64,000 bases of DNA from Geodermatophilus sp. DSM 44513. Its GTDB lineage: Bacteria > Actinomycetota > Actinomycetes > Mycobacteriales > Geodermatophilaceae. The notes below the pieces were generated by a model that saw nothing but the letters and a program-made list of their open reading frames with translations, ran no database searches and had not been told where the DNA came from. Of this stretch, positions 1 through 64,000 are shown in pieces. Made by a program: the position numbers and the translations under genes. Where the stretch lies: positions 2,046,001 through 2,110,000 of the forward strand of contig NZ_CP135963.1 in the NCBI RefSeq assembly GCF_032460525.1, written 5' to 3'. How positions within the stretch are numbered: position 1 is the first letter of the stretch; each line of letters starts with the position of its first letter.

Positions 1-1563
<1,563 letters not shown>

Positions 1564-1705
1564 ACGACCACCACACCCCCCGACACCAGCGGGGCCCGTG
1601 GTCGTCACGACGGCGAGCCACGATGAAGACAACGCGTCCACTGTGCGGTTCTGAACGCACGACCCCCCACCCGAGGAAGCAGGGTGGGTGCCGGTCGCGT
1701 TCGCA

Positions 1706-1823
1706 GTGTTACGGCGGCCATGGCGAGAGGGAAACGCCCGGACCCATTCCGAACCCGGAAGCTAAGCCTCTCAGCGCCGATGGTACTGCCCCGGAGACGG
1801 GGTGGGAGAGTAGGACGCCGCCG
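1706..1823 (+). rRNA. 5S ribosomal RNA
   Basis: About 118 nt with the conserved 5S core (CCATTCCGAACCCGGAAGC near 1742-1760 and the GGGAGAGTAGGACGCCGC end). The 5' GTGTTACGGCGGCC pairs with the 3' end GCCGCCGGAC region. It lies about 140 nt after 23S with no tRNA in the spacer. Ends are approximate to a few bases. Confidence 0.95.
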
Positions 1824-1839
1824 GACAACTCCTCCCGGA

Positions 1840-1870
1840 ACGGGGGTCAGAGCACAGCTCTGACCCCCGT
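1840..1870 (+). terminator. rrn operon terminator hairpin
   Basis: A perfect 14-bp stem (ACGGGGGTCAGAGC, 1840-1853, against 1857-1870) with a 3-nt ACA loop starts 17 nt after 5S rRNA, followed by TTCG. It is a strong intrinsic-type terminator for the rRNA operon, though the U tract is short, as is usual in high-GC actinobacteria. Confidence 0.85.
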
Positions 1871-1937
1871 TTCGCATGTCCTGAACACATCCGCAGCGCT
1901 CTCGGCGCTGCACTCACCCCGAGGTGCGCAGAGTCCC

Positions 1938-3764
1938 ATGACATCACCGCGACGAGGCGCCGGCGGTTCCGGCGGACAGGCACCGCGGGGAGGTCGCGGC
2001 GCCTCGGGACAGGGCCGTCCGGGGGCCGGCGCGGGGTCGCGTGCCGGTGCTGCCGGCCGAGGGCAGCCGGCGTGGCAGGGGCGCCGTCCCTCCGGCGGCC
2101 GGACCGAGGGCTCGCCCAGGGGCGACGGGCAGGAACGGCGGCCCGACGCGGAGCGGCCTCGCCGTCGCCCGGAAGGCGGTGAGCGCGGGCGCGGTCAGGG
2201 TGCCTCGTCCCAGGACCGGCGTCCGCAGCGCGACGGCGACTCCACCTCCAGCGCCCGTCCGGGGTGGCAGGAGCGGCGTCCTCAGCCCGGCCGCGATCGG
2301 GAGGACCGGACCGGTGCCCCCGGTGGGGGATCGGCCGCACCGCGCAGGGGGTGGCAGGAGCGCCGTCCGCAGGAGGACCGGTCGGGGGCCGGGCGTCCGG
2401 AGTGGCGGGACCGCCGTCCGCAGGGGGACCGGGCCGGCGGCGGGCGTGCCGAGTGGCGGGACCGCCGCCCCCAGGGTGGCGGGGGCCGGGACGACCGTCC
2501 GGCGCGGCCGGACCGCCACCCCGAGCGTGAGCGCCCCGCCCGCGGCGCCTGGGCGGACCGACGGCCGGCCGGGGAGCGGCCCGCCGGCGGGCGTGACCGA
2601 CCCCGCGGCGAGCGTCCCGACGGTGCGGGCCAGCGGCGGGAGGGGCCGCCGCAGCGATCCGGCGGTCCGCGGTCGGGGTACCAGCCCCACCAGGGGCGCC
2701 CGGACGGACCGCGGGGCGACTGGCGGGACCGCCGTCCCACCGACGACCGCCGCGGGCGGCCCGGGGGCGTCCGTCCGGCCGCCGGTGACCGGGAGCGCAC
2801 CCCGCCCGTCCCGGCGGGACCGGAGATCCCGGAGTGGGCGGACCCCCGCGACCTGGACCGCTCGGTGCGGGCCGCGCTGCGCGCCCTGGACAGCCGCAAC
2901 GCCGAGCGGGTCGCCGGGCACCTGGTGGTGGCCGGCACGCTCGTCGACGACCAGCCCGAGGAGGCTCTGGCCCACGCCCGGGCCGCCCGCGACCGCGCGT
3001 CGCGCGTCGCCGTGGTCCGGGAGGCGGTCGGCGTGGCCGCCTACCACGCCGGCGACTACGCCGAGGCGGCCCGCGAGCTGCGCGCCTACCGCCGGATGAG
3101 CGGCGACGACGGCTACCGCGCGGTGCTGGCCGACTGCGAGCGCGCCCTGGGGCGGCCCGAGGTGGCACTGCGCCTCGTGCGCGAGGCGCTGGCCGCGCAG
3201 CCGGACGCCGAGGAGACCGTGGAGCTCCGCCTGGTCGAGGCTGGTGCACGCGCCGACCTCGGCGAGCTGCCCGCTGCCCGCCTCGTGCTGGAGGCGCTCC
3301 TGGGGGGCCGTCCGCGGCCGGACTCGGTCGACCTGACCGATCCCGGGCGGCTGCGCGTCGCGACCGCCTACGCCGACCTGCTGGCGGCGGACGGCGAGGA
3401 GGAACTCGCCGAGGCGTGGCACGCGGCGGTCGGTGTGCACACCCCGGAGGAGTCCGACGTCGAGTTCTCCGAGGAGGAGGTGCCGGTCGGCGGCAGCGCG
3501 GTCGGCGGCAGCGCGGTCGACGGCAGCGCGGTCGACGACCTGCCCGGCGACGACCTGCCCGGCGACGACCTGCCCGGCGACGAGGCCGGGCAGCCGGACC
3601 CCGACGGCGCGGCGCCGGACGACTACGACCTCACCGAGGACGTCGAGGCCGAGGTCGCCGAGCTGCTCGGTGAGGACGCCGCCGAGGAAGACGCCGCCGA
3701 CGAGGAGGCGCCGGACGCGGGCCCGGCCGGGGCTGCCGCGGACGGGGACGGCACCGTGCACTGA
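1938..3764 (+). CDS. Arg/Gly-rich protein with TPR-like domain and acidic tail
   Basis: 608 aa. Three compositional parts are visible. Residues 1-290 are very basic, rich in Arg, Gly and Pro, with repeats of the type W-[Q/R]-[E/D]-R-R-P-Q. Residues about 295-495 are alanine-rich helical repeats of TPR style. Residues about 500-608 are strongly acidic, with GGSAV and DDLPG repeats encoded by 15-nt tandem repeats at 3487-3585. The C-terminal part matches in position and style the TPR protein at the head of the M. tuberculosis Rv1691 region. The ATG at 1938 is chosen because an upstream in-frame ATG at 1623 would run through 5S rRNA and its terminator. RGG-like tails often bind RNA; a role at the ribosome or in RNA granules is inference only. 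Confidence 0.8.
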   Translation: MTSPRRGAGGSGGQAPRGGRGASGQGRPGAGAGSRAGAAGRGQPAWQGRRPSGGRTEGSPRGDGQERRPDAERPRRRPEGGERGRGQGASSQDRRPQRDGDSTSSARPGWQERRPQPGRDREDRTGAPGGGSAAPRRGWQERRPQEDRSGAGRPEWRDRRPQGDRAGGGRAEWRDRRPQGGGGRDDRPARPDRHPERERPARGAWADRRPAGERPAGGRDRPRGERPDGAGQRREGPPQRSGGPRSGYQPHQGRPDGPRGDWRDRRPTDDRRGRPGGVRPAAGDRERTPPVPAGPEIPEWADPRDLDRSVRAALRALDSRNAERVAGHLVVAGTLVDDQPEEALAHARAARDRASRVAVVREAVGVAAYHAGDYAEAARELRAYRRMSGDDGYRAVLADCERALGRPEVALRLVREALAAQPDAEETVELRLVEAGARADLGELPAARLVLEALLGGRPRPDSVDLTDPGRLRVATAYADLLAADGEEELAEAWHAAVGVHTPEESDVEFSEEEVPVGGSAVGGSAVDGSAVDDLPGDDLPGDDLPGDEAGQPDPDGAAPDDYDLTEDVEAEVAELLGEDAAEEDAADEEAPDAGPAGAAADGDGTVH

Positions 3765-3863
3765 CCGCCGACAGCGGCCGGCGCGCCGTCCACACCCGCC
3801 GGCCCGGTCCACAGACCGGCGTCGGGCCTGGTCCGGAGCCGGGGCGACGGTGAGGCTGCCGTC

Positions 3864-4220
3864 ATGAGCGTGGCTGTGATCGACCGGAACGACGTGGTGC
3901 TCCGCGGGCGGCTGTCCGCCCCCGCCGAGCTGCGGACGCTGCCCAGCGGGGACACGCTGGTCAGCTTCCGCCTGGTGGTGCGCCGGCCCGAGCCGCGGGC
4001 GCGCGGGCAGTCGGTCGACGTGCTCCCGTGCATCACCTACGACCGCGCCCTGCAGCGCCGGATCGCGGCCTGGCAGGCCGGGGACGTCGTGGAGGTCGAG
4101 GGGGCGCTGCAGCGCCGGTTCTGGCGCACCGGCACCGGCACCGCGTCGGTGGCCGAGGTCAACTGCCGGCGCGGGCGGAAGGTGCCGCGGTCGGCCGGGT
4201 CCGACGCGCGCACGGCGTGA
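3864..4220 (+). CDS. SSB-like OB-fold protein
   Basis: 118 aa, ATG start. The sequence reads as a single OB fold: an N-terminal strand NDVVLRGRLSAPAELR, then LPSGDTLVSFRLVVRRPE, and GDVVEVEGALQRRFWR, which are the usual single-stranded DNA-binding protein segments. It lacks the acidic, flexible C-terminal tip (DDDIPF type) of the main replicative SSB and ends instead in a basic, Arg-rich stretch. It is therefore probably an accessory SSB paralogue and not the essential one. It stands alone between the TPR protein and a reverse-strand DUF1015 gene. Confidence 0.8.
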   Translation: MSVAVIDRNDVVLRGRLSAPAELRTLPSGDTLVSFRLVVRRPEPRARGQSVDVLPCITYDRALQRRIAAWQAGDVVEVEGALQRRFWRTGTGTASVAEVNCRRGRKVPRSAGSDARTA

Positions 4221-4228
4221 CCGCCGGG

Positions 4229-5545
4229 TCAGTCCCCGTGGTGCCGCAGCACCAGGCCGGTCCGCGGCTTGGGCACGAACAGCGTCGACTTGCGCGGCAT
4301 GCGGGCGCCCGCGCGGGCCACGGCGGCCACGTCGGCCGGCGACGGCGCCCGCAGCAGCAGCGCCACGCCCCGGTGGGCCAGGGCACCGTCCAGGGCGGCG
4401 GCCACGCCGTGGGCGACCAGCACGCCGGCGGGGTCGTCGGCGCGGCCCCACAGCCGCCGCACCAGGCCGTGGTGCACCAGCACGACGTCCAGCCCCCGCC
4501 AGGCCGCCGGGGCCTCCGGGGGGACGGCGCCCGTGACCTGGGCGGAGGGGGCGTCCAGGCGCACCAGCCGGGAGCCGTCGCTCACCAGCACACCGGTCTG
4601 CCCCGGGTCGGCCAGCCAGCGCTCGGCCTCCTGTGCGGCGCCGTCGGCCGCGACCGGCAGCACGGTCGCGCGGAAGCCGCCCGCGGCCGCGGCGACCGCC
4701 TCGTCGAACGCCAGCTCGGGCACCACCCGGTGGATGGGGTCCACCCGGAGCCCGCCCGGTCCCATCGGGGTGAGCAGCGCCAGGATCTCGCGCGCCCCGT
4801 GGGCCCGGGCCGCGGCGAAGCGGTGGTGGCCGTCGGCGATCACCGCGCCGGTGCCCGCGAGCGCGGCGGCCACCCGCCCGGTGAGGCCCGGGTCGGACAC
4901 CCGCCACAGGGCGTGCCGGACGCCGTCGGCGTCGGTGAGCTCCAGCGTGGGGGCGCCCCGACGGCCCGCCGCGGTCAGGGCCGGCACGTCGGGGTGCGGG
5001 TCGTGTGCCAGGACGATCGGCTCCAGGTCGGTCGCGGTGGCCTCCAGCAGCGCCCGGCGTCCCTCCACGGCCGCGGGGAACGTGTCCTCGTGCGGCAGCA
5101 CCTCCCGCGAGCCCGCCGGCGGCAGACCCACCGCGCCCAGCCAGCCGACCGTCTCCGGGGCACCGCCGGCCGGTCGCAGGGCGTAGACCCACAGCGCGGG
5201 CTCGGCGTCCCGCTCGAGCACCCCCGCCCGCTCCCAGTCCCGCAGGGTCGTGGCGGCCCCGGACACCGAGCGGTGCAGCGCGCCGTCCCCCGGTCCGCCG
5301 GCATCACCGGCCCCCGGTCCGCCGGCCCCGCCGGCGACGCCCGGCAGGATGAGGCGCACGATGTTGTGCGGGTCGGCGGCGCTCAGGCGGTCGCGGCCCT
5401 CCGGGGTCACCAGGTCGTAGGCTGGCGAGCTGACCCGGGCCAGGGTGCCGGGGTCCCGGCGCCGGTAGGTCAGGGCGCGGAAGGGTCGGACCCGCAACCC
5501 GGTCGCAGCTGTCGGGTCGGGGGGGTCCGCCGGGGACGAGGGCAC
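4229..5545 (-). CDS. DUF1015 family protein
   Basis: 438 aa. The family signature DGHHRFAAARAH is near residue 235, together with the N-terminal VRPFRALTYRR and the SSPAYDLVTPEGRDRL segment typical of DUF1015 (SerK-like kinase superfamily). Some members of the family phosphorylate free serine, but many are uncharacterised, so I assign no reaction. A GTG start at 5545 is chosen because it precedes the conserved N-terminus; no clear ribosome-binding site is seen. It runs against its neighbours and converges with the SSB-like gene with an 8-bp gap. Confidence 0.82.
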   Translation of the reverse strand: MPSSPADPPDPTAATGLRVRPFRALTYRRRDPGTLARVSSPAYDLVTPEGRDRLSAADPHNIVRLILPGVAGGAGGPGAGDAGGPGDGALHRSVSGAATTLRDWERAGVLERDAEPALWVYALRPAGGAPETVGWLGAVGLPPAGSREVLPHEDTFPAAVEGRRALLEATATDLEPIVLAHDPHPDVPALTAAGRRGAPTLELTDADGVRHALWRVSDPGLTGRVAAALAGTGAVIADGHHRFAAARAHGAREILALLTPMGPGGLRVDPIHRVVPELAFDEAVAAAAGGFRATVLPVAADGAAQEAERWLADPGQTGVLVSDGSRLVRLDAPSAQVTGAVPPEAPAAWRGLDVVLVHHGLVRRLWGRADDPAGVLVAHGVAAALDGALAHRGVALLLRAPSPADVAAVARAGARMPRKSTLFVPKPRTGLVLRHHGD

Positions 5546-5638
5546 GACGGGGATCGTAGGAGCGCTGCGCCCGGAGGGGGTGGCGGTCCCCGGACCGGCG
5601 CGACCACGACGGTGCCGGGCCGCAGGAGCATCGAGGGG

Positions 5639-6040
5639 GTGGCGGTGGACGAGACGGGGGTCCCCGACGGCGACGTCTACGACTGGTACCAGCGGGGGCT
5701 GCAGCTGCTGGCCAACCGGGACCCCGCGGCCGCCGCCACCCTCCTCGCCCGCGCCGCCGCGGCCGAGCCCGGATCGCGCAGCCTGCTGGAGGCGCTGGCG
5801 CGGGCGCAGTACGACGCCGGCCGCTACGCCGAGGCCGTGCACACCTTCCGCGAGCTGACCGCCGGCAACCCGGCCGACGACTACGCCCAGTTCGGCTTGG
5901 GCCTGGCGGCCAGCCGGGCCGGCGACCTCGACCTCGCCGCCGAACACCTGGCCCTGGCCGTGGCGATGCGCCCGGACCTCGGTCACTACTCCCGGGCGCT
6001 GCGCGGGGTCCGTGCCCGGCGCGGGGAGGAGCCCTCGTGA
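5639..6040 (+). CDS. Small tetratricopeptide repeat protein
   Basis: 133 aa made of about three TPR-like helical pairs (for example DVYDWYQRGLQLLANRDPA, LLEALARAQYDAGRYAEAV and YAQFGLGLAASRAGDLDLA). TPR proteins serve as docking scaffolds; the partner is unknown. GTG at 5639 is preferred; GTG at 5645 in the same frame is an equal alternative, and AGGAG at 5622-5626 can serve either. The stop overlaps the start of the HAD phosphatase (GTGA at 6037-6040), so the two are translated together. The same pair is found beside tlyA in mycobacteria. Confidence 0.82.
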   Translation: MAVDETGVPDGDVYDWYQRGLQLLANRDPAAAATLLARAAAAEPGSRSLLEALARAQYDAGRYAEAVHTFRELTAGNPADDYAQFGLGLAASRAGDLDLAAEHLALAVAMRPDLGHYSRALRGVRARRGEEPS

Positions 6041-7110
6041 CCACCCCGCAGGTGCCGCTGGCCGGCGGTACCGCCGTCGCGCCGTGCCGGGTGTACGACG
6101 TGGCGCTGCTCGACCTCGACGGCGTGGTCTACGTCGGCCCCGAGGCGGTACCCGGCGTCCCCGGGGCCCTGGCGGCCGCACGGGCGGCGGGCATGCGGCT
6201 GGGCTTCGTCACCAACAACGCCTCCCGCACGCCGGAGGAGGTCGCCGCGCACCTCACCGACCTCGCCGTCCCCGCAGCGCCCACCGACGTGATCACCAGC
6301 TCCCAGGCGGCGGCCACGGTGGTCGCCCAGCGGCTCGGGGCCGGCGCCCGGGTGCTGCCGGTCGGCGGACCGGGGGTGGCCGCGGCCCTCCGGGCGGCCG
6401 GCCTGACCGTGGTGTCCCGCGCCGAGGACGGACCGCGGGCGGTGGTGCAGGGCTACGGCCGCGACGTGGGCTGGACCGAGCTGGCCGAGGCGGTGGTGGC
6501 GGTCCGGGGCGGCGCCGAGCACGTGGCCACCAACGCCGACGCGACCATCCCCTCGGCGCGCGGTCCGCTGCCGGGCAACGGTGCGCTGGTGGGCGTGGTC
6601 AGCGGCGTCACCGGGCGGCCCCCGCTCGTCACCGGCAAGCCCGACCCGGCGATGCACGCGGAGTGCCTGCGGCGCACCGCGGCCCGGCGGCCGCTGGTCG
6701 TCGGCGACCGGCTGGACACCGACGTCGAGGGCGGGCGGCGGGCGGCCGCGGCGACCCTGCTGGTCCTCAGCGGCGTCACCGATCCGGCCACCCTGCTGGC
6801 CGCCGGCCCCCGGCGCCGGCCCGACCTGCTGGCCCCGGACGCCGGCGGGCTGCTCACCGGACACCCGCCGGTGGTCGCCGAGGCCGGGACGTGGCGGTGC
6901 GGGGAGTGGGTGGTCCGCGCCGACGGCGGCCGGCTCCGGCTGGGCCGGGACGCCACCGGGGCGGCGGAGGGTGCCGACGGGCTCGACGGGTTGCGCGCGC
7001 TGTGCGTGGCGCACTGGGCCGGCCAGCCCGGCGCCGGGGCGCCGGCGCAGGTCACTGCCGCCGACGAGGCCGCCGCGGCCGCCCTCGGACGGTGGGGGCT
7101 GGGCGGCTGA
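6037..7110 (+). CDS. HAD-IIA family hydrolase (NagD/PGP-like phosphatase)
   Basis: 357 aa. HAD motif I is LLDLDGVVY near residue 27, motif II lies in GFVTNNASRT, the conserved Lys in VTGKPDP near 205, and motif IV in VVGDRLDTDVEGG near 228, so the catalytic Asp pair and magnesium site are intact. The cap domain between motifs II and III marks subclass IIA, whose members act on sugar phosphates, phosphoglycolate or nucleotides. The substrate here is unknown. The last 90 residues extend past the core and are specific to actinobacterial orthologues of Rv1692. GTG start overlaps the preceding TPR gene by 4 nt. Confidence 0.88.
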   Translation: MTTPQVPLAGGTAVAPCRVYDVALLDLDGVVYVGPEAVPGVPGALAAARAAGMRLGFVTNNASRTPEEVAAHLTDLAVPAAPTDVITSSQAAATVVAQRLGAGARVLPVGGPGVAAALRAAGLTVVSRAEDGPRAVVQGYGRDVGWTELAEAVVAVRGGAEHVATNADATIPSARGPLPGNGALVGVVSGVTGRPPLVTGKPDPAMHAECLRRTAARRPLVVGDRLDTDVEGGRRAAAATLLVLSGVTDPATLLAAGPRRRPDLLAPDAGGLLTGHPPVVAEAGTWRCGEWVVRADGGRLRLGRDATGAAEGADGLDGLRALCVAHWAGQPGAGAPAQVTAADEAAAAALGRWGLGG

Positions 7111-7132
7111 GGTGGCCGGAGCGGGGCCGCCG

Positions 7133-7468
7133 TCAGAGCAGCGTGCGCAGCCGGAGCAGGTCCCGGAAGCCCGCCTCCAGCTTCACCCGCCCCGACGCCC
7201 ACGCCGGGCCGAGGGACAGCCGGCCCTCGGTCAGGGCGACGAGGTCGTCGCTGGCCATGGTGAACCGGATGTCGGCCTGGTCCTGGGAGGACCCGTCCGG
7301 CTCGGCACGCAGGTCCTGCACCACGCCCCGCGCCAGCCGGCCGCGGACGGTCTGCCCGAGGTCGGTCAGCCGGCAGGACAGGCTGCGGTCCAGGTCCCGT
7401 GCCGCCGGCTTGGCCGCCAGGTCCCCGAGGATGCCGTCCAGGGCGGTCATGCACTGCTCCATCGTCGC
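7133..7468 (-). CDS. SCP2-like sterol-binding domain protein
   Basis: 111 aa. The pattern RLTDLGQTVRGRLARG, then DIRFTMASDDLVALTEGRLS, then AWASGRVKLEAGFRDLLRL is that of the SCP2 lipid-binding fold, in which the last helix closes a hydrophobic pocket. Ligand unknown. GTG at 7468 is chosen because GGAGG lies 9 nt upstream; ATG at 7462 is an alternative. It is encoded opposite to the flanking tlyA operon genes and is the one gene here facing the other way. Confidence 0.7.
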   Translation of the reverse strand, partial: ATMEQCMTALDGILGDLAAKPAARDLDRSLSCRLTDLGQTVRGRLARGVVQDLRAEPDGSSQDQADIRFTMASDDLVALTEGRLSLGPAWASGRVKLEAGFRDLLRLRTLL

Positions 7469-7648
7469 CACGCGGGCACGCCTCCGAGGGTTGGCCGGAC
7501 CGGGCCGCCGAACGCTAGCGCCCGCCGGCGGCCCGTGCGCGTCGGCCCCGGCCGGTACCCTCGCGGACCGGGGGGACCGCACCGGGCGGCACCCCGAGCA
7601 CGGCCCCGACGTCCCGCCGGCACGCCGCCACCAGCCGAGAGGTCAGTC

Positions 7649-7855
7649 ATGAGCGAGCCGACCCGACCGGTCCCGGGGCCGCCGCGACCCGGCCCCGGCC
7701 GCGGCCGGGTGACGGCGGACGCCGATCGGCCGGCGCGGGACACCGGTGCCGCATTCGCCGACCTCGACCGGCGGCCGGTCACCGAGCACGTCGCCGTCTT
7801 CGAGGCCGAGCACGCCCGGCTGCACCGCGAGCTCGGCACGATCGACCGGCTGTGA
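7649..7855 (+). CDS. Small conserved actinobacterial protein upstream of TlyA
   Basis: 68 aa with a Pro/Gly/Arg-rich N-terminus and a conserved-looking C-terminal helix (VTEHVAVFEAEHARLHREL). It occupies the place of Rv1693 in M. tuberculosis, a short protein between the HAD phosphatase and tlyA. GAGAGG precedes the ATG by about 5 nt. Its TGA overlaps the ATG of tlyA by one base, so translation is probably coupled. No function is known to me. Confidence 0.7.
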   Translation: MSEPTRPVPGPPRPGPGRGRVTADADRPARDTGAAFADLDRRPVTEHVAVFEAEHARLHRELGTIDRL

Positions 7856-8652
7856 TGGTCCGCCGCAGCCGGCTGGACGCCGAGCTCGTGCGGCGGGGGC
7901 TGGCCCGCTCGCGCGAGCACGCCGTCGCCCTCATCGCCGAGGGGCGGGTCGCCGTCTCCGGACAGGCCGCGAGCAAGCCGTCCACCGGCGTGGGCGCCGA
8001 CACCCCCGTCGTCGTGCGCACCGACCCCGACCGGCCCAGCTGGGTGTCCCGCGGCGCGCACAAGCTGATCGGCGCGCTGGACGCCCTGGGTGTGCCGGTC
8101 GAGGGACGCCGGGCCCTGGACGCCGGCGCCTCCACCGGCGGCTTCACCGAGGTGCTGCTGCACCGCGGAGCCCGGGAGGTCGTCGCCGTCGACGTCGGCT
8201 ACGGCGAGCTGGCCTGGTCGCTGCGCACCGACGAGCGGGTGCGGGTGCTCGAGCGGACCAACGTCCGCACGCTGACGCCCGAGCAGGTCGCGGGTCCGGT
8301 GGACCTCGTCGTCGCCGACCTGTCCTTCATCTCCCTGCGGCTGGTGCTGCCGGCGCTCACCGCCTGCGCGACCGACCCGGCGGACCTGCTGCCCATGGTC
8401 AAGCCGCAGTTCGAGGTCGGCCGCGAGCGGCTCGGCGCCGGCGGCGTGGTCCGCGACCCCGCGCACCGCGGCGACGCCGTCCTGCAGGTGGCCCGGGCGG
8501 CGGCCGAGCTCGGGTGGGGGACCGCGGGCGTGGTGGCCAGCCCGCTGCCCGGACCGGCCGGCAACGTGGAGTTCTTCCTCCGGCTGCGCCGCGACGCCGG
8601 GCCGCCGCGGGAGGAGGACGTGCGCCTCGCCGTCGAGGAGGGCCCGGCGTGA
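7855..8652 (+). CDS. tlyA: TlyA: 16S/23S rRNA 2'-O-methyltransferase
   Basis: 265 aa, the usual TlyA length. An N-terminal S4 RNA-binding domain (residues 1-60, LDAELVRRGLARSREHA) is followed by an FtsJ-like Rossmann methyltransferase with SAM motif DAGASTGGFTE near residue 88, VVADLSFISLRL near 150 and KPQFEVGRE near 183. Known TlyA enzymes 2'-O-methylate 16S rRNA and 23S rRNA cytidines and thereby sensitise ribosomes to capreomycin and viomycin. The start is ATG 7855, which gives the family N-terminus MVRRSRLD; GTG 7852 in frame adds one residue. Confidence 0.95.
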   Translation: MVRRSRLDAELVRRGLARSREHAVALIAEGRVAVSGQAASKPSTGVGADTPVVVRTDPDRPSWVSRGAHKLIGALDALGVPVEGRRALDAGASTGGFTEVLLHRGAREVVAVDVGYGELAWSLRTDERVRVLERTNVRTLTPEQVAGPVDLVVADLSFISLRLVLPALTACATDPADLLPMVKPQFEVGRERLGAGGVVRDPAHRGDAVLQVARAAAELGWGTAGVVASPLPGPAGNVEFFLRLRRDAGPPREEDVRLAVEEGPA

Positions 8653-8791
8653 GGGGTGCTCCGGACCGGTCGGCCCGCCGGCACACCGGAGGAGGACCCT
8701 GGACCGCGGCCGCGAGGTCACCGAGGGACGACGTCACCCAGGAGCACGTGCCGCAGGGCACCCGACCGGCCGGCGCCGGCGAGGAGGAAGC

Positions 8792-9838
8792 GTGACAGAG
8801 GTCAGCCCGGCCGTGTGGGCGCCCAGCGGCGGCCGACACGTGCTGCTCGCCGTGCACACCGGCCGCGAGGACATCGTGCAGCTCGCCCGCAGCTCCGCCG
8901 CCCGGCTGGCGCGCGCCGGTATCACCGTGCGGCTGCTCGAGGACGAGGCCGTCGCGCTCGGCATCGAGGGCGCCCAGGTCGTCCCCGCCGACGCCGAGGC
9001 CGCCCGCGGCGCGGAGATCGTCATGGTGTTCGGCGGCGACGGCACCTTCCTGCGCGCCGCCGAGCTCGCCCGCTACAGCAACGCCGCCCTGATGGGCGTC
9101 AACCTCGGCCGGGTCGGCTTCCTCGCCGAGACCGAGCCCGAGGCGGTCGAGGAGACCCTCACCGCCATCGAGCGCTGCGAGTACTCCGTGGAGAAGCGGC
9201 TGGCCATCGAGGTCGACGTCCTCGACGACACCGGCGCCGTCGTCGGCGGCACCTGGGCGCTCAACGAGGCGTCGGTGGAGAAGGCCGAGCGATCCCGCGT
9301 CCTGGACGTCGTCGTGGCCATCGACGGGCGGCCGCTGACCAGCTTCGGCTGCGACGGCATCCTGTGCGCCACCCCCACCGGGTCCACCGCCTACGCCTTC
9401 TCGGCCGGCGGTCCGGTCGTGTGGCCCGACGTGGAGGCGTTGCTCGTCGTGCCGACCAACGCCCACGCGTTGTTCGCCCGGCCGCTGGTCACCTCGCCGG
9501 ACTCGGTGCTCACCGTGGCCATCCCGGCCGACGGCAACCGCGCGCGCGTGTCCGCCGACGGCCGGCGCGCCGTGGACGTGCCCGCGGGCGGGCGGGTCGA
9601 CGTCCGCCGGGCCGCCCGCCCGGTGCGGATCGCCCGGGTGCACGCCGCGACCTTCGGCGACCGGCTGGTGGCGAAGTTCGGCCTGCCGGTGCGCGGCTTC
9701 CGGGAGGCCCGCCGGGCCGACCCGGGCCGCGAGATCGGCGCCGGCCGCAACGTGCTGGCCCGCGACTACGTCCGCGGCGACGTCCACGGCGACGGAGGGG
9801 AGGGTGGCCGGGATGGCGGCACGGACCACGACGCGTGA
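8792..9838 (+). CDS. nadK: NAD kinase
   Basis: 348 aa. It phosphorylates NAD to NADP with ATP or polyphosphate. The invariant GGDGTFLRAAE motif is near residue 81, NLGRVGFLAE near 108, the LNEASVEKAERS segment near 158 and the glycine-rich CATPTGSTAYAFSAGGP near 193. GTG start with a strong GAGGAGGAAG site just upstream. A 139-bp gap without features separates it from tlyA. About 45 residues after the catalytic core form a variable tail. Its end overlaps the start of recN by 26 nt, as in mycobacteria. Confidence 0.95.
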   Translation: MTEVSPAVWAPSGGRHVLLAVHTGREDIVQLARSSAARLARAGITVRLLEDEAVALGIEGAQVVPADAEAARGAEIVMVFGGDGTFLRAAELARYSNAALMGVNLGRVGFLAETEPEAVEETLTAIERCEYSVEKRLAIEVDVLDDTGAVVGGTWALNEASVEKAERSRVLDVVVAIDGRPLTSFGCDGILCATPTGSTAYAFSAGGPVVWPDVEALLVVPTNAHALFARPLVTSPDSVLTVAIPADGNRARVSADGRRAVDVPAGGRVDVRRAARPVRIARVHAATFGDRLVAKFGLPVRGFREARRADPGREIGAGRNVLARDYVRGDVHGDGGEGGRDGGTDHDA

Positions 9839-11657
9839 GGCCCGGCGGCCGGTCCGCGCGGCGGAGCCGGCGGCGACGGACGCCCCACCGGCGGCCGGTG
9901 ACGGGCTCGCCGCCCCGCCCGCCCTGCCACTGGGCCGGCTCACCGAGCTGCGGATCCGCGGCCTGGGCGCCATCGACGACGTCACCCTCGAGCTCGGCGA
10001 CGGGCTGACCGTGGTGACCGGCGAGACCGGCGCCGGCAAGACGATGGTCGTCACCGGGCTGACCCTGCTGTTCGGCGGCCGCGCCGACCCCGGCCGGGTG
10101 CGCGCCAACGGCAAGGCCGGCGTCGAGGGGCGCCTGGCCCTGCCCGCCGACTCCCCGGTCTGGCAGCGGGCCGCCGAGGCCGGCGCGGACCCCGACGACG
10201 ACGGCGCGCTCATCCTGGCCCGCACCGTCAGCGCCGAGGGCCGCTCGCGGGCGCACCTGGGTGGGCGCAGCGTCCCGGTCGGCGTCGTGGCCGAGCTGGC
10301 CGAGGACCTGCTGGCCGTGCACGGGCAGAGCGACCAGCTGCGGCTGTCCCGCCCGGCCGAGCAGCGCCGGGCCCTGGACCGCTACGCCGGCGCGGCGCAC
10401 CTGGCCCTGCTGGACCGCTACCGCGAGGCGCACGCCCGGTGGCGGCAGCTGGCCGGCGACCTCGACCGCCGCCGCAGCCGGGCCCGGGAGCTCGCCCAGG
10501 CCGCCGACGTGCTGCGGCACGGGCTGGCGGAGATCGAGGCGGTGGCCCCGCAGCCCGGCGAGGACGAGGAGCTGGACACCCAGGCGCGGCGGCTCAGCGA
10601 CGCCGACGCGCTGCGCGCCGCCGCCGACGAGGCGCGGGTGGCCCTCGCCGGCGACGTCACCGGCGACCTCGGCGAGGACCTGCCGCAGGACGCCGGCGCC
10701 GCGCTGGCCATCGCCGAGCGGGTGCTGGCCGCCTCCGACGACCCCACCCTGGTGATGCTCGCCCAGGACCTCGCCGACGCCGTGGCCGTGGTCTCCGACG
10801 TCGCCGGGCAACTGGCCACCTACGTCTCCGACCTGGACGCCGACCCCGCGCGGCTGGCCGAGGTGCTGGACCGCCGGGCGGCGATCACCGCGCTGGTGCG
10901 CAGGTACGCCGACGTGGGCGAGGGCGTGGCCGGAGTCCTGGGCTGGGCCGAGGACGCGCGCCGGCGCCTGGGTGAGCTCGACGTCTCCGACGAGGCGCTC
11001 GAGGCGCTGGCCGCCGCCCGGGACGCCGCCCGCGCCGAGGTGGACGACCTGGGGGCGCAGGTGTCCGCCGGGCGGCGGGCGGCCGCCGACGGGTTCGCCG
11101 CCGAGGTGGGCGCGGAGCTCGCCGGCCTGGCGATGCAGAGCGCGCGCGTCGCCTTCTCGATCGACAGCGACCCGGGGGCGCCCGGCCCCGAGGGCGTCGA
11201 CGAGGTGGCGCTGCTCATGGCCGCCCACCCCGGCGCCCCGCCGCGGCCGGTGCACAAGGGCGCCTCCGGCGGTGAGCTGTCGCGGGTGATGCTGGCCATC
11301 GAGGTGGTCTTCGCCGGCGCCGACCCGGTGCCGGTCATGGTCTTCGACGAGGTCGACGCCGGCGTCGGCGGGCAGGCCGCCGGGGAGATCGGCCGGCGGC
11401 TGGCCCGACTGGCGCGGCGCCACCAGGTCGTCGTCGTCACCCACCTGGCCCAGGTCGCGGCGTTCGCCGACACCCACCTGGTCGTCGACAAATCCCCGGA
11501 CACCGGGGCCGGTGTGACCGCCACCGACATCCGTGCCGTCGACGGCGAGGATCGGGTGCGCGAGCTGGCCCGCATGCTGTCCGGGCTGGCCGACAGCGAC
11601 ACCGGGCAGGCGCACGCGCGCGAGCTGCTCGCGGTGGCTGCGACCGCCCGCGGGTGA
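9813..11657 (+). CDS. recN: DNA repair protein RecN
   Basis: 614 aa, SMC-like ATPase that acts early in double-strand-break repair. Walker A GETGAGKT is near residue 69, coiled-coil arms fill about 170-370, the ABC signature SGGELSRV is near 486 and Walker B FDEVDAGVGG near 510, followed by VVTHLAQVAAFAD, a conserved RecN segment. ATG 9813 is preferred over GTG 9804 because the purine-rich GGGAGG region then has proper spacing. The start lies inside the 3' end of nadK. Confidence 0.95.
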   Translation: MAARTTTREARRPVRAAEPAATDAPPAAGDGLAAPPALPLGRLTELRIRGLGAIDDVTLELGDGLTVVTGETGAGKTMVVTGLTLLFGGRADPGRVRANGKAGVEGRLALPADSPVWQRAAEAGADPDDDGALILARTVSAEGRSRAHLGGRSVPVGVVAELAEDLLAVHGQSDQLRLSRPAEQRRALDRYAGAAHLALLDRYREAHARWRQLAGDLDRRRSRARELAQAADVLRHGLAEIEAVAPQPGEDEELDTQARRLSDADALRAAADEARVALAGDVTGDLGEDLPQDAGAALAIAERVLAASDDPTLVMLAQDLADAVAVVSDVAGQLATYVSDLDADPARLAEVLDRRAAITALVRRYADVGEGVAGVLGWAEDARRRLGELDVSDEALEALAAARDAARAEVDDLGAQVSAGRRAAADGFAAEVGAELAGLAMQSARVAFSIDSDPGAPGPEGVDEVALLMAAHPGAPPRPVHKGASGGELSRVMLAIEVVFAGADPVPVMVFDEVDAGVGGQAAGEIGRRLARLARRHQVVVVTHLAQVAAFADTHLVVDKSPDTGAGVTATDIRAVDGEDRVRELARMLSGLADSDTGQAHARELLAVAATARG

Positions 11658-11775
11658 CGGGGTCCACACCGCCAGGCGTGGAGTCCGGATCGGAGGGGTA
11701 GAGCCGGATCGTGCCCCACCGACGTCGCACCACCGCCGCGCCCGCCGCCCCCCGCCTGCGGGGCGGTACCGCCCG

Positions 11776-12492
11776 GTGAGCTGCTTCTCCGCCGTCGACG
11801 AGTCGGCGCACTACGGCTTCAGCGTCTGCATGCTGCTCCGGCAGTACCGCGAGCAGCTGGGGTGGGCCGACGAGGGGATCGTCGAGCTCGGCACCGGTGA
11901 CGCCACCGCGATCGCCGACGTCGTGGCCGGCCTGCCCGACCTGCGGGTGCGCAGCTTCGACATCAGCGCCCCCTCGGTGGAGCACGCCCGGGCGAACATC
12001 GCCGCCCGCGGGGTGGCCGACCGCTACACCGTGGAGTTCGGCGACTTCTTCGACCGGGCGGACTCGGCGGGCAGCCGGCCGGTGTCCACGGTGATCGCCA
12101 ACCCGCCGTACATCCCGGCGCCGGACCGCGACATCCGCATGCCCGAGCTGTGGGGCGGGGTGTACGGCAACGACCTGGTGCTGCAGCTGCTCAAGGCCGG
12201 CTACCGCAACGTGGTCACCGCCGTGCCCAGCTACGCCGACCCGGGCGGGACCGTCCGGACCGCCGAGGACCTCGGCTACCGGGTCGCGAACTTCCTGGCC
12301 ATGGGCCTGGACTACGGCGAGTACAGCAGCGAGCCCAAGGTGCGCGAGCACATCCGCCGGTTGTGCGCCGAGGGCCGCGGCTGGGCCGGTGAGGACGAGT
12401 ACATGGTCGCCGTCGCCCTGTTCACCCAGGAGCCCGACATCCCCGGCGACCGCGCCACCCAGCTGCTCAACGCCCTGCAGCTCCCGGCCTGA
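11776..12492 (+). CDS. Class I SAM methyltransferase with NPPY motif
   Basis: 238 aa. SAM-binding motif IVELGTGDATAIAD is near residue 35, an acidic loop after RSFDIS near 57, and the catalytic-type VIANPPYIPAPD near 105. NPPY is found in enzymes that methylate amide or amino nitrogens of proteins, RNA bases or DNA (HemK/PrmC, TrmN6 types). It is short and lacks a separate PrmC substrate domain, so the target is open. GTG 11776 has no convincing ribosome-binding site. A 22-codon reading frame (GTG 11711 to TGA 11779) ends across this start and could couple translation. It is an extra gene between recN and steA compared with mycobacteria. Confidence 0.75.
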   Translation: MSCFSAVDESAHYGFSVCMLLRQYREQLGWADEGIVELGTGDATAIADVVAGLPDLRVRSFDISAPSVEHARANIAARGVADRYTVEFGDFFDRADSAGSRPVSTVIANPPYIPAPDRDIRMPELWGGVYGNDLVLQLLKAGYRNVVTAVPSYADPGGTVRTAEDLGYRVANFLAMGLDYGEYSSEPKVREHIRRLCAEGRGWAGEDEYMVAVALFTQEPDIPGDRATQLLNALQLPA

Positions 12493-12518
12493 CCGCCCCC
12501 GACCGCGTCCGGGCTCAC

Positions 12519-12566
12519 CGTTGCGGGTCCTGGCTCACGGCCGGCAGTGAGTCAGGACCGGCAACG
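12519..12566. terminator. Bidirectional terminator hairpin
   Basis: A 20-bp stem (12519-12538 against 12547-12566) with one mismatch, one G-T pair and an 8-nt loop lies between the convergent methyltransferase and TetR genes. Long, nearly perfect stems without a U tract are common actinobacterial terminators. Confidence 0.75.
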
Positions 12567-12607
12567 ACCAGGTCAGCTGATCATCGGGGCGCGGGCCGCC
12601 TCGCCCC

Positions 12608-13537
12608 TCACCTCCGCTTGGCGTAGCCGGCCAGGCCGAACTGCAGCAGCGCCAGCCCGCGCTCGCCGCGGGCCAGCAGCTCGGCGGACAGCGCCGGGCC
12701 GGAGACGCCGGCCAGCACCCGGTCGCGCGCGAGCTCCAGGAGCGCGGCGTACAGGCCGAGCACCGCCTGCGCGGCCAGCCAGGGCGCCAGGTCCCCGGGC
12801 TCGGCACCGGTCTCCTCGGCGACCAGCGCGGCCAGCGCGGTGGTCAGCTCGCCGAGGATCTCCCGCTCGCGCACCTGCAGGGTGCGGCTGCCGCGGATGA
12901 CCCCGGCCATCTCCGCCACGCCCGCGGCGGCCTCCGGGGCGCCCAGCCCGCTCATGGCCCGGACGACGAAGGTGCCGGCGGCCGCGGTCACCGACTCCCC
13001 GGCCGGTCGGGTGCGCACCGTCTCCAGCAGCGCCGCGCGCACCGGCGGGTCGGCCTCGAAGACCAGCCCCTCCTTGACCGGGAAGTGGTTGAACACCGTC
13101 TTCTCCACCACCCCGGCCCGCTGGGCGATCTCCACGACGCTGACCGCGTCGAAGCCGCGCTCGGCGAACAGCTCGGCGGCCGCCTCGATGATCGCCGCGC
13201 GGGTCTGCTGCCGACGCCGCTCGCGCAGGCCCGGTCCGCGCAGCGCCCGCCGCCCACGACGGCTCCGCGGGTCGGTCTCGGCGGCGGCCGGGGGAGCGGC
13301 CGGGCTCGTGGTGCCCGGCAGTGGCGGCGCACCGCCGTCTCCCGCGCTGCTCCCGGGCACGCTGCCGGCGGGGAGGCCGCCGCCCGCGGAGCCGGCCTCC
13401 GGGACACCGTCGTCCGGGAGCGCCGGCCCGGCCGGGGGGTCCGGCGTCGGCAGCTGCCGCAGGACCGCCTCGTGCGGCTCGCCGGCCACGTCGTCGTCGG
13501 GATCGGTCCGGCCGACGGCACGCGCGCCAGGAGTCAC
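12608..13537 (-). CDS. TetR family transcriptional regulator with long N-terminal extension
   Basis: 309 aa. The TetR DNA-binding helix-turn-helix is at about 106-160 (AAAELFAERGFDAVSV, then EIAQRAGVVEKTVFNHF, then VKEGLV). The C-terminal ligand domain (165-309) is alanine- and leucine-rich and of unknown specificity. The first 100 residues are Pro/Gly/acidic low complexity, unusual for the family. GTG 13537 is supported by GGGGAGG directly upstream and a TAGCGT -10 box ending 7 nt before the start, so the mRNA may be leaderless. The extension may be untranslated if a later start is used. It diverges from steA, a possible target. Confidence 0.82.
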   Translation of the reverse strand: MTPGARAVGRTDPDDDVAGEPHEAVLRQLPTPDPPAGPALPDDGVPEAGSAGGGLPAGSVPGSSAGDGGAPPLPGTTSPAAPPAAAETDPRSRRGRRALRGPGLRERRRQQTRAAIIEAAAELFAERGFDAVSVVEIAQRAGVVEKTVFNHFPVKEGLVFEADPPVRAALLETVRTRPAGESVTAAAGTFVVRAMSGLGAPEAAAGVAEMAGVIRGSRTLQVREREILGELTTALAALVAEETGAEPGDLAPWLAAQAVLGLYAALLELARDRVLAGVSGPALSAELLARGERGLALLQFGLAGYAKRR

Positions 13538-13702
13538 CCTCCCCACGCTAGCCAGCCCGCCGGGGGCCTCCGGCGGGGCGGGTGGGGCAGGCGCGCCCGG
13601 CGTGTCGTGGTCTCCGTGGTGTCGAACACCCTCCGTGACTGGTATGTCGCCGAGGCGCGTCGCAGGCCGGGGCGTCCCGGTCACCGTGGGAGAGTGCAGG
13701 CC

Positions 13703-14890
13703 ATGCGCATCGGCTCCCTCCGCCGCGGCCGGGCGCCCGAGGCGGCCCCCGGCGTGGCCGGCACGGTGCGCGTGGACCGCCGCACCAAGGACCTCACCAA
13801 GCGGCTGCGCCCCGGCGACGTCGCGGTCATCGACCACGTCGACATCGACCGGGTCAGCGCCGACTCCCTGGTCGCCTGCGGCGCGGCCGCGGTGGTCAAC
13901 GCCGCGCCCAGCACGTCGGGCCGCTACCCCAACCTGGGCCCGGAGATCCTGGTGGCCGCCGGCATCCCGCTGGTCGACGGTGTCGGCAAGGAGGTGCTGT
14001 CGGCGGTCCGGGAGGGGACGACGGTCCGCGTCGACGGCAACCGGCTGCTGGCCGAGGACGGCACCGTGCTCGCCGAGGGCACCGAGCAGACCCCGGAGTC
14101 CGTCGCCGGGGCGATGGCCGAGGCGCGGGCGGGGCTGTCGGTGCAGCTGGAGGCCTTCGCCACCAACACGATGGAGTACATGCGGCGGGAGCGGGCGCTG
14201 CTGCTCGACGGCGTCGGCGTCCCGGACGTGGCCACCCGGATCGAGGGCCGGCACGTGCTGGTCGTCGTCCGCGGCTACGACTACAAGGAGGACCTGCAGG
14301 CGCTGCGCTCCTACATCCGGGACTACCGCCCGGTGCTCATCGGCGTCGACGGCGGCGCCGACGCGCTCGTCGAGGCCGGCTACCGCCCGGACATGATCGT
14401 CGGGGACATGGACTCGGTGAGCGACGACGTGCTGCGCTGCGGCGCCGAGGTCGTCGTGCACGCCTACGCCGACGGGCGCGCCCCGGGCCTGGCCCGCGTG
14501 CAGGACCTCGGGGTCGCGGCGATCACCTTCCCCGCCGCGGCCACCAGCGAGGACATCGCGATGCTGCTCGCCGACGAGAAGGGCGCCACGCTCATCGTCG
14601 CCGTCGGCACCCACGCCACCCTGGTGGAGTTCCTGGACAAGGGCCGCGGCGGGATGGCGTCCACCTTCCTCACCCGGCTGCGCCTGGGCGGCAAGCTCGT
14701 CGACGCCAAGGGCGTGAGCCGGCTCTACCGCAGCCGCATCTCCACACTGACGCTGGTCGTCCTGGTGCTGGCCGCCTTCGTGGCCATCGGCTCGGCGCTG
14801 GCGGTGTCCGCGGCCGGCCGCGTCTACCTCGACCTGCTGGTCGACCAGTGGAGCAGCTTCGTGTTCTGGTTGGAGAACCTCTTCTCGTGA
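13703..14890 (+). CDS. steA: SteA-like cell-envelope/septation protein
   Basis: 395 aa. Orthologue of Rv1697 by order and sequence. The central part resembles the thiamin pyrophosphokinase catalytic fold (PVLIGVDGGADALVEAG and DMIVGDMDSVSDD near 212-238). A single membrane helix is near residues 347-370 (TLTLVVLVLAAFVAIGSALA), leaving a short extracytoplasmic C-terminus. In corynebacteria SteA works with SteB in cell separation and wall-hydrolase control (known of the family). ATG 13703 follows a GGGAGAG site. Its stop overlaps the start of the next gene (GTGA), a conserved steAB pair. Confidence 0.88.
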   Translation: MRIGSLRRGRAPEAAPGVAGTVRVDRRTKDLTKRLRPGDVAVIDHVDIDRVSADSLVACGAAAVVNAAPSTSGRYPNLGPEILVAAGIPLVDGVGKEVLSAVREGTTVRVDGNRLLAEDGTVLAEGTEQTPESVAGAMAEARAGLSVQLEAFATNTMEYMRRERALLLDGVGVPDVATRIEGRHVLVVVRGYDYKEDLQALRSYIRDYRPVLIGVDGGADALVEAGYRPDMIVGDMDSVSDDVLRCGAEVVVHAYADGRAPGLARVQDLGVAAITFPAAATSEDIAMLLADEKGATLIVAVGTHATLVEFLDKGRGGMASTFLTRLRLGGKLVDAKGVSRLYRSRISTLTLVVLVLAAFVAIGSALAVSAAGRVYLDLLVDQWSSFVFWLENLFS

Positions 14891-15876
14891 TCGACTTCCG
14901 CTACCACCTGGTCTCGCTGATCGCGGTCTTCCTGGCCGTGGCGCTGGGGATCGTCATCGGCACCACCGCGCTCAACGCGCCGATCCTGGAGAGCCTGGAG
15001 GGGGAGGTGGCCGCGCTCGCCGAGGACAAGCGGGAGCTGGAGGCCCAGACGGAGGAGCTGCAGGCCCGGGTGGACACCGGCGACGCCTTCGCCGCCGCGG
15101 TCGCCCCGACGCTGGTCGCCGGCGCCCTGGCCGGCCGCAGCGTGCTGCTGGTCGCCACCGGCGAGGAGGTCCCCGCCGAGACCGTGGAGGAGGTCCAGAC
15201 CCTGGTCGGGCAGGCCGGGGGGACGGTGTCGGGCACCATCCGCCTGCAGCCGGGCTACAGCGACCCGGCCACCGCCGCGGAGGTGCAGAGCTACGTCACC
15301 GGACCGGGCCTGCCCACCGGGGTGGTCCTGCCGGAGACCGACGACACCGGGCAGCTGGTCGGGTCGCTGCTGGCCCAGGTGCTCCTGCGTCCGGCCGCCC
15401 CCGGCGCCGCGGTCCCCGACACCGCCGCGGTGTCCACCGTGCTGGCGGGCCTGCGGGCCCTGGACGTGCTGGACGTGGAGTCCACCGGGGTCACCCCCGC
15501 CGACTTCGCGGTCGTGCTGACCGCCGGGGTGCCCACCGCGGAGGACGCCGCGCAGGATGCCGCGGAGGACGCCGCGGAGGACGCCGCGCAGCGCACCGAC
15601 ACCCTCGTCGACCTCACCCTCGCGCTGGACGCCGCCGGGTCCGGCGCGGTCGTCGCCGGGGACGCGGCCTCGGCCGGCGAGACCGGGCTGGTCGGCGTGC
15701 TGCGCGCCGACCCGGAGGACTCCGCCGCGGTGTCCACCGTGGACGACGTGGACTCCGCCGCCGGCCGGGTCAGCGCGGTGCTCGCCCTCGGGCGGGAGAG
15801 CGAGGGCACCTCGGGCGCCTACGGCAGCGGTGAGGACACCCAGCCGGTGCCGCCGGTCCCCGCCACCACCCCGTGA
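14887..15876 (+). CDS. mctB: MctB/SteB envelope protein (copper transporter family)
   Basis: 329 aa. The N-terminus IDFRYHLVSLIAVFLAVALG is the hallmark of this family and forms one membrane helix (about 6-27), followed by a coiled coil (about 38-70, EGEVAALAEDKRELEA) and an exported domain. In M. tuberculosis Rv1698 was described as a copper-efflux channel (MctB); the corynebacterial homologue SteB partners SteA at the septum. A run of AAEDAAEDAA-type repeats lies near 222-236. GTG start overlaps steA by 4 nt, and its stop overlaps the next gene in the same way. Confidence 0.86.
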   Translation: MIDFRYHLVSLIAVFLAVALGIVIGTTALNAPILESLEGEVAALAEDKRELEAQTEELQARVDTGDAFAAAVAPTLVAGALAGRSVLLVATGEEVPAETVEEVQTLVGQAGGTVSGTIRLQPGYSDPATAAEVQSYVTGPGLPTGVVLPETDDTGQLVGSLLAQVLLRPAAPGAAVPDTAAVSTVLAGLRALDVLDVESTGVTPADFAVVLTAGVPTAEDAAQDAAEDAAEDAAQRTDTLVDLTLALDAAGSGAVVAGDAASAGETGLVGVLRADPEDSAAVSTVDDVDSAAGRVSAVLALGRESEGTSGAYGSGEDTQPVPPVPATTP

Positions 15877-16721
15877 GGGCCCGGCAGCCGGGCGGCGGAG
15901 CGCGCAGCCGGGTGCCGCTGGCCCTGGCCGGGGCGGCGGCGGCCCGGCTCGGGCTGGCCGCGGCCGCGGTGCTGGACGCCCGCCCGGCCGGCGCGCGGTG
16001 GCGGCGCACCAACCACGCGGGGCGGCCGGTCAGCCTGCTCGGCGGGCCGGCCCTGGCGGTCGCGGCGACGGCGGCCGCGGTGGCCGGCGCCCCGGCCGGC
16101 ACCCGGGCGGCCGCGGCGCTGGCCGGTGCGGTGTCCGGCCTGGTCGGCGGCTACGACGACCTGGCCGGCGCGCGCCCCGAGCAGGCGCGCGACAAGGGCC
16201 TGGCCGGGCACCTGCGCGCGCTGCGCGCCGGGCGGGTCTCCGCCGGCGCGGTGAAGGTCGCCGGCATCGGCGCCGCCGCCGCGGCCGCGGCGGTGTCCGC
16301 CGGGCACGGCAGCCGCCCCGCCGACGCGGTGCTCGCCACCGGGCTGGTCGCCGGCACCGCGAACCTGGTCAACCTGCTGGACCTGCGCCCCGGCCGGGCG
16401 GCCAAGGCCGTCGTCCTGGCCGCCGCGGCCGGGCTCGGCGGCCCCGCCGGCCCGCTGGTGGCCGGCCCGCTGGGCGCGGCGCTGGCGGTGCTGCCGGCCG
16501 ACCTCGCCGAGCGGGTGATGCTGGGGGACTGCGGCGCCAACGCCGCCGGCGCGCTGCTCGGGCTGCGGCTGGCCGCCGTGCCCGGCCGCCCGGCGCGGGC
16601 GACGGCACTGGCGGTGGTCGTGGCGCTCACCCTGGCCAGCGAGCGGGTCAGCTTCACCCGGGTCATCGAGGCCACGCCGGGGCTGCGCGAGCTGGACCGG
16701 CTCGGCCGCCGCGTCCGGTGA
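15873..16721 (+). CDS. MraY/WecA-like polyprenyl-phosphate glycosyltransferase
   Basis: 282 aa, multi-spanning membrane protein. It keeps diagnostic pieces of the glycosyltransferase family 4 (MraY/WecA) superfamily: GGYDDLAGARPEQ with the Asp pair near residue 92, NLVNLLDLRPGRA near 167, and MLGDCGANAAGALLGL near 212. It is shorter than MraY (about 350 aa) and more alanine-rich. Family members transfer a sugar phosphate onto a polyprenyl phosphate at the inner membrane. Sugar and lipid are unknown. GTG overlaps mctB by 4 nt. It opens a four-gene envelope module before pyrG. Confidence 0.75.
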   Translation: MRARQPGGGARSRVPLALAGAAAARLGLAAAAVLDARPAGARWRRTNHAGRPVSLLGGPALAVAATAAAVAGAPAGTRAAAALAGAVSGLVGGYDDLAGARPEQARDKGLAGHLRALRAGRVSAGAVKVAGIGAAAAAAAVSAGHGSRPADAVLATGLVAGTANLVNLLDLRPGRAAKAVVLAAAAGLGGPAGPLVAGPLGAALAVLPADLAERVMLGDCGANAAGALLGLRLAAVPGRPARATALAVVVALTLASERVSFTRVIEATPGLRELDRLGRRVR

Positions 16722-16779
16722 GCGGGGCACGGGGCGGGGACGGCGGCGCGCACCGGGAGCACGCCGCCGGGGCGCCGCG

Positions 16780-18405
16780 GTGACCGGGGCACGCCTCGTC
16801 CGGGGGGTCGCCGGCGCCGCCGCACTGATCGCCGTCCTCACCGTGCTGGCCCGGCTGGCCGGCTTCGGCCGCACGCTGGTGTTCACCAACGCCGTGGGCG
16901 CCGACAGCACCGGCGACACCTACGTGGCGGCCAACGCCGTCCCGAACATCGTCTTCGAGGTGGTCGCCGGCGGCGCGCTGGCCGGCCTGGTCGTGCCGAT
17001 GCTGGCCGGGGGCATCGCGGCCGGCGACCGCGAGCAGGTGCGGGCCACCGCGTCGGCGCTGCTCGGCTGGAGCCTGCTGGTGCTCACCCCGCTCGCGGGA
17101 GCGCTCGCGCTCGGCGCCGGGCCGGTGGCCCGGCTGCTGCTGGGCACCGGGGACCCGGCCGAGGTGGAGTTGGCTGCCCGCTTCCTGGTGGTGTTCGCGC
17201 CCCAGGTCGTGCTCTACGGCATCGGCGTGGTGCTCACCGGCGTCCTGCAGGCCCACCGCCGGTTCGCCGCCCCGGCGCTGGCGCCGCTGCTGTCCAGCGT
17301 CGTGGTCGCCGGCGCCTACCTGGCCTTCGCCGCGGTCGGCGGCAGCCGGACGGCCGACGGGCTCAGCACCCCGGCGGAGCTGGTGCTGTCGGTCGGGACG
17401 ACGCTGGGCGTGGCCGCGCTGGCGCTGGGCCTGCTGCCGCCGGTGCGCCGGCTCGGCCTGGGCCTGCGCCCGGCGCTGCGCTTCCCGGTCGGGGTGGCGC
17501 CGCGGGTGCGCCGGCTCGCGGCGGCCGGCGTCCTGACCCTGGCCGGGCAGCAGCTGCTGGCCGTGGTGGCCATCCGGCTGGCCAGCGCCGGCGCCCCCGA
17601 CGGCACCCAGGTGGTCTACACCGCCGGGCTGACCGTCTTCCTGCTGCCGTGGGCCGCGCTGGCGGTGCCGCTGGCCACCTCCGCCCACCCGGGGCTGGCC
17701 GAGCGGGTCGCCGCCGGCGACGAGGCCGGGTTCCGCCGGGTGCTGGCGCCGGTGGTGGTGCTCGTGACGGTCGGCTGCACGCTGGCCGCCGCCGTGCTGG
17801 TGGCCGTGGCCGGGCCGATGGCCGGGGTGTTCCTCACCGGGCAGCCGGCCGGGGTCGTCGGCGCGCTGCGGGACGCGATCGCCGCCTTCGCCCCCGGGCT
17901 GCCCGGCTACGGCCTGGTGGCCGTGCTCACCCGCGCGCTGTACGCCCGCGGCCTGTGGCGGGCGCCGACGGCCTGCGTGCTCGGCGGCTGGCTGCTGGCG
18001 GTGGCCGCGGACGTCGTGCTGGCCGCGGTGCTGCCCGCCGCCGACCGCGCGGCCGCGCTGGCCGCCGGGCACAGCGCCGGGGTGACCGTCGCCGGCCTGG
18101 CGCTGCTGGCCGTCACCGCCCGGGTCACCGGCCCGGCCGGGCTGGCGGGGGTGGCCCGCACCGGGCTGCCCGCGCTGGCCGCCGCCGTGCCGGCCGCCGC
18201 GGCCGGGCTGGCCGTCGCCGGTGCCCTCGGCGCCGACCCGGTGCCGCAGGGCGGCCTGCCGGCCACGCTCGGCGCCGGCGCGCTGGCCGCGGCCGCCGCG
18301 GCGGGGGTGGCCGCCGCGGTCATGATGGGCACGGCGCGCCGCCCCCTGCAGGAGGCGGTGCGCGGGCTGCGGCGGAGCGAACCCCAGGAGGTGCACGGTG
18401 GCTGA
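16780..18405 (+). CDS. MurJ-like lipid flippase
   Basis: 541 aa with about 14 hydrophobic segments. The N-terminal block (LTVLARLAGFGRTLVF, then AANAVPNIVFEVVAGGAL) is characteristic of the MurJ/MviN branch of the MOP exporter superfamily, which flips lipid-linked precursors across the membrane. In actinobacteria the main MurJ sits near the end of the chromosome beside trxB; this copy lies between a GT-like enzyme and a glycosyltransferase, so a special role with their lipid-linked product is likely (inference). GTG 16780 has a weak ribosome-binding site. Its end overlaps the next gene by 8 nt. Confidence 0.82.
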   Translation: MTGARLVRGVAGAAALIAVLTVLARLAGFGRTLVFTNAVGADSTGDTYVAANAVPNIVFEVVAGGALAGLVVPMLAGGIAAGDREQVRATASALLGWSLLVLTPLAGALALGAGPVARLLLGTGDPAEVELAARFLVVFAPQVVLYGIGVVLTGVLQAHRRFAAPALAPLLSSVVVAGAYLAFAAVGGSRTADGLSTPAELVLSVGTTLGVAALALGLLPPVRRLGLGLRPALRFPVGVAPRVRRLAAAGVLTLAGQQLLAVVAIRLASAGAPDGTQVVYTAGLTVFLLPWAALAVPLATSAHPGLAERVAAGDEAGFRRVLAPVVVLVTVGCTLAAAVLVAVAGPMAGVFLTGQPAGVVGALRDAIAAFAPGLPGYGLVAVLTRALYARGLWRAPTACVLGGWLLAVAADVVLAAVLPAADRAAALAAGHSAGVTVAGLALLAVTARVTGPAGLAGVARTGLPALAAAVPAAAAGLAVAGALGADPVPQGGLPATLGAGALAAAAAAGVAAAVMMGTARRPLQEAVRGLRRSEPQEVHGG

Positions 18406-19521
18406 CCGGCTCCCGCTGCACGGCCGCCGGGTGGCCGAGGTCCTGGCCACCAGCACCGGGGGGGTGGGCACGCACGTGCGCGCGGTGCTCCCGGCGCTGG
18501 GCGCGGCCGGGGCCGCCGTCCGGGTGTGCGGGCCGCGGGCCACCGAGGAGCTGTTCGGCTTCACCGCCGCCGGGGCCGCCTTCGCCCCCGTGCCGATCTC
18601 CGCCGGCCTGGCGCCGGCCGCCGACACCCGTGCCGTGGCGGCGCTGCGCCGGGCCACCGCGGACGCCGACCTGGTGCACGCCCACGGGCTGCGGGCCGGG
18701 CTGGTCGCCGCCGTCGCCCGCCGGCTGGGCGACCGGGCCCGGCCGCTGGTGCTCACCCTGCACAACCCGGTGCCCGGGGGCCGGGGCGCACGCCGCCGGC
18801 TGCTGGCCCTGGCCGAGCGGGCCACCGTCCGCGGCGCCGACGTCGTCCTGGCCGCGTCGGGCGACCTGGCCGAGAACGCGTGGCGGCAGGGCGCCCGGGA
18901 CGTGCGGGTCGCGCCCGTCTCCGCCCCGCCGCTGCCCGCCCCCACCCGGCCCGCGGCGCGGGTGCGGGCCGACCTCGGCCTGGCCGACGGGCGGCCGCTG
19001 GTGCTCGCCGTCGGCCGGCTGCACCCGCAGAAGGGCTACGACGTGCTGCTCGACGCGGCCGCGCGCTGGGCGGCCGGACCGCGCCCGCCGCTGGTCGCCG
19101 TCGCCGGCGACGGGCCGCTGCACGGCGAGCTGGCCGCCCGCATCGCCGCCGAGCGGCTGCCGGTGGTGCTGCTGGGCCGGCGCGGCGACGTCGCCGACCT
19201 GCTCGCCGCCGCCGACGTCGCGGTGCTGCCCTCGCGCTGGGAGGCCCGCTCGCTGACCGCCCAGGAGGCGCTGCGCGCCGGCACGCCGCTGGTGGCCACC
19301 CGCACCGGCGGGCTGCCCGGGCTGCTCGGCGACGGCGCCGAGCTGGTGCCGCCCGGGGACCCCGCCGCGCTGGCCGACGCGGTGGCCGCGCTGCTGGCCG
19401 ACCCCGCCCGGGCGGCGGCGCTGGCCGCGGCCGGCAGCGCGCAGGCGGCCACCTGGCCGGACGACGCGGCCACCGCCCGCCAGCTGGTCGCCCTCTACCG
19501 CGAGCTGCTCGGCGACCCGCG

Positions 19522-19525
<4 letters not shown>
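18398..19525 (+). CDS. Glycosyltransferase family 4 (GT-B fold)
   Basis: 375 aa. An N-terminal domain with TSTGGVGTHVRAVLPAL binds the acceptor; the C-terminal nucleotide-sugar domain shows VLAVGRLHPQKGYDVLLDA near residue 205, VAGDGPLHGELAA near 234 and the E-x7-E type region PSRWEARSLTAQEALRAG near 280-297. The predicted reaction is retaining transfer of a sugar to a lipid-linked or soluble acceptor in the cytoplasm. CAGGAGG lies upstream of the GTG. It overlaps the flippase gene, so both belong to one operon. Confidence 0.86.
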
Positions 19526-23584
<4,059 letters not shown>

Positions 23585-23586
23585 CC

Positions 23587-24186
23587 GTGGTGGAGCCCGC
23601 CCGGCCCGGCGAGTACGAGGTGCTGGGCACCGAGGTCGTGCACGAGGGCCGGATCACCACCCTGGTCAAGGACACCGTGGCCATGCCCGGCGGCGGGGAC
23701 AGCGTCCGCGAGGTGGTGCGGCACATCGGCGCGGTGGCCGTCGCCGCGGTGGACGACGAGGGCCGCATCGTGCTGGTCCGCCAGTACCGGCACCCGGTGC
23801 GCGGCTACCTGTGGGAGCTGCCCGCCGGCCTGCGCGACGCCGACGGCGAGGCCCCTCTGGCCACCGCGCGGCGGGAGCTGGCCGAGGAGGCGGGGCTGGC
23901 TGCCGAGCGCTGGTCGCTGCTGGCCACCAGCTACAGCACCCCGGGCTTCTGCACCGAGCAGGTGCTCGTCTACCTCGCCGAGGGGCTCATCGCCGTCGAC
24001 CTCCCAGAGGGCTTCGTCGTGGAGCACGAGGAGCTGGACATGACCGTGGAGCGGGTGCCGCTGGACGAGGCCGTGCAGCGGGTGTTCGCCGGGGGGATCC
24101 GCAACTCCTCGGCGGTCATCGGCGTGCTGGGCGCCGCACACGCCCGCGCGACCGGCGCCACCCTGCGCCCCGCCGACGCGGGGTAG
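23587..24186 (+). CDS. NUDIX hydrolase (ADP-ribose pyrophosphatase type)
   Basis: 199 aa. The NUDIX box runs through GLRDADGEAPLATARRELAE and ends EAGL at about residues 79-102, with the metal-binding REL-EE present. The preceding RQYRHPVRGYLWELPAG is typical of ADP-ribose pyrophosphatases. It corresponds to Rv1700, an ADP-ribose/8-oxo-nucleotide hydrolase beside pyrG in M. tuberculosis. GTG 23587 or the next codon GTG 23590 is the start; it follows the pyrG stop by 2 nt, so the two are cotranscribed. Confidence 0.9.
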   Translation: MVEPARPGEYEVLGTEVVHEGRITTLVKDTVAMPGGGDSVREVVRHIGAVAVAAVDDEGRIVLVRQYRHPVRGYLWELPAGLRDADGEAPLATARRELAEEAGLAAERWSLLATSYSTPGFCTEQVLVYLAEGLIAVDLPEGFVVEHEELDMTVERVPLDEAVQRVFAGGIRNSSAVIGVLGAAHARATGATLRPADAG

Positions 24187-24188
24187 GT

Positions 24189-24212
24189 CCGCCTTTGTCG
24201 CGACAATGGCGG
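24189..24212. terminator. Bidirectional terminator palindrome
   Basis: A 24-bp palindrome with one mismatched pair, built around TTGTCGCGACAA and bounded by CCGCC/GGCGG, lies directly after the NUDIX stop and before the convergent gene end at 24226. It most likely ends both transcripts. Confidence 0.65.
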
Positions 24213-24225
24213 TCCGCGTCGGACG

Positions 24226-24876
24226 TCAGGAGATGACGACGGCGTCGGAGGTGCCCACCTGCACCCAGCGCAGCACGCCGTCGACGCCGCGCACCTCCTC
24301 CTCCAGCCAGAACACGTAGGGGTCGCCGGGGGTGAGCCCGGCGAAGGCGACGGTGACCGGCACGCAGTCCTCGGGCTGGGCGGCCAGCTGCACCGGCGGG
24401 TCGGGCTGCGGCCCGCTGACCAGCCGCTGAGCGACCGCCTGCACCCGGTACTGCTGCACCTCGGCGCGCCCGTCGGCCTGCCAGCTCACCGTCGCCGACG
24501 CCACGCCGGGCAGCACTCCCGGGACGATCCGCCGCGGGTTGCCGTAGCCGCCGCACGGCGCCTCGGGCACCGTCAGCTCCAGCGCGACGCCGCGGGGGAC
24601 GCCGGGCCGCACCGCGACCTCGATCGGCCGGGGACGGGGGATGTCGACGCCGTCCACCGGGGGGACGGCGACCGGCGCCGCGGGCGCGACGGCGAGCACG
24701 CGCACCGGGCCGGGCACCGCTGCCGCCGGTGCGGGGACCGCGGGCAGCGCCGTCCGGGTGGCGGTGAGCGTCGCGGCGACCTCGGTGACCGGGCCGCTCA
24801 GCGCGATCAGGCCGACCGCGGCCACCGCGGCGACCGTGCCGGTCCCGCGTCCCCGCCGTGCTGCCCGCCGTCCCAC
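24226..24876 (-). CDS. Putative exported protein with one membrane anchor
   Basis: 216 aa, GTG start. A basic N-terminus (RRAARRGRG) is followed by a hydrophobic helix (about 12-36) that acts as a signal anchor, then a Pro/Val-rich linker. The C-terminal half (about 110-216) has alternating beta-type segments such as SATVSWQADGRAEVQQYRV and VTVAFAGLTPGDPYVFWLEE that look like a fibronectin type III or similar beta-sandwich domain. Two cysteines (in APCGGYG and EDCVPV) could form a disulphide outside the cell. I recognise no specific function. Confidence 0.6.
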   Translation of the reverse strand: MGRRAARRGRGTGTVAAVAAVGLIALSGPVTEVAATLTATRTALPAVPAPAAAVPGPVRVLAVAPAAPVAVPPVDGVDIPRPRPIEVAVRPGVPRGVALELTVPEAPCGGYGNPRRIVPGVLPGVASATVSWQADGRAEVQQYRVQAVAQRLVSGPQPDPPVQLAAQPEDCVPVTVAFAGLTPGDPYVFWLEEEVRGVDGVLRWVQVGTSDAVVIS

Positions 24877-24927
24877 GCCCTGCCTCCCCGGTGTCCTCCC
24901 CGGACATCGGCAGCCACAGCCGTCCCC

Positions 24928-25527
24928 TCAACCCCAACCGGACAGCCCCAGCCGTTCCAGCTCCACGGCCGCCAGCGCCCGCGTCGCGGCCGGGTCGCCG
25001 GCCCGCCAGGCGTCCGCGGTGCCCGGCGGCAGGGCGGCCAGCCGGGACAGCGGGGCGGTGGCCAGCGCCCGCGCCGCCAGCACGCCCGGGTCGGCCGCGG
25101 CCAGCCGCCCGGCGGCCCCGGCGGCCCGCACCCAGCCCAGCCGCCACGGCAGCCAGCGCAGCAGCGCCCAGCCCACCGGCAGCAGCACCAGGACGACGGC
25201 GAGCACCGTGGCCAGCGTGCCGACGGCGTCCACCGCGGCCTGGCCCGCCCCGCCCACCGACCCGCCGGCCGAGCCGAGCGCGGCGAACGGCGCGGCCAGC
25301 TCGTCGCCGACGACCGGCACGTCCTCGGCCACCTCCGCGGCCGAGGACATGCTGCCGGCCACCGAGGCGCCCAGGTCCTCGACCGCGCGGCCGGGCCCGG
25401 CCAGGGCCAGCACCGCGCCGTGCACCGTGCGGGCCACGACCACCCAGAGCACCAGCCAGGCGACCAGCCCGAGGTCGGCGGCCAGCTGGCGGGCGCGCAC
25501 GGCCGGGGACGGGGCGTACAGGGCCAC
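24928..25527 (-). CDS. Hypothetical membrane protein
   Basis: 199 aa with two clear membrane helices (about 18-40 and 105-128) and an amphipathic, Ala/Gly-rich region between them. The C-terminus (TADAWRAGDPAATRALAAVE) is soluble. GTG 25527 is chosen because AGGAGG lies 7 nt upstream; the GTG at 25533 would be too close to it. It may be cotranscribed with the exported protein 51 bp downstream. I do not recognise the family. Confidence 0.6.
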   Translation of the reverse strand: MALYAPSPAVRARQLAADLGLVAWLVLWVVVARTVHGAVLALAGPGRAVEDLGASVAGSMSSAAEVAEDVPVVGDELAAPFAALGSAGGSVGGAGQAAVDAVGTLATVLAVVLVLLPVGWALLRWLPWRLGWVRAAGAAGRLAAADPGVLAARALATAPLSRLAALPPGTADAWRAGDPAATRALAAVELERLGLSGWG

Positions 25528-25624
25528 GGGCACTCCTCCTGCGCAGGCGGCTGACCCGCCCACCCTCCGCCCCGGGACGGCGCCCCGCAGGCGGAGCACC
25601 CGGCGGTGCTGGCAGGGTGGGCCC

Positions 25625-26044
25625 GTGCTGACCTCCGAGCAGGCCCAGGCCCTGCTGACCGCCGCCCGCGACGAGTGCGCCCGCGTCGGCGTGCCCATGT
25701 CCTTCGCCGTCATGGACCCCGCCGGCCACCTCGTGGCCCTGCTGCGCACCGACGGCGCCCCGTGGATCTCCACCGACGTCGCCCAGGGCAAGGCCTGGAC
25801 CGCGGCGGCCTACGGCATGCCCAGCGCCGGGCAGAAGGCCAAGATGGACAGCCTGCCCAACTTCTCCACCGCGCTGACCGCGATGACCGCCGGCCGCTTC
25901 ACGCCGCAGCCCGGCGCCGTGCCGGTCTACGCGGACGGGCGGCTGGTCGGGGCACTGGGCGCCAGCGGCGGCACCGGCCAGCAGGACGAGGACGTGTGCG
26001 CCGCCGCCGTCACCGCCTGCGGGTACGCGACCGCGGCCGGCTGA
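25625..26044 (+). CDS. GlcG/HbpS family protein
   Basis: 139 aa. The sequence is a full GlcG/HbpS domain (PF03928 type): [40 protein letters not shown], and the end [19 protein letters not shown]. In Streptomyces HbpS is a haem-degrading, redox-sensing protein that is exported; GlcG is linked with glycolate use. No signal peptide is present here, so it is cytoplasmic. The start GTG at 25625 lacks a strong site upstream. Substrate unknown. Confidence 0.82.
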
Positions 26045-26048
26045 GGGA

Positions 26049-26073
26049 GGGCCCACCCCCGGAGGGTGGGCCC
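26049..26073 (+). terminator. Terminator hairpin after GlcG-like gene
   Basis: A perfect 10-bp stem GGGCCCACCC (26049-26058) against 26064-26073 with a 5-nt loop begins 4 nt after the stop codon. There is no U tract. Confidence 0.7.
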
Positions 26074-26206
26074 GGCACGCCGGGCCGTCCGCAGCGTCCG
26101 CCGCTGCTTACACTCCGCGCGAGGCGCGCCCCGATCGGGTGCGCCCACGAGACGGTGGGACGCCCGTCACCCTCGGGCCGCGCCACCGGGACCAGGAGTG
26201 TCGGCG

Positions 26207-27322
26207 ATGCGGGTCGGGGTTCCCCGAGAGGTCAAGAACCGGGAGTACCGGGTGGCGCTCACCCCTGCGGGGGTGACCGAGCTGGCGCGGGCCGGGCACA
26301 CGGTGCTCGTCGAGCGGGGGGCGGGGGAGGGCTCGTCCATCCCGGACGCCGACTACACCGCCGCCGGGGCCACCATCGTGGCCGACGCCGACGACGTGTG
26401 GGCCGACGCCGACCTGCTGCTCAAGGTCAAGGAGCCGGTCGCCGAGGAGTACCCCCGGCTGCGGGCCGGGCAGACGCTGTTCACCTACCTGCACCTGGCC
26501 GCGTCCCGGGAGTGCACCGACGCCCTGGTCGCCTCCGGCACCACCGCGATCGCCTACGAGACGGTGCAGACCGCCCGCGGCGCGCTGCCCCTGCTGGCCC
26601 CGATGAGCGAGGTCGCCGGCCGCATGGCGCCGCAGGTCGGGGCGCACAGCCTGGAGCGGGCGCACGGCGGGCGCGGGGTGCTGCTCGGCGGTGTCTCCGG
26701 GGTGTACGCGGCCAAGGTCGTCGTCATCGGGGCCGGGGTGTCGGGCATGAGTGCGGCCACCATCGCCCTGGGCATGCAGGCCGAGGTCGTCGTGCTGGAC
26801 CGCGACGTCGACAAGCTGCGCGCCGCGGACACCGTCTACCGCGGGCACCTGCAGACGGTGACCTCCAACGCCTACGAGGTGGAGCGGGCCGTCCTGGACG
26901 CCGACCTGGTCATCGGCGCGGTGCTGGTCCCCGGTGCCAAGGCGCCCACCCTGGTGAGCAACGACCTGGTCAAGCGGATGAAGCCGGGGTCGGTGCTGGT
27001 CGACATCGCCGTGGACCAGGGCGGCTGCTTCGAGGACAGCCGGCCCACGACGCACGACGACCCGACCTTCCGGGTGCACGAGTCGGTCTTCTACTGCGTG
27101 GCCAACATGCCCGGCGCGGTGCCCAACACCTCCACGCACGCGCTCACCAACGTGACGCTGCCCTACGTCATGGCGTTGGCCGGCCGGGGCACCGCCGACG
27201 CCGTGCACGCCGACCCCGCACTCGCCCACGGGGTCAACGTGGTGGCCGGTCAGGTGGTGCTGCCCGAGGTCGCCGAGGCGCACGGGATGGCCGCCGTCGC
27301 GCTGGCGGAGGTGCTGCCCTGA
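26207..27322 (+). CDS. ald: Alanine dehydrogenase
   Basis: 371 aa, full length. It interconverts L-alanine and pyruvate with NAD. The N-terminal domain starts [20 protein letters not shown] with catalytic Lys in LLKVKEP (near residue 74) and His in TYLHLAAS (near 95); the NAD site is [20 protein letters not shown] near 168-187 and [20 protein letters not shown] lies near 285-305. ATG 26207 has AGGAG 8 nt upstream. A TACACT box at 26109-26114 is a possible -10 and would leave an 90-nt leader. In mycobacteria ald is controlled by an Lrp-type AldR; no such gene is in view. Confidence 0.96.
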
Positions 27323-28287
27323 CCACCGCCACCCCCACCGCCGGCGACGTGGCGCGGGCGGTCTCCGGCTACCTCGACCACCTCACCGTCGAGCGCGGCC
27401 TGGCCGCCAACACCATCACCTCCTACCGCCGCGACCTGCGCCGCTACGCGCAGTTCCTCGACGCGGCCGGCGTGCGCGGGCTGGGCGAGGTCGCCGAGTC
27501 CGACGTCGCCGGCTTCCTCGCGGCGTTGCGGCAGGGCGACGAGGACCACCCGCCGCTGTCGCCCACCTCGGCGGCGCGCGCGGTGGTCGCCGTCCGCGGG
27601 CTGCACCGCTTCGCGCTGCTCGACGGCCTGGTGCCCGACGACGTCGCCGCCGAGGTGCGCCCGCCGTCGCCGGCGCGCCGGCTGCCCAAGGCGATCCCGG
27701 TGCAGTCGGTGGTCGCGCTGATCGAGGCCGCGGGCACGCTGGAGGGCCCGCGCGGGCTGCGCGACCGGGCCCTGCTCGAGGTGCTGTACGGCACCGGGGC
27801 GCGCATCTCCGAGGCGGTCGGGCTGGCCGTCGACGACCTCGACCGCGGCCAGTCGGTGGTGCGGCTGGCCGGCAAGGGCGGCAAGCAGCGGATCGTGCCG
27901 GTCGGGTCCTTCGCGCTGCGCGCGGTCGAGGAGTACCTGGTGCGTGCCCGGCCGGCGCTGGCCGCCGCGGGCCGCACGGGCGTGCGCGGCGGCGCGCTGT
28001 TCCTCAACGCCCGCGGCGGGACGCTGTCCCGGCAGAGCGCCTGGTCGATCCTGCGGGCGGCGGCCGCGCGGGCCGGCGGGGTGGACGGCGACCTGGCGCG
28101 GAGCGTCTCGCCGCACACGCTGCGGCACTCCTTCGCCACCCACCTGCTCGACGGCGGGGCCGACGTCCGCGTCGTCCAGGAGCTGCTCGGTCACGCCTCG
28201 GTGACCACCACCCAGGTCTACACCCTGGTCACCGTCGACCGGCTGCGTGAGGTGTACGCCAGCAGCCATCCCCGCGCGCTGACCTGA
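27319..28287 (+). CDS. xerD: Tyrosine recombinase XerD
   Basis: 322 aa from a likely CTG start. XerC/XerD resolve chromosome dimers at dif. The N-terminal SAM-like domain ([19 protein letters not shown]) is followed by the catalytic domain with Arg in GTGARISE, Lys in GKGGKQR, HTLRHSF, GHAS and the nucleophile in TTQVYT. The CTG at 27319 overlaps the ald stop and has GGAGG spaced 7 nt upstream; no ATG, GTG or TTG in frame lies nearby upstream. The alternative GTG 27349 lacks a ribosome-binding site and would remove 10 residues. Gene order next to parA and scpAB matches Rv1701-Rv1710. Confidence 0.92.
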
Positions 28288-28499
28288 CAGTCGGTCGCAG
28301 ATCTCATGGCGTGTCGTGCCAGTGGTCTCGGCTTGATGTGACGCCTGTGTTGTCAGACGTCGCCAAGTCGACACGTTTCCGGCGTGCCTCCTCGGCCGCC
28401 GGTGGTCGTCTCCCTACCGTCGGTGCACCCCGCGCGGCAGATCGGCTGACGCACCGGCGCTCCGGCCGGGACGGGCACGAGGTGGAGGACACGACAGCG

Positions 28500-29408
28500 A
28501 TGGCGATCCGAGGGGACGCGGCCGGTCAGGCCTTCGCGCTCCCGACCGACCCCGAGCCCGAGATGGGTGCTGCTGCCCCGCGGCTGGACCCGGCCCGCGC
28601 GCGCATGCGCAAGCTGCCCGACCCCAAGCCGCTGACCCGGCACGGCCCCGCGCGGGTCGTCGCGATGTGCAACCAGAAGGGCGGCGTCGGCAAGACCACG
28701 TCGACGATCAACCTGGGTGCCGCGCTGGTCGAGTACGGCCGCAAGGTGCTGCTCATCGACCTGGACCCGCAGGGCGCGCTGTCGGTCGGCCTCGGCGTCC
28801 CGGCGCAGAACCTGGACCGGACCATCTACAACGCCCTCATGGAGCGGCGCACCTCGCTGCGCGACGTGCGGGTGCCCACCGACATCCCCGGCCTGGACCT
28901 GGTGCCGAGCAACATCGACCTGTCCGCGGCGGAGGTCCAGCTGGTCAGCGAGGTGGCCCGGGAGCAGACGCTGCTACGGGTGCTCGCCGACGTCCGCGAG
29001 GAGTACGACTACGTCCTCATCGACTGCCAGCCCTCCCTCGGCCTGCTGACGGTCAACGCGCTGACCGCCGCGCAGGGCGTGGTCATCCCGCTGGAGTGCG
29101 AGTTCTTCTCGCTGCGCGGGGTGGCCCTGTTGGTCGACACCATCGAGAAGGTCAAGGAGCGGCTCAACCCCGACCTGGAGATCTCCGGGATCCTCGCCAC
29201 GATGTACGACGCGCGCACCGTGCACTGCCGCGAGGTGTTCAGCCGGGTCGTCGAGGCCTTCGGCGACACCGTGTTCCGCACCGTCATCCAGCGGACCGTG
29301 CGCTTCCCCGAGACCACGGTCGCCGGCCAGCCGATCACCACCTGGGCGCCGACGTCCTCCGGTGCGTCGGCCTACCGCGACCTGGCCAAGGAGGTCCTCT
29401 CGCTGTGA
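28500..29408 (+). CDS. ParA/Soj-like ATPase
   Basis: 302 aa, orthologue of Rv1708 by position. Deviant Walker A KGGVGKTTST is near residue 61 (CNQKGGVGKTT), the switch region DLDPQGALSVGLGV follows, and DYVLIDCQPSLGLLTVNAL lies near 168. Such ParA ATPases bind DNA non-specifically and position chromosomes or other cargo. It is not the oriC-proximal ParA, as no parB follows. ATG 28500 is preferred; GTG 28482 in frame is possible. The 210-bp region upstream (28288-28499) has no gene; TACCGT at 28415 is a weak -10 candidate. Confidence 0.88.
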   Translation: MAIRGDAAGQAFALPTDPEPEMGAAAPRLDPARARMRKLPDPKPLTRHGPARVVAMCNQKGGVGKTTSTINLGAALVEYGRKVLLIDLDPQGALSVGLGVPAQNLDRTIYNALMERRTSLRDVRVPTDIPGLDLVPSNIDLSAAEVQLVSEVAREQTLLRVLADVREEYDYVLIDCQPSLGLLTVNALTAAQGVVIPLECEFFSLRGVALLVDTIEKVKERLNPDLEISGILATMYDARTVHCREVFSRVVEAFGDTVFRTVIQRTVRFPETTVAGQPITTWAPTSSGASAYRDLAKEVLSL

Positions 29409-29890
29409 CACGGCGTCCCGTCCTGCCGGGTGCGGCCGAGCTGTTCCGCCGCACCGACGCCCAGCCGGAGCCGGAGGTCACCGAGCTGCCCAGCATCAGC
29501 GCCACGGTCAACTCCCCGGCGCTGCGCGGCGGCCACCGCCGGAACGAGGACGCCCCGGAGCCGACGGCGCCGCTGACCCTCGTGCCCGGCGGGGCCGGTG
29601 ACGCCGACCCGCTGGGCGGCTTCCGCACCCCGCCGCCGGCGGCGGTCCCCGGTCCGGCCCGCCGCGGCCGCGCCCAGCGCACCGAGCGGGTCCGGCACGA
29701 CGAGAAGATCACCGTCTACATCTCCGCCGACGAGCTGCTGGCCCTGGAGAGCGCGCGGCTGACGCTGCGCGGCCAGCACGGCGTGGCCGCCGACCGCGGC
29801 CGGATCGTCCGCGAGGCGATCACGGTGCTGCTGGCCGACCTCGCCGAGCGCGGCGAGGACTCGGTGCTGGTGCACCGGCTGCGGAAGTGA
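29405..29890 (+). CDS. Small ParA-partner protein with ribbon-helix-helix-like C-terminus
   Basis: 161 aa. The first 95 residues are Pro/Ala-rich and disordered. The last 60 (DEKITVYISADELLALESA, then GIVREAI-like DRGRIVREAITVLLADLAE) read as a strand plus two helices, like ribbon-helix-helix DNA-binding proteins. GTG 29405 overlaps the parA stop by 4 nt. By its coupling to parA it may be the DNA-binding or regulatory partner of that ATPase (inference). No ParB motifs are present. Confidence 0.68.
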   Translation: MTRRPVLPGAAELFRRTDAQPEPEVTELPSISATVNSPALRGGHRRNEDAPEPTAPLTLVPGGAGDADPLGGFRTPPPAAVPGPARRGRAQRTERVRHDEKITVYISADELLALESARLTLRGQHGVAADRGRIVREAITVLLADLAERGEDSVLVHRLRK

Positions 29891-29911
29891 CGGCCGCGAC
29901 CGTGACCCCGC

Positions 29912-29980
29912 TGCCGTGACCATCGGCGACCGGTCGTCCCCGCCGGCGTGTCGAGCAGCCACCCGCCGATGATCACGGCA
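29912..29980. repeat. 17-bp inverted repeat between parA partner and scpA
   Basis: TGCCGTGACCATCGGCG (29912-29928) pairs with 29964-29980 at 16 of 17 positions across a 35-nt, GC-rich loop. It may be a terminator for the parA unit, or a binding site, given the neighbouring partition and condensin genes. The sequence cannot decide between them. Confidence 0.6.
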
Positions 29981-30017
29981 CGAGGGCGGGGTGCCGGGCA
30001 CTGTCGGTGACCGCTCC

Positions 30018-30023
30018 TAGGCT
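30018..30023 (+). promoter_or_regulatory. -10 box for leaderless scpA transcript
   Basis: TAGGCT matches the actinobacterial TANNNT -10 consensus and ends exactly 6 nt before the GTG of scpA at 30030, the spacing expected if transcription starts on the start codon. No ribosome-binding site precedes the GTG. The -35 region is weak. Confidence 0.55.
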
Positions 30024-30029
30024 GACGGT

Positions 30030-30830
30030 GTGACCGCGCCGGAGACCCCGCAGGCCGGCGCCGGGCGCTTCACCGTCCGGCTGGCCAACTTCGAGGGGCC
30101 GTTCGACCTGCTGCTGCAGCTGATCGCCCGGCACCGGCTGGACGTCACCGAGATCGCGCTGTCGACGGTCACCGACGACTTCATCGCCCACCTGCGGGCG
30201 CTGGGCGACGAGCTCGACCTCGACCAGGCCAGCGAGTTCCTCGTCGTCGCCGCCACGCTGCTGGACCTCAAGGCCGCCCGGCTGCTGCCCGCCGCCGAGG
30301 TGGAGGACGACGAGGACCTCGAGCTGCTGGAGGCCCGTGACCTGCTGTTCGCCCGGCTGCTGCAGTACCGCGCCTACAAGCGGGCGGCCGCCTTCCTGCG
30401 CGAGCGCGAGACCACCGCCGCCCGCCGTCACCCCCGCGACGCCGCGCTCGAGCCGCGCTTCGCCGAGTGGCTGCCCGAGGTGCTGCTCGGAATCACCCCC
30501 GAGCAGCTGGCCGCCCTGGCCGCCCGCGCGCTGACCCCCCGGGTACCGCCGACGGTCGGCGTGGCCCACCTGCACGCGCCGCCGGTGAGCGTGGCCGAGC
30601 AGCTGGTCCTGGTGAGCGACCGGCTCTCCGGCGCCGGGACGGCGAGCTTCCGCGCGCTGACCGCCGACTGCGGGCACACCCGCGAGGTGATCGCCCGGTT
30701 CCTCGCCCTGCTGGAGCTCTACCGCCAGCAGCGCGTCGTCTTCGAGCAGCTCACCCCCCTGGGCGAGCTGCACGTGCGCTGGACCGGTGGCGCCGGCCCC
30801 GGCCCGGCCGACGCCGAGCAGGCCGCGTGA
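30030..30830 (+). CDS. scpA: Condensin kleisin subunit ScpA
   Basis: 266 aa. It bridges the SMC heads and carries ScpB in the bacterial condensin complex. The N-terminal VRLANFEGPFDLLLQLI is diagnostic, with HRLDVTEIALSTVTDDFI following, and a winged-helix end (FLALLELYRQQRVVFEQ). GTG start appears leaderless (TAGGCT box 6 nt upstream). The stop overlaps scpB by 4 nt. Confidence 0.95.
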   Translation: MTAPETPQAGAGRFTVRLANFEGPFDLLLQLIARHRLDVTEIALSTVTDDFIAHLRALGDELDLDQASEFLVVAATLLDLKAARLLPAAEVEDDEDLELLEARDLLFARLLQYRAYKRAAAFLRERETTAARRHPRDAALEPRFAEWLPEVLLGITPEQLAALAARALTPRVPPTVGVAHLHAPPVSVAEQLVLVSDRLSGAGTASFRALTADCGHTREVIARFLALLELYRQQRVVFEQLTPLGELHVRWTGGAGPGPADAEQAA

Positions 30831-31663
30831 GCGACGAGCGGCCACCGGTCTCCTGGGACGCGCTGGCGCAGGAGCTGGCCGCCACCCGCGCGCAGGCCGG
30901 GGCCCGCGACGGCGCCGACCCGGCCACCTGGGACGCCGTCGCCGCGGAGCTGGCCGCCCGGGTGGGCGAGCGCCCGGCGGAGGTGGCCGAACCGGCCCCG
31001 GTCGCGGAGCCGGAACCACTGCCGGAGCTGGCGCCGCTGCTCGTCGTCTCTAAACCGTCGCCCGGGCCGCCCGTGGAGTCGCCCGCCCAGCCGCCCGCCG
31101 AGCCGTCGCCGCCGGTGGACCCGGCCGCGCTGCGCGGCGGGCTGGAGGCCCTGCTCTTCGTCGCCGACACCGCGGTCGACGAGGTCACGCTGGCCGCCGT
31201 GCTGCGCTGCGAGCTGCCGCAGGTGCGCGCCGCGCTGACCGAGCTGGCCGCCGGCTACGACGAGCGCGGCGCGGGCATCACGCTGCGCCGGGTGGGGGAG
31301 GGCTGGCGGCTGTACACCCGCGAGCAGTACGCCGACGTCGTCGAGCGCCACCTCGCCGAGGGGCAGCGCGCCCGGCTCACCCAGGCCTCGCTGGAGACCC
31401 TGGCCGTCATCGCCTACCGCCAGCCGGTGACCCGCGCCCGGGTGGCGGCCATCCGCGGCGTCGCGGTGGACGGCGTCATGCGCACGCTGCTGGGCCGCGG
31501 GCTGGTCCGCGAGGTCGGCACCGACCCCGACAGCGGCGGTCGGCTGTACGTCACGACGTCGCTGTTCCTGGAGCGGCTGGGCCTGGAGAGCCTCGACGAG
31601 CTGCCCGAGCTGGGCCCGCTGCTGCCCGACCCGTCCACCCTGCTCGACCACCCCGACGCCTGA
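30827..31663 (+). CDS. scpB: Condensin subunit ScpB
   Basis: 278 aa. Residues 1-95 are a Pro/Ala/Glu-rich extension not found in the shorter ScpB proteins. The two winged-helix domains follow: LRGGLEALLFVADTAVDEVT near 103, then LTQASLETLAVIAYRQPVTR near 185-204 and GLVREVGTDPDSGGRLYVTT near 226. The start is GTG 30827, overlapping the scpA stop. Together with ScpA and SMC it organises the chromosome. Confidence 0.93.
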   Translation: MSDERPPVSWDALAQELAATRAQAGARDGADPATWDAVAAELAARVGERPAEVAEPAPVAEPEPLPELAPLLVVSKPSPGPPVESPAQPPAEPSPPVDPAALRGGLEALLFVADTAVDEVTLAAVLRCELPQVRAALTELAAGYDERGAGITLRRVGEGWRLYTREQYADVVERHLAEGQRARLTQASLETLAVIAYRQPVTRARVAAIRGVAVDGVMRTLLGRGLVREVGTDPDSGGRLYVTTSLFLERLGLESLDELPELGPLLPDPSTLLDHPDA

Positions 31664-31673
31664 ACCGGGCTGC

Positions 31674-32129
31674 TCAGTCCCCCGCGACGGCGGGCACGCG
31701 GGCGGCGGTGACCAGCACGACGACGAGCGCGGCCAGCAGCAGCAGGCCGACCCCGGCCTGGAGGGGGACCAGCGCGGGCACGCCGAGGACGATGCGGACG
31801 GCGTTGAGCAGCACGCCGAGGCCCCACAGCGCCCAGAACGCGCGCGCCGCCCGCTCCCCGACGACGGTGAACCGCGTCCTGGGGTGCCGCGGCTCGGACC
31901 ACACCCGCTGCAGGAACACCACGGCCGCGGCCGCGGCCAGGGCGCCGACGGCGGACAGCCCGGCCGCCGTGGAGCCCCCGCCGAGCGAGCCGGTGACCAC
32001 GGCGGCGACCACCAGCAGCGCGCCCGGGGTGCCGAGCACCAGGCCGGTGCGCCGCCACGCCCGCAGCGTGGCCGGGTCGGCCGGCTCCGGTCGCCGCCGC
32101 CGGGCTGCCGCTCCCTCGTCGTCCGCCAC
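31674..32129 (-). CDS. Hypothetical four-helix membrane protein
   Basis: 151 aa, GTG start at 32129. A charged N-terminus (about 30 residues, Arg/Glu-rich) is followed by four hydrophobic helices (about 32-52, 60-78, 98-116 and 122-142). Nothing catalytic is visible. It lies on the reverse strand between scpB and rluB, where mycobacteria have no gene. I do not recognise the family. Confidence 0.6.
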   Translation of the reverse strand: MADDEGAAARRRRPEPADPATLRAWRRTGLVLGTPGALLVVAAVVTGSLGGGSTAAGLSAVGALAAAAAVVFLQRVWSEPRHPRTRFTVVGERAARAFWALWGLGVLLNAVRIVLGVPALVPLQAGVGLLLLAALVVVLVTAARVPAVAGD

Positions 32130-32261
32130 GACGACAGCCCTACCCGACGGCGGGCCCGGGGAGCGGGCCGGACGCCGAGGTCCGCCCGATCGGGGGTGCG
32201 CCGACGGGTGCGGGACGCGGGCGGACAGCGGCGGGGGTGCCGGGTGGGAGACTGGACGGCG

Positions 32262-33068
32262 ATGGACACCGCCCCGTACGACGACGCCGACCTGGAGCTG
32301 GCCCCTCCCCACCCCGCCGACCGCGCGCGCACCGAGGCCGCCGAGGAGGGGGAGCGGCTGCAGAAGGTGCTCGCCCGCGCCGGGGTCGGCTCGCGCCGGG
32401 TCGTGGAGAACATGGTCGACCAGGGGCGGATCAGCGTGAACGGCGCGGTCGTGACCGTGCAGGGCATGCGGGTCGACCCGCTGCGCGACCGGATCGCCGT
32501 CGATGGCAGCCGCATCGAGCTGCGCGACGACAAGGTGACCTACGCGCTGAACAAACCCACCGGCGTCATCACCGCGATGAGCGACGACCGCAACCGCCCG
32601 ACGGTCGGCGACATGGTCGGCGACCTGGCTCCCGGCCTGGTGCACGTCGGCCGGCTGGACCAGGACACCGAGGGCCTGCTGCTGGTCACCAACGACGGCG
32701 AGCTGGCCCACCGGCTGGCCCACCCCTCCTACGAGGTCAAGAAGACCTACCTGGCGCAGGTGTCCGGCTCGGTGCCCCGCGACCTGGGCCGCCGGCTGCG
32801 GGCCGGCGTGCAGTTGGACGACGGCCCGGTGAAGGTCGACTCCTTCCGCCTCGTGGACACCCACGCCGGCCAGTCGGTGGTCGAGGTCGTGCTGCACGAG
32901 GGGCGCAAGCACATCGTGCGGCGGCTGCTGGCCTCCGTCGGCCTGCCGGTGTCCCGGCTGACCCGCACCGCCGTCGGGCCGGTGAAGCTGGAGCGGATGC
33001 GCAGCGGCTCGATCCGCCGGCTCACCCGCGCCGAGCTCGGCGCCCTGGAGGACACCGTCGGGCTCTAG
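32262..33068 (+). CDS. rluB: 23S rRNA pseudouridine synthase RluB type
   Basis: 268 aa. An N-terminal S4 domain (RLQKVLARAGVGSRRVVENM) binds RNA; the RsuA/RluB catalytic domain holds VHVGRLDQDTEGLLLVTNDG near residue 127, where the Asp of GRLDQDT is the catalytic nucleophile, and EGRKHIVRRLLASVG near 212. E. coli RluB makes pseudouridine 2605 in 23S rRNA. It corresponds to Rv1711. The first 25 residues are an acidic extension. The stop TAG overlaps the stop of the convergent ROK gene in a shared CTAG. Confidence 0.92.
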   Translation: MDTAPYDDADLELAPPHPADRARTEAAEEGERLQKVLARAGVGSRRVVENMVDQGRISVNGAVVTVQGMRVDPLRDRIAVDGSRIELRDDKVTYALNKPTGVITAMSDDRNRPTVGDMVGDLAPGLVHVGRLDQDTEGLLLVTNDGELAHRLAHPSYEVKKTYLAQVSGSVPRDLGRRLRAGVQLDDGPVKVDSFRLVDTHAGQSVVEVVLHEGRKHIVRRLLASVGLPVSRLTRTAVGPVKLERMRSGSIRRLTRAELGALEDTVGL

Positions 33069-34240
33069 CCCAGCCGGCGGGCGGGGTCGGCCAGGACGCC
33101 GTCCATCGCCTGCAGCGCCGCGCCCGTGGCCCCCGCGGCCGGTGCCCCGGGCACGGCGAGGACGGCCGGACGGCGCCAGCGCGCCGAGAGCACCCGCGTG
33201 CACAGCAGCTCCTCCAGCCGGGGGCGCAGCACGTCGGCGAGCGCGGCCAGGTGCCCGGTGAGGACGACGACCGGCAGGTCGAGCACGTTGAGCACCCCGG
33301 CCAGCGCCACCCCCAGCGCGTCGGCCGCGGCGTCGAGGGCCCGGCGCACGCGCGGCTCCCCGGCCCGGGCCACGACCTCGGCGAGCGGGGTGTCCGGGGC
33401 CAGCCCGGCGGCGCTGAGCAGCGCGTGCCGTCCGGCGTACTGCTCCAGGCAGCCGGTGGAGCCGCACCGGCAGGCCGGCCCGGCGGGGTCGACGCACACG
33501 TGCCCCACCTCGCCGGCCCACCCGGCGCTGCCGGTCAGCACCCGCCCGCCCAGCACGGCCGCGCCGCCGATGCCGATCTGCCCGGACAGGTACAGGAAGT
33601 CCCGCGTCCGGCCGGGCCGGCCGGGCGCGGCGTCGGCCACCGTCCGCGCGGCCAGGTCGGCCTCGTTGCCGAGCACCGGACGCAGCCCGGCGGGCAGGTG
33701 CGCGGCCAGCAGGTCCGGCGCGGGGACGTCGGTCCAGCCGAGGTTCGGCGCCCGCAGCAGCAGGTCGCCGTCCACCAGACCGGGCAGCGCCAGGCCCGCG
33801 CCGGCCAGCCGGAGCCCCGCGGGCAGGCCGGCCAGCAGGCCGGCGGCCAGGGCGCCCAGCCGGTCCAGCGTGCCCGCCGGGTCGCTGCCGACCAGGTCGT
33901 CGTCCTCGACGTGCTCGGCGACCACCCGGCCGCGCAGGTCGAGCACGCGGGCGGCGAGCAGACCGGCGTCCACCTGCAGGCCCAGCGCCCCGACGCGCGC
34001 GCCGGGCAGCAGCGGCGTCGCCGGGCGCCCGCGCCGGGGCGGGGCCAGGCGCTCGCCCTCGTCGAGCAGCCCGCCCGCGACCAGCTCGTCGACCAGCCGG
34101 GCCGCGGTCGCCCGCGTGGTCCCGGTGCGGGCGGCGACGTCGGCGCGGGACAGCGGGCCGTGGGCGCAGACGGTGCGCAGCACGAGCGCGAGGTTGCTGC
34201 TGCGCAGCGTCGACTGCCGCGCCGCTGGGGTCGGCGTCAC
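33065..34240 (-). CDS. ROK family repressor (XylR-type)
   Basis: 391 aa. A MarR-like winged helix at 15-70 (GPLSRADVAARTGTTRATAA) precedes a ROK sugar-kinase fold. The zinc motif is CRCGSTGCLEQYAG near 250-263. The ATP-binding pieces of true kinases are weak, as expected in repressors. It is divergent from xylA, so it most likely represses xylAB and is released by xylose (inference from family and position). GTG 34240 is preceded by a TAGCCT box 6 nt upstream, so the mRNA is probably leaderless. Confidence 0.88.
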   Translation of the reverse strand: MTPTPAARQSTLRSSNLALVLRTVCAHGPLSRADVAARTGTTRATAARLVDELVAGGLLDEGERLAPPRRGRPATPLLPGARVGALGLQVDAGLLAARVLDLRGRVVAEHVEDDDLVGSDPAGTLDRLGALAAGLLAGLPAGLRLAGAGLALPGLVDGDLLLRAPNLGWTDVPAPDLLAAHLPAGLRPVLGNEADLAARTVADAAPGRPGRTRDFLYLSGQIGIGGAAVLGGRVLTGSAGWAGEVGHVCVDPAGPACRCGSTGCLEQYAGRHALLSAAGLAPDTPLAEVVARAGEPRVRRALDAAADALGVALAGVLNVLDLPVVVLTGHLAALADVLRPRLEELLCTRVLSARWRRPAVLAVPGAPAAGATGAALQAMDGVLADPARRLG

Positions 34241-34243
34241 CCC

Positions 34244-34272
34244 TTGAGGCTAGTGGGCCGGCCGGTTATGTT
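34244..34272 (+). promoter_or_regulatory. xylA promoter
   Basis: TTGAGG (34244-34249) and TATGTT (34267-34272) are separated by exactly 17 nt, a good sigma-70 type promoter. Transcription would start near 34279, about 29 nt before the xylA ATG. Confidence 0.6.
34247..34252 (-). promoter_or_regulatory. -10 box for leaderless ROK repressor gene
   Basis: Reading on the reverse strand, TAGCCT ends 6 nt (CAAGGG) before the GTG at 34240. It overlaps the -35 element of the divergent xylA promoter, so the two promoters compete for the same DNA. Confidence 0.55.
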
Positions 34273-34280
34273 CCATGGAA
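34271..34280. promoter_or_regulatory. Candidate ROK operator at xylA
   Basis: The perfect palindrome TTCCATGGAA overlaps the end of the -10 box and the predicted transcription start, where a bound repressor would block initiation. One flanking base pair also matches on part of the extension. Binding is inferred. Confidence 0.45.
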
Positions 34281-34307
34281 GAACAAACCCGATGGAGGGA
34301 CACCCTT

Positions 34308-35492
34308 ATGACCGCAGAGCCCCGCGACGTCCCGTTCACCTTCGGTCTGTGGACGGTCGGCTGGCCGGCCCGTGACCCCTTCGGCGACGCCACCCGCGCA
34401 GGCCTGGACCCGGTCGAGAGCGTGCACCGGCTGGCCGAGCTGGGCGCCTCCGGCGTGACCTTCCACGACGACGACCTCGTCCCGCCCGGCAGCGGTGACG
34501 CCGACCGGAGCAGGCACGTCGAGCGGTTCAGGGCGGCGCTGGAGGAGACCGGTCTGGTCGTCCCCATGGCCACCACCAACCTGTTCACCCACCCGGTGTT
34601 CAAGGAGGGCGCCCTCACCGCCAACGACCGCGACGTCCGCCGGTACGCGCTGCGCAAGGTCATGCGCAACATGGACCTCGCCGCGGAGCTCGGCGCGCGC
34701 ACCTACGTGCTGTGGGGCGGCCGCGAGGGCGCCGAGGTCGACTCCGCCAAGGACCTGCGGGCGGCGCTGGACCGCTACCGCGAGGGCATCGACACCCTGG
34801 CGCAGTACAGCGAGGAGCGCGGCTACGGCCTGCGGTTCGCCCTGGAGCCCAAGCCGAACGAGCCGCGCGGCGACATCTTCCTGCCCACCATCGGGCACGC
34901 CCTCGGCTTCATCTCCACCCTCGAGCACGCCGACCTGGTCGGCCTGAACCCCGAGGTGGGACACGAGCAGATGGCCGGGCTCAACTTCACGCACGGCATC
35001 GCCCAGGCGCTGTGGCAGGGCAAGCTGTTCCACATCGACCTCAACGGCCAGCACGGGCCGAAGTACGACCAGGACCTGGTGTTCGGCCACGGCGACCTGC
35101 TCAGCGCCTTCGCCACCGTCGACCTGCTCGAGCACGGCGGCCCGGACGGCGGCCCGGCCTACGACGGCCCGCGGCACTTCGACTACAAGCCGCTGCGCAC
35201 CGAGGACCTCGACGGGGTGTGGACCTCCGCGGCGGCCAACATGCGCACCTACCTGCTGCTGCGCGAGCGGGCGGCGGCCTTCCGGGCCGACCCGGAGGTC
35301 GCCGAGGCGCTGGCCGCCGCCCGGGTGCCGGAGCTGGCGCGGCCCACGCTGGCCGACGGGGAGACCGCCGCGGACCTGCTCGCCGACCCCTCGGCGTTCG
35401 AGGAGTTCGACGCCGAGGCCGCCGGCCGCCGTCCGGGCGGGCAGGTGCGGCTGGCCCAGCTGGCGGTGGAGCACCTGATCGGCGCCCGGTGA
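34308..35492 (+). CDS. xylA: Xylose isomerase
   Basis: 394 aa, class I-length actinobacterial enzyme that converts D-xylose to D-xylulose and also D-glucose to D-fructose. Visible are [18 protein letters not shown], the active-site His in [12 protein letters not shown] (near residue 54), [20 protein letters not shown] near 132-151, the metal ligand Glu in [11 protein letters not shown] (near 181), and [16 protein letters not shown] near 217-232. ATG 34308 has GGAGGG 9 nt upstream. Its stop overlaps the xylB start, so both are one operon behind the promoter at 34244. Confidence 0.97.
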
Positions 35493-36892
35493 TGCTCCTG
35501 GTCGCGGGGGTCGACTCCTCGACGCAGGCCTGCAAGGTCGTCGTCCGCGACGCCCGGACCGGCGCGCTGGTGCGCGAGGGCCGGGCGCCGCACCCGGACG
35601 GCACCGAGATCGACCCGGCCGCCTGGGAGTCCGCGCTGCAGCGGGCGCTGGCGCAGGCCGGCGGGCTGGACGACGTCGCGGCGCTCGCCGTGGGCGGCCA
35701 GCAGCACGGCATGGTGTGCCTGGACGACGCCGGCGCGGTGGTCCGCGACGCGCTGCTGTGGAACGACACCCGCTCGGCCGGCGCGGCCCGGGACCTCACC
35801 GCCGAGCTCGGCGGCGGGCAGGCCTGGGCCGACGCGGTGGGCGTGGTGCCGGTGGCCTCCTTCACGGTGACCAAGCTGCGCTGGCTGGCCGAGCACGAAC
35901 CGGGCAACGCCGCCCGCACCGCCGCGGTCTGCCTGCCGCACGACTGGCTGACCTGGCGGCTGGCCGGCTCGCCCGGTGCCGAGGCGCTGGTCACCGACCG
36001 CGGCGACGCCAGCGGCACCGGCTACTGGTCCGCGGCGACGGGGGAGTACCGGGCCGACCTGCTGGAGCGCGCCCTCGGCTCCGCCGCGCTGGTCCCGCGG
36101 GTGCTCGGCCCGGCCGAGCGCGCCGGGTCGACGCCGGACGGGGTGGTACTGGGCCCGGGGACCGGCGACAACGCCGCCGCGGCGCTGGGCCTGGCCGCCG
36201 AGCCCGGCGACGTCGTCTGCTCGGTCGGCACCTCCGGCGTCGTGTCGATCGTCTCCACCACCCCGGCCGCCGACCCGTCCGGCACCGTCGCGGGGTTCGC
36301 CGACGCCACCGGCCGGTTCCTGCCGCTGGTCGCCACCCTCAACGCTGCCCGTGTGCTCGACGCGACCGCCCGGCTGCTCGGGGTGGACCTCGACGGGCTG
36401 TCCCGGCTGGCGCTGTCCGCCCCGCCCGGAGCCGGCGGGCTGGTGCTGGTGCCCTACCTGGAGGGCGAGCGGACGCCGGACCGCCCGGAGTCCACCGGCG
36501 CCCTGCACGGTCTGACGCTGGCCACCGCGGAGCCCGCGCACCTGGCCCGCGCCGCGGTGGAGGGGCTGCTGTGCGGGCTGGCCGACGGGCTGGACGCCGT
36601 CGCCGCCACCGGTACCGCGGTCCGGCGGGTGCTGCTCGTCGGCGGGGGTGCCCGGTCGGAGGCGCTGCGGCGGATCGCCCCTGCCGTCCTCGGGGTGCCG
36701 GTGCTCGCACCGCCGCCGGGGGAGTACGTGGCCGACGGCGCGGCCCGGCAGGCGGCCTGGGTGCTGGCCGGCGGTGACACCCCGCCGGAGTGGGAGCGGC
36801 CGGGCACCGAGCGGTACGAGGCCGACCCGGTGCCGCGGGTGCGCGAGCGCTACGCCGAGGTCCGCGACCTCACCGCCCCCCGCCCGCGCTGA
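35492..36892 (+). CDS. xylB: Xylulokinase
   Basis: 466 aa, FGGY carbohydrate kinase that phosphorylates D-xylulose with [20 protein letters not shown] at the N-terminus is the phosphate-1 motif, followed by [19 protein letters not shown] and the catalytic Asp in [12 protein letters not shown] (near residue 171). The C-terminal ATP domain has [16 protein letters not shown] near 380. ATG 35492 overlaps the xylA stop (TGATG). The product, xylulose 5-phosphate, enters the pentose phosphate pathway. Confidence 0.95.
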
Positions 36893-36902
36893 CCGGGCCA
36901 GC

Positions 36903-37001
36903 CTCCCGCGCGCGGAAGCTCGCCGCACCCTGCCCCCAGCGGACTTCCGCGCGCGGAAGGCCGCGTCGCCTCGCCCCGGGACGGCCTTCCGCGCGCGGGA
37001 G
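36903..37001. repeat. Three evenly spaced copies of palindrome CTTCCGCGCGCGGAAG
   Basis: Near-identical 16-bp palindromes stand at 36903-36918, 36944-36959 and 36986-37001, with 41- and 42-nt steps. The middle copy is perfect; the outer two have one T-to-C or A-to-G change each. They fill the gap after xylB. Each can form a hairpin, so they may end the xyl transcript; the even spacing of about four helical turns also suits protein binding. Confidence 0.75.
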
Positions 37002-37111
37002 GCCGCCGGGAGGCCGGTGGACGACGCCGGGCGGGCCGGGTGGCGGGGCATACCTAGACTCGACCGAGGGCCACGGCGACCCGTGGGCCCGCAGCGATCG
37101 AGGAGAGTGCA

Positions 37112-37474
37112 GTGGCCGTCCGAGCCATCCGGGGTGCGACGCAGGTCGACGCCGACGAGCGGGAGCAGGTCCTCGACGCGACCCGCGAACTGGTCAGCGC
37201 GGTGATGGAGCGCAACCGGCTGGAGCACGACGACGTCATCAGCATCCTGTTCACCGCCACCCCCGACCTGGTCTCGGAGTTCCCCGCGCTGGCCGCCCGC
37301 GAGCTGGGCTTCGGCGACGTCCCGCTGATGTGCGCCACCGAGATCGGCGTCCCGCACGCGCTGCCGCGGGTGCTGCGGCTGATGGCGCACGTGGAGACCG
37401 ACCGGCCGCGCGCCGAGGTGCAGCACGTGTACCTGCGCGGGGCGACGGCGCTGCGGCGGGACATCGCCCAGTGA
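37112..37474 (+). CDS. aroH: Chorismate mutase, AroH class
   Basis: 120 aa. It converts chorismate to prephenate for Phe and Tyr synthesis. This is the trimeric beta-barrel AroH class and not the helical AroQ: VRAIRGATQVDADEREQV, then ILFTATPDLVSEFPALAAR, CATEIGVPHALPRVLRL and AEVQHVYLRGATALRRD are all typical, with active-site Arg in RAIRGA and Glu/Arg following. GTG 37112 has GAGGAG upstream. TAGACT at 37055-37060 is a possible -10 box. In this window it precedes cmk. Confidence 0.94.
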   Translation: MAVRAIRGATQVDADEREQVLDATRELVSAVMERNRLEHDDVISILFTATPDLVSEFPALAARELGFGDVPLMCATEIGVPHALPRVLRLMAHVETDRPRAEVQHVYLRGATALRRDIAQ

Positions 37475-37476
37475 GC

Positions 37477-37490
37477 GAGCTCGCGAGCTC
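37477..37490. repeat. Palindrome GAGCTCGCGAGCTC
   Basis: A perfect 14-bp palindrome directly after the aroH stop and before cmk. It could be a weak terminator or attenuator; no U tract follows. Confidence 0.4.
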
Positions 37491-37548
37491 ACGGGTGGGC
37501 ACAGCAGCGTCGCGAGTGCGGCCGACGAGCGTCAGCGAGGAGTCCGTC

Positions 37549-38280
37549 ATGAGCGAGGGACGAGCGGACACCACTGTGCGCAGCGATCGCACAGTGAGCG
37601 ACTTCGTGGGGCAGGTGGCCCTGGACGGCCCGTCGGGGACGGGCAAGTCCAGCGTCGCCCGTGAGGCGGCCACCCGGCTGGGCGCGGCCTACCTGGACAC
37701 CGGGGCGATGTACCGCGCGGCGACCGTCGCGGTGCTGGACGCCGGGGTGGACCCGGAGGACGCCGAGGCCGTCGCCGCCGTGGTCGCCGCGGCGCACATC
37801 GAGGTCGGGACGCAGGCGCAGACCGAGCTGGTGGAGGTGGACGGCGTGGACGTCGCCGTGCGCATCCGCAGCGCGGAGGTCACCCGCGCGGTGTCGGCGG
37901 TCTCCGCGGTGCCCTCGGTGCGCCGCCGGCTGGTCGACCAGCAGCGCGCGCTGGTGGCGTCGGCCGACGCGGTCGTCGTCGAGGGCCGCGACATCGGCAC
38001 CGTCGTGCTGCCCGAGGCGACGCTGAAGGTGTACCTGACCGCGGCGCCCGAGGCCCGCGCCGAGCGGCGGGCCGCCCAGCTGGGCACCACCGACCCGGCG
38101 GAGGTGGCCGAGCTGGCCGCCGACCTGCGCCGCCGCGACGAGTACGACAGCAGCCGCGCGGACAGCCCGCTGCGTCCCGCGGAGGACGCCGTGGTCGTCG
38201 ACAGCACCCACCTGGACCGCGAGGGCGTCGTCGACCGGGTGGTCGAGCTGGCGCTGTCGACGGTGGGGGCCGCGCGGTGA
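37549..38280 (+). CDS. cmk: Cytidylate kinase
   Basis: 243 aa. It phosphorylates CMP and dCMP with ATP. The P-loop is [17 protein letters not shown] near residue 24-40, then [16 protein letters not shown] near 46, and [13 protein letters not shown] near 145; the end [18 protein letters not shown] is a family segment. ATG 37549 with CGAGGAG upstream is chosen; an earlier GTG at 37471 in frame would add 26 poorly conserved residues. The stop overlaps der by 4 nt, the conserved cmk-der pair (Rv1712-Rv1713). Confidence 0.95.
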
Positions 38281-39623
38281 GCGAGCAGACCGGGCCGCTG
38301 CCGGTGGTGGCCGTCGTCGGGCGGCCCAACGTCGGCAAGTCCACCCTGGTCAACCGCTTCCTGGGCCGCCGGGCCGCCGTCGTCCAGGACACCCCGGGCG
38401 TCACCCGTGACCGGATCGCCTACGAGGCGCTGTGGAACGGCAAGCGGTTCACCGTCGTCGACACCGGCGGCTGGGACCCCAAGGCCAGCGGCCTGGGTGC
38501 CTCGATCACCCGCCAGGCCGAGTACGCGATGAAGACCGCCGACGTCATCGTGTTCGTCGTCGACAGCCAGGTCGGCGCGACCGACACCGACCTGGCCGCC
38601 GCGCGGATCCTGCGCCGCAGCGACCGCCCGGTGATCCCGGTGGCCAACAAGGTCGACGACGAGCGCAGCGAGGCCAACGCCTCGGAGCTGTGGTCACTCG
38701 GTCTCGGGGAGCCGCAGCCGGTGAGCGCGCTGCACGGACGGGCCAGCGGTGACCTGCTGGACCTGATCCTGGACGCGCTGCCCGAGGCGCCGCGGGAGCA
38801 GGAGGACGAGGCGGGCGGCCCGCGGCGGGTGGCGCTGGTCGGGCGGCCGAACGTCGGCAAGTCCAGCCTGATCAACCGGGTGGCCCGCGAGGAGCGCTCG
38901 GTCGTGGACGCGCGCGCCGGCACCACCGTCGACCCGGTCGACTCGATCGTGACCCTGGGCGGCGAGGAGTGGCGGTTCGTCGACACCGCGGGGCTGCGCC
39001 GCAGGGTGAACAACGCCAGCGGCATGGAGTACTACGCCAGCCTGCGTACCGAGGCCGCCATCCAGGCCGCCGAGGTCGCCGTCGTCCTGCTGGCCGCCGA
39101 CGAGGTGGTCAGCGAGCAGGACCAGCGGGTGATCACCCAGGTGGTCGAGGCCGGCCGCGCGCTGGTCATCGCGTTCAACAAGTGGGACACCCTCGACGAG
39201 GACCGCCGCCTGCAGTTGGAGCGCGAGGTCGAGCGCGACCTGGCCCGGGTGAGGTGGGCCGCGCGGGTCAACATCTCGGCGCTGACCGGCCGCGGCGTGG
39301 ACAAGCTGGCCCAGCACCTGCGCGAGGCGCTGGCCTCCTGGGAGGCGCGCGTGCCGACGGCGGAGCTGAACGCCTACGTCCGCCAGCTGGTGCAGGAGAC
39401 GCCGCCGCCGGCCCGGGGCGGGCGCGCCCCGAAGGTCAAGTACGTGACGCAGGCCGACGTCCGCCCGCCCCGGTTCGTGGTGTTCTCCACCGGGTTCCTC
39501 GAGGCCGGCTACCGGCGGTTCCTGGAGCGCAAGATCCGGGAGCGGTGGGACTTCTCCGGGACGCCGATCGAGATCTCGGTGAAGGTCCGCGAGGGGCGGG
39601 GGACCGAGAAGCCCAGGCGCTGA
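38277..39623 (+). CDS. der: Ribosome-assembly GTPase Der (EngA)
   Basis: 448 aa with two GTPase domains in tandem. Domain 1: G1 [16 protein letters not shown] near 12, G3 DTGGW near 63, G4 NKVDDE near 125. Domain 2: [16 protein letters not shown] near 187, DTAGLRRR near 235, NKWDTLDED near 300. The C-terminal KH-like domain (about 360-448) starts [16 protein letters not shown]. It matures the 50S subunit. It ends the conserved backbone block; the next gene is convergent 19 bp away. Confidence 0.97.
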
Positions 39624-39642
39624 CCGCCGCGGGGCGGGCCGG

Positions 39643-41330
39643 CTACAGGAAGTCCAGGTCGGCGCCCTGCGACGCGGGCAGCACCGTGGTGGCGTACAGG
39701 TGCCGCCAGCCCCGGGGCGGGACGGCGAACGGCGGCAGGTCAGCGCGCCTGCGCTCCAGCTCCTCGGCGTCCACCAGCAGGTCGATCCGCCGTCCGGGTA
39801 CGTCGAGCTCGACGAGGTCGCCGTCCCGGACCAGGGCGAGCGGTCCGCCCGCGGCGCTCTCCGGGCAGCAGTGCAGGACGACGGTGCCGTAGGACGTGCC
39901 GCTCATCCGGGCGTCGGAGACGCGGACCATGTCCCGGACCCCGGCCTCGGCGAGCCTGCGGGGGATGGGCAGCGACCCGGCCTCCGGCATGCCCGCCGCG
40001 ATCGGGCCGGCGTTGCGCATGACCAGGACGTGGTCGGCGGTCACCTCCAGGTCGGGGTCGTCCAGGCGCCGCGCGGCGTCCTCGGGGGAGTCGAACACCA
40101 GCGCCGGGCCCCGGTGCTGCAGCAGGCCGGGGGTGGCGGCGGAGGCCTTGATCACCGCACCGTCGGGCGCCAGCGACCCCCGGAGGACGGCCAGGGCGCC
40201 GGGGGGTCCGAGCGGGTCGTCGAGGGTGCGGACGACCGTCTGCCAGGCGCCGGGTGGAGGGACCGACGCGAGGTGCTCGCCCAGCGACGTCCCGCCTGGA
40301 CCCCGACGTGGTCGAGGTCCAGGCGGCTCTCCAGCACCTTGAGCAGCGCGGGGACGCCGCCGGCGTGGTGCAGGTCCTCCATGTACTGCGACCCGGAGGG
40401 CTTGAGGTCCAGCAGCAGGGGCGTGTCGCGGGAGACGCGGTCGAAGTCGTCCAGCGTGAGGTCCACGCCGGCCCGCCGGGCCACCGCGAGCAGGTGGACG
40501 ACCGCGTTGGTCGAGCCGCCCGTCGCCGCCAGCACGACCAGCGCGTTCTCGAACGCCGCACGCGTCATGACCTCGCGCGGCAGCAGCGGGTCGCGGGCGA
40601 GGGCGACGGCGCGCCGCCCGCTGAGGGTGCCGTGGCGCAGCCGGTCACCGGACGGGGCCGGGGGCGTGGCGCCGCCGGGCAGCATCATCCCCAGCGTCTC
40701 GGCCATGGCCGCCATGGTCGAGGCGGTGCCCATCACCATGCAGGTGCCCGCGGTGGTGACCAGCGCGGACTCGACCGCCCGGATCCGGCCCTCGTCCAGC
40801 TCGCCGCTGCGGTGCCGGGCCCAGAAGCGCCGGCAGTCCGTGCAGGCGCCGAGCCGCTCGCCCTCGAAGGAGCCGGACGTCATCGAGCCGACGACGTCCA
40901 CGACCACCGGCACCTCCGAGGAGGCGGCGGCCATGAGCTGGGCCGGCACGGTCTTGTCGCACCCGCCGAGCAGCACGACGGCGTCCATCGGCTGGGCGCG
41001 GACCATCTCCTCGGTCTCCATGGCCAGGAGGTTGCGGTAGAGCATGGTGGGGGCCGCGAAGCTCTCGTGCAGGCTGATCGTGGGGAACACGAACGGCAGC
41101 CCGCCGGCCTCGAGCACGCCGCGCTTGACCTGCTCGACGAGGGCGGGCATCAGCCGGTGGCAGGGGTTGTAGTCCGAGCCGAGGTCGGCGATGCCGACGA
41201 ACGGGCGGGACAGGTCGTCGGCGTCGTAGCCGGCCCCGGCGAGGAAGGCCGCGCGCAGGTACCGGCTGAAGCCGGCGTCCCCGTAGGACGACGTGTTGCG
41301 GGCCACGCCGCGGGGCGCGTCCTGGCTCAT
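39643..41330 (-). pseudogene. IlvD/Edd family dehydratase, single-base frameshift
   Basis: The intact reading would give about 562 aa, but the frame breaks near 40291. Up to there the protein reads YNPCHRLMPALVEQVKRG, LGGCDKTVPAQLMAAASSE and LGACTDCRRFW, with the cluster-ligand cysteines of IlvD/Edd iron-sulphur dehydratases. The remainder (DGAVIKASAATPGLLQHRGP to the end) continues in another frame. At the break, CAGGCGGGACGTCG needs one more G to stay in frame, so a G4 run has become G3. The YRNLLAMETEEMVRAQPMDA segment looks more like sugar-acid (arabonate/xylonate) dehydratases than IlvD, fitting the nearby xylose genes. A sequencing error in the G run is equally possible. Confidence 0.85.
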
Positions 41331-41410
41331 GCGCCCACTCTGCTGGACGGGCGGGTGACGCGCCGGTCCGCCCACCGATGAGTCCGGCGGCCGGCGGCGG
41401 TCCACCCCGC

Positions 41411-42286
41411 ATGACGCACACCCTGCAGACCCCCGGCGCCGTCCTCACCTACGACGTCCGTCCCGGCACCTCGGCCACGGAGCCGCCGCTGCTGCTCGTC
41501 GGCTCCCCGATGGGCGCGGCCGGCTTCGGCACGCTGGCCGGCCACGTCCCCGACCGCACCGTGGTCACCGTCGACCCGCGCGGCGTGGAGCGCAGCCGGC
41601 GCACCGACGGCGCCACCGAGACGACGCCGGAGGAGCACGCGGACGACCTGTCCCGGCTGATCGCCAGCCTGGACGCCGGCCCGGTCGACGTGTTCGGCAG
41701 CAGCGGGGGAGCGGTGAACGCCCTCGTGCTCGTCGCCCGCCGTCCCGACCAGGTGCGCACCCTGGTGGCGCACGAGCCGCCGGCGCTGCAGCTGCTGCCC
41801 GACCGGGAGGCGGCGCTGGCCGCCACCCGGGCGGTGCACGCGGCCTACGTCGACCGCGGCTTCGGTGCCGGCATGGCGGGCTTCATCCGGCTGGTCGGGC
41901 ACCGCGGGCCGGTGCCCGCCGACCTGGGGCCCGCGCCCGACCCGGCCGCGTTCGGGCTGCCGGCCGGGGACGACGGCTCCCGGGACGACGCCCTGCTCGG
42001 GCACAACCTGCTCACCTGCACGCACCACGAGCACGACCTCGACGCGCTGCGGGCGGCGTCCACGCGGGTGGTCGTCGCGGTCGGTGCCGGGTCGGCCGGG
42101 GAGTTGGCGCACCGCTGCGGGCTGGCGCTGGCCGAGCGGCTGGGCAGCGCCCCGGCGGTGTTCCCCGGCGACCACGGCGGCTTCCTCGGCGGGGAGTACG
42201 GGATGACCGGGGAGCCGGAGGCCTTCGCCGCGCGGCTGCGGGAGGTGCTGGCCGCCGACCGGACCCCGGCCGTGGCGGGCGGCTGA
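41411..42286 (+). CDS. Alpha/beta hydrolase
   Basis: 291 aa. The nucleophile elbow is VDVFGSSGGAVNAL near residue 95-108 (Ser in GSSGG), the oxyanion region LLLVGSPMGAAGF near 28, and the catalytic His in PGDHGGFLGGEYGM near 255. Asp is probably in the TVDPRGVERS or VAVGAGSAG region. No specific substrate can be named. There is no clear ribosome-binding site; ATG 41411 is the natural start. It is divergent from the broken dehydratase gene by 80 bp. Confidence 0.82.
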   Translation: MTHTLQTPGAVLTYDVRPGTSATEPPLLLVGSPMGAAGFGTLAGHVPDRTVVTVDPRGVERSRRTDGATETTPEEHADDLSRLIASLDAGPVDVFGSSGGAVNALVLVARRPDQVRTLVAHEPPALQLLPDREAALAATRAVHAAYVDRGFGAGMAGFIRLVGHRGPVPADLGPAPDPAAFGLPAGDDGSRDDALLGHNLLTCTHHEHDLDALRAASTRVVVAVGAGSAGELAHRCGLALAERLGSAPAVFPGDHGGFLGGEYGMTGEPEAFAARLREVLAADRTPAVAGG

Positions 42287-42316
42287 CCACCGGCCGGGGC
42301 CGGCCGGGGGGTGCGG

Positions 42317-42322
42317 TAGCCT
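42317..42322 (+). promoter_or_regulatory. Possible -10 box of tRNA-Pro
   Basis: TAGCCT stands 40 nt before the tRNA gene in an otherwise GC-rich gap. No good -35 is seen. Confidence 0.35.
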
Positions 42323-42362
42323 GGCGCCTGCAGCGATCGGGCGGTGCACGCCGCCCGGCGCT

Positions 42363-42436
<74 letters not shown>

Positions 42437-42453
42437 CAGCGGAAAACGCAGCT

Positions 42454-42490
42454 CAGGGGCCGTGTCCGGAGAGATCCGGACCGGCCCCTG
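42454..42490 (+). terminator. Terminator hairpin after tRNA-Pro
   Basis: A 16-bp stem with one bulged T (42454-42470 against 42475-42490) and a GAGA tetraloop begins 18 nt after the tRNA. It also sits in the path of the integrase transcript from the other side. Confidence 0.75.
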
Positions 42491-42540
42491 ACTCGTTGCT
42501 GAGGGGTTTGACCACCATTGTGACCACCGTTAGGCCACCC

Positions 42541-43719
42541 TCACTCGCCAGCGAAAGCCGCGCCGAGGACGTCCATCGCGCCGCGCGAGACGTCGGGCGC
42601 GACGTGCCCGTAGACGTCGCCGGTGATGGCGATCGACGAGTGGCCGAGGATCTCGGACACCACCTTGAGCGGGACGCCGGAGATGAGCATCACGCTGGCC
42701 GCCGAGTGCCGGAGGGTGTGCAGCCCGACGTGCGGGAGCTGGGCCTTCTCGGCGGCGACCTTGAGTGCTCGCAGGGCGTTGCGTGGGTCGCAGGGCTCGC
42801 CGGTCACAGTGGTGAACACGAACCCGGTCTGCTGCCAGACCGAGCCGGCGCGGTGCCGCTCGCTGTCCTGGGTGGCACGCACGTCGCGGAGCAGTCGCTC
42901 GGCCGGTGCGGAGAGCGGGACGGAGCGCTTGGACCTCGCCGTCTTCGGCTCGGTGACCACCAGGCGTCCCTGGACGCGCGCCAGCGTGCCGCGCACGCGT
43001 AGGAGGCCCTTCTCCAGGTCGACGTCCGCCCACCTGAGCGCCAGCGCCTCACCGCGGCGCAGGCCGGTGTGCACGAGCAACGCGAAGAGCGGCGCGTAGC
43101 GGGTGTCCTCAGCCGCACGCAGGAGGTCGGCGACCTGGGCAGTGGTCAGGTGGGCGGCCTCCCTGCTGGTCACCTTCGGCCGCCGGATGACCGCCGCCGG
43201 ATTGGACGCCAGCGCACCGTCGCGGACGGCGGTGTCCAGCACGGCGCGGAGGATCGTGTACGCCGAGCGGACGGTCGACTCGGCCAGGCCCTTGCCGCGG
43301 AGCTCCACCACCCAGCCCTCGACGTGGGACGGCCGGACCCTGTCCAGGGTCAGGCGCCCGATCGGGCTGGGGAGGATGTGCGTCCGGGCGACGCCGGCGT
43401 ACATGACCTTGGTCGTCTGCTTGCGCTCGGAGGCCTGCAGCGTGGTGTCGATCCAGTGCTGAGCAAAGGCCGCGACCGTCTGTCTGCGGTCTCGGGCGGG
43501 CTGCCCGTCCGCCACCCTCCGTCGGATCGCGGCCGCCTTGTCACGCGCCTCTTGGGGGGTGTCGCCGTAGACGGTGTGACGGGTGGCTACTCCGAGGTCG
43601 TCGGTCACCCGGAGGTTGATCTGCCAGCGCCCGTCCGGACGGCGTCGCGGCGTGGAGCCCTCCCTGTTGCCGCGACGCTTCGCCGAGGACCCGCTCCGCG
43701 GCGTCCGTGGACTCACCAC
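42541..43719 (-). CDS. Phage-type site-specific tyrosine integrase
   Basis: 392 aa. An N-terminal arm-binding region ([20 protein letters not shown]) is followed by a SAM-like core-binding domain (VAAFAQHWIDTTLQASERK) and the catalytic domain: Arg in HTGLRRGEALAL, Lys near TARSKRSVPLS, HTLRHSAASVML, GHSS and the nucleophile Tyr in GDVYGHVAP. This is the standard actinophage/AICE integrase layout. Start GTG 43719 with GAGAGGGGGCG upstream. It lies just downstream of tRNA-Pro with xis behind it, the usual int-xis arrangement of elements that insert in tRNA genes. Confidence 0.92.
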   Translation of the reverse strand: MVSPRTPRSGSSAKRRGNREGSTPRRRPDGRWQINLRVTDDLGVATRHTVYGDTPQEARDKAAAIRRRVADGQPARDRRQTVAAFAQHWIDTTLQASERKQTTKVMYAGVARTHILPSPIGRLTLDRVRPSHVEGWVVELRGKGLAESTVRSAYTILRAVLDTAVRDGALASNPAAVIRRPKVTSREAAHLTTAQVADLLRAAEDTRYAPLFALLVHTGLRRGEALALRWADVDLEKGLLRVRGTLARVQGRLVVTEPKTARSKRSVPLSAPAERLLRDVRATQDSERHRAGSVWQQTGFVFTTVTGEPCDPRNALRALKVAAEKAQLPHVGLHTLRHSAASVMLISGVPLKVVSEILGHSSIAITGDVYGHVAPDVSRGAMDVLGAAFAGE

Positions 43720-43791
43720 CGCCCCCTCTCGCCGTCACCAGGCGACGAGTGTCTGCGGTCGGGCCGACGTGGGCCGTCGCGGATCCACAGC

Positions 43792-44103
43792 TCAGGGCCG
43801 TTCCGGCCGCCGACTGTGGACAACGTCGAAGAGCCTGTCCTGATCCGGGCCCGTCCTCCTGCGTCGAGAGTGCGTCCGGGCCGGCTGAGGCGGTGGGGGA
43901 GCCTGCAGGTGCTGCACGTAGCGCTCAAGCTCGGCGCGGGGAATCCGGCAGCTGCGGCCGATGTGCACCGAGCGCAGGCCGCCTGCCTTCATGAGGGCGT
44001 AGATCGTGGTGCGGCCGACGCGGAGAACCTCGGCGGCCTCCTCGGGTGTGAGCAGCAGCGGGTCGCTGGACACCGGCTCCCGAGGTCCCTGCGCGTCGCC
44101 CAT
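43792..44103 (-). CDS. Excisionase-type helix-turn-helix protein
   Basis: 103 aa. The MerR-like winged helix of the excisionase family is plain: LLLTPEEAAEVLRVGRTTIY, ALMKAGGLRSVHIGRSCRIP and RAELERYVQHL. The C-terminal 35 residues are Pro/Arg-rich. Such proteins bend DNA at attachment sites for excision or regulate the integrase. It lies 72 bp upstream of the integrase on the same strand. Confidence 0.88.
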   Translation of the reverse strand: MGDAQGPREPVSSDPLLLTPEEAAEVLRVGRTTIYALMKAGGLRSVHIGRSCRIPRAELERYVQHLQAPPPPQPARTHSRRRRTGPDQDRLFDVVHSRRPERP

Positions 44104-44151
44104 GTGTCGCCCTCCTCGTCGGTCCGGCCTCGTGCGCCGGCGTTCGGCGCG

Positions 44152-44349
44152 TCAGCTCATCTGGAGAAGGCGCCATTTCCGGCCGATTGGTGACACTGCA
44201 CGGCGAAGTTCCTGTTCTTCTCCGGTTCTCCTGCAGTCCAGGGCCTCGATCACCGAGGGGCGGCGTCCTTCGAGTCCCTCGTCCTCCCGGCGGGCTCTGG
44301 TGTGTCTCCGGTCTTCCTCCGGTACGTCGAGGGGATCGGGCGGTGTCAT
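44152..44349 (-). CDS. Possible small ORF upstream of excisionase
   Basis: 65 codons, ATG start, rich in charged residues (VPEEDRRHTRARREDEGLEG). It is on the same strand as the excisionase, 48 bp upstream, in an otherwise empty stretch of 372 bp (44104-44475). No motif and no strong ribosome-binding site. It may be a small element gene or chance. Confidence 0.25.
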   Translation of the reverse strand: MTPPDPLDVPEEDRRHTRARREDEGLEGRRPSVIEALDCRRTGEEQELRRAVSPIGRKWRLLQMS

Positions 44350-44475
44350 GCGAGCGCAGGTGATCGGGCGGTCACCGGTCGCAGCGCAGGCATGGAGGGT
44401 CCGGCTCGACGAGGTCCGCACGGTCGAGGGTTCGGCGTGCTGGGCTGGGGTTGGCGGCCCGGGCACACCGGGCGC

Positions 44476-44712
44476 ATGAATTCCGACCGGTTGAGGTTGA
44501 TCACCACCGATCCGGCCGTGCTGAGCGGCCAGGCGGTGATCGCCGGCACCCGAGTGCCGGTCAGCGTGGTGCTCGACTGCCTCGCCGCCGGGATGGGTCC
44601 CGCACAGATCGTCGAGGAGTACCCGACCCTGACCTCCGAAGCAGTGCAGGCCGCTGCCGCGTACGGGGGGCTGCTGATCCGTGAGGAACTGGTCCCGCCG
44701 GGCCCCGAGTGA
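44476..44712 (+). CDS. DUF433 antitoxin
   Basis: 78 aa. The sequence is a complete DUF433 protein: RLRLITTDPAVLSGQAVIAG, TRVPVSVVLDCLAAGM and QIVEEYPTLTSEAVQAAAAY. DUF433 proteins carry a helix-turn-helix and form toxin-antitoxin pairs with PIN-like DUF5615 proteins. Its stop overlaps the GTG of the next gene by 4 nt, the normal arrangement. It belongs to the cargo of the integrated region. Confidence 0.88.
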   Translation: MNSDRLRLITTDPAVLSGQAVIAGTRVPVSVVLDCLAAGMGPAQIVEEYPTLTSEAVQAAAAYGGLLIREELVPPGPE

Positions 44713-45067
44713 GGGTCGAACTCGACGAAAACATCCTTCGTTCAGCCCGCCCAGTTCTCACCGCCGCCGGACACGAGGTCGACATCGTCGTCGACGACGA
44801 CCTCGCAGGTGCACTGATCCGCAGGTCGTGGCCGCTGCGGCCGCCACCGGACGACTGTTGATCACGTTGGATCGGGGACTGGGCGACATCCGCGCCTACC
44901 CGCCGGGTAGCCACGCCGGAATCCTCGTACTGCGGGCATCCGATCAGTCGCCACCGACCGTGGCCGCTGCGCCCTCGGAGGTGGTTGCCGGTCACAACCT
45001 GACCACGCTAACCGGCACGGTCACCGTCGCGCAGCCCGGCCTGCTGCGTATCCGCCATCTCCCATAG
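44709..45067 (+). pseudogene. DUF5615 PIN-like toxin, frameshifted
   Basis: From GTG 44709 the first frame reads RVELDENILRSARPVLTAAG and HEVDIVVDDDLAGA, the N-terminus of DUF5615 PIN-like toxins, then stops at 44861. The family sequence resumes in another frame as DPQVVAAAAATGRLLITLDR and GLGDIRAYPPGSHAGILVLR and ends at 45067. One base has been lost near 44810-44818; restoring it gives 119 aa, the usual length. The nuclease-type Asp residues lie on both sides of the break. With its antitoxin still intact, loss of the toxin alone is the tolerable direction. Confidence 0.82.
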
Positions 45068-45715
45068 CGGCAGACCGGGGCTCGTTCTGGGATCGGGCAG
45101 ACGGTGTCCGGCATCCACGAGCCCGTGGTGGCATCGACGGGTCGGGGATCTCGAACTCGTCCGCGTTCAGGGAGTCATGACACTCCTCGGCAAGCCGCCT
45201 CCACGGCTGCGCAATCCGAGGACCCGCCACTGGCCCTCCGCAGCGCCGCACCGTCAACCCTTGGCTGCGTACTCGATCCCCGCCTTCGGCCGCGGTTCCG
45301 CTAACCCAATCGTCCAAGATCACGAACCGACACACCTGGTGCATCCAGGACTGCGCAATCCGTTGCAACGAGTAACCGGCGACGGGGTGACACAGGTGCG
45401 GCCAGCTGCCGGACGTCATGCCGCGCGGGCATCAGCTAGGCGCGCTACCCCTCGCGCCGGATCGGGGGCGCCGGCTGGTTGGGGGGCGCTGCTCGGCCAG
45501 ACGGGCCCCGCCGTCCAGCAGGGCCGGGGAGTCACATGGCCAACGAGGGACAGTGGCGCGCCGGTCGGGGTGACGTCGGCCGCTCGGGTCGTCACCTCCC
45601 CGGTCAGCTACGTCACCCCTGTTCGTTTCCCGCCCCCCCCCCCGACAACTGTGCCGGAGCCACCGTCGACGCCAGTGCCCCACAGGAGCAATGGGGGAGC
45701 TCCGCCTCCGCGCGC
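45068..45715. other. Stretch without a recognisable gene
   Basis: About 650 bp. Reading frames here lack family motifs, and GC content and codon pattern drop in parts (45290-45380). A C-rich run lies near 45634-45644. It may hold remnants of a decayed gene, but I can support nothing. Confidence 0.6.
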
Positions 45716-46202
45716 TCAGGGGAGGTCGGGTGCGCCGCCCCAACGGGCCCGCCGCCGGTAGGACCGCAGGACCGGGTCCAGTGCCCGGGCGAGGGCGGGC
45801 AGGTCGCGGTCGTAGACGCGGCCGTCATCGAGTTGATCGGCGAGGTCACGGAGCAACCTCGGCCAATCCCGGCGGGTCGGCTCGAGGCGGACGCGGACTC
45901 GACCCGCCGCTCGACCACCTGCACTGCCGTACGGCCGGAAGTCGTTGCACGGCTCTGTTCCCAGGCTCTGTGCCGGCAGGTGGCCGAGCACCACTTGGGG
46001 ATCGGGCCCCGGCTGCGCGGCGTGATCGGTCCGCCGCACCATCCGCAGGTCGTCGCGGCGGCGCGTCGTTCCGGCCCGCCCGCCGCCAGGTCGGCCCGGT
46101 CCGGACGGGGCGTTCCACCGGGGCGTGCTGGCGTTGCTGGCGGTGTCGTTGCTCCCGCGCCCGCCGTCGGGCCCGGTACTCGGGGGTGCCGCTGGTTCCC
46201 AT
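45716..46202 (-). pseudogene. Decayed zinc-finger gene, copy 1
   Basis: On the reverse strand the start reads MGTSGTPEYRARRRAREQ, the middle in a second frame reads CGWCGGPITPRSRGPIPKWC then SATCRHRAWEQSRA (a CxxC plus CxxxC zinc finger), and the end in a third frame reads RRDWPRLLRDLADQLDD and RSYRRRARWGGAPDLP before a stop. All three pieces are in order, so this was one gene of about 160 codons with two frameshifts. It aligns along its whole length with the copy at 49537-50027. The zinc finger resembles small actinobacterial Arg-rich proteins often carried by mobile elements. Confidence 0.75.
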
Positions 46203-46306
46203 GTCCTGAGTCTGCAGGCGGTCCTCCGGTAACCCGTCACCACGCATTCGTTATCGGTGGAGGCGCATATTGGAACCGCCCCCTATTGCTCTCCGAGATC
46301 GGGGTG

Positions 46307-47755
46307 TCAGGCCCGCCGCATGGCGGCGTACTGGCTCCAGTCGCGGGCGGCGAGGGTGGCCCAGCGGGTGGCGGTGTTGGGGGAGAGACCGAGCAGCTCG
46401 GCGAGGATCGGCACCGGCATCCGGGCGGCGAGGTCGAGCATCGCCGCCTTGCGGGCGGCGGAGGGTTGGATGCCGAGCGCGACGAGTTGGGAGCGGATGT
46501 TCTCGGTGACCAGGTGCTTGCCGGGCAGGCCGCCGGGGAACAGCCAGCGGTCGGGGCGGCTGGCGTAGGAGGCCTGGCCGCGGCGGGCCAGCTGGTCGAG
46601 CACGAGCCGGTCGAGCGGGTCTGGCAGCTGGATGGGGACTTCGTCGAAGGTGACGCTCACGGCTCCGCCGGGCTCGGTGGTGATCTGTTCGGGCCGCATG
46701 CGGCAGATCCGGGAGAGCGGCTGGGCGAACAGCAGCAGGAACAGGCCGCCGATGCGCACGTAGAGGCGGATGTCGTCGTCGTGCAGCAGTCGCTCGACCT
46801 GCTGCCAGCGGTGCTGGTCGGAGAGGGTGACCTGCGGCAGCGCCCGTTCCGGCATGGGGATGGCCCGCTGGGGGCTCAGCCCGCTGCGCTGGGTCCAGTC
46901 CAGGAACGTCTTGAGGCTTTGGCCGCGGCCGGGGTGACGGACCAGGTAGTCATCGAGCTGGGCCTGGGTGGCGGTGGCGAGGGTGGTGTCGTGTTCGTCG
47001 AGCCAGTGCAGGAACCGGGTGGCGCCGAGGACGGCTTCGCGGGCGTGCTGTACTCCGCCGCGGGTGACCCGGTCGCGCTCGGCGAGTAGCCGTAGCCGGC
47101 GCAGCAGCTGCCAGCGGGCGAATCGGTCGATCAGGTCGGCGTTGGCTTTGGGCTGGTCGGCGAGGAGCTCGCGCAGCCACGGGACGATGCGTTCGACGGC
47201 GAGCTGGTAGGGCGGGATGACGCCGAGGGCGGCGAGCAGGTCGCGCACGTAGTCGACTGCGCGGCTGGAGGGCAGCGTCTCGAAGGCGGCGTGGGAGATC
47301 TCCAGCTCGCCGCGGGCCATGTCGCGCAGGATGTCCGGGCGGCTGGAGGCGCGGGTCAGCCAGTAGAGCGTGGTCTGCGGCCGTGGCGCGGCCATCAGCG
47401 CGTCGAAGACCGGTTGCAGCTGCGGGTGGATCCCTCCGCTGGGGTCGGTGAGCAGCTCGGTCAGCTGCTGGCGCAGCGTGCAGGGCCCGCAGTGCCGGCC
47501 GAACGGGCTGTCCTCGCGGCCGCAGGCCGGGCAGGCGTAGACCGGGTCGTGGCCGGTGCAGTCGGCGCAGGCCGGGCGGCGGCCGGCGTCATAGAAGGCC
47601 AACACCTTCAGCCCACCGCAGCCCGGGCAGGACGCCGGGGCGCGGCGGAAGCGCAGCACGCAGGTCTGGCAGATCCACTGCTCGAGGATCTTGCGGTGAC
47701 AGGGGCGTAGCTGGCCGCACTGCCCGCAGGTCGTCGTCGACCAGCCGCGGGTCAC
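46307..47755 (-). CDS. Zinc-ribbon protein with degenerate tyrosine-recombinase domain
   Basis: 482 aa, GTG start. The first 100 residues hold six CxxC-type pairs (TCGQCGQLRPC, ICQTC, CPGC, CADC, CPAC, CGPC), enough for three zinc ribbons. The rest is helical, and from about 250 it resembles the core of tyrosine recombinases: VLGATRFLHWLDEHDTTL, LARHPGRG-like region, QPLSRICRMRPEQITTE at the box I position and ILAELLGLSPNTATRW near the end, with a final Tyr in WSQYAAM. The HxxR pair of active recombinases is missing. It is probably an accessory recombination protein. It overlaps the HTH gene by 4 nt. Confidence 0.72.
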   Translation of the reverse strand: MTRGWSTTTCGQCGQLRPCHRKILEQWICQTCVLRFRRAPASCPGCGGLKVLAFYDAGRRPACADCTGHDPVYACPACGREDSPFGRHCGPCTLRQQLTELLTDPSGGIHPQLQPVFDALMAAPRPQTTLYWLTRASSRPDILRDMARGELEISHAAFETLPSSRAVDYVRDLLAALGVIPPYQLAVERIVPWLRELLADQPKANADLIDRFARWQLLRRLRLLAERDRVTRGGVQHAREAVLGATRFLHWLDEHDTTLATATQAQLDDYLVRHPGRGQSLKTFLDWTQRSGLSPQRAIPMPERALPQVTLSDQHRWQQVERLLHDDDIRLYVRIGGLFLLLFAQPLSRICRMRPEQITTEPGGAVSVTFDEVPIQLPDPLDRLVLDQLARRGQASYASRPDRWLFPGGLPGKHLVTENIRSQLVALGIQPSAARKAAMLDLAARMPVPILAELLGLSPNTATRWATLAARDWSQYAAMRRA

Positions 47756-48093
47756 CGGTCCTCGCGGGGACGGCGGACGGTGGCCCGGATCGGGCGCAGT
47801 TCTCCGATGCCCAGCCCCTCCTTCGCTGTGTCGGTGCCGGTCTTGGTCCGCTCGGCTTGCTTGACGACGGGCTCGAGCAGGTCGCTGGGCTGGCAGTCGA
47901 GGATGTCGCAGAGCGCGGCGAGCAGGTCGACGTTGACCCGCTGCGGCGGGGTGGTGACCAGCTTGTGCACGTACTGCCGGGTCAGGTGCACTCCGCGGTC
48001 GGCCAGCAGCGGCACCAGCTCGCTGGTCTGGAAGATGCCGCGGCCGGCCATCACCTGCCGCAGGTGCCAGCGCATTTCCACTCGGCGGGTCAT
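47752..48093 (-). CDS. XRE-type helix-turn-helix protein of the recombinase operon
   Basis: 113 aa. The Cro/CI-type fold is visible: MRWHLRQVMAGRGIFQTSEL, VPLLADRGVHLTRQYVHKLV and VDLLAALCDILDCQPSDLLE. The C-terminal 40 residues are basic. ATG 48093 overlaps the recombinase stop (ATGA), and its own stop overlaps the next gene (GTGA), so the three genes are translated as a unit. It may regulate the operon or assist recombination. Confidence 0.85.
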   Translation of the reverse strand: MTRRVEMRWHLRQVMAGRGIFQTSELVPLLADRGVHLTRQYVHKLVTTPPQRVNVDLLAALCDILDCQPSDLLEPVVKQAERTKTGTDTAKEGLGIGELRPIRATVRRPREDR

Positions 48094-49286
48094 CGGGCTG
48101 CCTCCGTCCCGGTCGTCGTCCTCATCGGCGTCGCCGTCTTCGTCGTCGTGGTCGTCTCGGTGGCCGCCGGTGGTGGCGTGTAGACCCGGGCCAGCGCCGC
48201 GCGCAGCGTCTGGTTCTTGAAGTCGTTGCTGACCGAGGTGTAGATCGCCGTGGTCGAGGCGTAGGCGTGTCCGACCTGCTCTTGGACGAACCGCTCCGGG
48301 TAGCCGAACTCGATCAGGTGCGTGACGTAGGAGTGGCGCAGGCAGTGCAGGGTCAGCTCCGCCGGCAGCCCGGCCTCGGCGCGCAGCGCCGCGAACCGCT
48401 TGTCCAGGTGCTTGGTCGAGACCCGGGTCAGCCGCTCGGTGACCCACAGCGCCGGATGATCGGCCGGCCGCAGGATCGGGCGGGCCTGCTCGGTCCACTG
48501 CCGCAGCCCGGCGATCGCCCAGTCGAACTCCGGCACCGCCAGCACGGTGCGCCGGCGCGGGACGCCGCCACGGATCGCCTTGCCGTAGCGCACATGCACC
48601 GACCCGTAGCTACCCCAGTCGGGCACGTGCGGGTTCGGCCGCAGGTCGGCCACGTCGAGGCGGCACAGCTCGTTGCGGCGCAACCCGAACGCGTAGCAAG
48701 TCTTGATCATCTGCGCGTCGCGCAGCGCGGCCAGCGCGCCCTTGCGACCGGAGCCGGCGATCGCCTCGACCCGGGAGTCGAGGTGGTCGAACAGCTGCTG
48801 CAGCTCGTCATAGGCCAGCGGGCGCCGGCCCGGCCGGCCCTCGTAGTCCGTCAGGTGCGCAACGGTGTTCCACTCGTGACACACCTGGGTGGGCACCTGA
48901 CCGAACCGGTCGCGGCACTGGCGCGGCCACTCGTAGCGGGCGTCGGTCAGGTAGTCGCAGAACATCCGCAGCGTCAGGTGGTAACCGCGGATCGTGGCCG
49001 GCGCCAGCCGCTGTTCACCGGAGGTGAGCGAGGCGGTGAAGTCCTCCACGTCCGCCGCCGTCCACGCCCACGGGTAGCCCTCGGTGAACTCGGTGAACCG
49101 GCGCAGCAGCGATAGCCGCGGCTCCACCGTCGCATCGGCCAGCATCCGTGACTTCTGCTGTCTGGCCCAGCCGGTGAGCATCGCCTCGAACACGGCGGCC
49201 GCCTCGTCCAGATGGACGACTCCGTCGACCAGCACCAGCCCGGCCGAGCCAGGGACCTTCGCCAACCCGGAGCCCCCAGCTGTCAA
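48090..49286 (-). CDS. Tyrosine recombinase of a three-gene mobile unit
   Basis: 398 aa. N-terminal core-binding domain (FEAMLTGWARQQKSRMLAD, then LLRRFTEFTEGYPWAW). Catalytic residues: Arg in FGLRRNELCRLDV, HCLRHSYVTHLIEFG, GHAYAS, and the nucleophile Tyr in TTAIYTSVS. The C-terminus is Thr-rich (TETTTTTKTATP). TTG 49286 is the longest start; a GTG further in is possible because no strong ribosome-binding site precedes the TTG. The type is unlike the phage integrase at 42541 and is the probable transposase of the unit. Confidence 0.87.
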   Translation of the reverse strand: MTAGGSGLAKVPGSAGLVLVDGVVHLDEAAAVFEAMLTGWARQQKSRMLADATVEPRLSLLRRFTEFTEGYPWAWTAADVEDFTASLTSGEQRLAPATIRGYHLTLRMFCDYLTDARYEWPRQCRDRFGQVPTQVCHEWNTVAHLTDYEGRPGRRPLAYDELQQLFDHLDSRVEAIAGSGRKGALAALRDAQMIKTCYAFGLRRNELCRLDVADLRPNPHVPDWGSYGSVHVRYGKAIRGGVPRRRTVLAVPEFDWAIAGLRQWTEQARPILRPADHPALWVTERLTRVSTKHLDKRFAALRAEAGLPAELTLHCLRHSYVTHLIEFGYPERFVQEQVGHAYASTTAIYTSVSNDFKNQTLRAALARVYTPPPAATETTTTTKTATPMRTTTGTEAAR

Positions 49287-49536
49287 CGGAAACGCGACAA
49301 TGTCGCATCAACGTAGCGGCGACCGGTCCCACCTCAGGTCAGCGACGCACCGGAGGGTGACCACCTGACGAGAAGGCGCCCAGCTGACGCCCGAAGTGTC
49401 AACTTTCCGTCGATATGCGGCCTTTGAGCCCACGGTGCATGAGGTGTGATGCCTGGTGATCTTGGAGTCTCCGGTGCTGTCTACCGTCGACGCCGGTGCC
49501 CTACTGGAGCAGAGCCGCCGGTCCGTCTCAGGGCAC

Positions 49537-50027
49537 TCAGGGCAGGTCGGGCGCGCCGCTCCAGCGGGCCCGCCGCCGGTAGGACCGCGGCACCGAGTCC
49601 GGTGCCCGGCCGAGGGCGGGACGGTCCCGGTCGTAGACGCGGCCGTCCTCCAGTTGACCGGCGAGCTCGCCGAGCAACCTTGGCCAGTCCCGACGGTTTG
49701 GCTCGAGGGGGTACACGGATCTCAACCTGCCGCTTCAGCACCGGCACTGCCGTCCGGTCGGAGGTCGCCGCGCGGCTCTGCTCCCAGGCCCGGTGCCGGC
49801 AGGTGGCCGAACACCACTTCGGGATCGGACCGCGGCTGCGCGGGGTGATCGGTCCGCTGCACCATCCGCACGTAGTCGTCGCGGGGTGCGTCGTTCGGGC
49901 CCGTCCGCCGCAGGACTGGGCTGGCCCGGACGGGGTCCTTCCTCCGGCGATCGCTGCTGGCGCTTGCGGCGTTGCTGTTCGCGCGTTCGCCGTCGGGCCC
50001 GGTACTCAGGATGCCGCTGGTTCCCAT
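49537..50027 (-). pseudogene. Decayed zinc-finger gene, copy 2
   Basis: The same gene as at 45716, in the same orientation, on the other side of the recombinase operon. In order, but in changing frames, it reads MGTSG, PEYRARRRTREQQRRKRQ, CGWCSGPITPRSRGPIPKWC, SATCRHRAWEQSRAATSDRT, and RRDWPRLLGELAGQLEDG to a stop. At least three frameshifts are needed. The first one is one base lost directly after MGTSG compared with copy 1. The copies differ by many substitutions, so the duplication is not recent. Confidence 0.75.
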
Positions 50028-50171
50028 GTCACCATTCGGCTGGCGATCCTCCTGTTAGCCGTCACCACGAGGCCGCTACGCGGCCATGTGGACAGAGCAG
50101 ACCCGACCTCGCGGCTGGCGGGTTCCGACCGCGCGCTGACGACGGGATCGCTGCTTGCGCTTCGGCTTCTC

Positions 50172-51029
50172 TCAGGTCCGGTCCATCGTCGGGACGGCAT
50201 TCAGCGGCGGATCAGACACAGGCTGCGTCGACGGTCCGGTGTCGTGGTGTGGACCATCGGCCCCGGCCCCGGCCCCGGGCACGACGACGGGGCGGCCGTC
50301 GACCATGCCCAGCACGGCGTCGCAGGCATAGAGCTGCTGCACCCGGCGCGCGTCGATGACGTCCCCCACCAGTCCGCTGTCGAGCATGCGGCCGTCCCGG
50401 CCGAGTGCGGCCGCATCGTCGGCGAACCACAGGGCGTGGTTCGGGTCGTGGGTGCAGACCAGGGCTCCGCAGCCCTCGTCGACCAGGCGCCGAATGGTGG
50501 ACCACACCAGCAACTGGTTGCCAAAGTCCAGGCTGGCGGTGGGCTCGTCCAGCAGGAGGAAGCGAGCACCCTGAGCCAGTGCCCGGGCGATGAGCACCAG
50601 CTGTCGCTGCCCGCCGCTGAGAGTGAGGTAGGAGCGGGCGGCCAGGTGGGTGAGGCCGAGCCGGTCGAGTGCGTCGAGGGAGGCTGCGACGTCCGCCGGG
50701 GTCGGGCCGAACACGCCGCCGCGCTGCGGGTTGCGACCCATGAGCACGACGTCCCGGACGAGGAAGGAGAAGGACGGTGCGTGCTCTTGGGGGACGTAGG
50801 CGATGGTCCGGGCGAGCCGCCGGGCGTCCCACCGGGCCAGTGACTCCCCGTCCACGGTGACCAGGCCGCGGTGTCGCTGGACCCCGACGATGCAGCGAAA
50901 CAGTGTCGACTTGCCTGCACCGTTGGGGCCGAACAGAACGGCGAGGCGGCCCTGGGCCACCTCGAGGCTGACGCCGTCGAGGACGGTGACGCCGCCGAGT
51001 CGGGTGGACAGGTCCTTGATCTCGAGCAC
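50172..51029 (-). CDS. ABC transporter ATPase, metal-chelate/cobalamin type
   Basis: 285 aa. Walker A GPNGAGKST at residues 34-42, Q-loop VPQEHAPSF near 79, signature TLSGGQRQL near 142, Walker B FLLLDEPTASLD near 162 and switch His in CTHDPNHALW. It is of the FecE/BtuD/FepC group that powers uptake of siderophores, cobalamin or zinc chelates. GTG 51029 follows the permease stop by 2 nt. The last 35 residues are a Gly/Pro/Thr-rich tail. It forms one operon with the permease and binding protein. Confidence 0.93.
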   Translation of the reverse strand: MLEIKDLSTRLGGVTVLDGVSLEVAQGRLAVLFGPNGAGKSTLFRCIVGVQRHRGLVTVDGESLARWDARRLARTIAYVPQEHAPSFSFLVRDVVLMGRNPQRGGVFGPTPADVAASLDALDRLGLTHLAARSYLTLSGGQRQLVLIARALAQGARFLLLDEPTASLDFGNQLLVWSTIRRLVDEGCGALVCTHDPNHALWFADDAAALGRDGRMLDSGLVGDVIDARRVQQLYACDAVLGMVDGRPVVVPGAGAGADGPHHDTGPSTQPVSDPPLNAVPTMDRT

Positions 51030-51031
51030 GA

Positions 51032-52108
51032 TCAGATCCCCCAGCCGGTGCCGCGGCGGCGCAGCAGGGCCACGAGAAACGGCGTGCCGAGGGCGGCGGT
51101 GACCACGCCGATCGGCAGTTCGCCGGAGTGCAGGGTGCGGGCGAGGTCGTCGCAGATCATGAGGAAGGTCGCGCCGAGGAATGCCGACACGGGAATGACG
51201 GCCCGGTTGTCGGCGCCGGCGATCATCCGGGCGGCGTGCGGGATGAGCAGCCCGATCCAGGCCACGATGCCAGCCACCGAGACGGCCAGCGCGGTCAGGG
51301 CCGTCGCCACCACGATCAACACTCGTCTCGTCACCGCCGGGTCCACGCCGAGCGACCGGCACTCCTGGTCGCCGAGGGTCAGCAGGTTGAGCCGCCACGA
51401 GTAGGCCCAGGTCAGCAGTACGCCGACCGCGACCAGTGGGGTGACCAGGACGACGTCTTCCCACCGGGAGGTGTAGAAGCCGCCCAGCACCCAGAACACC
51501 AACCGGCGCAGCTGGGCGTCGGTGCCCAGGTACTGGAACATCGCAAAGACCGACATGAAGAAGGCGCCCACGATCACCCCCGACAGGACCAGGGCGATTG
51601 TCGAGCCTCGGTTGCGGGCCAGGAGCGTCGTGGCGCTGACGGCGATCGCGCCGAAGACGAACGCCGACAGCTGGACGGAGAAGGGGACCGGGAAGAGGAC
51701 CGCGAGGCCTGCGCCGCAGGCCGCGCCCGCCGAGACGCCGAGGATGTAGGGCTCGACCAGCGGGTTGCGGAAGGTGCTCTGGAACACCCCGCCGCTCACC
51801 GCGAGGGCAGCACCGACGGCGGCAGCGAGGAGCGTGCGCGGCAGCCGGATGTCCCAGATGACCGTCGTCTGGGTCGAGACGACCTGCAGGGGCAACCCGA
51901 GGCCTGCGCCGAGCACGGTGGCGACGTCGGCCAGCGGGATCCAGTAGGCGCCGACGCACACCGACACGATCAGGGTCACGGCCGCGGCGGCGGCGGAGAG
52001 AACGATGGCCAGTCGCCGTCGCCACGTGGCGGCCAGCGCCGCCCGGAGAGCGTCCCCGGGCGGCGCGGCCACGTCGTCTCGCGCCGGCGCGACCGACGCT
52101 CCCTGCAT
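51032..52108 (-). CDS. ABC transporter permease, FecCD/BtuC type
   Basis: 358 aa with about 9-10 membrane helices. Family segments are DIRLPRTLLAAAVGAALAVS, GGVFQSTFRNPLVEPYILGV and GIVAWIGLLIPHAARMIAG, all typical of iron-siderophore/cobalamin permeases. A single permease gene is present, so it would work as a homodimer. ATG 52108 overlaps the stop of the binding protein gene (ATGA). Confidence 0.94.
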   Translation of the reverse strand: MQGASVAPARDDVAAPPGDALRAALAATWRRRLAIVLSAAAAAVTLIVSVCVGAYWIPLADVATVLGAGLGLPLQVVSTQTTVIWDIRLPRTLLAAAVGAALAVSGGVFQSTFRNPLVEPYILGVSAGAACGAGLAVLFPVPFSVQLSAFVFGAIAVSATTLLARNRGSTIALVLSGVIVGAFFMSVFAMFQYLGTDAQLRRLVFWVLGGFYTSRWEDVVLVTPLVAVGVLLTWAYSWRLNLLTLGDQECRSLGVDPAVTRRVLIVVATALTALAVSVAGIVAWIGLLIPHAARMIAGADNRAVIPVSAFLGATFLMICDDLARTLHSGELPIGVVTAALGTPFLVALLRRRGTGWGI

Positions 52109-53229
52109 CAGGACCCCAGGTCGGCGCGGTACCGCTGGCCTTCGATGGCCTCGGCGGCCGCGTCGGCATCGAGGCCGAAGGCGCCCTGGTAGAACTCCTG
52201 CTCCCAGGCGGCCAGGTCGACGTCGGCGAAGGCGTCGGGGTAGAGGGCGGCACCCACCTTCATCAGGGCCACCGGCGTCTCCAGGGTCGCCCGCCACTCG
52301 TCGTAGCCCAGCGCGGTCACCCTCTGGTCCCGGATCGCCCGAAGGTCACGCAGCTTGTTCCAGTCCAGCCCTATGTTTGCGCCGGCGTAGACCTCCTGCG
52401 TGCTCAGGTAGCCCTCGTGGCCGATGACGACGAGCACGTCGGGGTCGTGGGCGAGGAGTTGCTCCTCGGAGATCGGCACGAAGGTGCCTGGCCCGGCCAC
52501 GTTGCGAGCGCCCAGCAGTGTCGAGAACAGGTGGGACTGCAGGCTCTTCTCGCCCATCAGGTAGGCGGTGGTGGCGAAGAGGGCCACGCTGGGTGCCGGG
52601 GCGTCGTCCGGGATCCTGGTGAGTACCTCGTCGATCCCACTGCGCAGGTTCTCGACGATGCGATCGGTGTCGGAGCTGCGCTCGTACACGGTGCCCACGG
52701 TGTCGACGATCGAGTACGCCGTGTCCATGCTCGGCTCGTCGAAGTTCGAGGGGGAGAGGAAGACGACCACGGGGATGCCGAGGTCCTCGATGGTCTGCAC
52801 GGCCTCCTCGTGCAGGGTCCGATCCTCGTCGCTGGCCACCCATGCCTCCAGGAACACCACGTCGGTGTCGAGGGAGGCGAGCTCCTCGTAGTTGATGCCG
52901 CTCCAGGCTGAGCCCACCTCGACGGCGTCGGCGATGCCGTCGACCATGACCTGGCGGGTGGGGTCGTCCTTGGTCGCCGGGTCGACGGCCACGATCGTGT
53001 TGTCCTCGCCCAGGATCGCCAGCGTCTTGCTGACCAGGCCCTCCCACTCCATGACGGCGACTCGGTCGGGACCGGTGGGCACCTCCACGACCCGGTCGAA
53101 GTCGTCGGTGATCTGGACGGTCGCGGGCGCTTCCTCGGCCGCTGACGTCGGGACCGACGGCGTGCCGCAGGCGGAGAGGACGACGGCGCCGAGCACGGCG
53201 ATCGGCGCCGTTGGGCGGAGCGGAGGCAT
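52108..53229 (-). CDS. Metal-chelate substrate-binding lipoprotein
   Basis: 373 aa. A lipoprotein signal (PIAVLGAVVLSAC, Cys 21) anchors it outside the membrane. The mature part is a two-lobe BtuF/FecB-type protein (DDFDRVVEVPTGPDRVAVME, then YEELASLDTDVVFLEAWVAS, ISEEQLLAHDPDVLVVIGHE). ATG 53229 is preceded by GAAAGAG. It diverges from the biosynthetic operon across a 162-bp promoter region with a Zur/Fur-like palindrome. The ligand is unknown; by context it should be the product of that operon bound to a metal. Confidence 0.92.
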   Translation of the reverse strand: MPPLRPTAPIAVLGAVVLSACGTPSVPTSAAEEAPATVQITDDFDRVVEVPTGPDRVAVMEWEGLVSKTLAILGEDNTIVAVDPATKDDPTRQVMVDGIADAVEVGSAWSGINYEELASLDTDVVFLEAWVASDEDRTLHEEAVQTIEDLGIPVVVFLSPSNFDEPSMDTAYSIVDTVGTVYERSSDTDRIVENLRSGIDEVLTRIPDDAPAPSVALFATTAYLMGEKSLQSHLFSTLLGARNVAGPGTFVPISEEQLLAHDPDVLVVIGHEGYLSTQEVYAGANIGLDWNKLRDLRAIRDQRVTALGYDEWRATLETPVALMKVGAALYPDAFADVDLAAWEQEFYQGAFGLDADAAAEAIEGQRYRADLGS

Positions 53230-53350
53230 GACAGCTCTTTCTCGAGTGGGACGGGGCGGTGCGGCGCCGCCGGCAGGGGACACCGGACGACGCGGTCGCA
53301 GCGATTACGGGTGGGCGGTTGACCACCGGACCGTGCGTGGTGTCGGATGT

Positions 53351-53371
53351 TAACGAAAATCATTCTCAACA
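53351..53371. promoter_or_regulatory. Zur/Fur-like palindrome in divergent promoter
   Basis: The core GAAAATCATTCTC (53355-53367) is symmetrical around C53361 except for one pair, and matches the Zur-type GAAAATCATTTTC at 12 of 13 positions. It lies between the importer operon and the biosynthetic operon, 25 nt before the ATG at 53392. The actinobacterial iron regulator IdeR/DtxR uses a different TTAGG...CCTAA box, which is absent here. Confidence 0.65.
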
Positions 53372-53391
53372 CAAGGCATGGGGGAACGCTC

Positions 53392-54951
53392 ATGACCACC
53401 ACCGCCGCCGAAGTCCCGCCGCGGTCTCTCGCTGACCCGTCGCGCCCGGAGCCTCCGCCGGCCGACGACCGGCCGGTCAGCGCGGACCAGCCGCTCTACC
53501 TGGACCCCGTCATCGGTGCAGCGCTCTCGCGGATCCTGCGGGAGCGAGCCACGTTGAGCGGCTGGCTGAGGAGTTTCGGCAGCCCGCTGGCCGTCGTGCT
53601 GCCCGACCAGGTCGCCGACAACCTCGCCGCCTTCCAGACCGTCGCCGCCGAGCGCCGGATCGATGCCGAGGTGTACTACGCGCACAAGGCCAACCGGTCG
53701 ACCGCCTTCGTGCGACGACTCGCAGACAGCACGGCGCGCATCGACGTCGCCTCGGTCGGCGAGCTCGAGCACGCGCTCGGATGCGGCTTCGCGCCGGAGC
53801 GGATCATGGTCACCGGCCCCAAGACACCGGAGCTGCTGTGGCTCTGCGCGCAGCTGGGCGTGCTGGTCAACGTCGACTCGCTGGCGGAGCTTGCGGCGCT
53901 GGCCAGCGCCGACATCGGCCGGGGCAAGCTCCCGGTGCTGCTGCGGTTCTCGGCCTTCGACTCCGGGGGGTCGGTGCGTTCACGGGTCTCGCGATTCGGG
54001 ATGCGGGAGGACCAGGCGGACGCCTGCCACGGAGTGCTCGACCGGTGCCGCGACAGACTCGAGCTCCGCGGCGTTGCCTACCACCTCGACACCGTGGGCA
54101 TGGCGGAGAAGGTCGCCGCGCTGGACGGGTCGTTCCGGCTGCTGCGGCGCTTCCAGATGGCAGGCCATCCGGCCGACGTCATCGACATCGGCGGCGGGTT
54201 CGGGGTCAACTACCTGCGCGACGCGCGGCAGTGGGAGGACTACACCTCGGGGCTGACCCGCGCGGTGCTCGGCCACCGGTCACCAGTGACCTGGCGGGGA
54301 CACGGCTACGGCCTGCGCGCGGAGAACGGGCGGCTCAAGGGATCACTGGGTCTGTATCCGGCGCACCGGCCCTCGGCTGGCCCGGCCTACGTCGCCGACC
54401 TGCTCGACCAGCGCTCGCCAGCCTTCCGGCAGCGGTTCGCCGACCTGCTCAGCGAGACGATGACCCGGCTCTTCCTCGAGCCCGGTCGCGCGCTGGTCGA
54501 CCAGAGCGGACTGGTGCTGTGCCGGGTACTGGAGACCCGACCGACAGGGGAGGGGCGGGTCTTCGTCCGCGTTGACCTGAACCACTCCGACGTCAGCCTC
54601 GAGGAGCACGGCGTCCTGATGGACCCGGTCGTGCTGCCCGGTCACGGCGGCCCACGGGAGCCCGGCCGCGGGTTCGTCATCGGGAACTTGTGCCTGGAGG
54701 CCGACTTCGTCTCCCGGCGGGAGATCCACTTCCGGTCGATGCCCCGTGCCGGCGATGTGCTCGCGTTCGTCAACACGGCGGGCTACTTCATGGACTTCTC
54801 CGCCGACCACGCTCTGTCCCAGCCGATCGCCCGGAAGGTGGCGGCCTCTGCGGACGCCTCGCGGTGGGCGCTCGACGAGGAGTACTGGCCCCTCGACCGG
54901 TCGGCGCCCCCGGGAGCGGCCGGTACGTCCATTCGAGAGGAGGACCGGTGA
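53392..54951 (+). CDS. PLP-dependent decarboxylase, Y4yA/siderophore type
   Basis: 519 aa, fold-type III (alanine racemase/DAP decarboxylase) enzyme. PLP Lys 99 is in YYAHKANRS, the phosphate loop is DIGGGFGVNY near 265, EPGRALVDQSG near 362, NLCLEADFVSRR near 432 and NTAGYFMDFSADH near 462. It is longer than LysA and resembles siderophore-cluster decarboxylases (PvsE, SbnH, AcsE kinds) that decarboxylate diamino acids or their conjugates. ATG 53392 with GGGG-A site is preferred; ATG 53347 in frame would place the regulatory palindrome inside the coding region. First gene of a six-gene operon. Confidence 0.88.
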   Translation: MTTTAAEVPPRSLADPSRPEPPPADDRPVSADQPLYLDPVIGAALSRILRERATLSGWLRSFGSPLAVVLPDQVADNLAAFQTVAAERRIDAEVYYAHKANRSTAFVRRLADSTARIDVASVGELEHALGCGFAPERIMVTGPKTPELLWLCAQLGVLVNVDSLAELAALASADIGRGKLPVLLRFSAFDSGGSVRSRVSRFGMREDQADACHGVLDRCRDRLELRGVAYHLDTVGMAEKVAALDGSFRLLRRFQMAGHPADVIDIGGGFGVNYLRDARQWEDYTSGLTRAVLGHRSPVTWRGHGYGLRAENGRLKGSLGLYPAHRPSAGPAYVADLLDQRSPAFRQRFADLLSETMTRLFLEPGRALVDQSGLVLCRVLETRPTGEGRVFVRVDLNHSDVSLEEHGVLMDPVVLPGHGGPREPGRGFVIGNLCLEADFVSRREIHFRSMPRAGDVLAFVNTAGYFMDFSADHALSQPIARKVAASADASRWALDEEYWPLDRSAPPGAAGTSIREEDR

Positions 54952-56273
54952 GGTACGACAGCATCACCGACGCGATCGGCAACACCCCGCTGCTCCGCAT
55001 CGACCCGTCGGTCCACCGGCTGCGGCATGTCGACCTCTACGCCAAGCTGGAGATGCTCAACCCGTTCGGGTCGGTCAAAGACCGCGCCGCCTGGTCGATG
55101 GTCCGCGCCACGATCGAGGACGCCGGGCGCGAGGGCCGCACGGTGATCGAGCTGTCCAGCGGCAACACGGCGAAAGCGCTCGCGGTCATCGCCGGCATGC
55201 ACGGGGTCCGTTTCCGCTCGGTCACCAACCGCATGAAGGTGCCCGAGGTCAAGGACCTGCTGCACCTCATCGGAGCCGAGATCGAGGAGCTTCCTGGCCA
55301 GGCCGAGTGTCTGGATCCCACCAACGTCGACGACCCGCTGACCATGATCCACCAGCAGGTGGGCAGCGACCCGTCATACCTGCACACCGACCAGTACTAC
55401 AACCCGCGCAACACCCAGGCCCACGTCGAGACGACCGGCCCGGAGATCCTGCGCGACCTGGACGGGAACGCGCCGGACTACTTCATCGCCTGCGTCGGCA
55501 CCGCTGGCTCCTCGACCGGGATCGCCCAGGTCCTGAGGGCCGCGCGCCCCGACATCCGCGTCATCGGGCTGGTCGCGCAGAAGTCGGACTTCGTGCCGGG
55601 CATCCGCAACATCGACGAGGTGCACGAGGTCGGACTCTTCGACCCGGAGATCTACGACGAGATCGAGGCGGTCAGCGCGGACGAGGCGATCGACGGCACC
55701 CTCGAGCTCGTGCGCCGGTGCGGCCTGCTCGCCGGGCCCACCGGGGGAGCCGCCTACCACGGCGCCACCCGGCACCTCCGCAAGGTCGACGACCAGCTGG
55801 AGGCCGACGGCGCCGGCGAGCGCCGCACCGCCGTCTTCGTGGTCTGCGACCGGGTGGAGAGCTACATGAGCTACTTCCGGGCACGGCGACCCGAACTCCT
55901 CGGCGACCGGAGCGGCCCACGGGTGACCGCCACGGCTGAGCAGGTCGCGGCCGCGCGAACCCTCGACCCGGCGCAGGCGGCCGCGTGGATCGCCGACGCC
56001 GGCCCGTTGGTCGTCGACCTGCGAGGAGGCTTCGCGTACTCCACCAGCCACATCGCGGGCGCGGTCAACGTCCCCGACGAGCTGTTCGCCGACCTGGTCC
56101 GTGGCGGTCTGCCCTTTCCTCGGACCCGACCGGTGCTCCTGGCCTGCCCGGTCGGTGAGCAGTCCCGACGATGGGCCGCGGTCCTGACCGGTCTCGGCCA
56201 CCCCGACGCGCGCAGCCTCGACGGGGGCATCGTTGCGTGGCGGGACGCGGGTCAGGCGCTGGAGCGGAACTGA
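54948..56273 (+). CDS. SbnA/cysteine synthase-like PLP enzyme fused to a rhodanese domain
   Basis: 441 aa. Residues 1-320 are a fold-type II beta-replacement enzyme: ITDAIGNTPLLRIDPS, Lys 44 in NPFGSVKDRAA, SSGNTAKALAVIAG near 70 and GTAGSSTGIAQVLRAA near 186. The NPFGSVKDR form is that of SbnA-type synthases, which join O-phosphoserine and glutamate on the way to 2,3-diaminopropionate. Residues about 335-441 are a rhodanese domain with DLRGGFAYSTSHIAGAVNVP and active-site Cys 400 in CPVGEQSRR. GTG 54948 overlaps the previous stop and has GAGAGGAGG upstream. No SbnB partner is in the window. Confidence 0.87.
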   Translation: MRYDSITDAIGNTPLLRIDPSVHRLRHVDLYAKLEMLNPFGSVKDRAAWSMVRATIEDAGREGRTVIELSSGNTAKALAVIAGMHGVRFRSVTNRMKVPEVKDLLHLIGAEIEELPGQAECLDPTNVDDPLTMIHQQVGSDPSYLHTDQYYNPRNTQAHVETTGPEILRDLDGNAPDYFIACVGTAGSSTGIAQVLRAARPDIRVIGLVAQKSDFVPGIRNIDEVHEVGLFDPEIYDEIEAVSADEAIDGTLELVRRCGLLAGPTGGAAYHGATRHLRKVDDQLEADGAGERRTAVFVVCDRVESYMSYFRARRPELLGDRSGPRVTATAEQVAAARTLDPAQAAAWIADAGPLVVDLRGGFAYSTSHIAGAVNVPDELFADLVRGGLPFPRTRPVLLACPVGEQSRRWAAVLTGLGHPDARSLDGGIVAWRDAGQALERN

Positions 56274-57505
56274 TGGCCGCCACCGACACCGCCCGACCGT
56301 CGAGTCTTTCTGGCGCCGCGCCCGAGCTGCTGGCGTGGCATCACCGGGTGCGGGCGCAGTTTCCGCAGATCGTCAACTCCCCGGCGGCCTACCTGGACTC
56401 CTCGGCGACCAGCCAGAAACCGCGGGCGGTCCTCGATGCCGTCATCGACTACCTGACCACGACGAATGCCAACGCCGGACGCGGCTCCTATCCCTGGGCC
56501 AACCGGACGACGCGACTGATCGAGCAGGTCCGCGAGCAGGTCAAGCACTTCCTCGGCGACCCTGGCCCGCAGGAGTCCTCGGTGCACTTCGTCGGTGGCG
56601 CGACCGAAGCGCTGCGCCGGGTGGCGACCGACTGGCTCGCCAGCGCCCTCCGGACCGGTGACGAGATCGTCGTTCCGGGCGGCGACCACTCGGCGAACGC
56701 GGTCCCGTGGCACGACGTCGTCCGCGACCTGGCGCGGCGCGGGATCAGCGTGATAGCGCACGCGATGCCGTACGAGACCTCCGGCGACTACGACACCGCC
56801 GCCCTGGCCGCCCTGATCGGTCCGCGCCTGCGGTTCGTCGCGGTCACCCACGTCCACCACGTGTACGGGGTGAACATGAACGTCCACCGGGTCCGCCGCG
56901 TCGCGGGCGAGGACGTCGTCATCTGCCTGGACGCGGCCCAGAGCGTCGGCCACCTCCCCGTGGACCTGGCGGCGCTCGACGTCGACTTCCTGGCCTTCTC
57001 AGGGCACAAGGCGATGGCGCTGCCCGGCGTCGGCGTCCTGTGGGCGGGCAACCGTCGGACGCCCCGCTTCGAGCTGGCCGGCTGGGCCGGCAGCGCGAAC
57101 ACCGCGGGCATCGTCAGCCTGGGCGCCGCCCTGACCTGGCTCGCCGAGGCCGACCCCGCGCGGATTGACCGGTGGACCACCGGACTCGGGGCGGTGCTCA
57201 CCGATGGGCTCGCCGACCTGCCGTCGATCGACGTGCTGGGCTGTCAAGCCAGCCTTCGCAGGGACTCCGACGTTCAGCGCCGCCAGGGCATCGTGACGTT
57301 CCGGCACCGTCACCTGCCCGCCGGCGATCTCGGTTTCTACCTCGAGTCCCAGGGCCACCTGGTGCGCGCGGACCACCACTGCCAGGCCGGTAGGGACCGC
57401 CTGCCGTCGGTGCGGGTCAGCACTCACGCCTACACCTCGCCCGAGGAGATCTCCGGTCTCCTCGACCAACTCAGGGTCTTGGAGGAGAAGCGCCCGTGGC
57501 AGTAG
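56273..57505 (+). CDS. SufS/class V aminotransferase-like PLP enzyme
   Basis: 410 aa. It has the cysteine-desulfurase layout: YLDSSATSQKPRAVLDAV near 40, DAAQSVGHLPVDLAALDVDF near 222, PLP Lys 246 in FSGHKAMALPGVG, and a Cys 370 in RADHHCQAGRD where SufS has RxGHHC. So the sulphur-accepting Cys position is kept, although the bases after it differ. It could be a desulfurase, an amino-acid lyase or a transaminase. No SUF genes are near. ATG 56273 overlaps the previous stop by one base. With the rhodanese fusion before it, it suggests sulphur handling. Confidence 0.83.
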   Translation: MAATDTARPSSLSGAAPELLAWHHRVRAQFPQIVNSPAAYLDSSATSQKPRAVLDAVIDYLTTTNANAGRGSYPWANRTTRLIEQVREQVKHFLGDPGPQESSVHFVGGATEALRRVATDWLASALRTGDEIVVPGGDHSANAVPWHDVVRDLARRGISVIAHAMPYETSGDYDTAALAALIGPRLRFVAVTHVHHVYGVNMNVHRVRRVAGEDVVICLDAAQSVGHLPVDLAALDVDFLAFSGHKAMALPGVGVLWAGNRRTPRFELAGWAGSANTAGIVSLGAALTWLAEADPARIDRWTTGLGAVLTDGLADLPSIDVLGCQASLRRDSDVQRRQGIVTFRHRHLPAGDLGFYLESQGHLVRADHHCQAGRDRLPSVRVSTHAYTSPEEISGLLDQLRVLEEKRPWQ

Positions 57506-58743
57506 TCGCCATCACCGACGTGTACGGACCCACCCTGCGGTACGCGCGAGCCTTCCGGGAGGCCGGCCACGACGTCGTGCGCGTCCAGAGCACCCCCGAG
57601 GTGCCCCGCGTCTACCGTCCCGGGCTCGCCCCGGCGGTGGTCGCCGAGGTGTTCCTCGCTGATCTCAGCTGCGAGGACCCGGCGAGGGAACTCGCCCCCT
57701 ACGCGCCGATCGCGGTGCTCGCCGGGGGCGAGTGCGGCGTCGAGCTGGCCGACCGCTTGGCCGAACAGCTCGGCCTCCCCGGCAACGGCACCCGTACCAG
57801 CGCCGCGCGGCGCAACAAGTTCGCCCAGGTGGAGGCGGCCCGACGGGCGGGGCTGCGCGCGGCGCGCCAGATCCTCGTCGACGACGAGGAGAAGCTGCGG
57901 GCATGGCACGCCGAGATCGGCGGTCGCGCGGTCGTCAAGCCGGTCCGGAGCGCCGGCAACGACGGCGTGCACTTCTGCGACCGCCCGGAGGACTCCGTGC
58001 GCGCCTACCGCGCAATCCGCGACGCGGTGAACATCTTCTCCGTCCGCAACGAGGGCGTGGTCGCCCAGGAGTTCCTCCACGGCACCGAGTACGTCGTCAA
58101 CACCGTCAGCTACCGGGGCCGCCACCGGGTGACCGACGTGTGGCGCTACACGAAGCTGTCGGCCAACGGCGTCAGCGACCGGGTGAGCGCGGCGGTGTCC
58201 GTCCCGCCCAGCGCCCCGGCCTGGTCGGCGCTGACCTCCTACGCCGCCGGCATCCTCGACGCGATGGAGATCAGGTACGGGCCAGTGCACCTGGAGATCA
58301 TGCTGACCCCGGACGGGCCGTGCCTCGTCGAGCTCGGCGCACGGCTCTCCGGCGCCGACACCGCCTACTACGCGGCGCTGGCCAACGGCTCCTCGCAGAT
58401 CGACTGGGCCGTGCTCGCCGCCATCGACCCCGACACCTTCCTCGACCGCCACGACGAGCCGCTGCGACCGCAGCGGCACGTCGCCATGTGCTTCCTCACC
58501 TCTCCGGTGGCCGGAACACTCCGCTCCTACCCCCGTCTGGCGGAGGTGCAGGCACTGGACAGCCACCACAACGTGGTGACCATCGTCGGCCCCGGCGGAC
58601 GTCTACAGGTCACCGTCGACGACACGACCGAACCGCTGATGATCGGCCTGGCTCACCCCATCGAGTCGGTGCTCGAACGGGACCTGCTGACCGTGCACCA
58701 CCTCGACGGGTGCGGCTTCTACGAGCTGGCGGACACCCGATGA
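57496..58743 (+). CDS. ATP-grasp ligase
   Basis: 415 aa. N-terminal preATP-grasp domain (VAITDVYGPTLRYARAFREA), then the ATP-grasp core: NGTRTSAARRNKFAQVEAAR near 97, GGRAVVKPVRSAGNDGVHF near 142-160, VVAQEFLHGTEYVVNTVSY near 190 and the metal-binding HLEIMLTPDGPCLVELGARL near 264-283. Enzymes of this type (BacD, DdaF, PvsA) join amino acids or acids by amide bonds through acyl phosphates. It is the only obvious condensing enzyme of the operon. GTG 57496 overlaps the previous gene by 10 nt. Confidence 0.9.
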   Translation: MAVVAITDVYGPTLRYARAFREAGHDVVRVQSTPEVPRVYRPGLAPAVVAEVFLADLSCEDPARELAPYAPIAVLAGGECGVELADRLAEQLGLPGNGTRTSAARRNKFAQVEAARRAGLRAARQILVDDEEKLRAWHAEIGGRAVVKPVRSAGNDGVHFCDRPEDSVRAYRAIRDAVNIFSVRNEGVVAQEFLHGTEYVVNTVSYRGRHRVTDVWRYTKLSANGVSDRVSAAVSVPPSAPAWSALTSYAAGILDAMEIRYGPVHLEIMLTPDGPCLVELGARLSGADTAYYAALANGSSQIDWAVLAAIDPDTFLDRHDEPLRPQRHVAMCFLTSPVAGTLRSYPRLAEVQALDSHHNVVTIVGPGGRLQVTVDDTTEPLMIGLAHPIESVLERDLLTVHHLDGCGFYELADTR

Positions 58744-60002
58744 GGCACTACTCCCGGCTCTGGCGGGTGCCGGGCGCACCGACGCTGCTGGTCGGCGGCG
58801 TCGTGGCCCGCGTGGGTCAGGGCGTCACGGTGATCGCCTGGCTGCTGCTCATCCGGCACGTCCGCGGCAACTACGCCGACGCGGCGGCGGTCACTGCCGC
58901 GATCGCCCTCTTGACTGCGGTCGCGGCCCCCATCGTGGGCCGTCTCGCTGACCGGTTCGCGGTCAGCCGGGTGCTCCCGTGGTGTGCGGCGGGTTACGTC
59001 ACCACCCAGCTCGCCCTGCTGCTGACGGTGCGAGCCGACGTCGGCCTGGGCTGGTTGCTGGTCCTCGGTGCTGCCAGCGGCGCGTCCTTCCCACCGATGT
59101 CAGCCGCGCTGCGCGCCACCTGGTCGGTGCTGACCTCACCGGACAGCGGCCGCGCCGACCTGCAGCGCACCGCCATGGCCGCCGAATCGGCGCTGTTCGA
59201 GCTGGCCTTCGTGGTCGGGCCGCTGCTGCTCAGCATCGCCGCGCTCACCACCGGCGTGATCGTGCCCGAGAGTCGAACCGCCGGCCCGACGGCAGCCCTG
59301 CTCGTCGCCACTGCCTGCACGCTGGTGGGCACGCTGTGGGTGGCGTGGGGTAGGGGCATGCGCTCGGTACGTCCGGTCGCCGGCCGGCCACCGACCCGCG
59401 GTCTCGGTCCGTTGCGGGCGGAGCGTTTCGGGCTGCTCCTCGGCACCGCCGCAGGCGTCATGTTCGCATTCGGAGTCGCCCCGGTGGCAATCGCAGCCTA
59501 CGCCGAACAGGCCCACGGCCACGCTGGGAGCACGGCGACAGGCGTGCTCATCGCCGTGTGGAGCCTGGGCAGCGCCGTCGCCGGTATCGTCTTCGGGGCT
59601 CTCCGTCTGCGGGCCGGGCTGGTGCGGCAGTACATCGTCCTCCTGGCCGGACTCACCGGCGGATACCTGGTCTGGGTGTTGGCGCCGGGCACAGGGGCGC
59701 TCGGCGCCGCGCTGTTCGTGACCGGCGGGGTGATCGCCCCAGCGCTGGCGGTGATGGCCGGCCTCGTGGCGGAGCTGACCGATGAGTCGATGCGCACCGA
59801 GGCGTACACGTGGCTCACGACGACCTCGATGGGCATCGCGGCGCTCGGATCCGCGGTCGCCGGCGTGGTCGTCGACGGCCGGCTCGGCGCCGAGGGCGGA
59901 TTCCTGCTCGCGGCCGTCTCGACCGGACTCGCGCTGCTGCTGGCCCCAGGCTTGCGCGTGCGTCGGCCGGCCACCGCCCCGGTGCCCGAGGTGGTGGCCT
60001 GA
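58740..60002 (+). CDS. MFS exporter
   Basis: 420 aa with about 12 membrane helices. The start of helix 1 (PTLLVGGVVARVGQGVTVIA) and the loop motif GRLADRFAVSRVLPW near 65 fit major facilitator drug/siderophore exporters. In the operon it most likely secretes the product, as PvsC does for vibrioferrin (inference). ATG 58740 overlaps the ATP-grasp stop by 4 nt, and its own stop overlaps the methyltransferase start by one base. Confidence 0.88.
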   Translation: MRHYSRLWRVPGAPTLLVGGVVARVGQGVTVIAWLLLIRHVRGNYADAAAVTAAIALLTAVAAPIVGRLADRFAVSRVLPWCAAGYVTTQLALLLTVRADVGLGWLLVLGAASGASFPPMSAALRATWSVLTSPDSGRADLQRTAMAAESALFELAFVVGPLLLSIAALTTGVIVPESRTAGPTAALLVATACTLVGTLWVAWGRGMRSVRPVAGRPPTRGLGPLRAERFGLLLGTAAGVMFAFGVAPVAIAAYAEQAHGHAGSTATGVLIAVWSLGSAVAGIVFGALRLRAGLVRQYIVLLAGLTGGYLVWVLAPGTGALGAALFVTGGVIAPALAVMAGLVAELTDESMRTEAYTWLTTTSMGIAALGSAVAGVVVDGRLGAEGGFLLAAVSTGLALLLAPGLRVRRPATAPVPEVVA

Positions 60003-60706
60003 TGGAGCAGGAACTCGCCGCGGGCTGGGTCGAGCGCTGGGACGCGCAGCAGGAGCGCTACGCCCACCGCAGGGAGGAGCGCTTCGCTGTCATCGTGGAC
60101 CTTGTCCGTCGTGCGACGGCGGGGGACCGCGCCCCCGTCGTGCTCGATCTGGGCGCCGGCCCCGGCTCCCTGGCAGCACGGGTGGCCGACGGAGTCCCCG
60201 GCTCGCGGGTGCTGGCCTTCGAGTGCGATCCGGTGCTGGTCGCGATCGGGCGTTCCTGGTGCGGGGACCGCGTGGAGTTCGTCGAAGAGGTCGTCGGCGC
60301 ACCCGGATGGTCCTCGACCATACCGGCCGGCGTCGCCGCCGCCGTCTCCTCCACGGCCCTGCACTACCCCTCGCTCCAGCAACTGCGCAGCATCTACGCC
60401 GACGTCCACCGCCTGCTCCGCCCCGGCGGGCTGATGGCGAACGCGGACCACTTCGGCCCGCCCGACCGCACGCCGCACGATCCCGCCCACCTGGAGCCGT
60501 GGCACTCGTGGTGGCGGTCGGCAGCCGACGCGCCAGAGCTGGCCGAGGCCTTCACTCTCCGTAGGTCGGCGCCCGCCGTCAACGGCGACAACCGGCTGAC
60601 GGTGCAGGACCACGCTGAGGCGCTGACCGCAGCCAGGTTCGTCGAGGTCGAGGCGATCTGGCGTGACGGCCGCAGCGCGGTGATAGCTGCACGGCGACCG
60701 CACTGA
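60002..60706 (+). CDS. SAM-dependent methyltransferase
   Basis: 234 aa. The SAM motif is VVLDLGAGPGSLAARVAD near residue 45-62, an acidic residue in LAFECDPVL near 74, the ALHYPS motif IV near 120 and LRPGGLMANADHF near 140. It is a class I small-molecule methyltransferase, related in style to ubiquinone/menaquinone and tailoring enzymes. As last gene of the operon it may methylate the product. ATG 60002 overlaps the exporter stop (TGATG). Confidence 0.88.
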   Translation: MEQELAAGWVERWDAQQERYAHRREERFAVIVDLVRRATAGDRAPVVLDLGAGPGSLAARVADGVPGSRVLAFECDPVLVAIGRSWCGDRVEFVEEVVGAPGWSSTIPAGVAAAVSSTALHYPSLQQLRSIYADVHRLLRPGGLMANADHFGPPDRTPHDPAHLEPWHSWWRSAADAPELAEAFTLRRSAPAVNGDNRLTVQDHAEALTAARFVEVEAIWRDGRSAVIAARRPH

Positions 60707-60862
60707 GGCGGCTCCCCTCGGGTCGCCCACCACACCTGCCCGGGACTGGCGCCGACGCTGACGCAAGCCGGTGTTGCCCCCGAGCGCTACTCCCCGTACC
60801 CAGGAGCCGAGCCACGGGCACCGGCCCGGCCCAAGCGAGCGTCCGGCCCCGAGCGCTGGAAG

Positions 60863-61162
60863 TCAGTGCTCGTCGTAATGGTCGCCGCGTGGCGCGTGGC
60901 GATGTGCCCCGTGCACGTAGTCGACGTGGTCCTCGTGCTGCACCTTGGCATGGCCACAGCTGTCCGCGTGCTCGTGGTCGTGTGCCCCGTCGACGGCGTG
61001 CACCTGGCCGGTGCACTCGTCGATGTGGCCGTCGTGCGCATGGTGCAGGTGTCCGTCGTGCAGGTGATCGACGTGCCCATCGTGCCCGACCGCCCCGTGG
61101 CCGCAGTCCGGTGCATGGACGTGGGCGTGTTCGGGATGGGTCTGATGCTCCGTCGCGGTCAT
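60863..61162 (-). CDS. Histidine-rich metal-binding protein
   Basis: 99 aa with 27 His and 3 Cys, plus many Asp/Glu. Two repeats are visible: CGHGAVGHDGHVDHLHDGHL and CGHAKVQHEDHVDYVHGAHR, each ending in a D-E-H or D-E-C-like close. Such sequences bind zinc, nickel or copper, and related proteins occur in Streptomyces near zinc-uptake genes. No signal peptide, so a cytoplasmic metal buffer or chaperone is likely. ATG 61162 has GAAGAGGAG upstream. It converges with the biosynthetic operon; this supports a metal-related role for the locus. Confidence 0.85.
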   Translation of the reverse strand: MTATEHQTHPEHAHVHAPDCGHGAVGHDGHVDHLHDGHLHHAHDGHIDECTGQVHAVDGAHDHEHADSCGHAKVQHEDHVDYVHGAHRHAPRGDHYDEH

Positions 61163-61282
61163 GGCCGCTCCTCTTCGAGATCGGTACGCATCTCGGCGTT
61201 ACCCCGGACAGGGGGACGGGCCGTCGCCATCCGGCTCGTGGTCGAGGAGAAGCTTTACGGTCGGGCGCTGTGGCCGGCGACG

Positions 61283-62086
61283 TCACCGCATGACCAGGCC
61301 GCCGTCGACGAACAGGCAGGCGCCGGTGACGAAGGCCGCCCAGCTGCTGGCGAAGTAGAGGACGGCCCCCGCGACGTCGTCCGGTGTGGCCAGGCGCCGC
61401 AGCGGTGCCGCCTGTTCTAGGGCGTCGCGCTGCTCGTCGGTCGCCGTCCGGCTGGCGTCGGTGGGGTGCACCATGCCCGGTGCGACGCAGTTGACGGTGA
61501 TCCCGAACGGTCCGAGCTCGGCGGCCAGGGTGCGCGAGTAGCCCAGCAGCGCGGCCTTGGCGGTCGTGTAGTCGTGATAGGGGACGCTGGGCCGTTCAAC
61601 GAGGTCGGTGACCACGTTGACGACCCGGCCACCGCCGCGGGCCTGCAGGCCGGGCAGCGTCGCCCGGCAGACGTTGACCGCGCCGCCCAGGCTGCCCTCC
61701 AGCTGGCGCTGGTGGTCCGGCCACGACGTCTGCCACACCGTCCGCCGGGCGAGGAGGTCGAAGGTGTAGCCGCGCAGGGCGTTGTTCACGACGACGTCCG
61801 CGGGCCCGAAGCGGTCCTCCACCTCGCGGACCGCGGCCTGGACGGCGTCGGGGTCGGTGACGTCGGCCTGGACGGCGTGCGCCCGCCCCCCGGCGGCCTG
61901 GATGTGGGCCACCACGGCTGCGGCCGAGGTGGCGTCGCGCAGGTAGTTGACCGCGACGGCGGCGCCGTGCGCGGCGAGCGCCCGGGCGATCACGGCGCCG
62001 ATGCCCCGGCTGGCGCCGGTCACCAGCGCGACCCGGTCGCGCAGCAGGTCACTGCGGCCCAGCCCGCCGTGCGGTGGCGGGCTCAC
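61283..62086 (-). CDS. Short-chain dehydrogenase/reductase (FabG-like)
   Basis: 267 aa. NAD(P) site VTGASRGIGAVIARALAAHG near 22-41, NNALRG in place of NNAG near 100, and the catalytic YHDYTTAKAALLG near 170-182. The end FVTGACLFVDGGLVM is typical of FabG-type reductases. GTG 62086 overlaps the LuxC-like stop (GTGA), so it is the third gene of the operon. It may reduce a 3-oxo group or interconvert alcohol and aldehyde. Confidence 0.9.
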   Translation of the reverse strand: MSPPPHGGLGRSDLLRDRVALVTGASRGIGAVIARALAAHGAAVAVNYLRDATSAAAVVAHIQAAGGRAHAVQADVTDPDAVQAAVREVEDRFGPADVVVNNALRGYTFDLLARRTVWQTSWPDHQRQLEGSLGGAVNVCRATLPGLQARGGGRVVNVVTDLVERPSVPYHDYTTAKAALLGYSRTLAAELGPFGITVNCVAPGMVHPTDASRTATDEQRDALEQAAPLRRLATPDDVAGAVLYFASSWAAFVTGACLFVDGGLVMR

Positions 62087-63615
62087 CGCCGTCCGCCGGC
62101 GTCCGGAGGGTGCGAGGGCCGGGTCCACTCCGGGTCGTACCGCTCCACCTCGGTCTCCGCGGCGCCCTCGACGTCGGTCCACCGGACCAGGGCGGCGAGG
62201 CTGCCCCGGCCGTCGTGGTGCCACCCGGCGGCCGGCTGGGGCATCTGCCCGACGGCGCAGACCCGGTCCACGCCGCACCGGCCGAGCAGCGACGCCCAGG
62301 CGTCCAGCCGCTCGGGTGCGCACGCGACGCCGGCGGTCTGCAGGTGGTGGCGCAGCGGCAGCAGCAGCGGGACGACGTCCTCGAGGGCGTCGACCGGGTG
62401 CACGCGCACCACCCGGTTCAGCGGTGAGGGCGCGAACCGCTCGGGCCGCTCCTCGACCACCACCGTCCACGCCGTACCCGGGCTGCTGGCGATGACCTGC
62501 ACCCCCGGGTCGTCGTAGGAGCGGAGCTCGTACTGGGCGCGGACCGCGGTCACGGCCGCGTCCTCCTCCAGCCTCAGCCGGGCCCGGGGCCGGGCCTGCT
62601 CGTAGCGGTCCATCTCCGCGGCCAGGGCCGCGGCGAAGGCCCGTGGGTCGACGGCTCCGCCGCGCTCGACGAACACCACGTGCGGGGACAGGCAGCCCTG
62701 CTGGTCGTACTGGGACACGTCGCGGGCGACGCGGCGGGCCGTCTCGGCGTAGCGGGTCAACGCCAGCGCCTCGGAGCCGACGACGGCGAAGCTGACCTTG
62801 TGCCCGTAGGGCACGAACGGCACGCCCACCGGCACCCGCCGGGCCAGGCTCTCGGTGGCCCGCAGGCCGGCGGTGGCCGTGACCGCGTCGGAGCGGGCGA
62901 AGGCGGCCTGCTCGACGTCCTCGGCCCCGCCGGGCCAGTGGACGACGGCCAGGCACCGTCCCAGCCCCGGGTCCTCCTCGGCGACGGTCTGGGCGAACAG
63001 CACGGGGAACAGCGGCTCGGCGCCGGCGGACTTGCCGAGCGTCGCGGACTTGACGAGGAGGGCGCAGACCAGGTTCCAGGCGGGCAGGCCGGGCACGTTG
63101 CCGGCGAAGACCTGGGTGGTCAGCCGGGGCCCGTAGGCCCGGGAGAGGCCCCCCGCCCGGTTGGGCTGGAAGCCGTCGAGCACCAGCGGGTTGTCGAAGT
63201 CCTGGGCGAGGAAGCGCAGCAGCCGGTCCCGGCGGAAGGTCCTCAGGTGGTCCCTCAACCCGCGGCGGACCATGTCCGGGGCGTACCCGGTGATCCGCGG
63301 CAGCAGCTGCTCGGCGGTGCGGCGCTGTGGCAGGTCGGGGTCGGACCAGCGGGCCACCACGCGGCCCACCGTCTCCAGCACTTCCATCACCGGGCGGTCG
63401 GCCAGCACCTCGGCCTGGGCCCGCAGCAGCCGCTCGCACAGCACCTCGACGAGCGCCGGCGTCACCACCGGCCCGCGCAGCGGCACGTCGCCCACGCGGC
63501 GCGTCGTCCACTCCAGCGCGGCCAGCTCGGCGTCGTCCAGCTGCGGCAGGAAGCAGGCGTCCACCGCCTCGACCGGCTCCGCCCCCTCGAGCGCCCGCGG
63601 GTCCAGCAGGGTCAC
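62083..63615 (-). CDS. LuxC-like acyl-CoA reductase
   Basis: 510 aa. Segments TQVFAGNVPGLPAWNLVCAL, VKSATLGKSAGAEPLFPVLF and VSQYDQQGCLSPHVVFVE (near 300-317) are those of the LuxC family, and Cys 308 is the acyl-accepting residue. LuxC reduces an activated fatty acyl group to an aldehyde with NADPH. GTG 63615 is chosen because it overlaps the stop of the LuxE-like gene by 4 nt and gives the family length. No luciferase genes (luxAB) are in the window, so the aldehyde has another use. Confidence 0.9.
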   Translation of the reverse strand: MTLLDPRALEGAEPVEAVDACFLPQLDDAELAALEWTTRRVGDVPLRGPVVTPALVEVLCERLLRAQAEVLADRPVMEVLETVGRVVARWSDPDLPQRRTAEQLLPRITGYAPDMVRRGLRDHLRTFRRDRLLRFLAQDFDNPLVLDGFQPNRAGGLSRAYGPRLTTQVFAGNVPGLPAWNLVCALLVKSATLGKSAGAEPLFPVLFAQTVAEEDPGLGRCLAVVHWPGGAEDVEQAAFARSDAVTATAGLRATESLARRVPVGVPFVPYGHKVSFAVVGSEALALTRYAETARRVARDVSQYDQQGCLSPHVVFVERGGAVDPRAFAAALAAEMDRYEQARPRARLRLEEDAAVTAVRAQYELRSYDDPGVQVIASSPGTAWTVVVEERPERFAPSPLNRVVRVHPVDALEDVVPLLLPLRHHLQTAGVACAPERLDAWASLLGRCGVDRVCAVGQMPQPAAGWHHDGRGSLAALVRWTDVEGAAETEVERYDPEWTRPSHPPDAGGRR

Positions 63616-64000
63616 GACCGGCCTCCCTCGTTCGCCGCGAGCAGCTCGTCCAGGGCGAGCGAGCACCCCCGGGCCGCGCTGCCCTGCGCCCGGCCCAGCA
63701 GCACGAACCCGCCTGCCGGGCCGCCCTCCGCGAGGTGACCGACGTCCTCGGCCAGGACGGCCAGGACCGAACCGCGGTTGGCCAGGTCGTGGTGCACCAG
63801 CAACCCGCGCTGCCCCGGCGGCACCGGCCGGCCGGTGCCGGCATCCACCGCCTGCACGCGGGCCCACGGCGGCACGGCCTTGACCCGTGGTGCCGGGTCC
63901 CGCCCGAGCCACGCCCGCCGCAGGGACGTGTCGTAGTACTGGGTGCTGATCTCGGTCATCCCGTAGTAGTTGACGCACCACGCGTCCGGGACGCCCAGCC
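63612..64000 (-). CDS. LuxE-like acyl-protein synthetase, C-terminal part
   Basis: The last 128 codons are in the window; the gene continues past 64000. VNYYGMTEISTQYYDTSLRR is the signature of LuxE/PaaK-type adenylate-forming enzymes, followed by KAVPPWARVQAVDAGTGRP and GQRGLLVHHDLANRGSVLAV. LuxE activates fatty acids with ATP and hands them to LuxC. The gene order LuxE, LuxC, SDR with 4-nt overlaps marks one operon. Confidence 0.88.
   Translation of the reverse strand, partial: LGVPDAWCVNYYGMTEISTQYYDTSLRRAWLGRDPAPRVKAVPPWARVQAVDAGTGRPVPPGQRGLLVHHDLANRGSVLAVLAEDVGHLAEGGPAGGFVLLGRAQGSAARGCSLALDELLAANEGGRS

Follow-up and report, generated by a model that had tools for sequence, protein, structure and literature searches.

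In Geodermatophilus sp. DSM 44513, a gene cluster within the 64,000-nucleotide stretch of DNA analysed here (the window) is probably a Zur-repressed locus for a zinc metallophore, or zincophore, that was acquired by horizontal transfer. Its products would probably allow a small zinc-binding molecule to be made, exported and retaken under zinc scarcity, without the usual siderophore assembly enzymes. To our knowledge, few metallophores are made outside the NRPS and NIS routes, and those that are escape searches keyed to NRPS or NIS synthetases. If the product is indeed a zinc ligand, the locus would represent a new and easily tested zinc-acquisition chemistry in the best-studied antibiotic producers. 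The initial annotation had proposed a metallophore made without NRPS or NIS synthetases; this is supported by an exporter, a chelate importer and Zur boxes, but its claim that nothing similar has been described does not hold.

The cluster comprises a BtuCDF-type importer diverging from a six-gene operon, an arrangement already annotated and with which frames, strands and Pfam matches agree. On the minus strand are genes for a btuD-like ABC ATPase of a chelate importer (50172..51029; PF00005, ABC_tran, 1.1e-29), a btuC/FecCD-like permease (51032..52108; PF01032, FecCD, 4.9e-83) and a btuF-like substrate-binding lipoprotein (52108..53229; PF01497, Peripla_BP_2, 3.2e-15). The plus-strand operon encodes a LysA/ODC-like PLP decarboxylase (53392..54951; PF02784, Orn_Arg_deC_N, 6.8e-25), a CysM/SbnA-like synthase with a fused rhodanese domain (54948..56273; PF00291, PALP, and PF00581, Rhodanese), a SufS-like cysteine desulfurase (56273..57505; PF00266, Aminotran_5, and SufS-family models), an L-amino-acid-ligase/DdaF-like ATP-grasp ligase (57496..58743; ATP-grasp_4, PRK07206), an MFS transporter that is probably an exporter (58740..60002; PF07690, MFS_1, 8.7e-19), and a class I SAM methyltransferase (60002..60706; PF13649, Methyltransf_25, 1.9e-9). 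Successive genes of the operon overlap by 4, 1, 10, 4 and 1 nt, within the range of 1 to 10 nt given before, and a His-rich, probably zinc-binding protein does lie at the cluster end (60863..61162, minus strand; 27 of 99 residues are His, with no Pfam match). Homologues of this protein occur near the cluster in two relatives (L016, L059) and near ribosomal-protein paralogues in another (L034). Third-position GC is high, internal stops are absent and open frames are intact in 10/10 genes. The nine-gene set, including the divergent importer, is also present in Hoyosella rhizosphaerae (L013) with 42-74% identity per gene (71% for the ATPase at the same position and 70% for the permease), so that the window cluster is more than a chance grouping. 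As the 3′ part of the tRNA-Pro has no repeat of at least 14 nt elsewhere in the window, the right end of the island is not fixed by an attachment repeat.

Pfam and NCBIfam revealed no NRPS or NIS gene among the ten proteins of the locus, which bears out, for these ten proteins, the stated absence of NRPS. The accompanying statement on IucA/IucC holds at the locus (Pfam) and fails genome-wide, since two such genes are found ∼244 kb away in the host genome. Among the best 25 NCBIfam matches per protein, to which all NCBIfam statements refer, only the ATP-grasp protein passed a cut-off (PRK07206, ‘hypothetical protein’). Likewise, none of the ten proteins matched the nicotianamine-synthase-like or opine-dehydrogenase Pfam families that mark staphylopine-type opine metallophores. 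The suggestion of an SbnA-type diamino acid precursor is not supported, as the locus lacks SbnB (OCD family; Pfam, ten proteins) and the best full-length structural match of the synthase is aspergillomarasmine A synthetase; the curated SbnA model scores 157.5 bits against the synthase, far below its cut-off of 349.95. Two OCD-family genes exist elsewhere in the host genome, from where an SbnB-type (OCD) activity may act in trans.

One scan of representative genomes identified 184 relatives of the synthase, and the following counts, with presence and identity determined by tblastn, refer to the best 80 of these 184; by record title, 68 of the 80 are Streptomyces loci. Apart from two cut contigs, all of the 80 (78 loci) combine decarboxylase, CysM/rhodanese synthase and SufS, and these three genes form the near-constant unit. 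To take the six genes as the unit is thus not supported: the ATP-grasp and window-type MFS genes are absent from the examined stretch in 72 of the 80 loci, mostly Streptomyces and some on short contigs. The core could thus act in a pathway whose product does not depend on this MFS protein for export. A methyltransferase is present in 75 of the 80 loci, if every match of more than 60 bits within the stretch is counted, with weak matches in L016 (34%) and L072 (32%). The ATP-grasp gene was rejected as a marker, since relatives at 46-49% identity in three genomes (two in G140, one each in G200 and G357) sit among other genes, without the core; alone, it does not mark the system. Of 7995 candidates scored in the protein database, 318 are ATP-grasp relatives at E ≤ 1e-90; these come without gene context and were not used for counts. 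Where named, the 120 listed are actinobacterial. Among the matches listed, one relative at 86% lies on a 7-kb contig. Viral contigs gave four pattern matches and no true relative, and plasmids gave two Streptomyces megaplasmid matches, both without annotation.

Catalytic residues of the core are highly conserved. In the decarboxylase, the PLP-Lys is found in 86 and the Cys of the active-site motif in 87 of 90 aligned rows, the others being gaps but for one. The rhodanese Cys400 is present in 89 of 90 rows, the remaining row being a gap and the counted Cys of L137 sitting in a seemingly broken frame. The PLP-Lys, His, two Arg and Cys370 of the SufS-like protein are found in 89/89 rows, and by alignment this protein has the residues of a cysteine desulfurase (PLP-Lys, His, substrate Arg and loop Cys). 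Sulfur-carrying cysteines are thus conserved in both SufS and the rhodanese domain. Foldseek places the synthase model closest, at full length, to aspergillomarasmine A synthetase (8h4q, 8h4h), with a slight lead over CysM (1.1e-22 versus 2.3e-22); full-length identity to the former is 24-25%, and by identity the PALP domain is closer to CysM. Arg220 was discarded as proof of O-phosphoserine use, because the loop Arg shared with Mycobacterium tuberculosis CysM is also present in E. coli CysM.

The conserved SufS and rhodanese cysteines would also suit a metabolic bypass during zinc starvation, in which SufS and the rhodanese-fused synthase mobilise sulfur independently of zinc and the transporters are unrelated. 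Such a bypass agrees with the nearest single-domain relatives of the synthase, which are CysM enzymes, and with the lack of the window-type exporter in 72 and of window-type BtuFCD in 78 of the 80 loci. Nevertheless, we regard it as unlikely: it needs neither a LysA-type decarboxylase nor a methyltransferase, yet the decarboxylase stays with synthase and SufS in 78 of the 80 loci; using cysteine as the sulfur source for cysteine synthesis would be circular; and the window operon diverges from a chelate importer.

Transport genes are more variable than the core. BtuFCD is linked to the core in only 2 of the 80 loci, Hoyosella L013 and Micromonospora L016, both syntenic; FecCD-type permease and ATPase genes (38-43%) lie within the examined stretch of four more (L024, L026, L052, L087); and an Opp-type importer is found upstream in 2 of the 8 ATP-grasp loci (Pfam run on one, L070). 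The operon without its importer in relatives, an outcome that the initial annotation had named as counting against a metallophore, is thus seen in part. An MFS gene accompanies the ATP-grasp gene in 8/8 loci. In the window, both an exporter (MFS) and a chelate importer (BtuFCD), with predicted direction and cargo, are linked to the operon. The best NCBIfam models for the btuD-like protein are corrinoid, F420-0, heme and siderophore ATPases, those listed all below cut-off. The btuF-like protein has no match at E ≤ 1e-40 in the 60 other genomes searched, 25 of them congeners.

The ATP-grasp protein scores 182 bits with the DdaF model, below the cut-off, and its best solved relative is the L-amino acid ligase 30vh (1.1e-50). 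This resemblance would be in keeping with an antibiotic-like secreted small molecule, such as an antimetabolite of the amino acid or dipeptide type, with the MFS protein providing self-protection and zinc control being incidental. We consider this improbable, as two unrelated importer types adjoin the operon (BtuFCD in the window and two loci, Opp in two), which argues for re-uptake.

A predicted Zur box, CGAAAATCATTCTCA (53354..53368), lies in the divergent promoter region between importer and operon. It differs from TGAAAATCATTTTCA at two positions, a match for which 100 shuffles give an expectation of 0, departs from the Streptomyces coelicolor ChIP motif at 1 of 11 specified positions and scores 13/15 on the 21-bp actinobacterial Zur motif. 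In the host genome, which has four FUR-family genes, a near-identical palindrome precedes an ABC-3 permease gene (zinc/manganese type) by ∼20 nt. The degenerate ChIP motif occurs there at 38 places with at most one mismatch (reversed control, 2), mostly GC-rich sites, so only two boxes from these own-genome matches are used; the single perfect match is at 866527.

Ten ATP-grasp loci were scored for the Zur motif: the window, 8 of the 80 and 1 further genome. The region upstream of the decarboxylase reaches at least 11/15 in 8 of the 10 (0.08 expected), three of these eight scoring only 11/15 (L016, L051, L117) and L016 having its best 15-mer boxes away from the operon. In the other two, the box precedes an Opp importer whose genes end just short of the decarboxylase. 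For the 72 loci without ATP-grasp, upstream counts refer to 70 (L049 and L071 left out) and gap counts to 67, five loci lacking an adjacent methyltransferase match. A Zur-like box precedes the methyltransferase in 44 of these 67 gaps at a score of at least 10 (0.71 expected), and 8 of the 67 loci are without a box by the same criteria; motif and regions were picked after a first look, and related loci are not independent. By these predicted boxes, the core is tied to Zur at different promoters in different loci.

Zinc-regulon-like neighbours were sought in three relatives. Paralogues of ribosomal proteins L28 and S14 and a CobW_C-domain (COG0523) GTPase neighbour the locus in L059, ribosomal proteins S18 and type B L31 with another such GTPase in L034, and a ZnuA-family importer in L028, for which the manganese model scores top, manganese and zinc models both being below cut-off. 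Zinc is the likely metal of the locus because of the Zur boxes together with these neighbours. The least credible reading is an iron siderophore or cobamide locus, with BtuFCD importing a corrinoid or a ferric chelate and with the palindrome being something other than a Zur site. It accords with the importer's best models, which are those of corrinoid, heme and siderophore transporters and fall below cut-off. However, Rfam returned no match, and thus no cobalamin riboswitch, at E ≤ 0.5 in 48-64 kb of the window; in the relatives scored (L049, with its decarboxylase cut by the contig start, excluded), IdeR/DtxR-like boxes preceding the decarboxylase carry 8-11 mismatches in 19, no better than shuffles; and the relatives' neighbours are zinc-regulon-like.

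For the zinc metallophore, we infer chemical steps, metal, secretion and re-uptake from the gene content, box, conservation and catalytic residues seen directly. Upon zinc depletion, Zur would leave its box (53354-53368), allowing expression of the two divergent units. The CysM/SbnA-rhodanese enzyme would convert O-phosphoserine or a similar serine ester to aminoacrylate, to which a nucleophile is added. If the enzyme acts like aspergillomarasmine A synthetase, the nucleophile could be the nitrogen of an amino acid and the product an aminopolycarboxylate; the conserved SufS-rhodanese pair suggests that sulfur might also, or instead, be delivered as persulfide. The decarboxylase would then remove one carboxylate, the ATP-grasp enzyme add an amide-linked residue and the methyltransferase cap the product, which the MFS protein would export and BtuFCD re-import as its zinc complex. 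The product may therefore be an aminopolycarboxylate, a thiol, or both, and the His-rich protein could be tied to the operon. More tentatively, the loci could form a persulfide-relay metallophore family, in which a dedicated SufS passes sulfur through the synthase-fused rhodanese into a thiol or thioether aminocarboxylate ligand. The core would then serve zinc in Streptomyces, with the Zur-controlled methyltransferase as the switch; in a second subfamily, where a CopZ-like HMA-domain protein accompanies it, the metal would be a different one, perhaps copper.

Among the literature listings searched, no description of the window cluster appeared. To state that it matches no described cluster was nonetheless too strong, since the aminopolycarboxylate metallophores EDDS (Zur-controlled) and EDHA are known in actinomycetes, according to the available text of the sources. 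There, [S,S]-EDDS of Amycolatopsis japonica is a Zur-controlled, zinc-repressed chelator (PMC9252823, PMC6103462), and EDHA of Streptomyces scabiei is an aminopolycarboxylate siderophore whose cluster was missed by antiSMASH in one study (PMC8914351). The window locus resembles both by description, as a putative actinomycete chelator locus under predicted Zur control in the case of EDDS and as a candidate aminopolycarboxylate locus in that of EDHA (scab_5231-5311). EDDS contains neither an amide bond nor sulfur, whereas the window operon encodes both an ATP-grasp ligase and the SufS-rhodanese pair. The staphyloferrin B (Sbn) and vibrioferrin (Pvs) loci include an NIS synthetase, in contrast to the window locus, which has neither this nor SbnB.

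Chelator synthesis with sulfur carriers has precedents: the chelators pyridine dithiocarboxylate and thioquinolobactin obtain sulfur from rhodanese or sulfur-carrier proteins, but there it ends as a thiocarboxylate, and no fusion to a beta-replacement synthase is known. We know of no precedent for a sulfur relay into such a synthase. M. tuberculosis CysM, the best solved structure by sequence (single query) and 33-34% identical in the model comparison, is OPS-dependent and works with a sulfur carrier protein, according to structure entry titles. It lacks a rhodanese fusion and is not known to lie in a metal-regulated biosynthetic operon. Finally, the fungal aspergillomarasmine A synthetase (8h4q, 8h4h) and Fda4 of Fusarium poae differ in that the available text mentions no SufS or decarboxylase partner, and the domain placement of the former departs from the window synthase model (rmsd 15.5 over 419 residues). 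However, the same text describes OPS as acceptor and marasmins as metal chelators, and these enzymes combine PALP and rhodanese-like domains, as does the window synthase with its C-terminal rhodanese domain.

The arrangement described in the initial annotation, a BtuFCD importer diverging from a six-gene operon, is borne out: the three importer genes (reverse strand) and the six operon genes (forward strand) are all intact, and both the layout and the overlaps between operon genes (4, 1, 10, 4 and 1 nt) agree. Pfam and NCBIfam searches confirm the broad gene classes (decarboxylase, CysM/SbnA-rhodanese synthase, SufS-like enzyme, ATP-grasp ligase, MFS transporter and methyltransferase) and little beyond; the ATP-grasp protein is the sole one above an NCBIfam cut-off among the matches listed, in a subfamily named 'hypothetical protein'. 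Histidine accounts for 27 of the 99 residues of the His-rich protein. Short-chain dehydrogenase and LuxC-type acyl-CoA reductase genes form the right border of the locus (61283-63696). The host genome also contains two IucA/IucC genes (G000:C1:2350755-2355658, ∼244 kb away), which are an NIS-type locus separate from the importer and operon, and two OCD-family genes, likewise away from the locus.

The case for a metallophore is strengthened, with zinc now the likely metal. Between the starts of btuF (53229) and the decarboxylase gene (53392) lies CGAAAATCATTCTCA (53354-53368), which agrees at 10 of 11 specified positions with the S. coelicolor ChIP motif tGaNNatSatNNtCa, as quoted in PMC5472717. 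A search of the whole window with TGAAAATCATTTTCA, allowing up to three mismatches, returned this site as its sole match, and the same search of 100 shuffles returned none. Elsewhere in the host genome, which has four FUR-family genes, CGAGAATGATTCTCA precedes an ABC-3 permease gene by ∼20 nt, and an ArsR-type gene lies next to that permease gene. An Rfam scan of 48-64 kb gave no match at E ≤ 0.5.

Scanning genome contigs with the synthase yielded 184 relatives, of which the best 80 were examined. The core of decarboxylase, synthase-rhodanese and SufS is found together in 78 of these 80 loci; the two incomplete ones (L030 and L049) are both truncated at a contig end. Of the 80 loci, 75 have a methyltransferase match, eight have ATP-grasp and MFS genes, and two have BtuFCD. 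The closest locus examined, L013 of Hoyosella rhizosphaerae, has the nine genes and their divergence as in the window (identities 74, 71, 70, 70, 70, 65, 64, 60 and 42%). In the Micromonospora locus L016 the importer is placed after the MFS gene, unlike in the window. In the Streptomyces loci L070 and L090 the end of an Opp-type importer (in L070, SBP_bac_5 and permease by Pfam) directly precedes the decarboxylase gene, and an extra ligase-like gene lies between the ATP-grasp and MFS genes (L070:13825-15069; L090:13815-15053), its L070 product showing weak likeness to PRK02186 and PRK07206 and no Pfam match.

Boxes in these relatives were scored against the 21-bp motif for actinobacteria given in PMC5472717, at its 15 specified positions. 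Upstream of the decarboxylase gene, eight of the ten ATP-grasp loci (the window, eight of the best 80 relatives and one further genome) score at least 11, against 0.08 expected from dinucleotide shuffles, three of them (L016, L051 and L117) at exactly 11; L070 and L090 fall below 11 there and have two-mismatch boxes upstream of their Opp genes instead. Among loci lacking ATP-grasp, 5 of 70 (L049 and L071 left out) score at least 12 upstream of the decarboxylase gene, and 44 of 67 (among L017-L092; five more without an adjacent methyltransferase match left out) score at least 10 in the gap between the SufS and methyltransferase genes, against 0.71 expected. Gap scores are just 6-8 in the five loci with an upstream box, and 8 of the 67 have neither box. 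The gap box precedes the methyltransferase gene rather than the operon, which would fit a zinc switch acting on methylation alone. In L132, another related locus, a methyltransferase gene without clear BLAST homology to that of the window adjoins SufS in the opposite orientation, with a box (12/15) immediately before its start. These counts are not independent, since the motif and scanned regions were chosen following initial inspection of the data and many of the Streptomyces are closely related. The scan of relatives for IdeR-type boxes also brought up a recurrent sequence close to TTAGGnnCGGGTGTACCTG, near the projected decarboxylase start in L063, L067, L076, L087 and L088, its L088 form being the palindrome AGGTAC-GGGT-GTACCT.

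Neighbouring genes were scanned in four related loci (L059, L034, L028 and L070). L059 is accompanied by L28, S14 (by score not of zinc-ribbon type Z), a CobW_C-domain (COG0523-type) GTPase and a His-rich homologue; in L034 the neighbours are S18, type B L31, a GTPase with a CobW_C domain and again a His-rich homologue. Beside L028 stands a ZnuA-family importer, whose genes match Azt (zinc) and Mnt (manganese) models, in every case below cut-off. Ribosomal-protein, GTPase and ZnuA-type genes such as these are usual Zur regulon members, as outlined in PMC6103462.

A second subfamily of the core is represented by L133 (G056), L134 (G417) and L135 (G164), with identities of 48-50% for the synthase, 35-37% for the decarboxylase and 36-38% for SufS. 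In L133 and L134 the SufS and decarboxylase genes are separated by one whose product carries a CopZ-like HMA domain at its C-terminus (Pfam scores of 25.8 bits in L133, above the cut-off of 24.8, and 23.9 in L134, just below it); against NCBIfam copper-chaperone models this product falls below cut-off. The core is therefore seen with metal handling twice, and the second subfamily is perhaps a copper counterpart; no box scoring at least 11 was found in its loci.

The locus was probably acquired by horizontal transfer. Neither the synthase (at 1e-60) nor the binding protein (at 1e-40) was found in any of 25 congeners, and for the ATP-grasp protein the top hit among congeners is a 29% paralogue. 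A His-rich homologue occurs in 1 of 18 congeners searched, and the His-rich gene may therefore be native to the host. GC content is 71.5% in the locus and 71.3% in the integrase region on its left, against 77.0 and 76.2% outside; farther left, 16001-22000 has a very high GC content (80-84%) and a strongly negative AT skew. Besides a tRNA-Pro gene with a phage-type integrase gene beside it (42541-43719), the integrase region (42363-50069) contains another gene of the integrase family (48090-49286) and encodes a protein that weakly matches an HTH domain. The inner recombinase genes are bracketed by an imperfect direct repeat of ∼590 nt (45662-46244 and 49483-50069; spacing ∼3.8 kb; 74-85% in its pieces), which ends ∼100 nt from btuD.

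The claim that the chelator type lacks precedent is weakened by the known chelators EDDS and EDHA, but no description of this enzyme set, with its SufS-rhodanese pair and ATP-grasp ligase, was found in the literature searched. EDDS of A. japonica is repressed by zinc via Zur (PMC9252823, PMC6103462), S. scabiei makes EDHA, a siderophore of the aminopolycarboxylate class (PMC8914351), and aminopolycarboxylic acid is listed among the cluster types in one actinomycete genome survey (PMC11260486).
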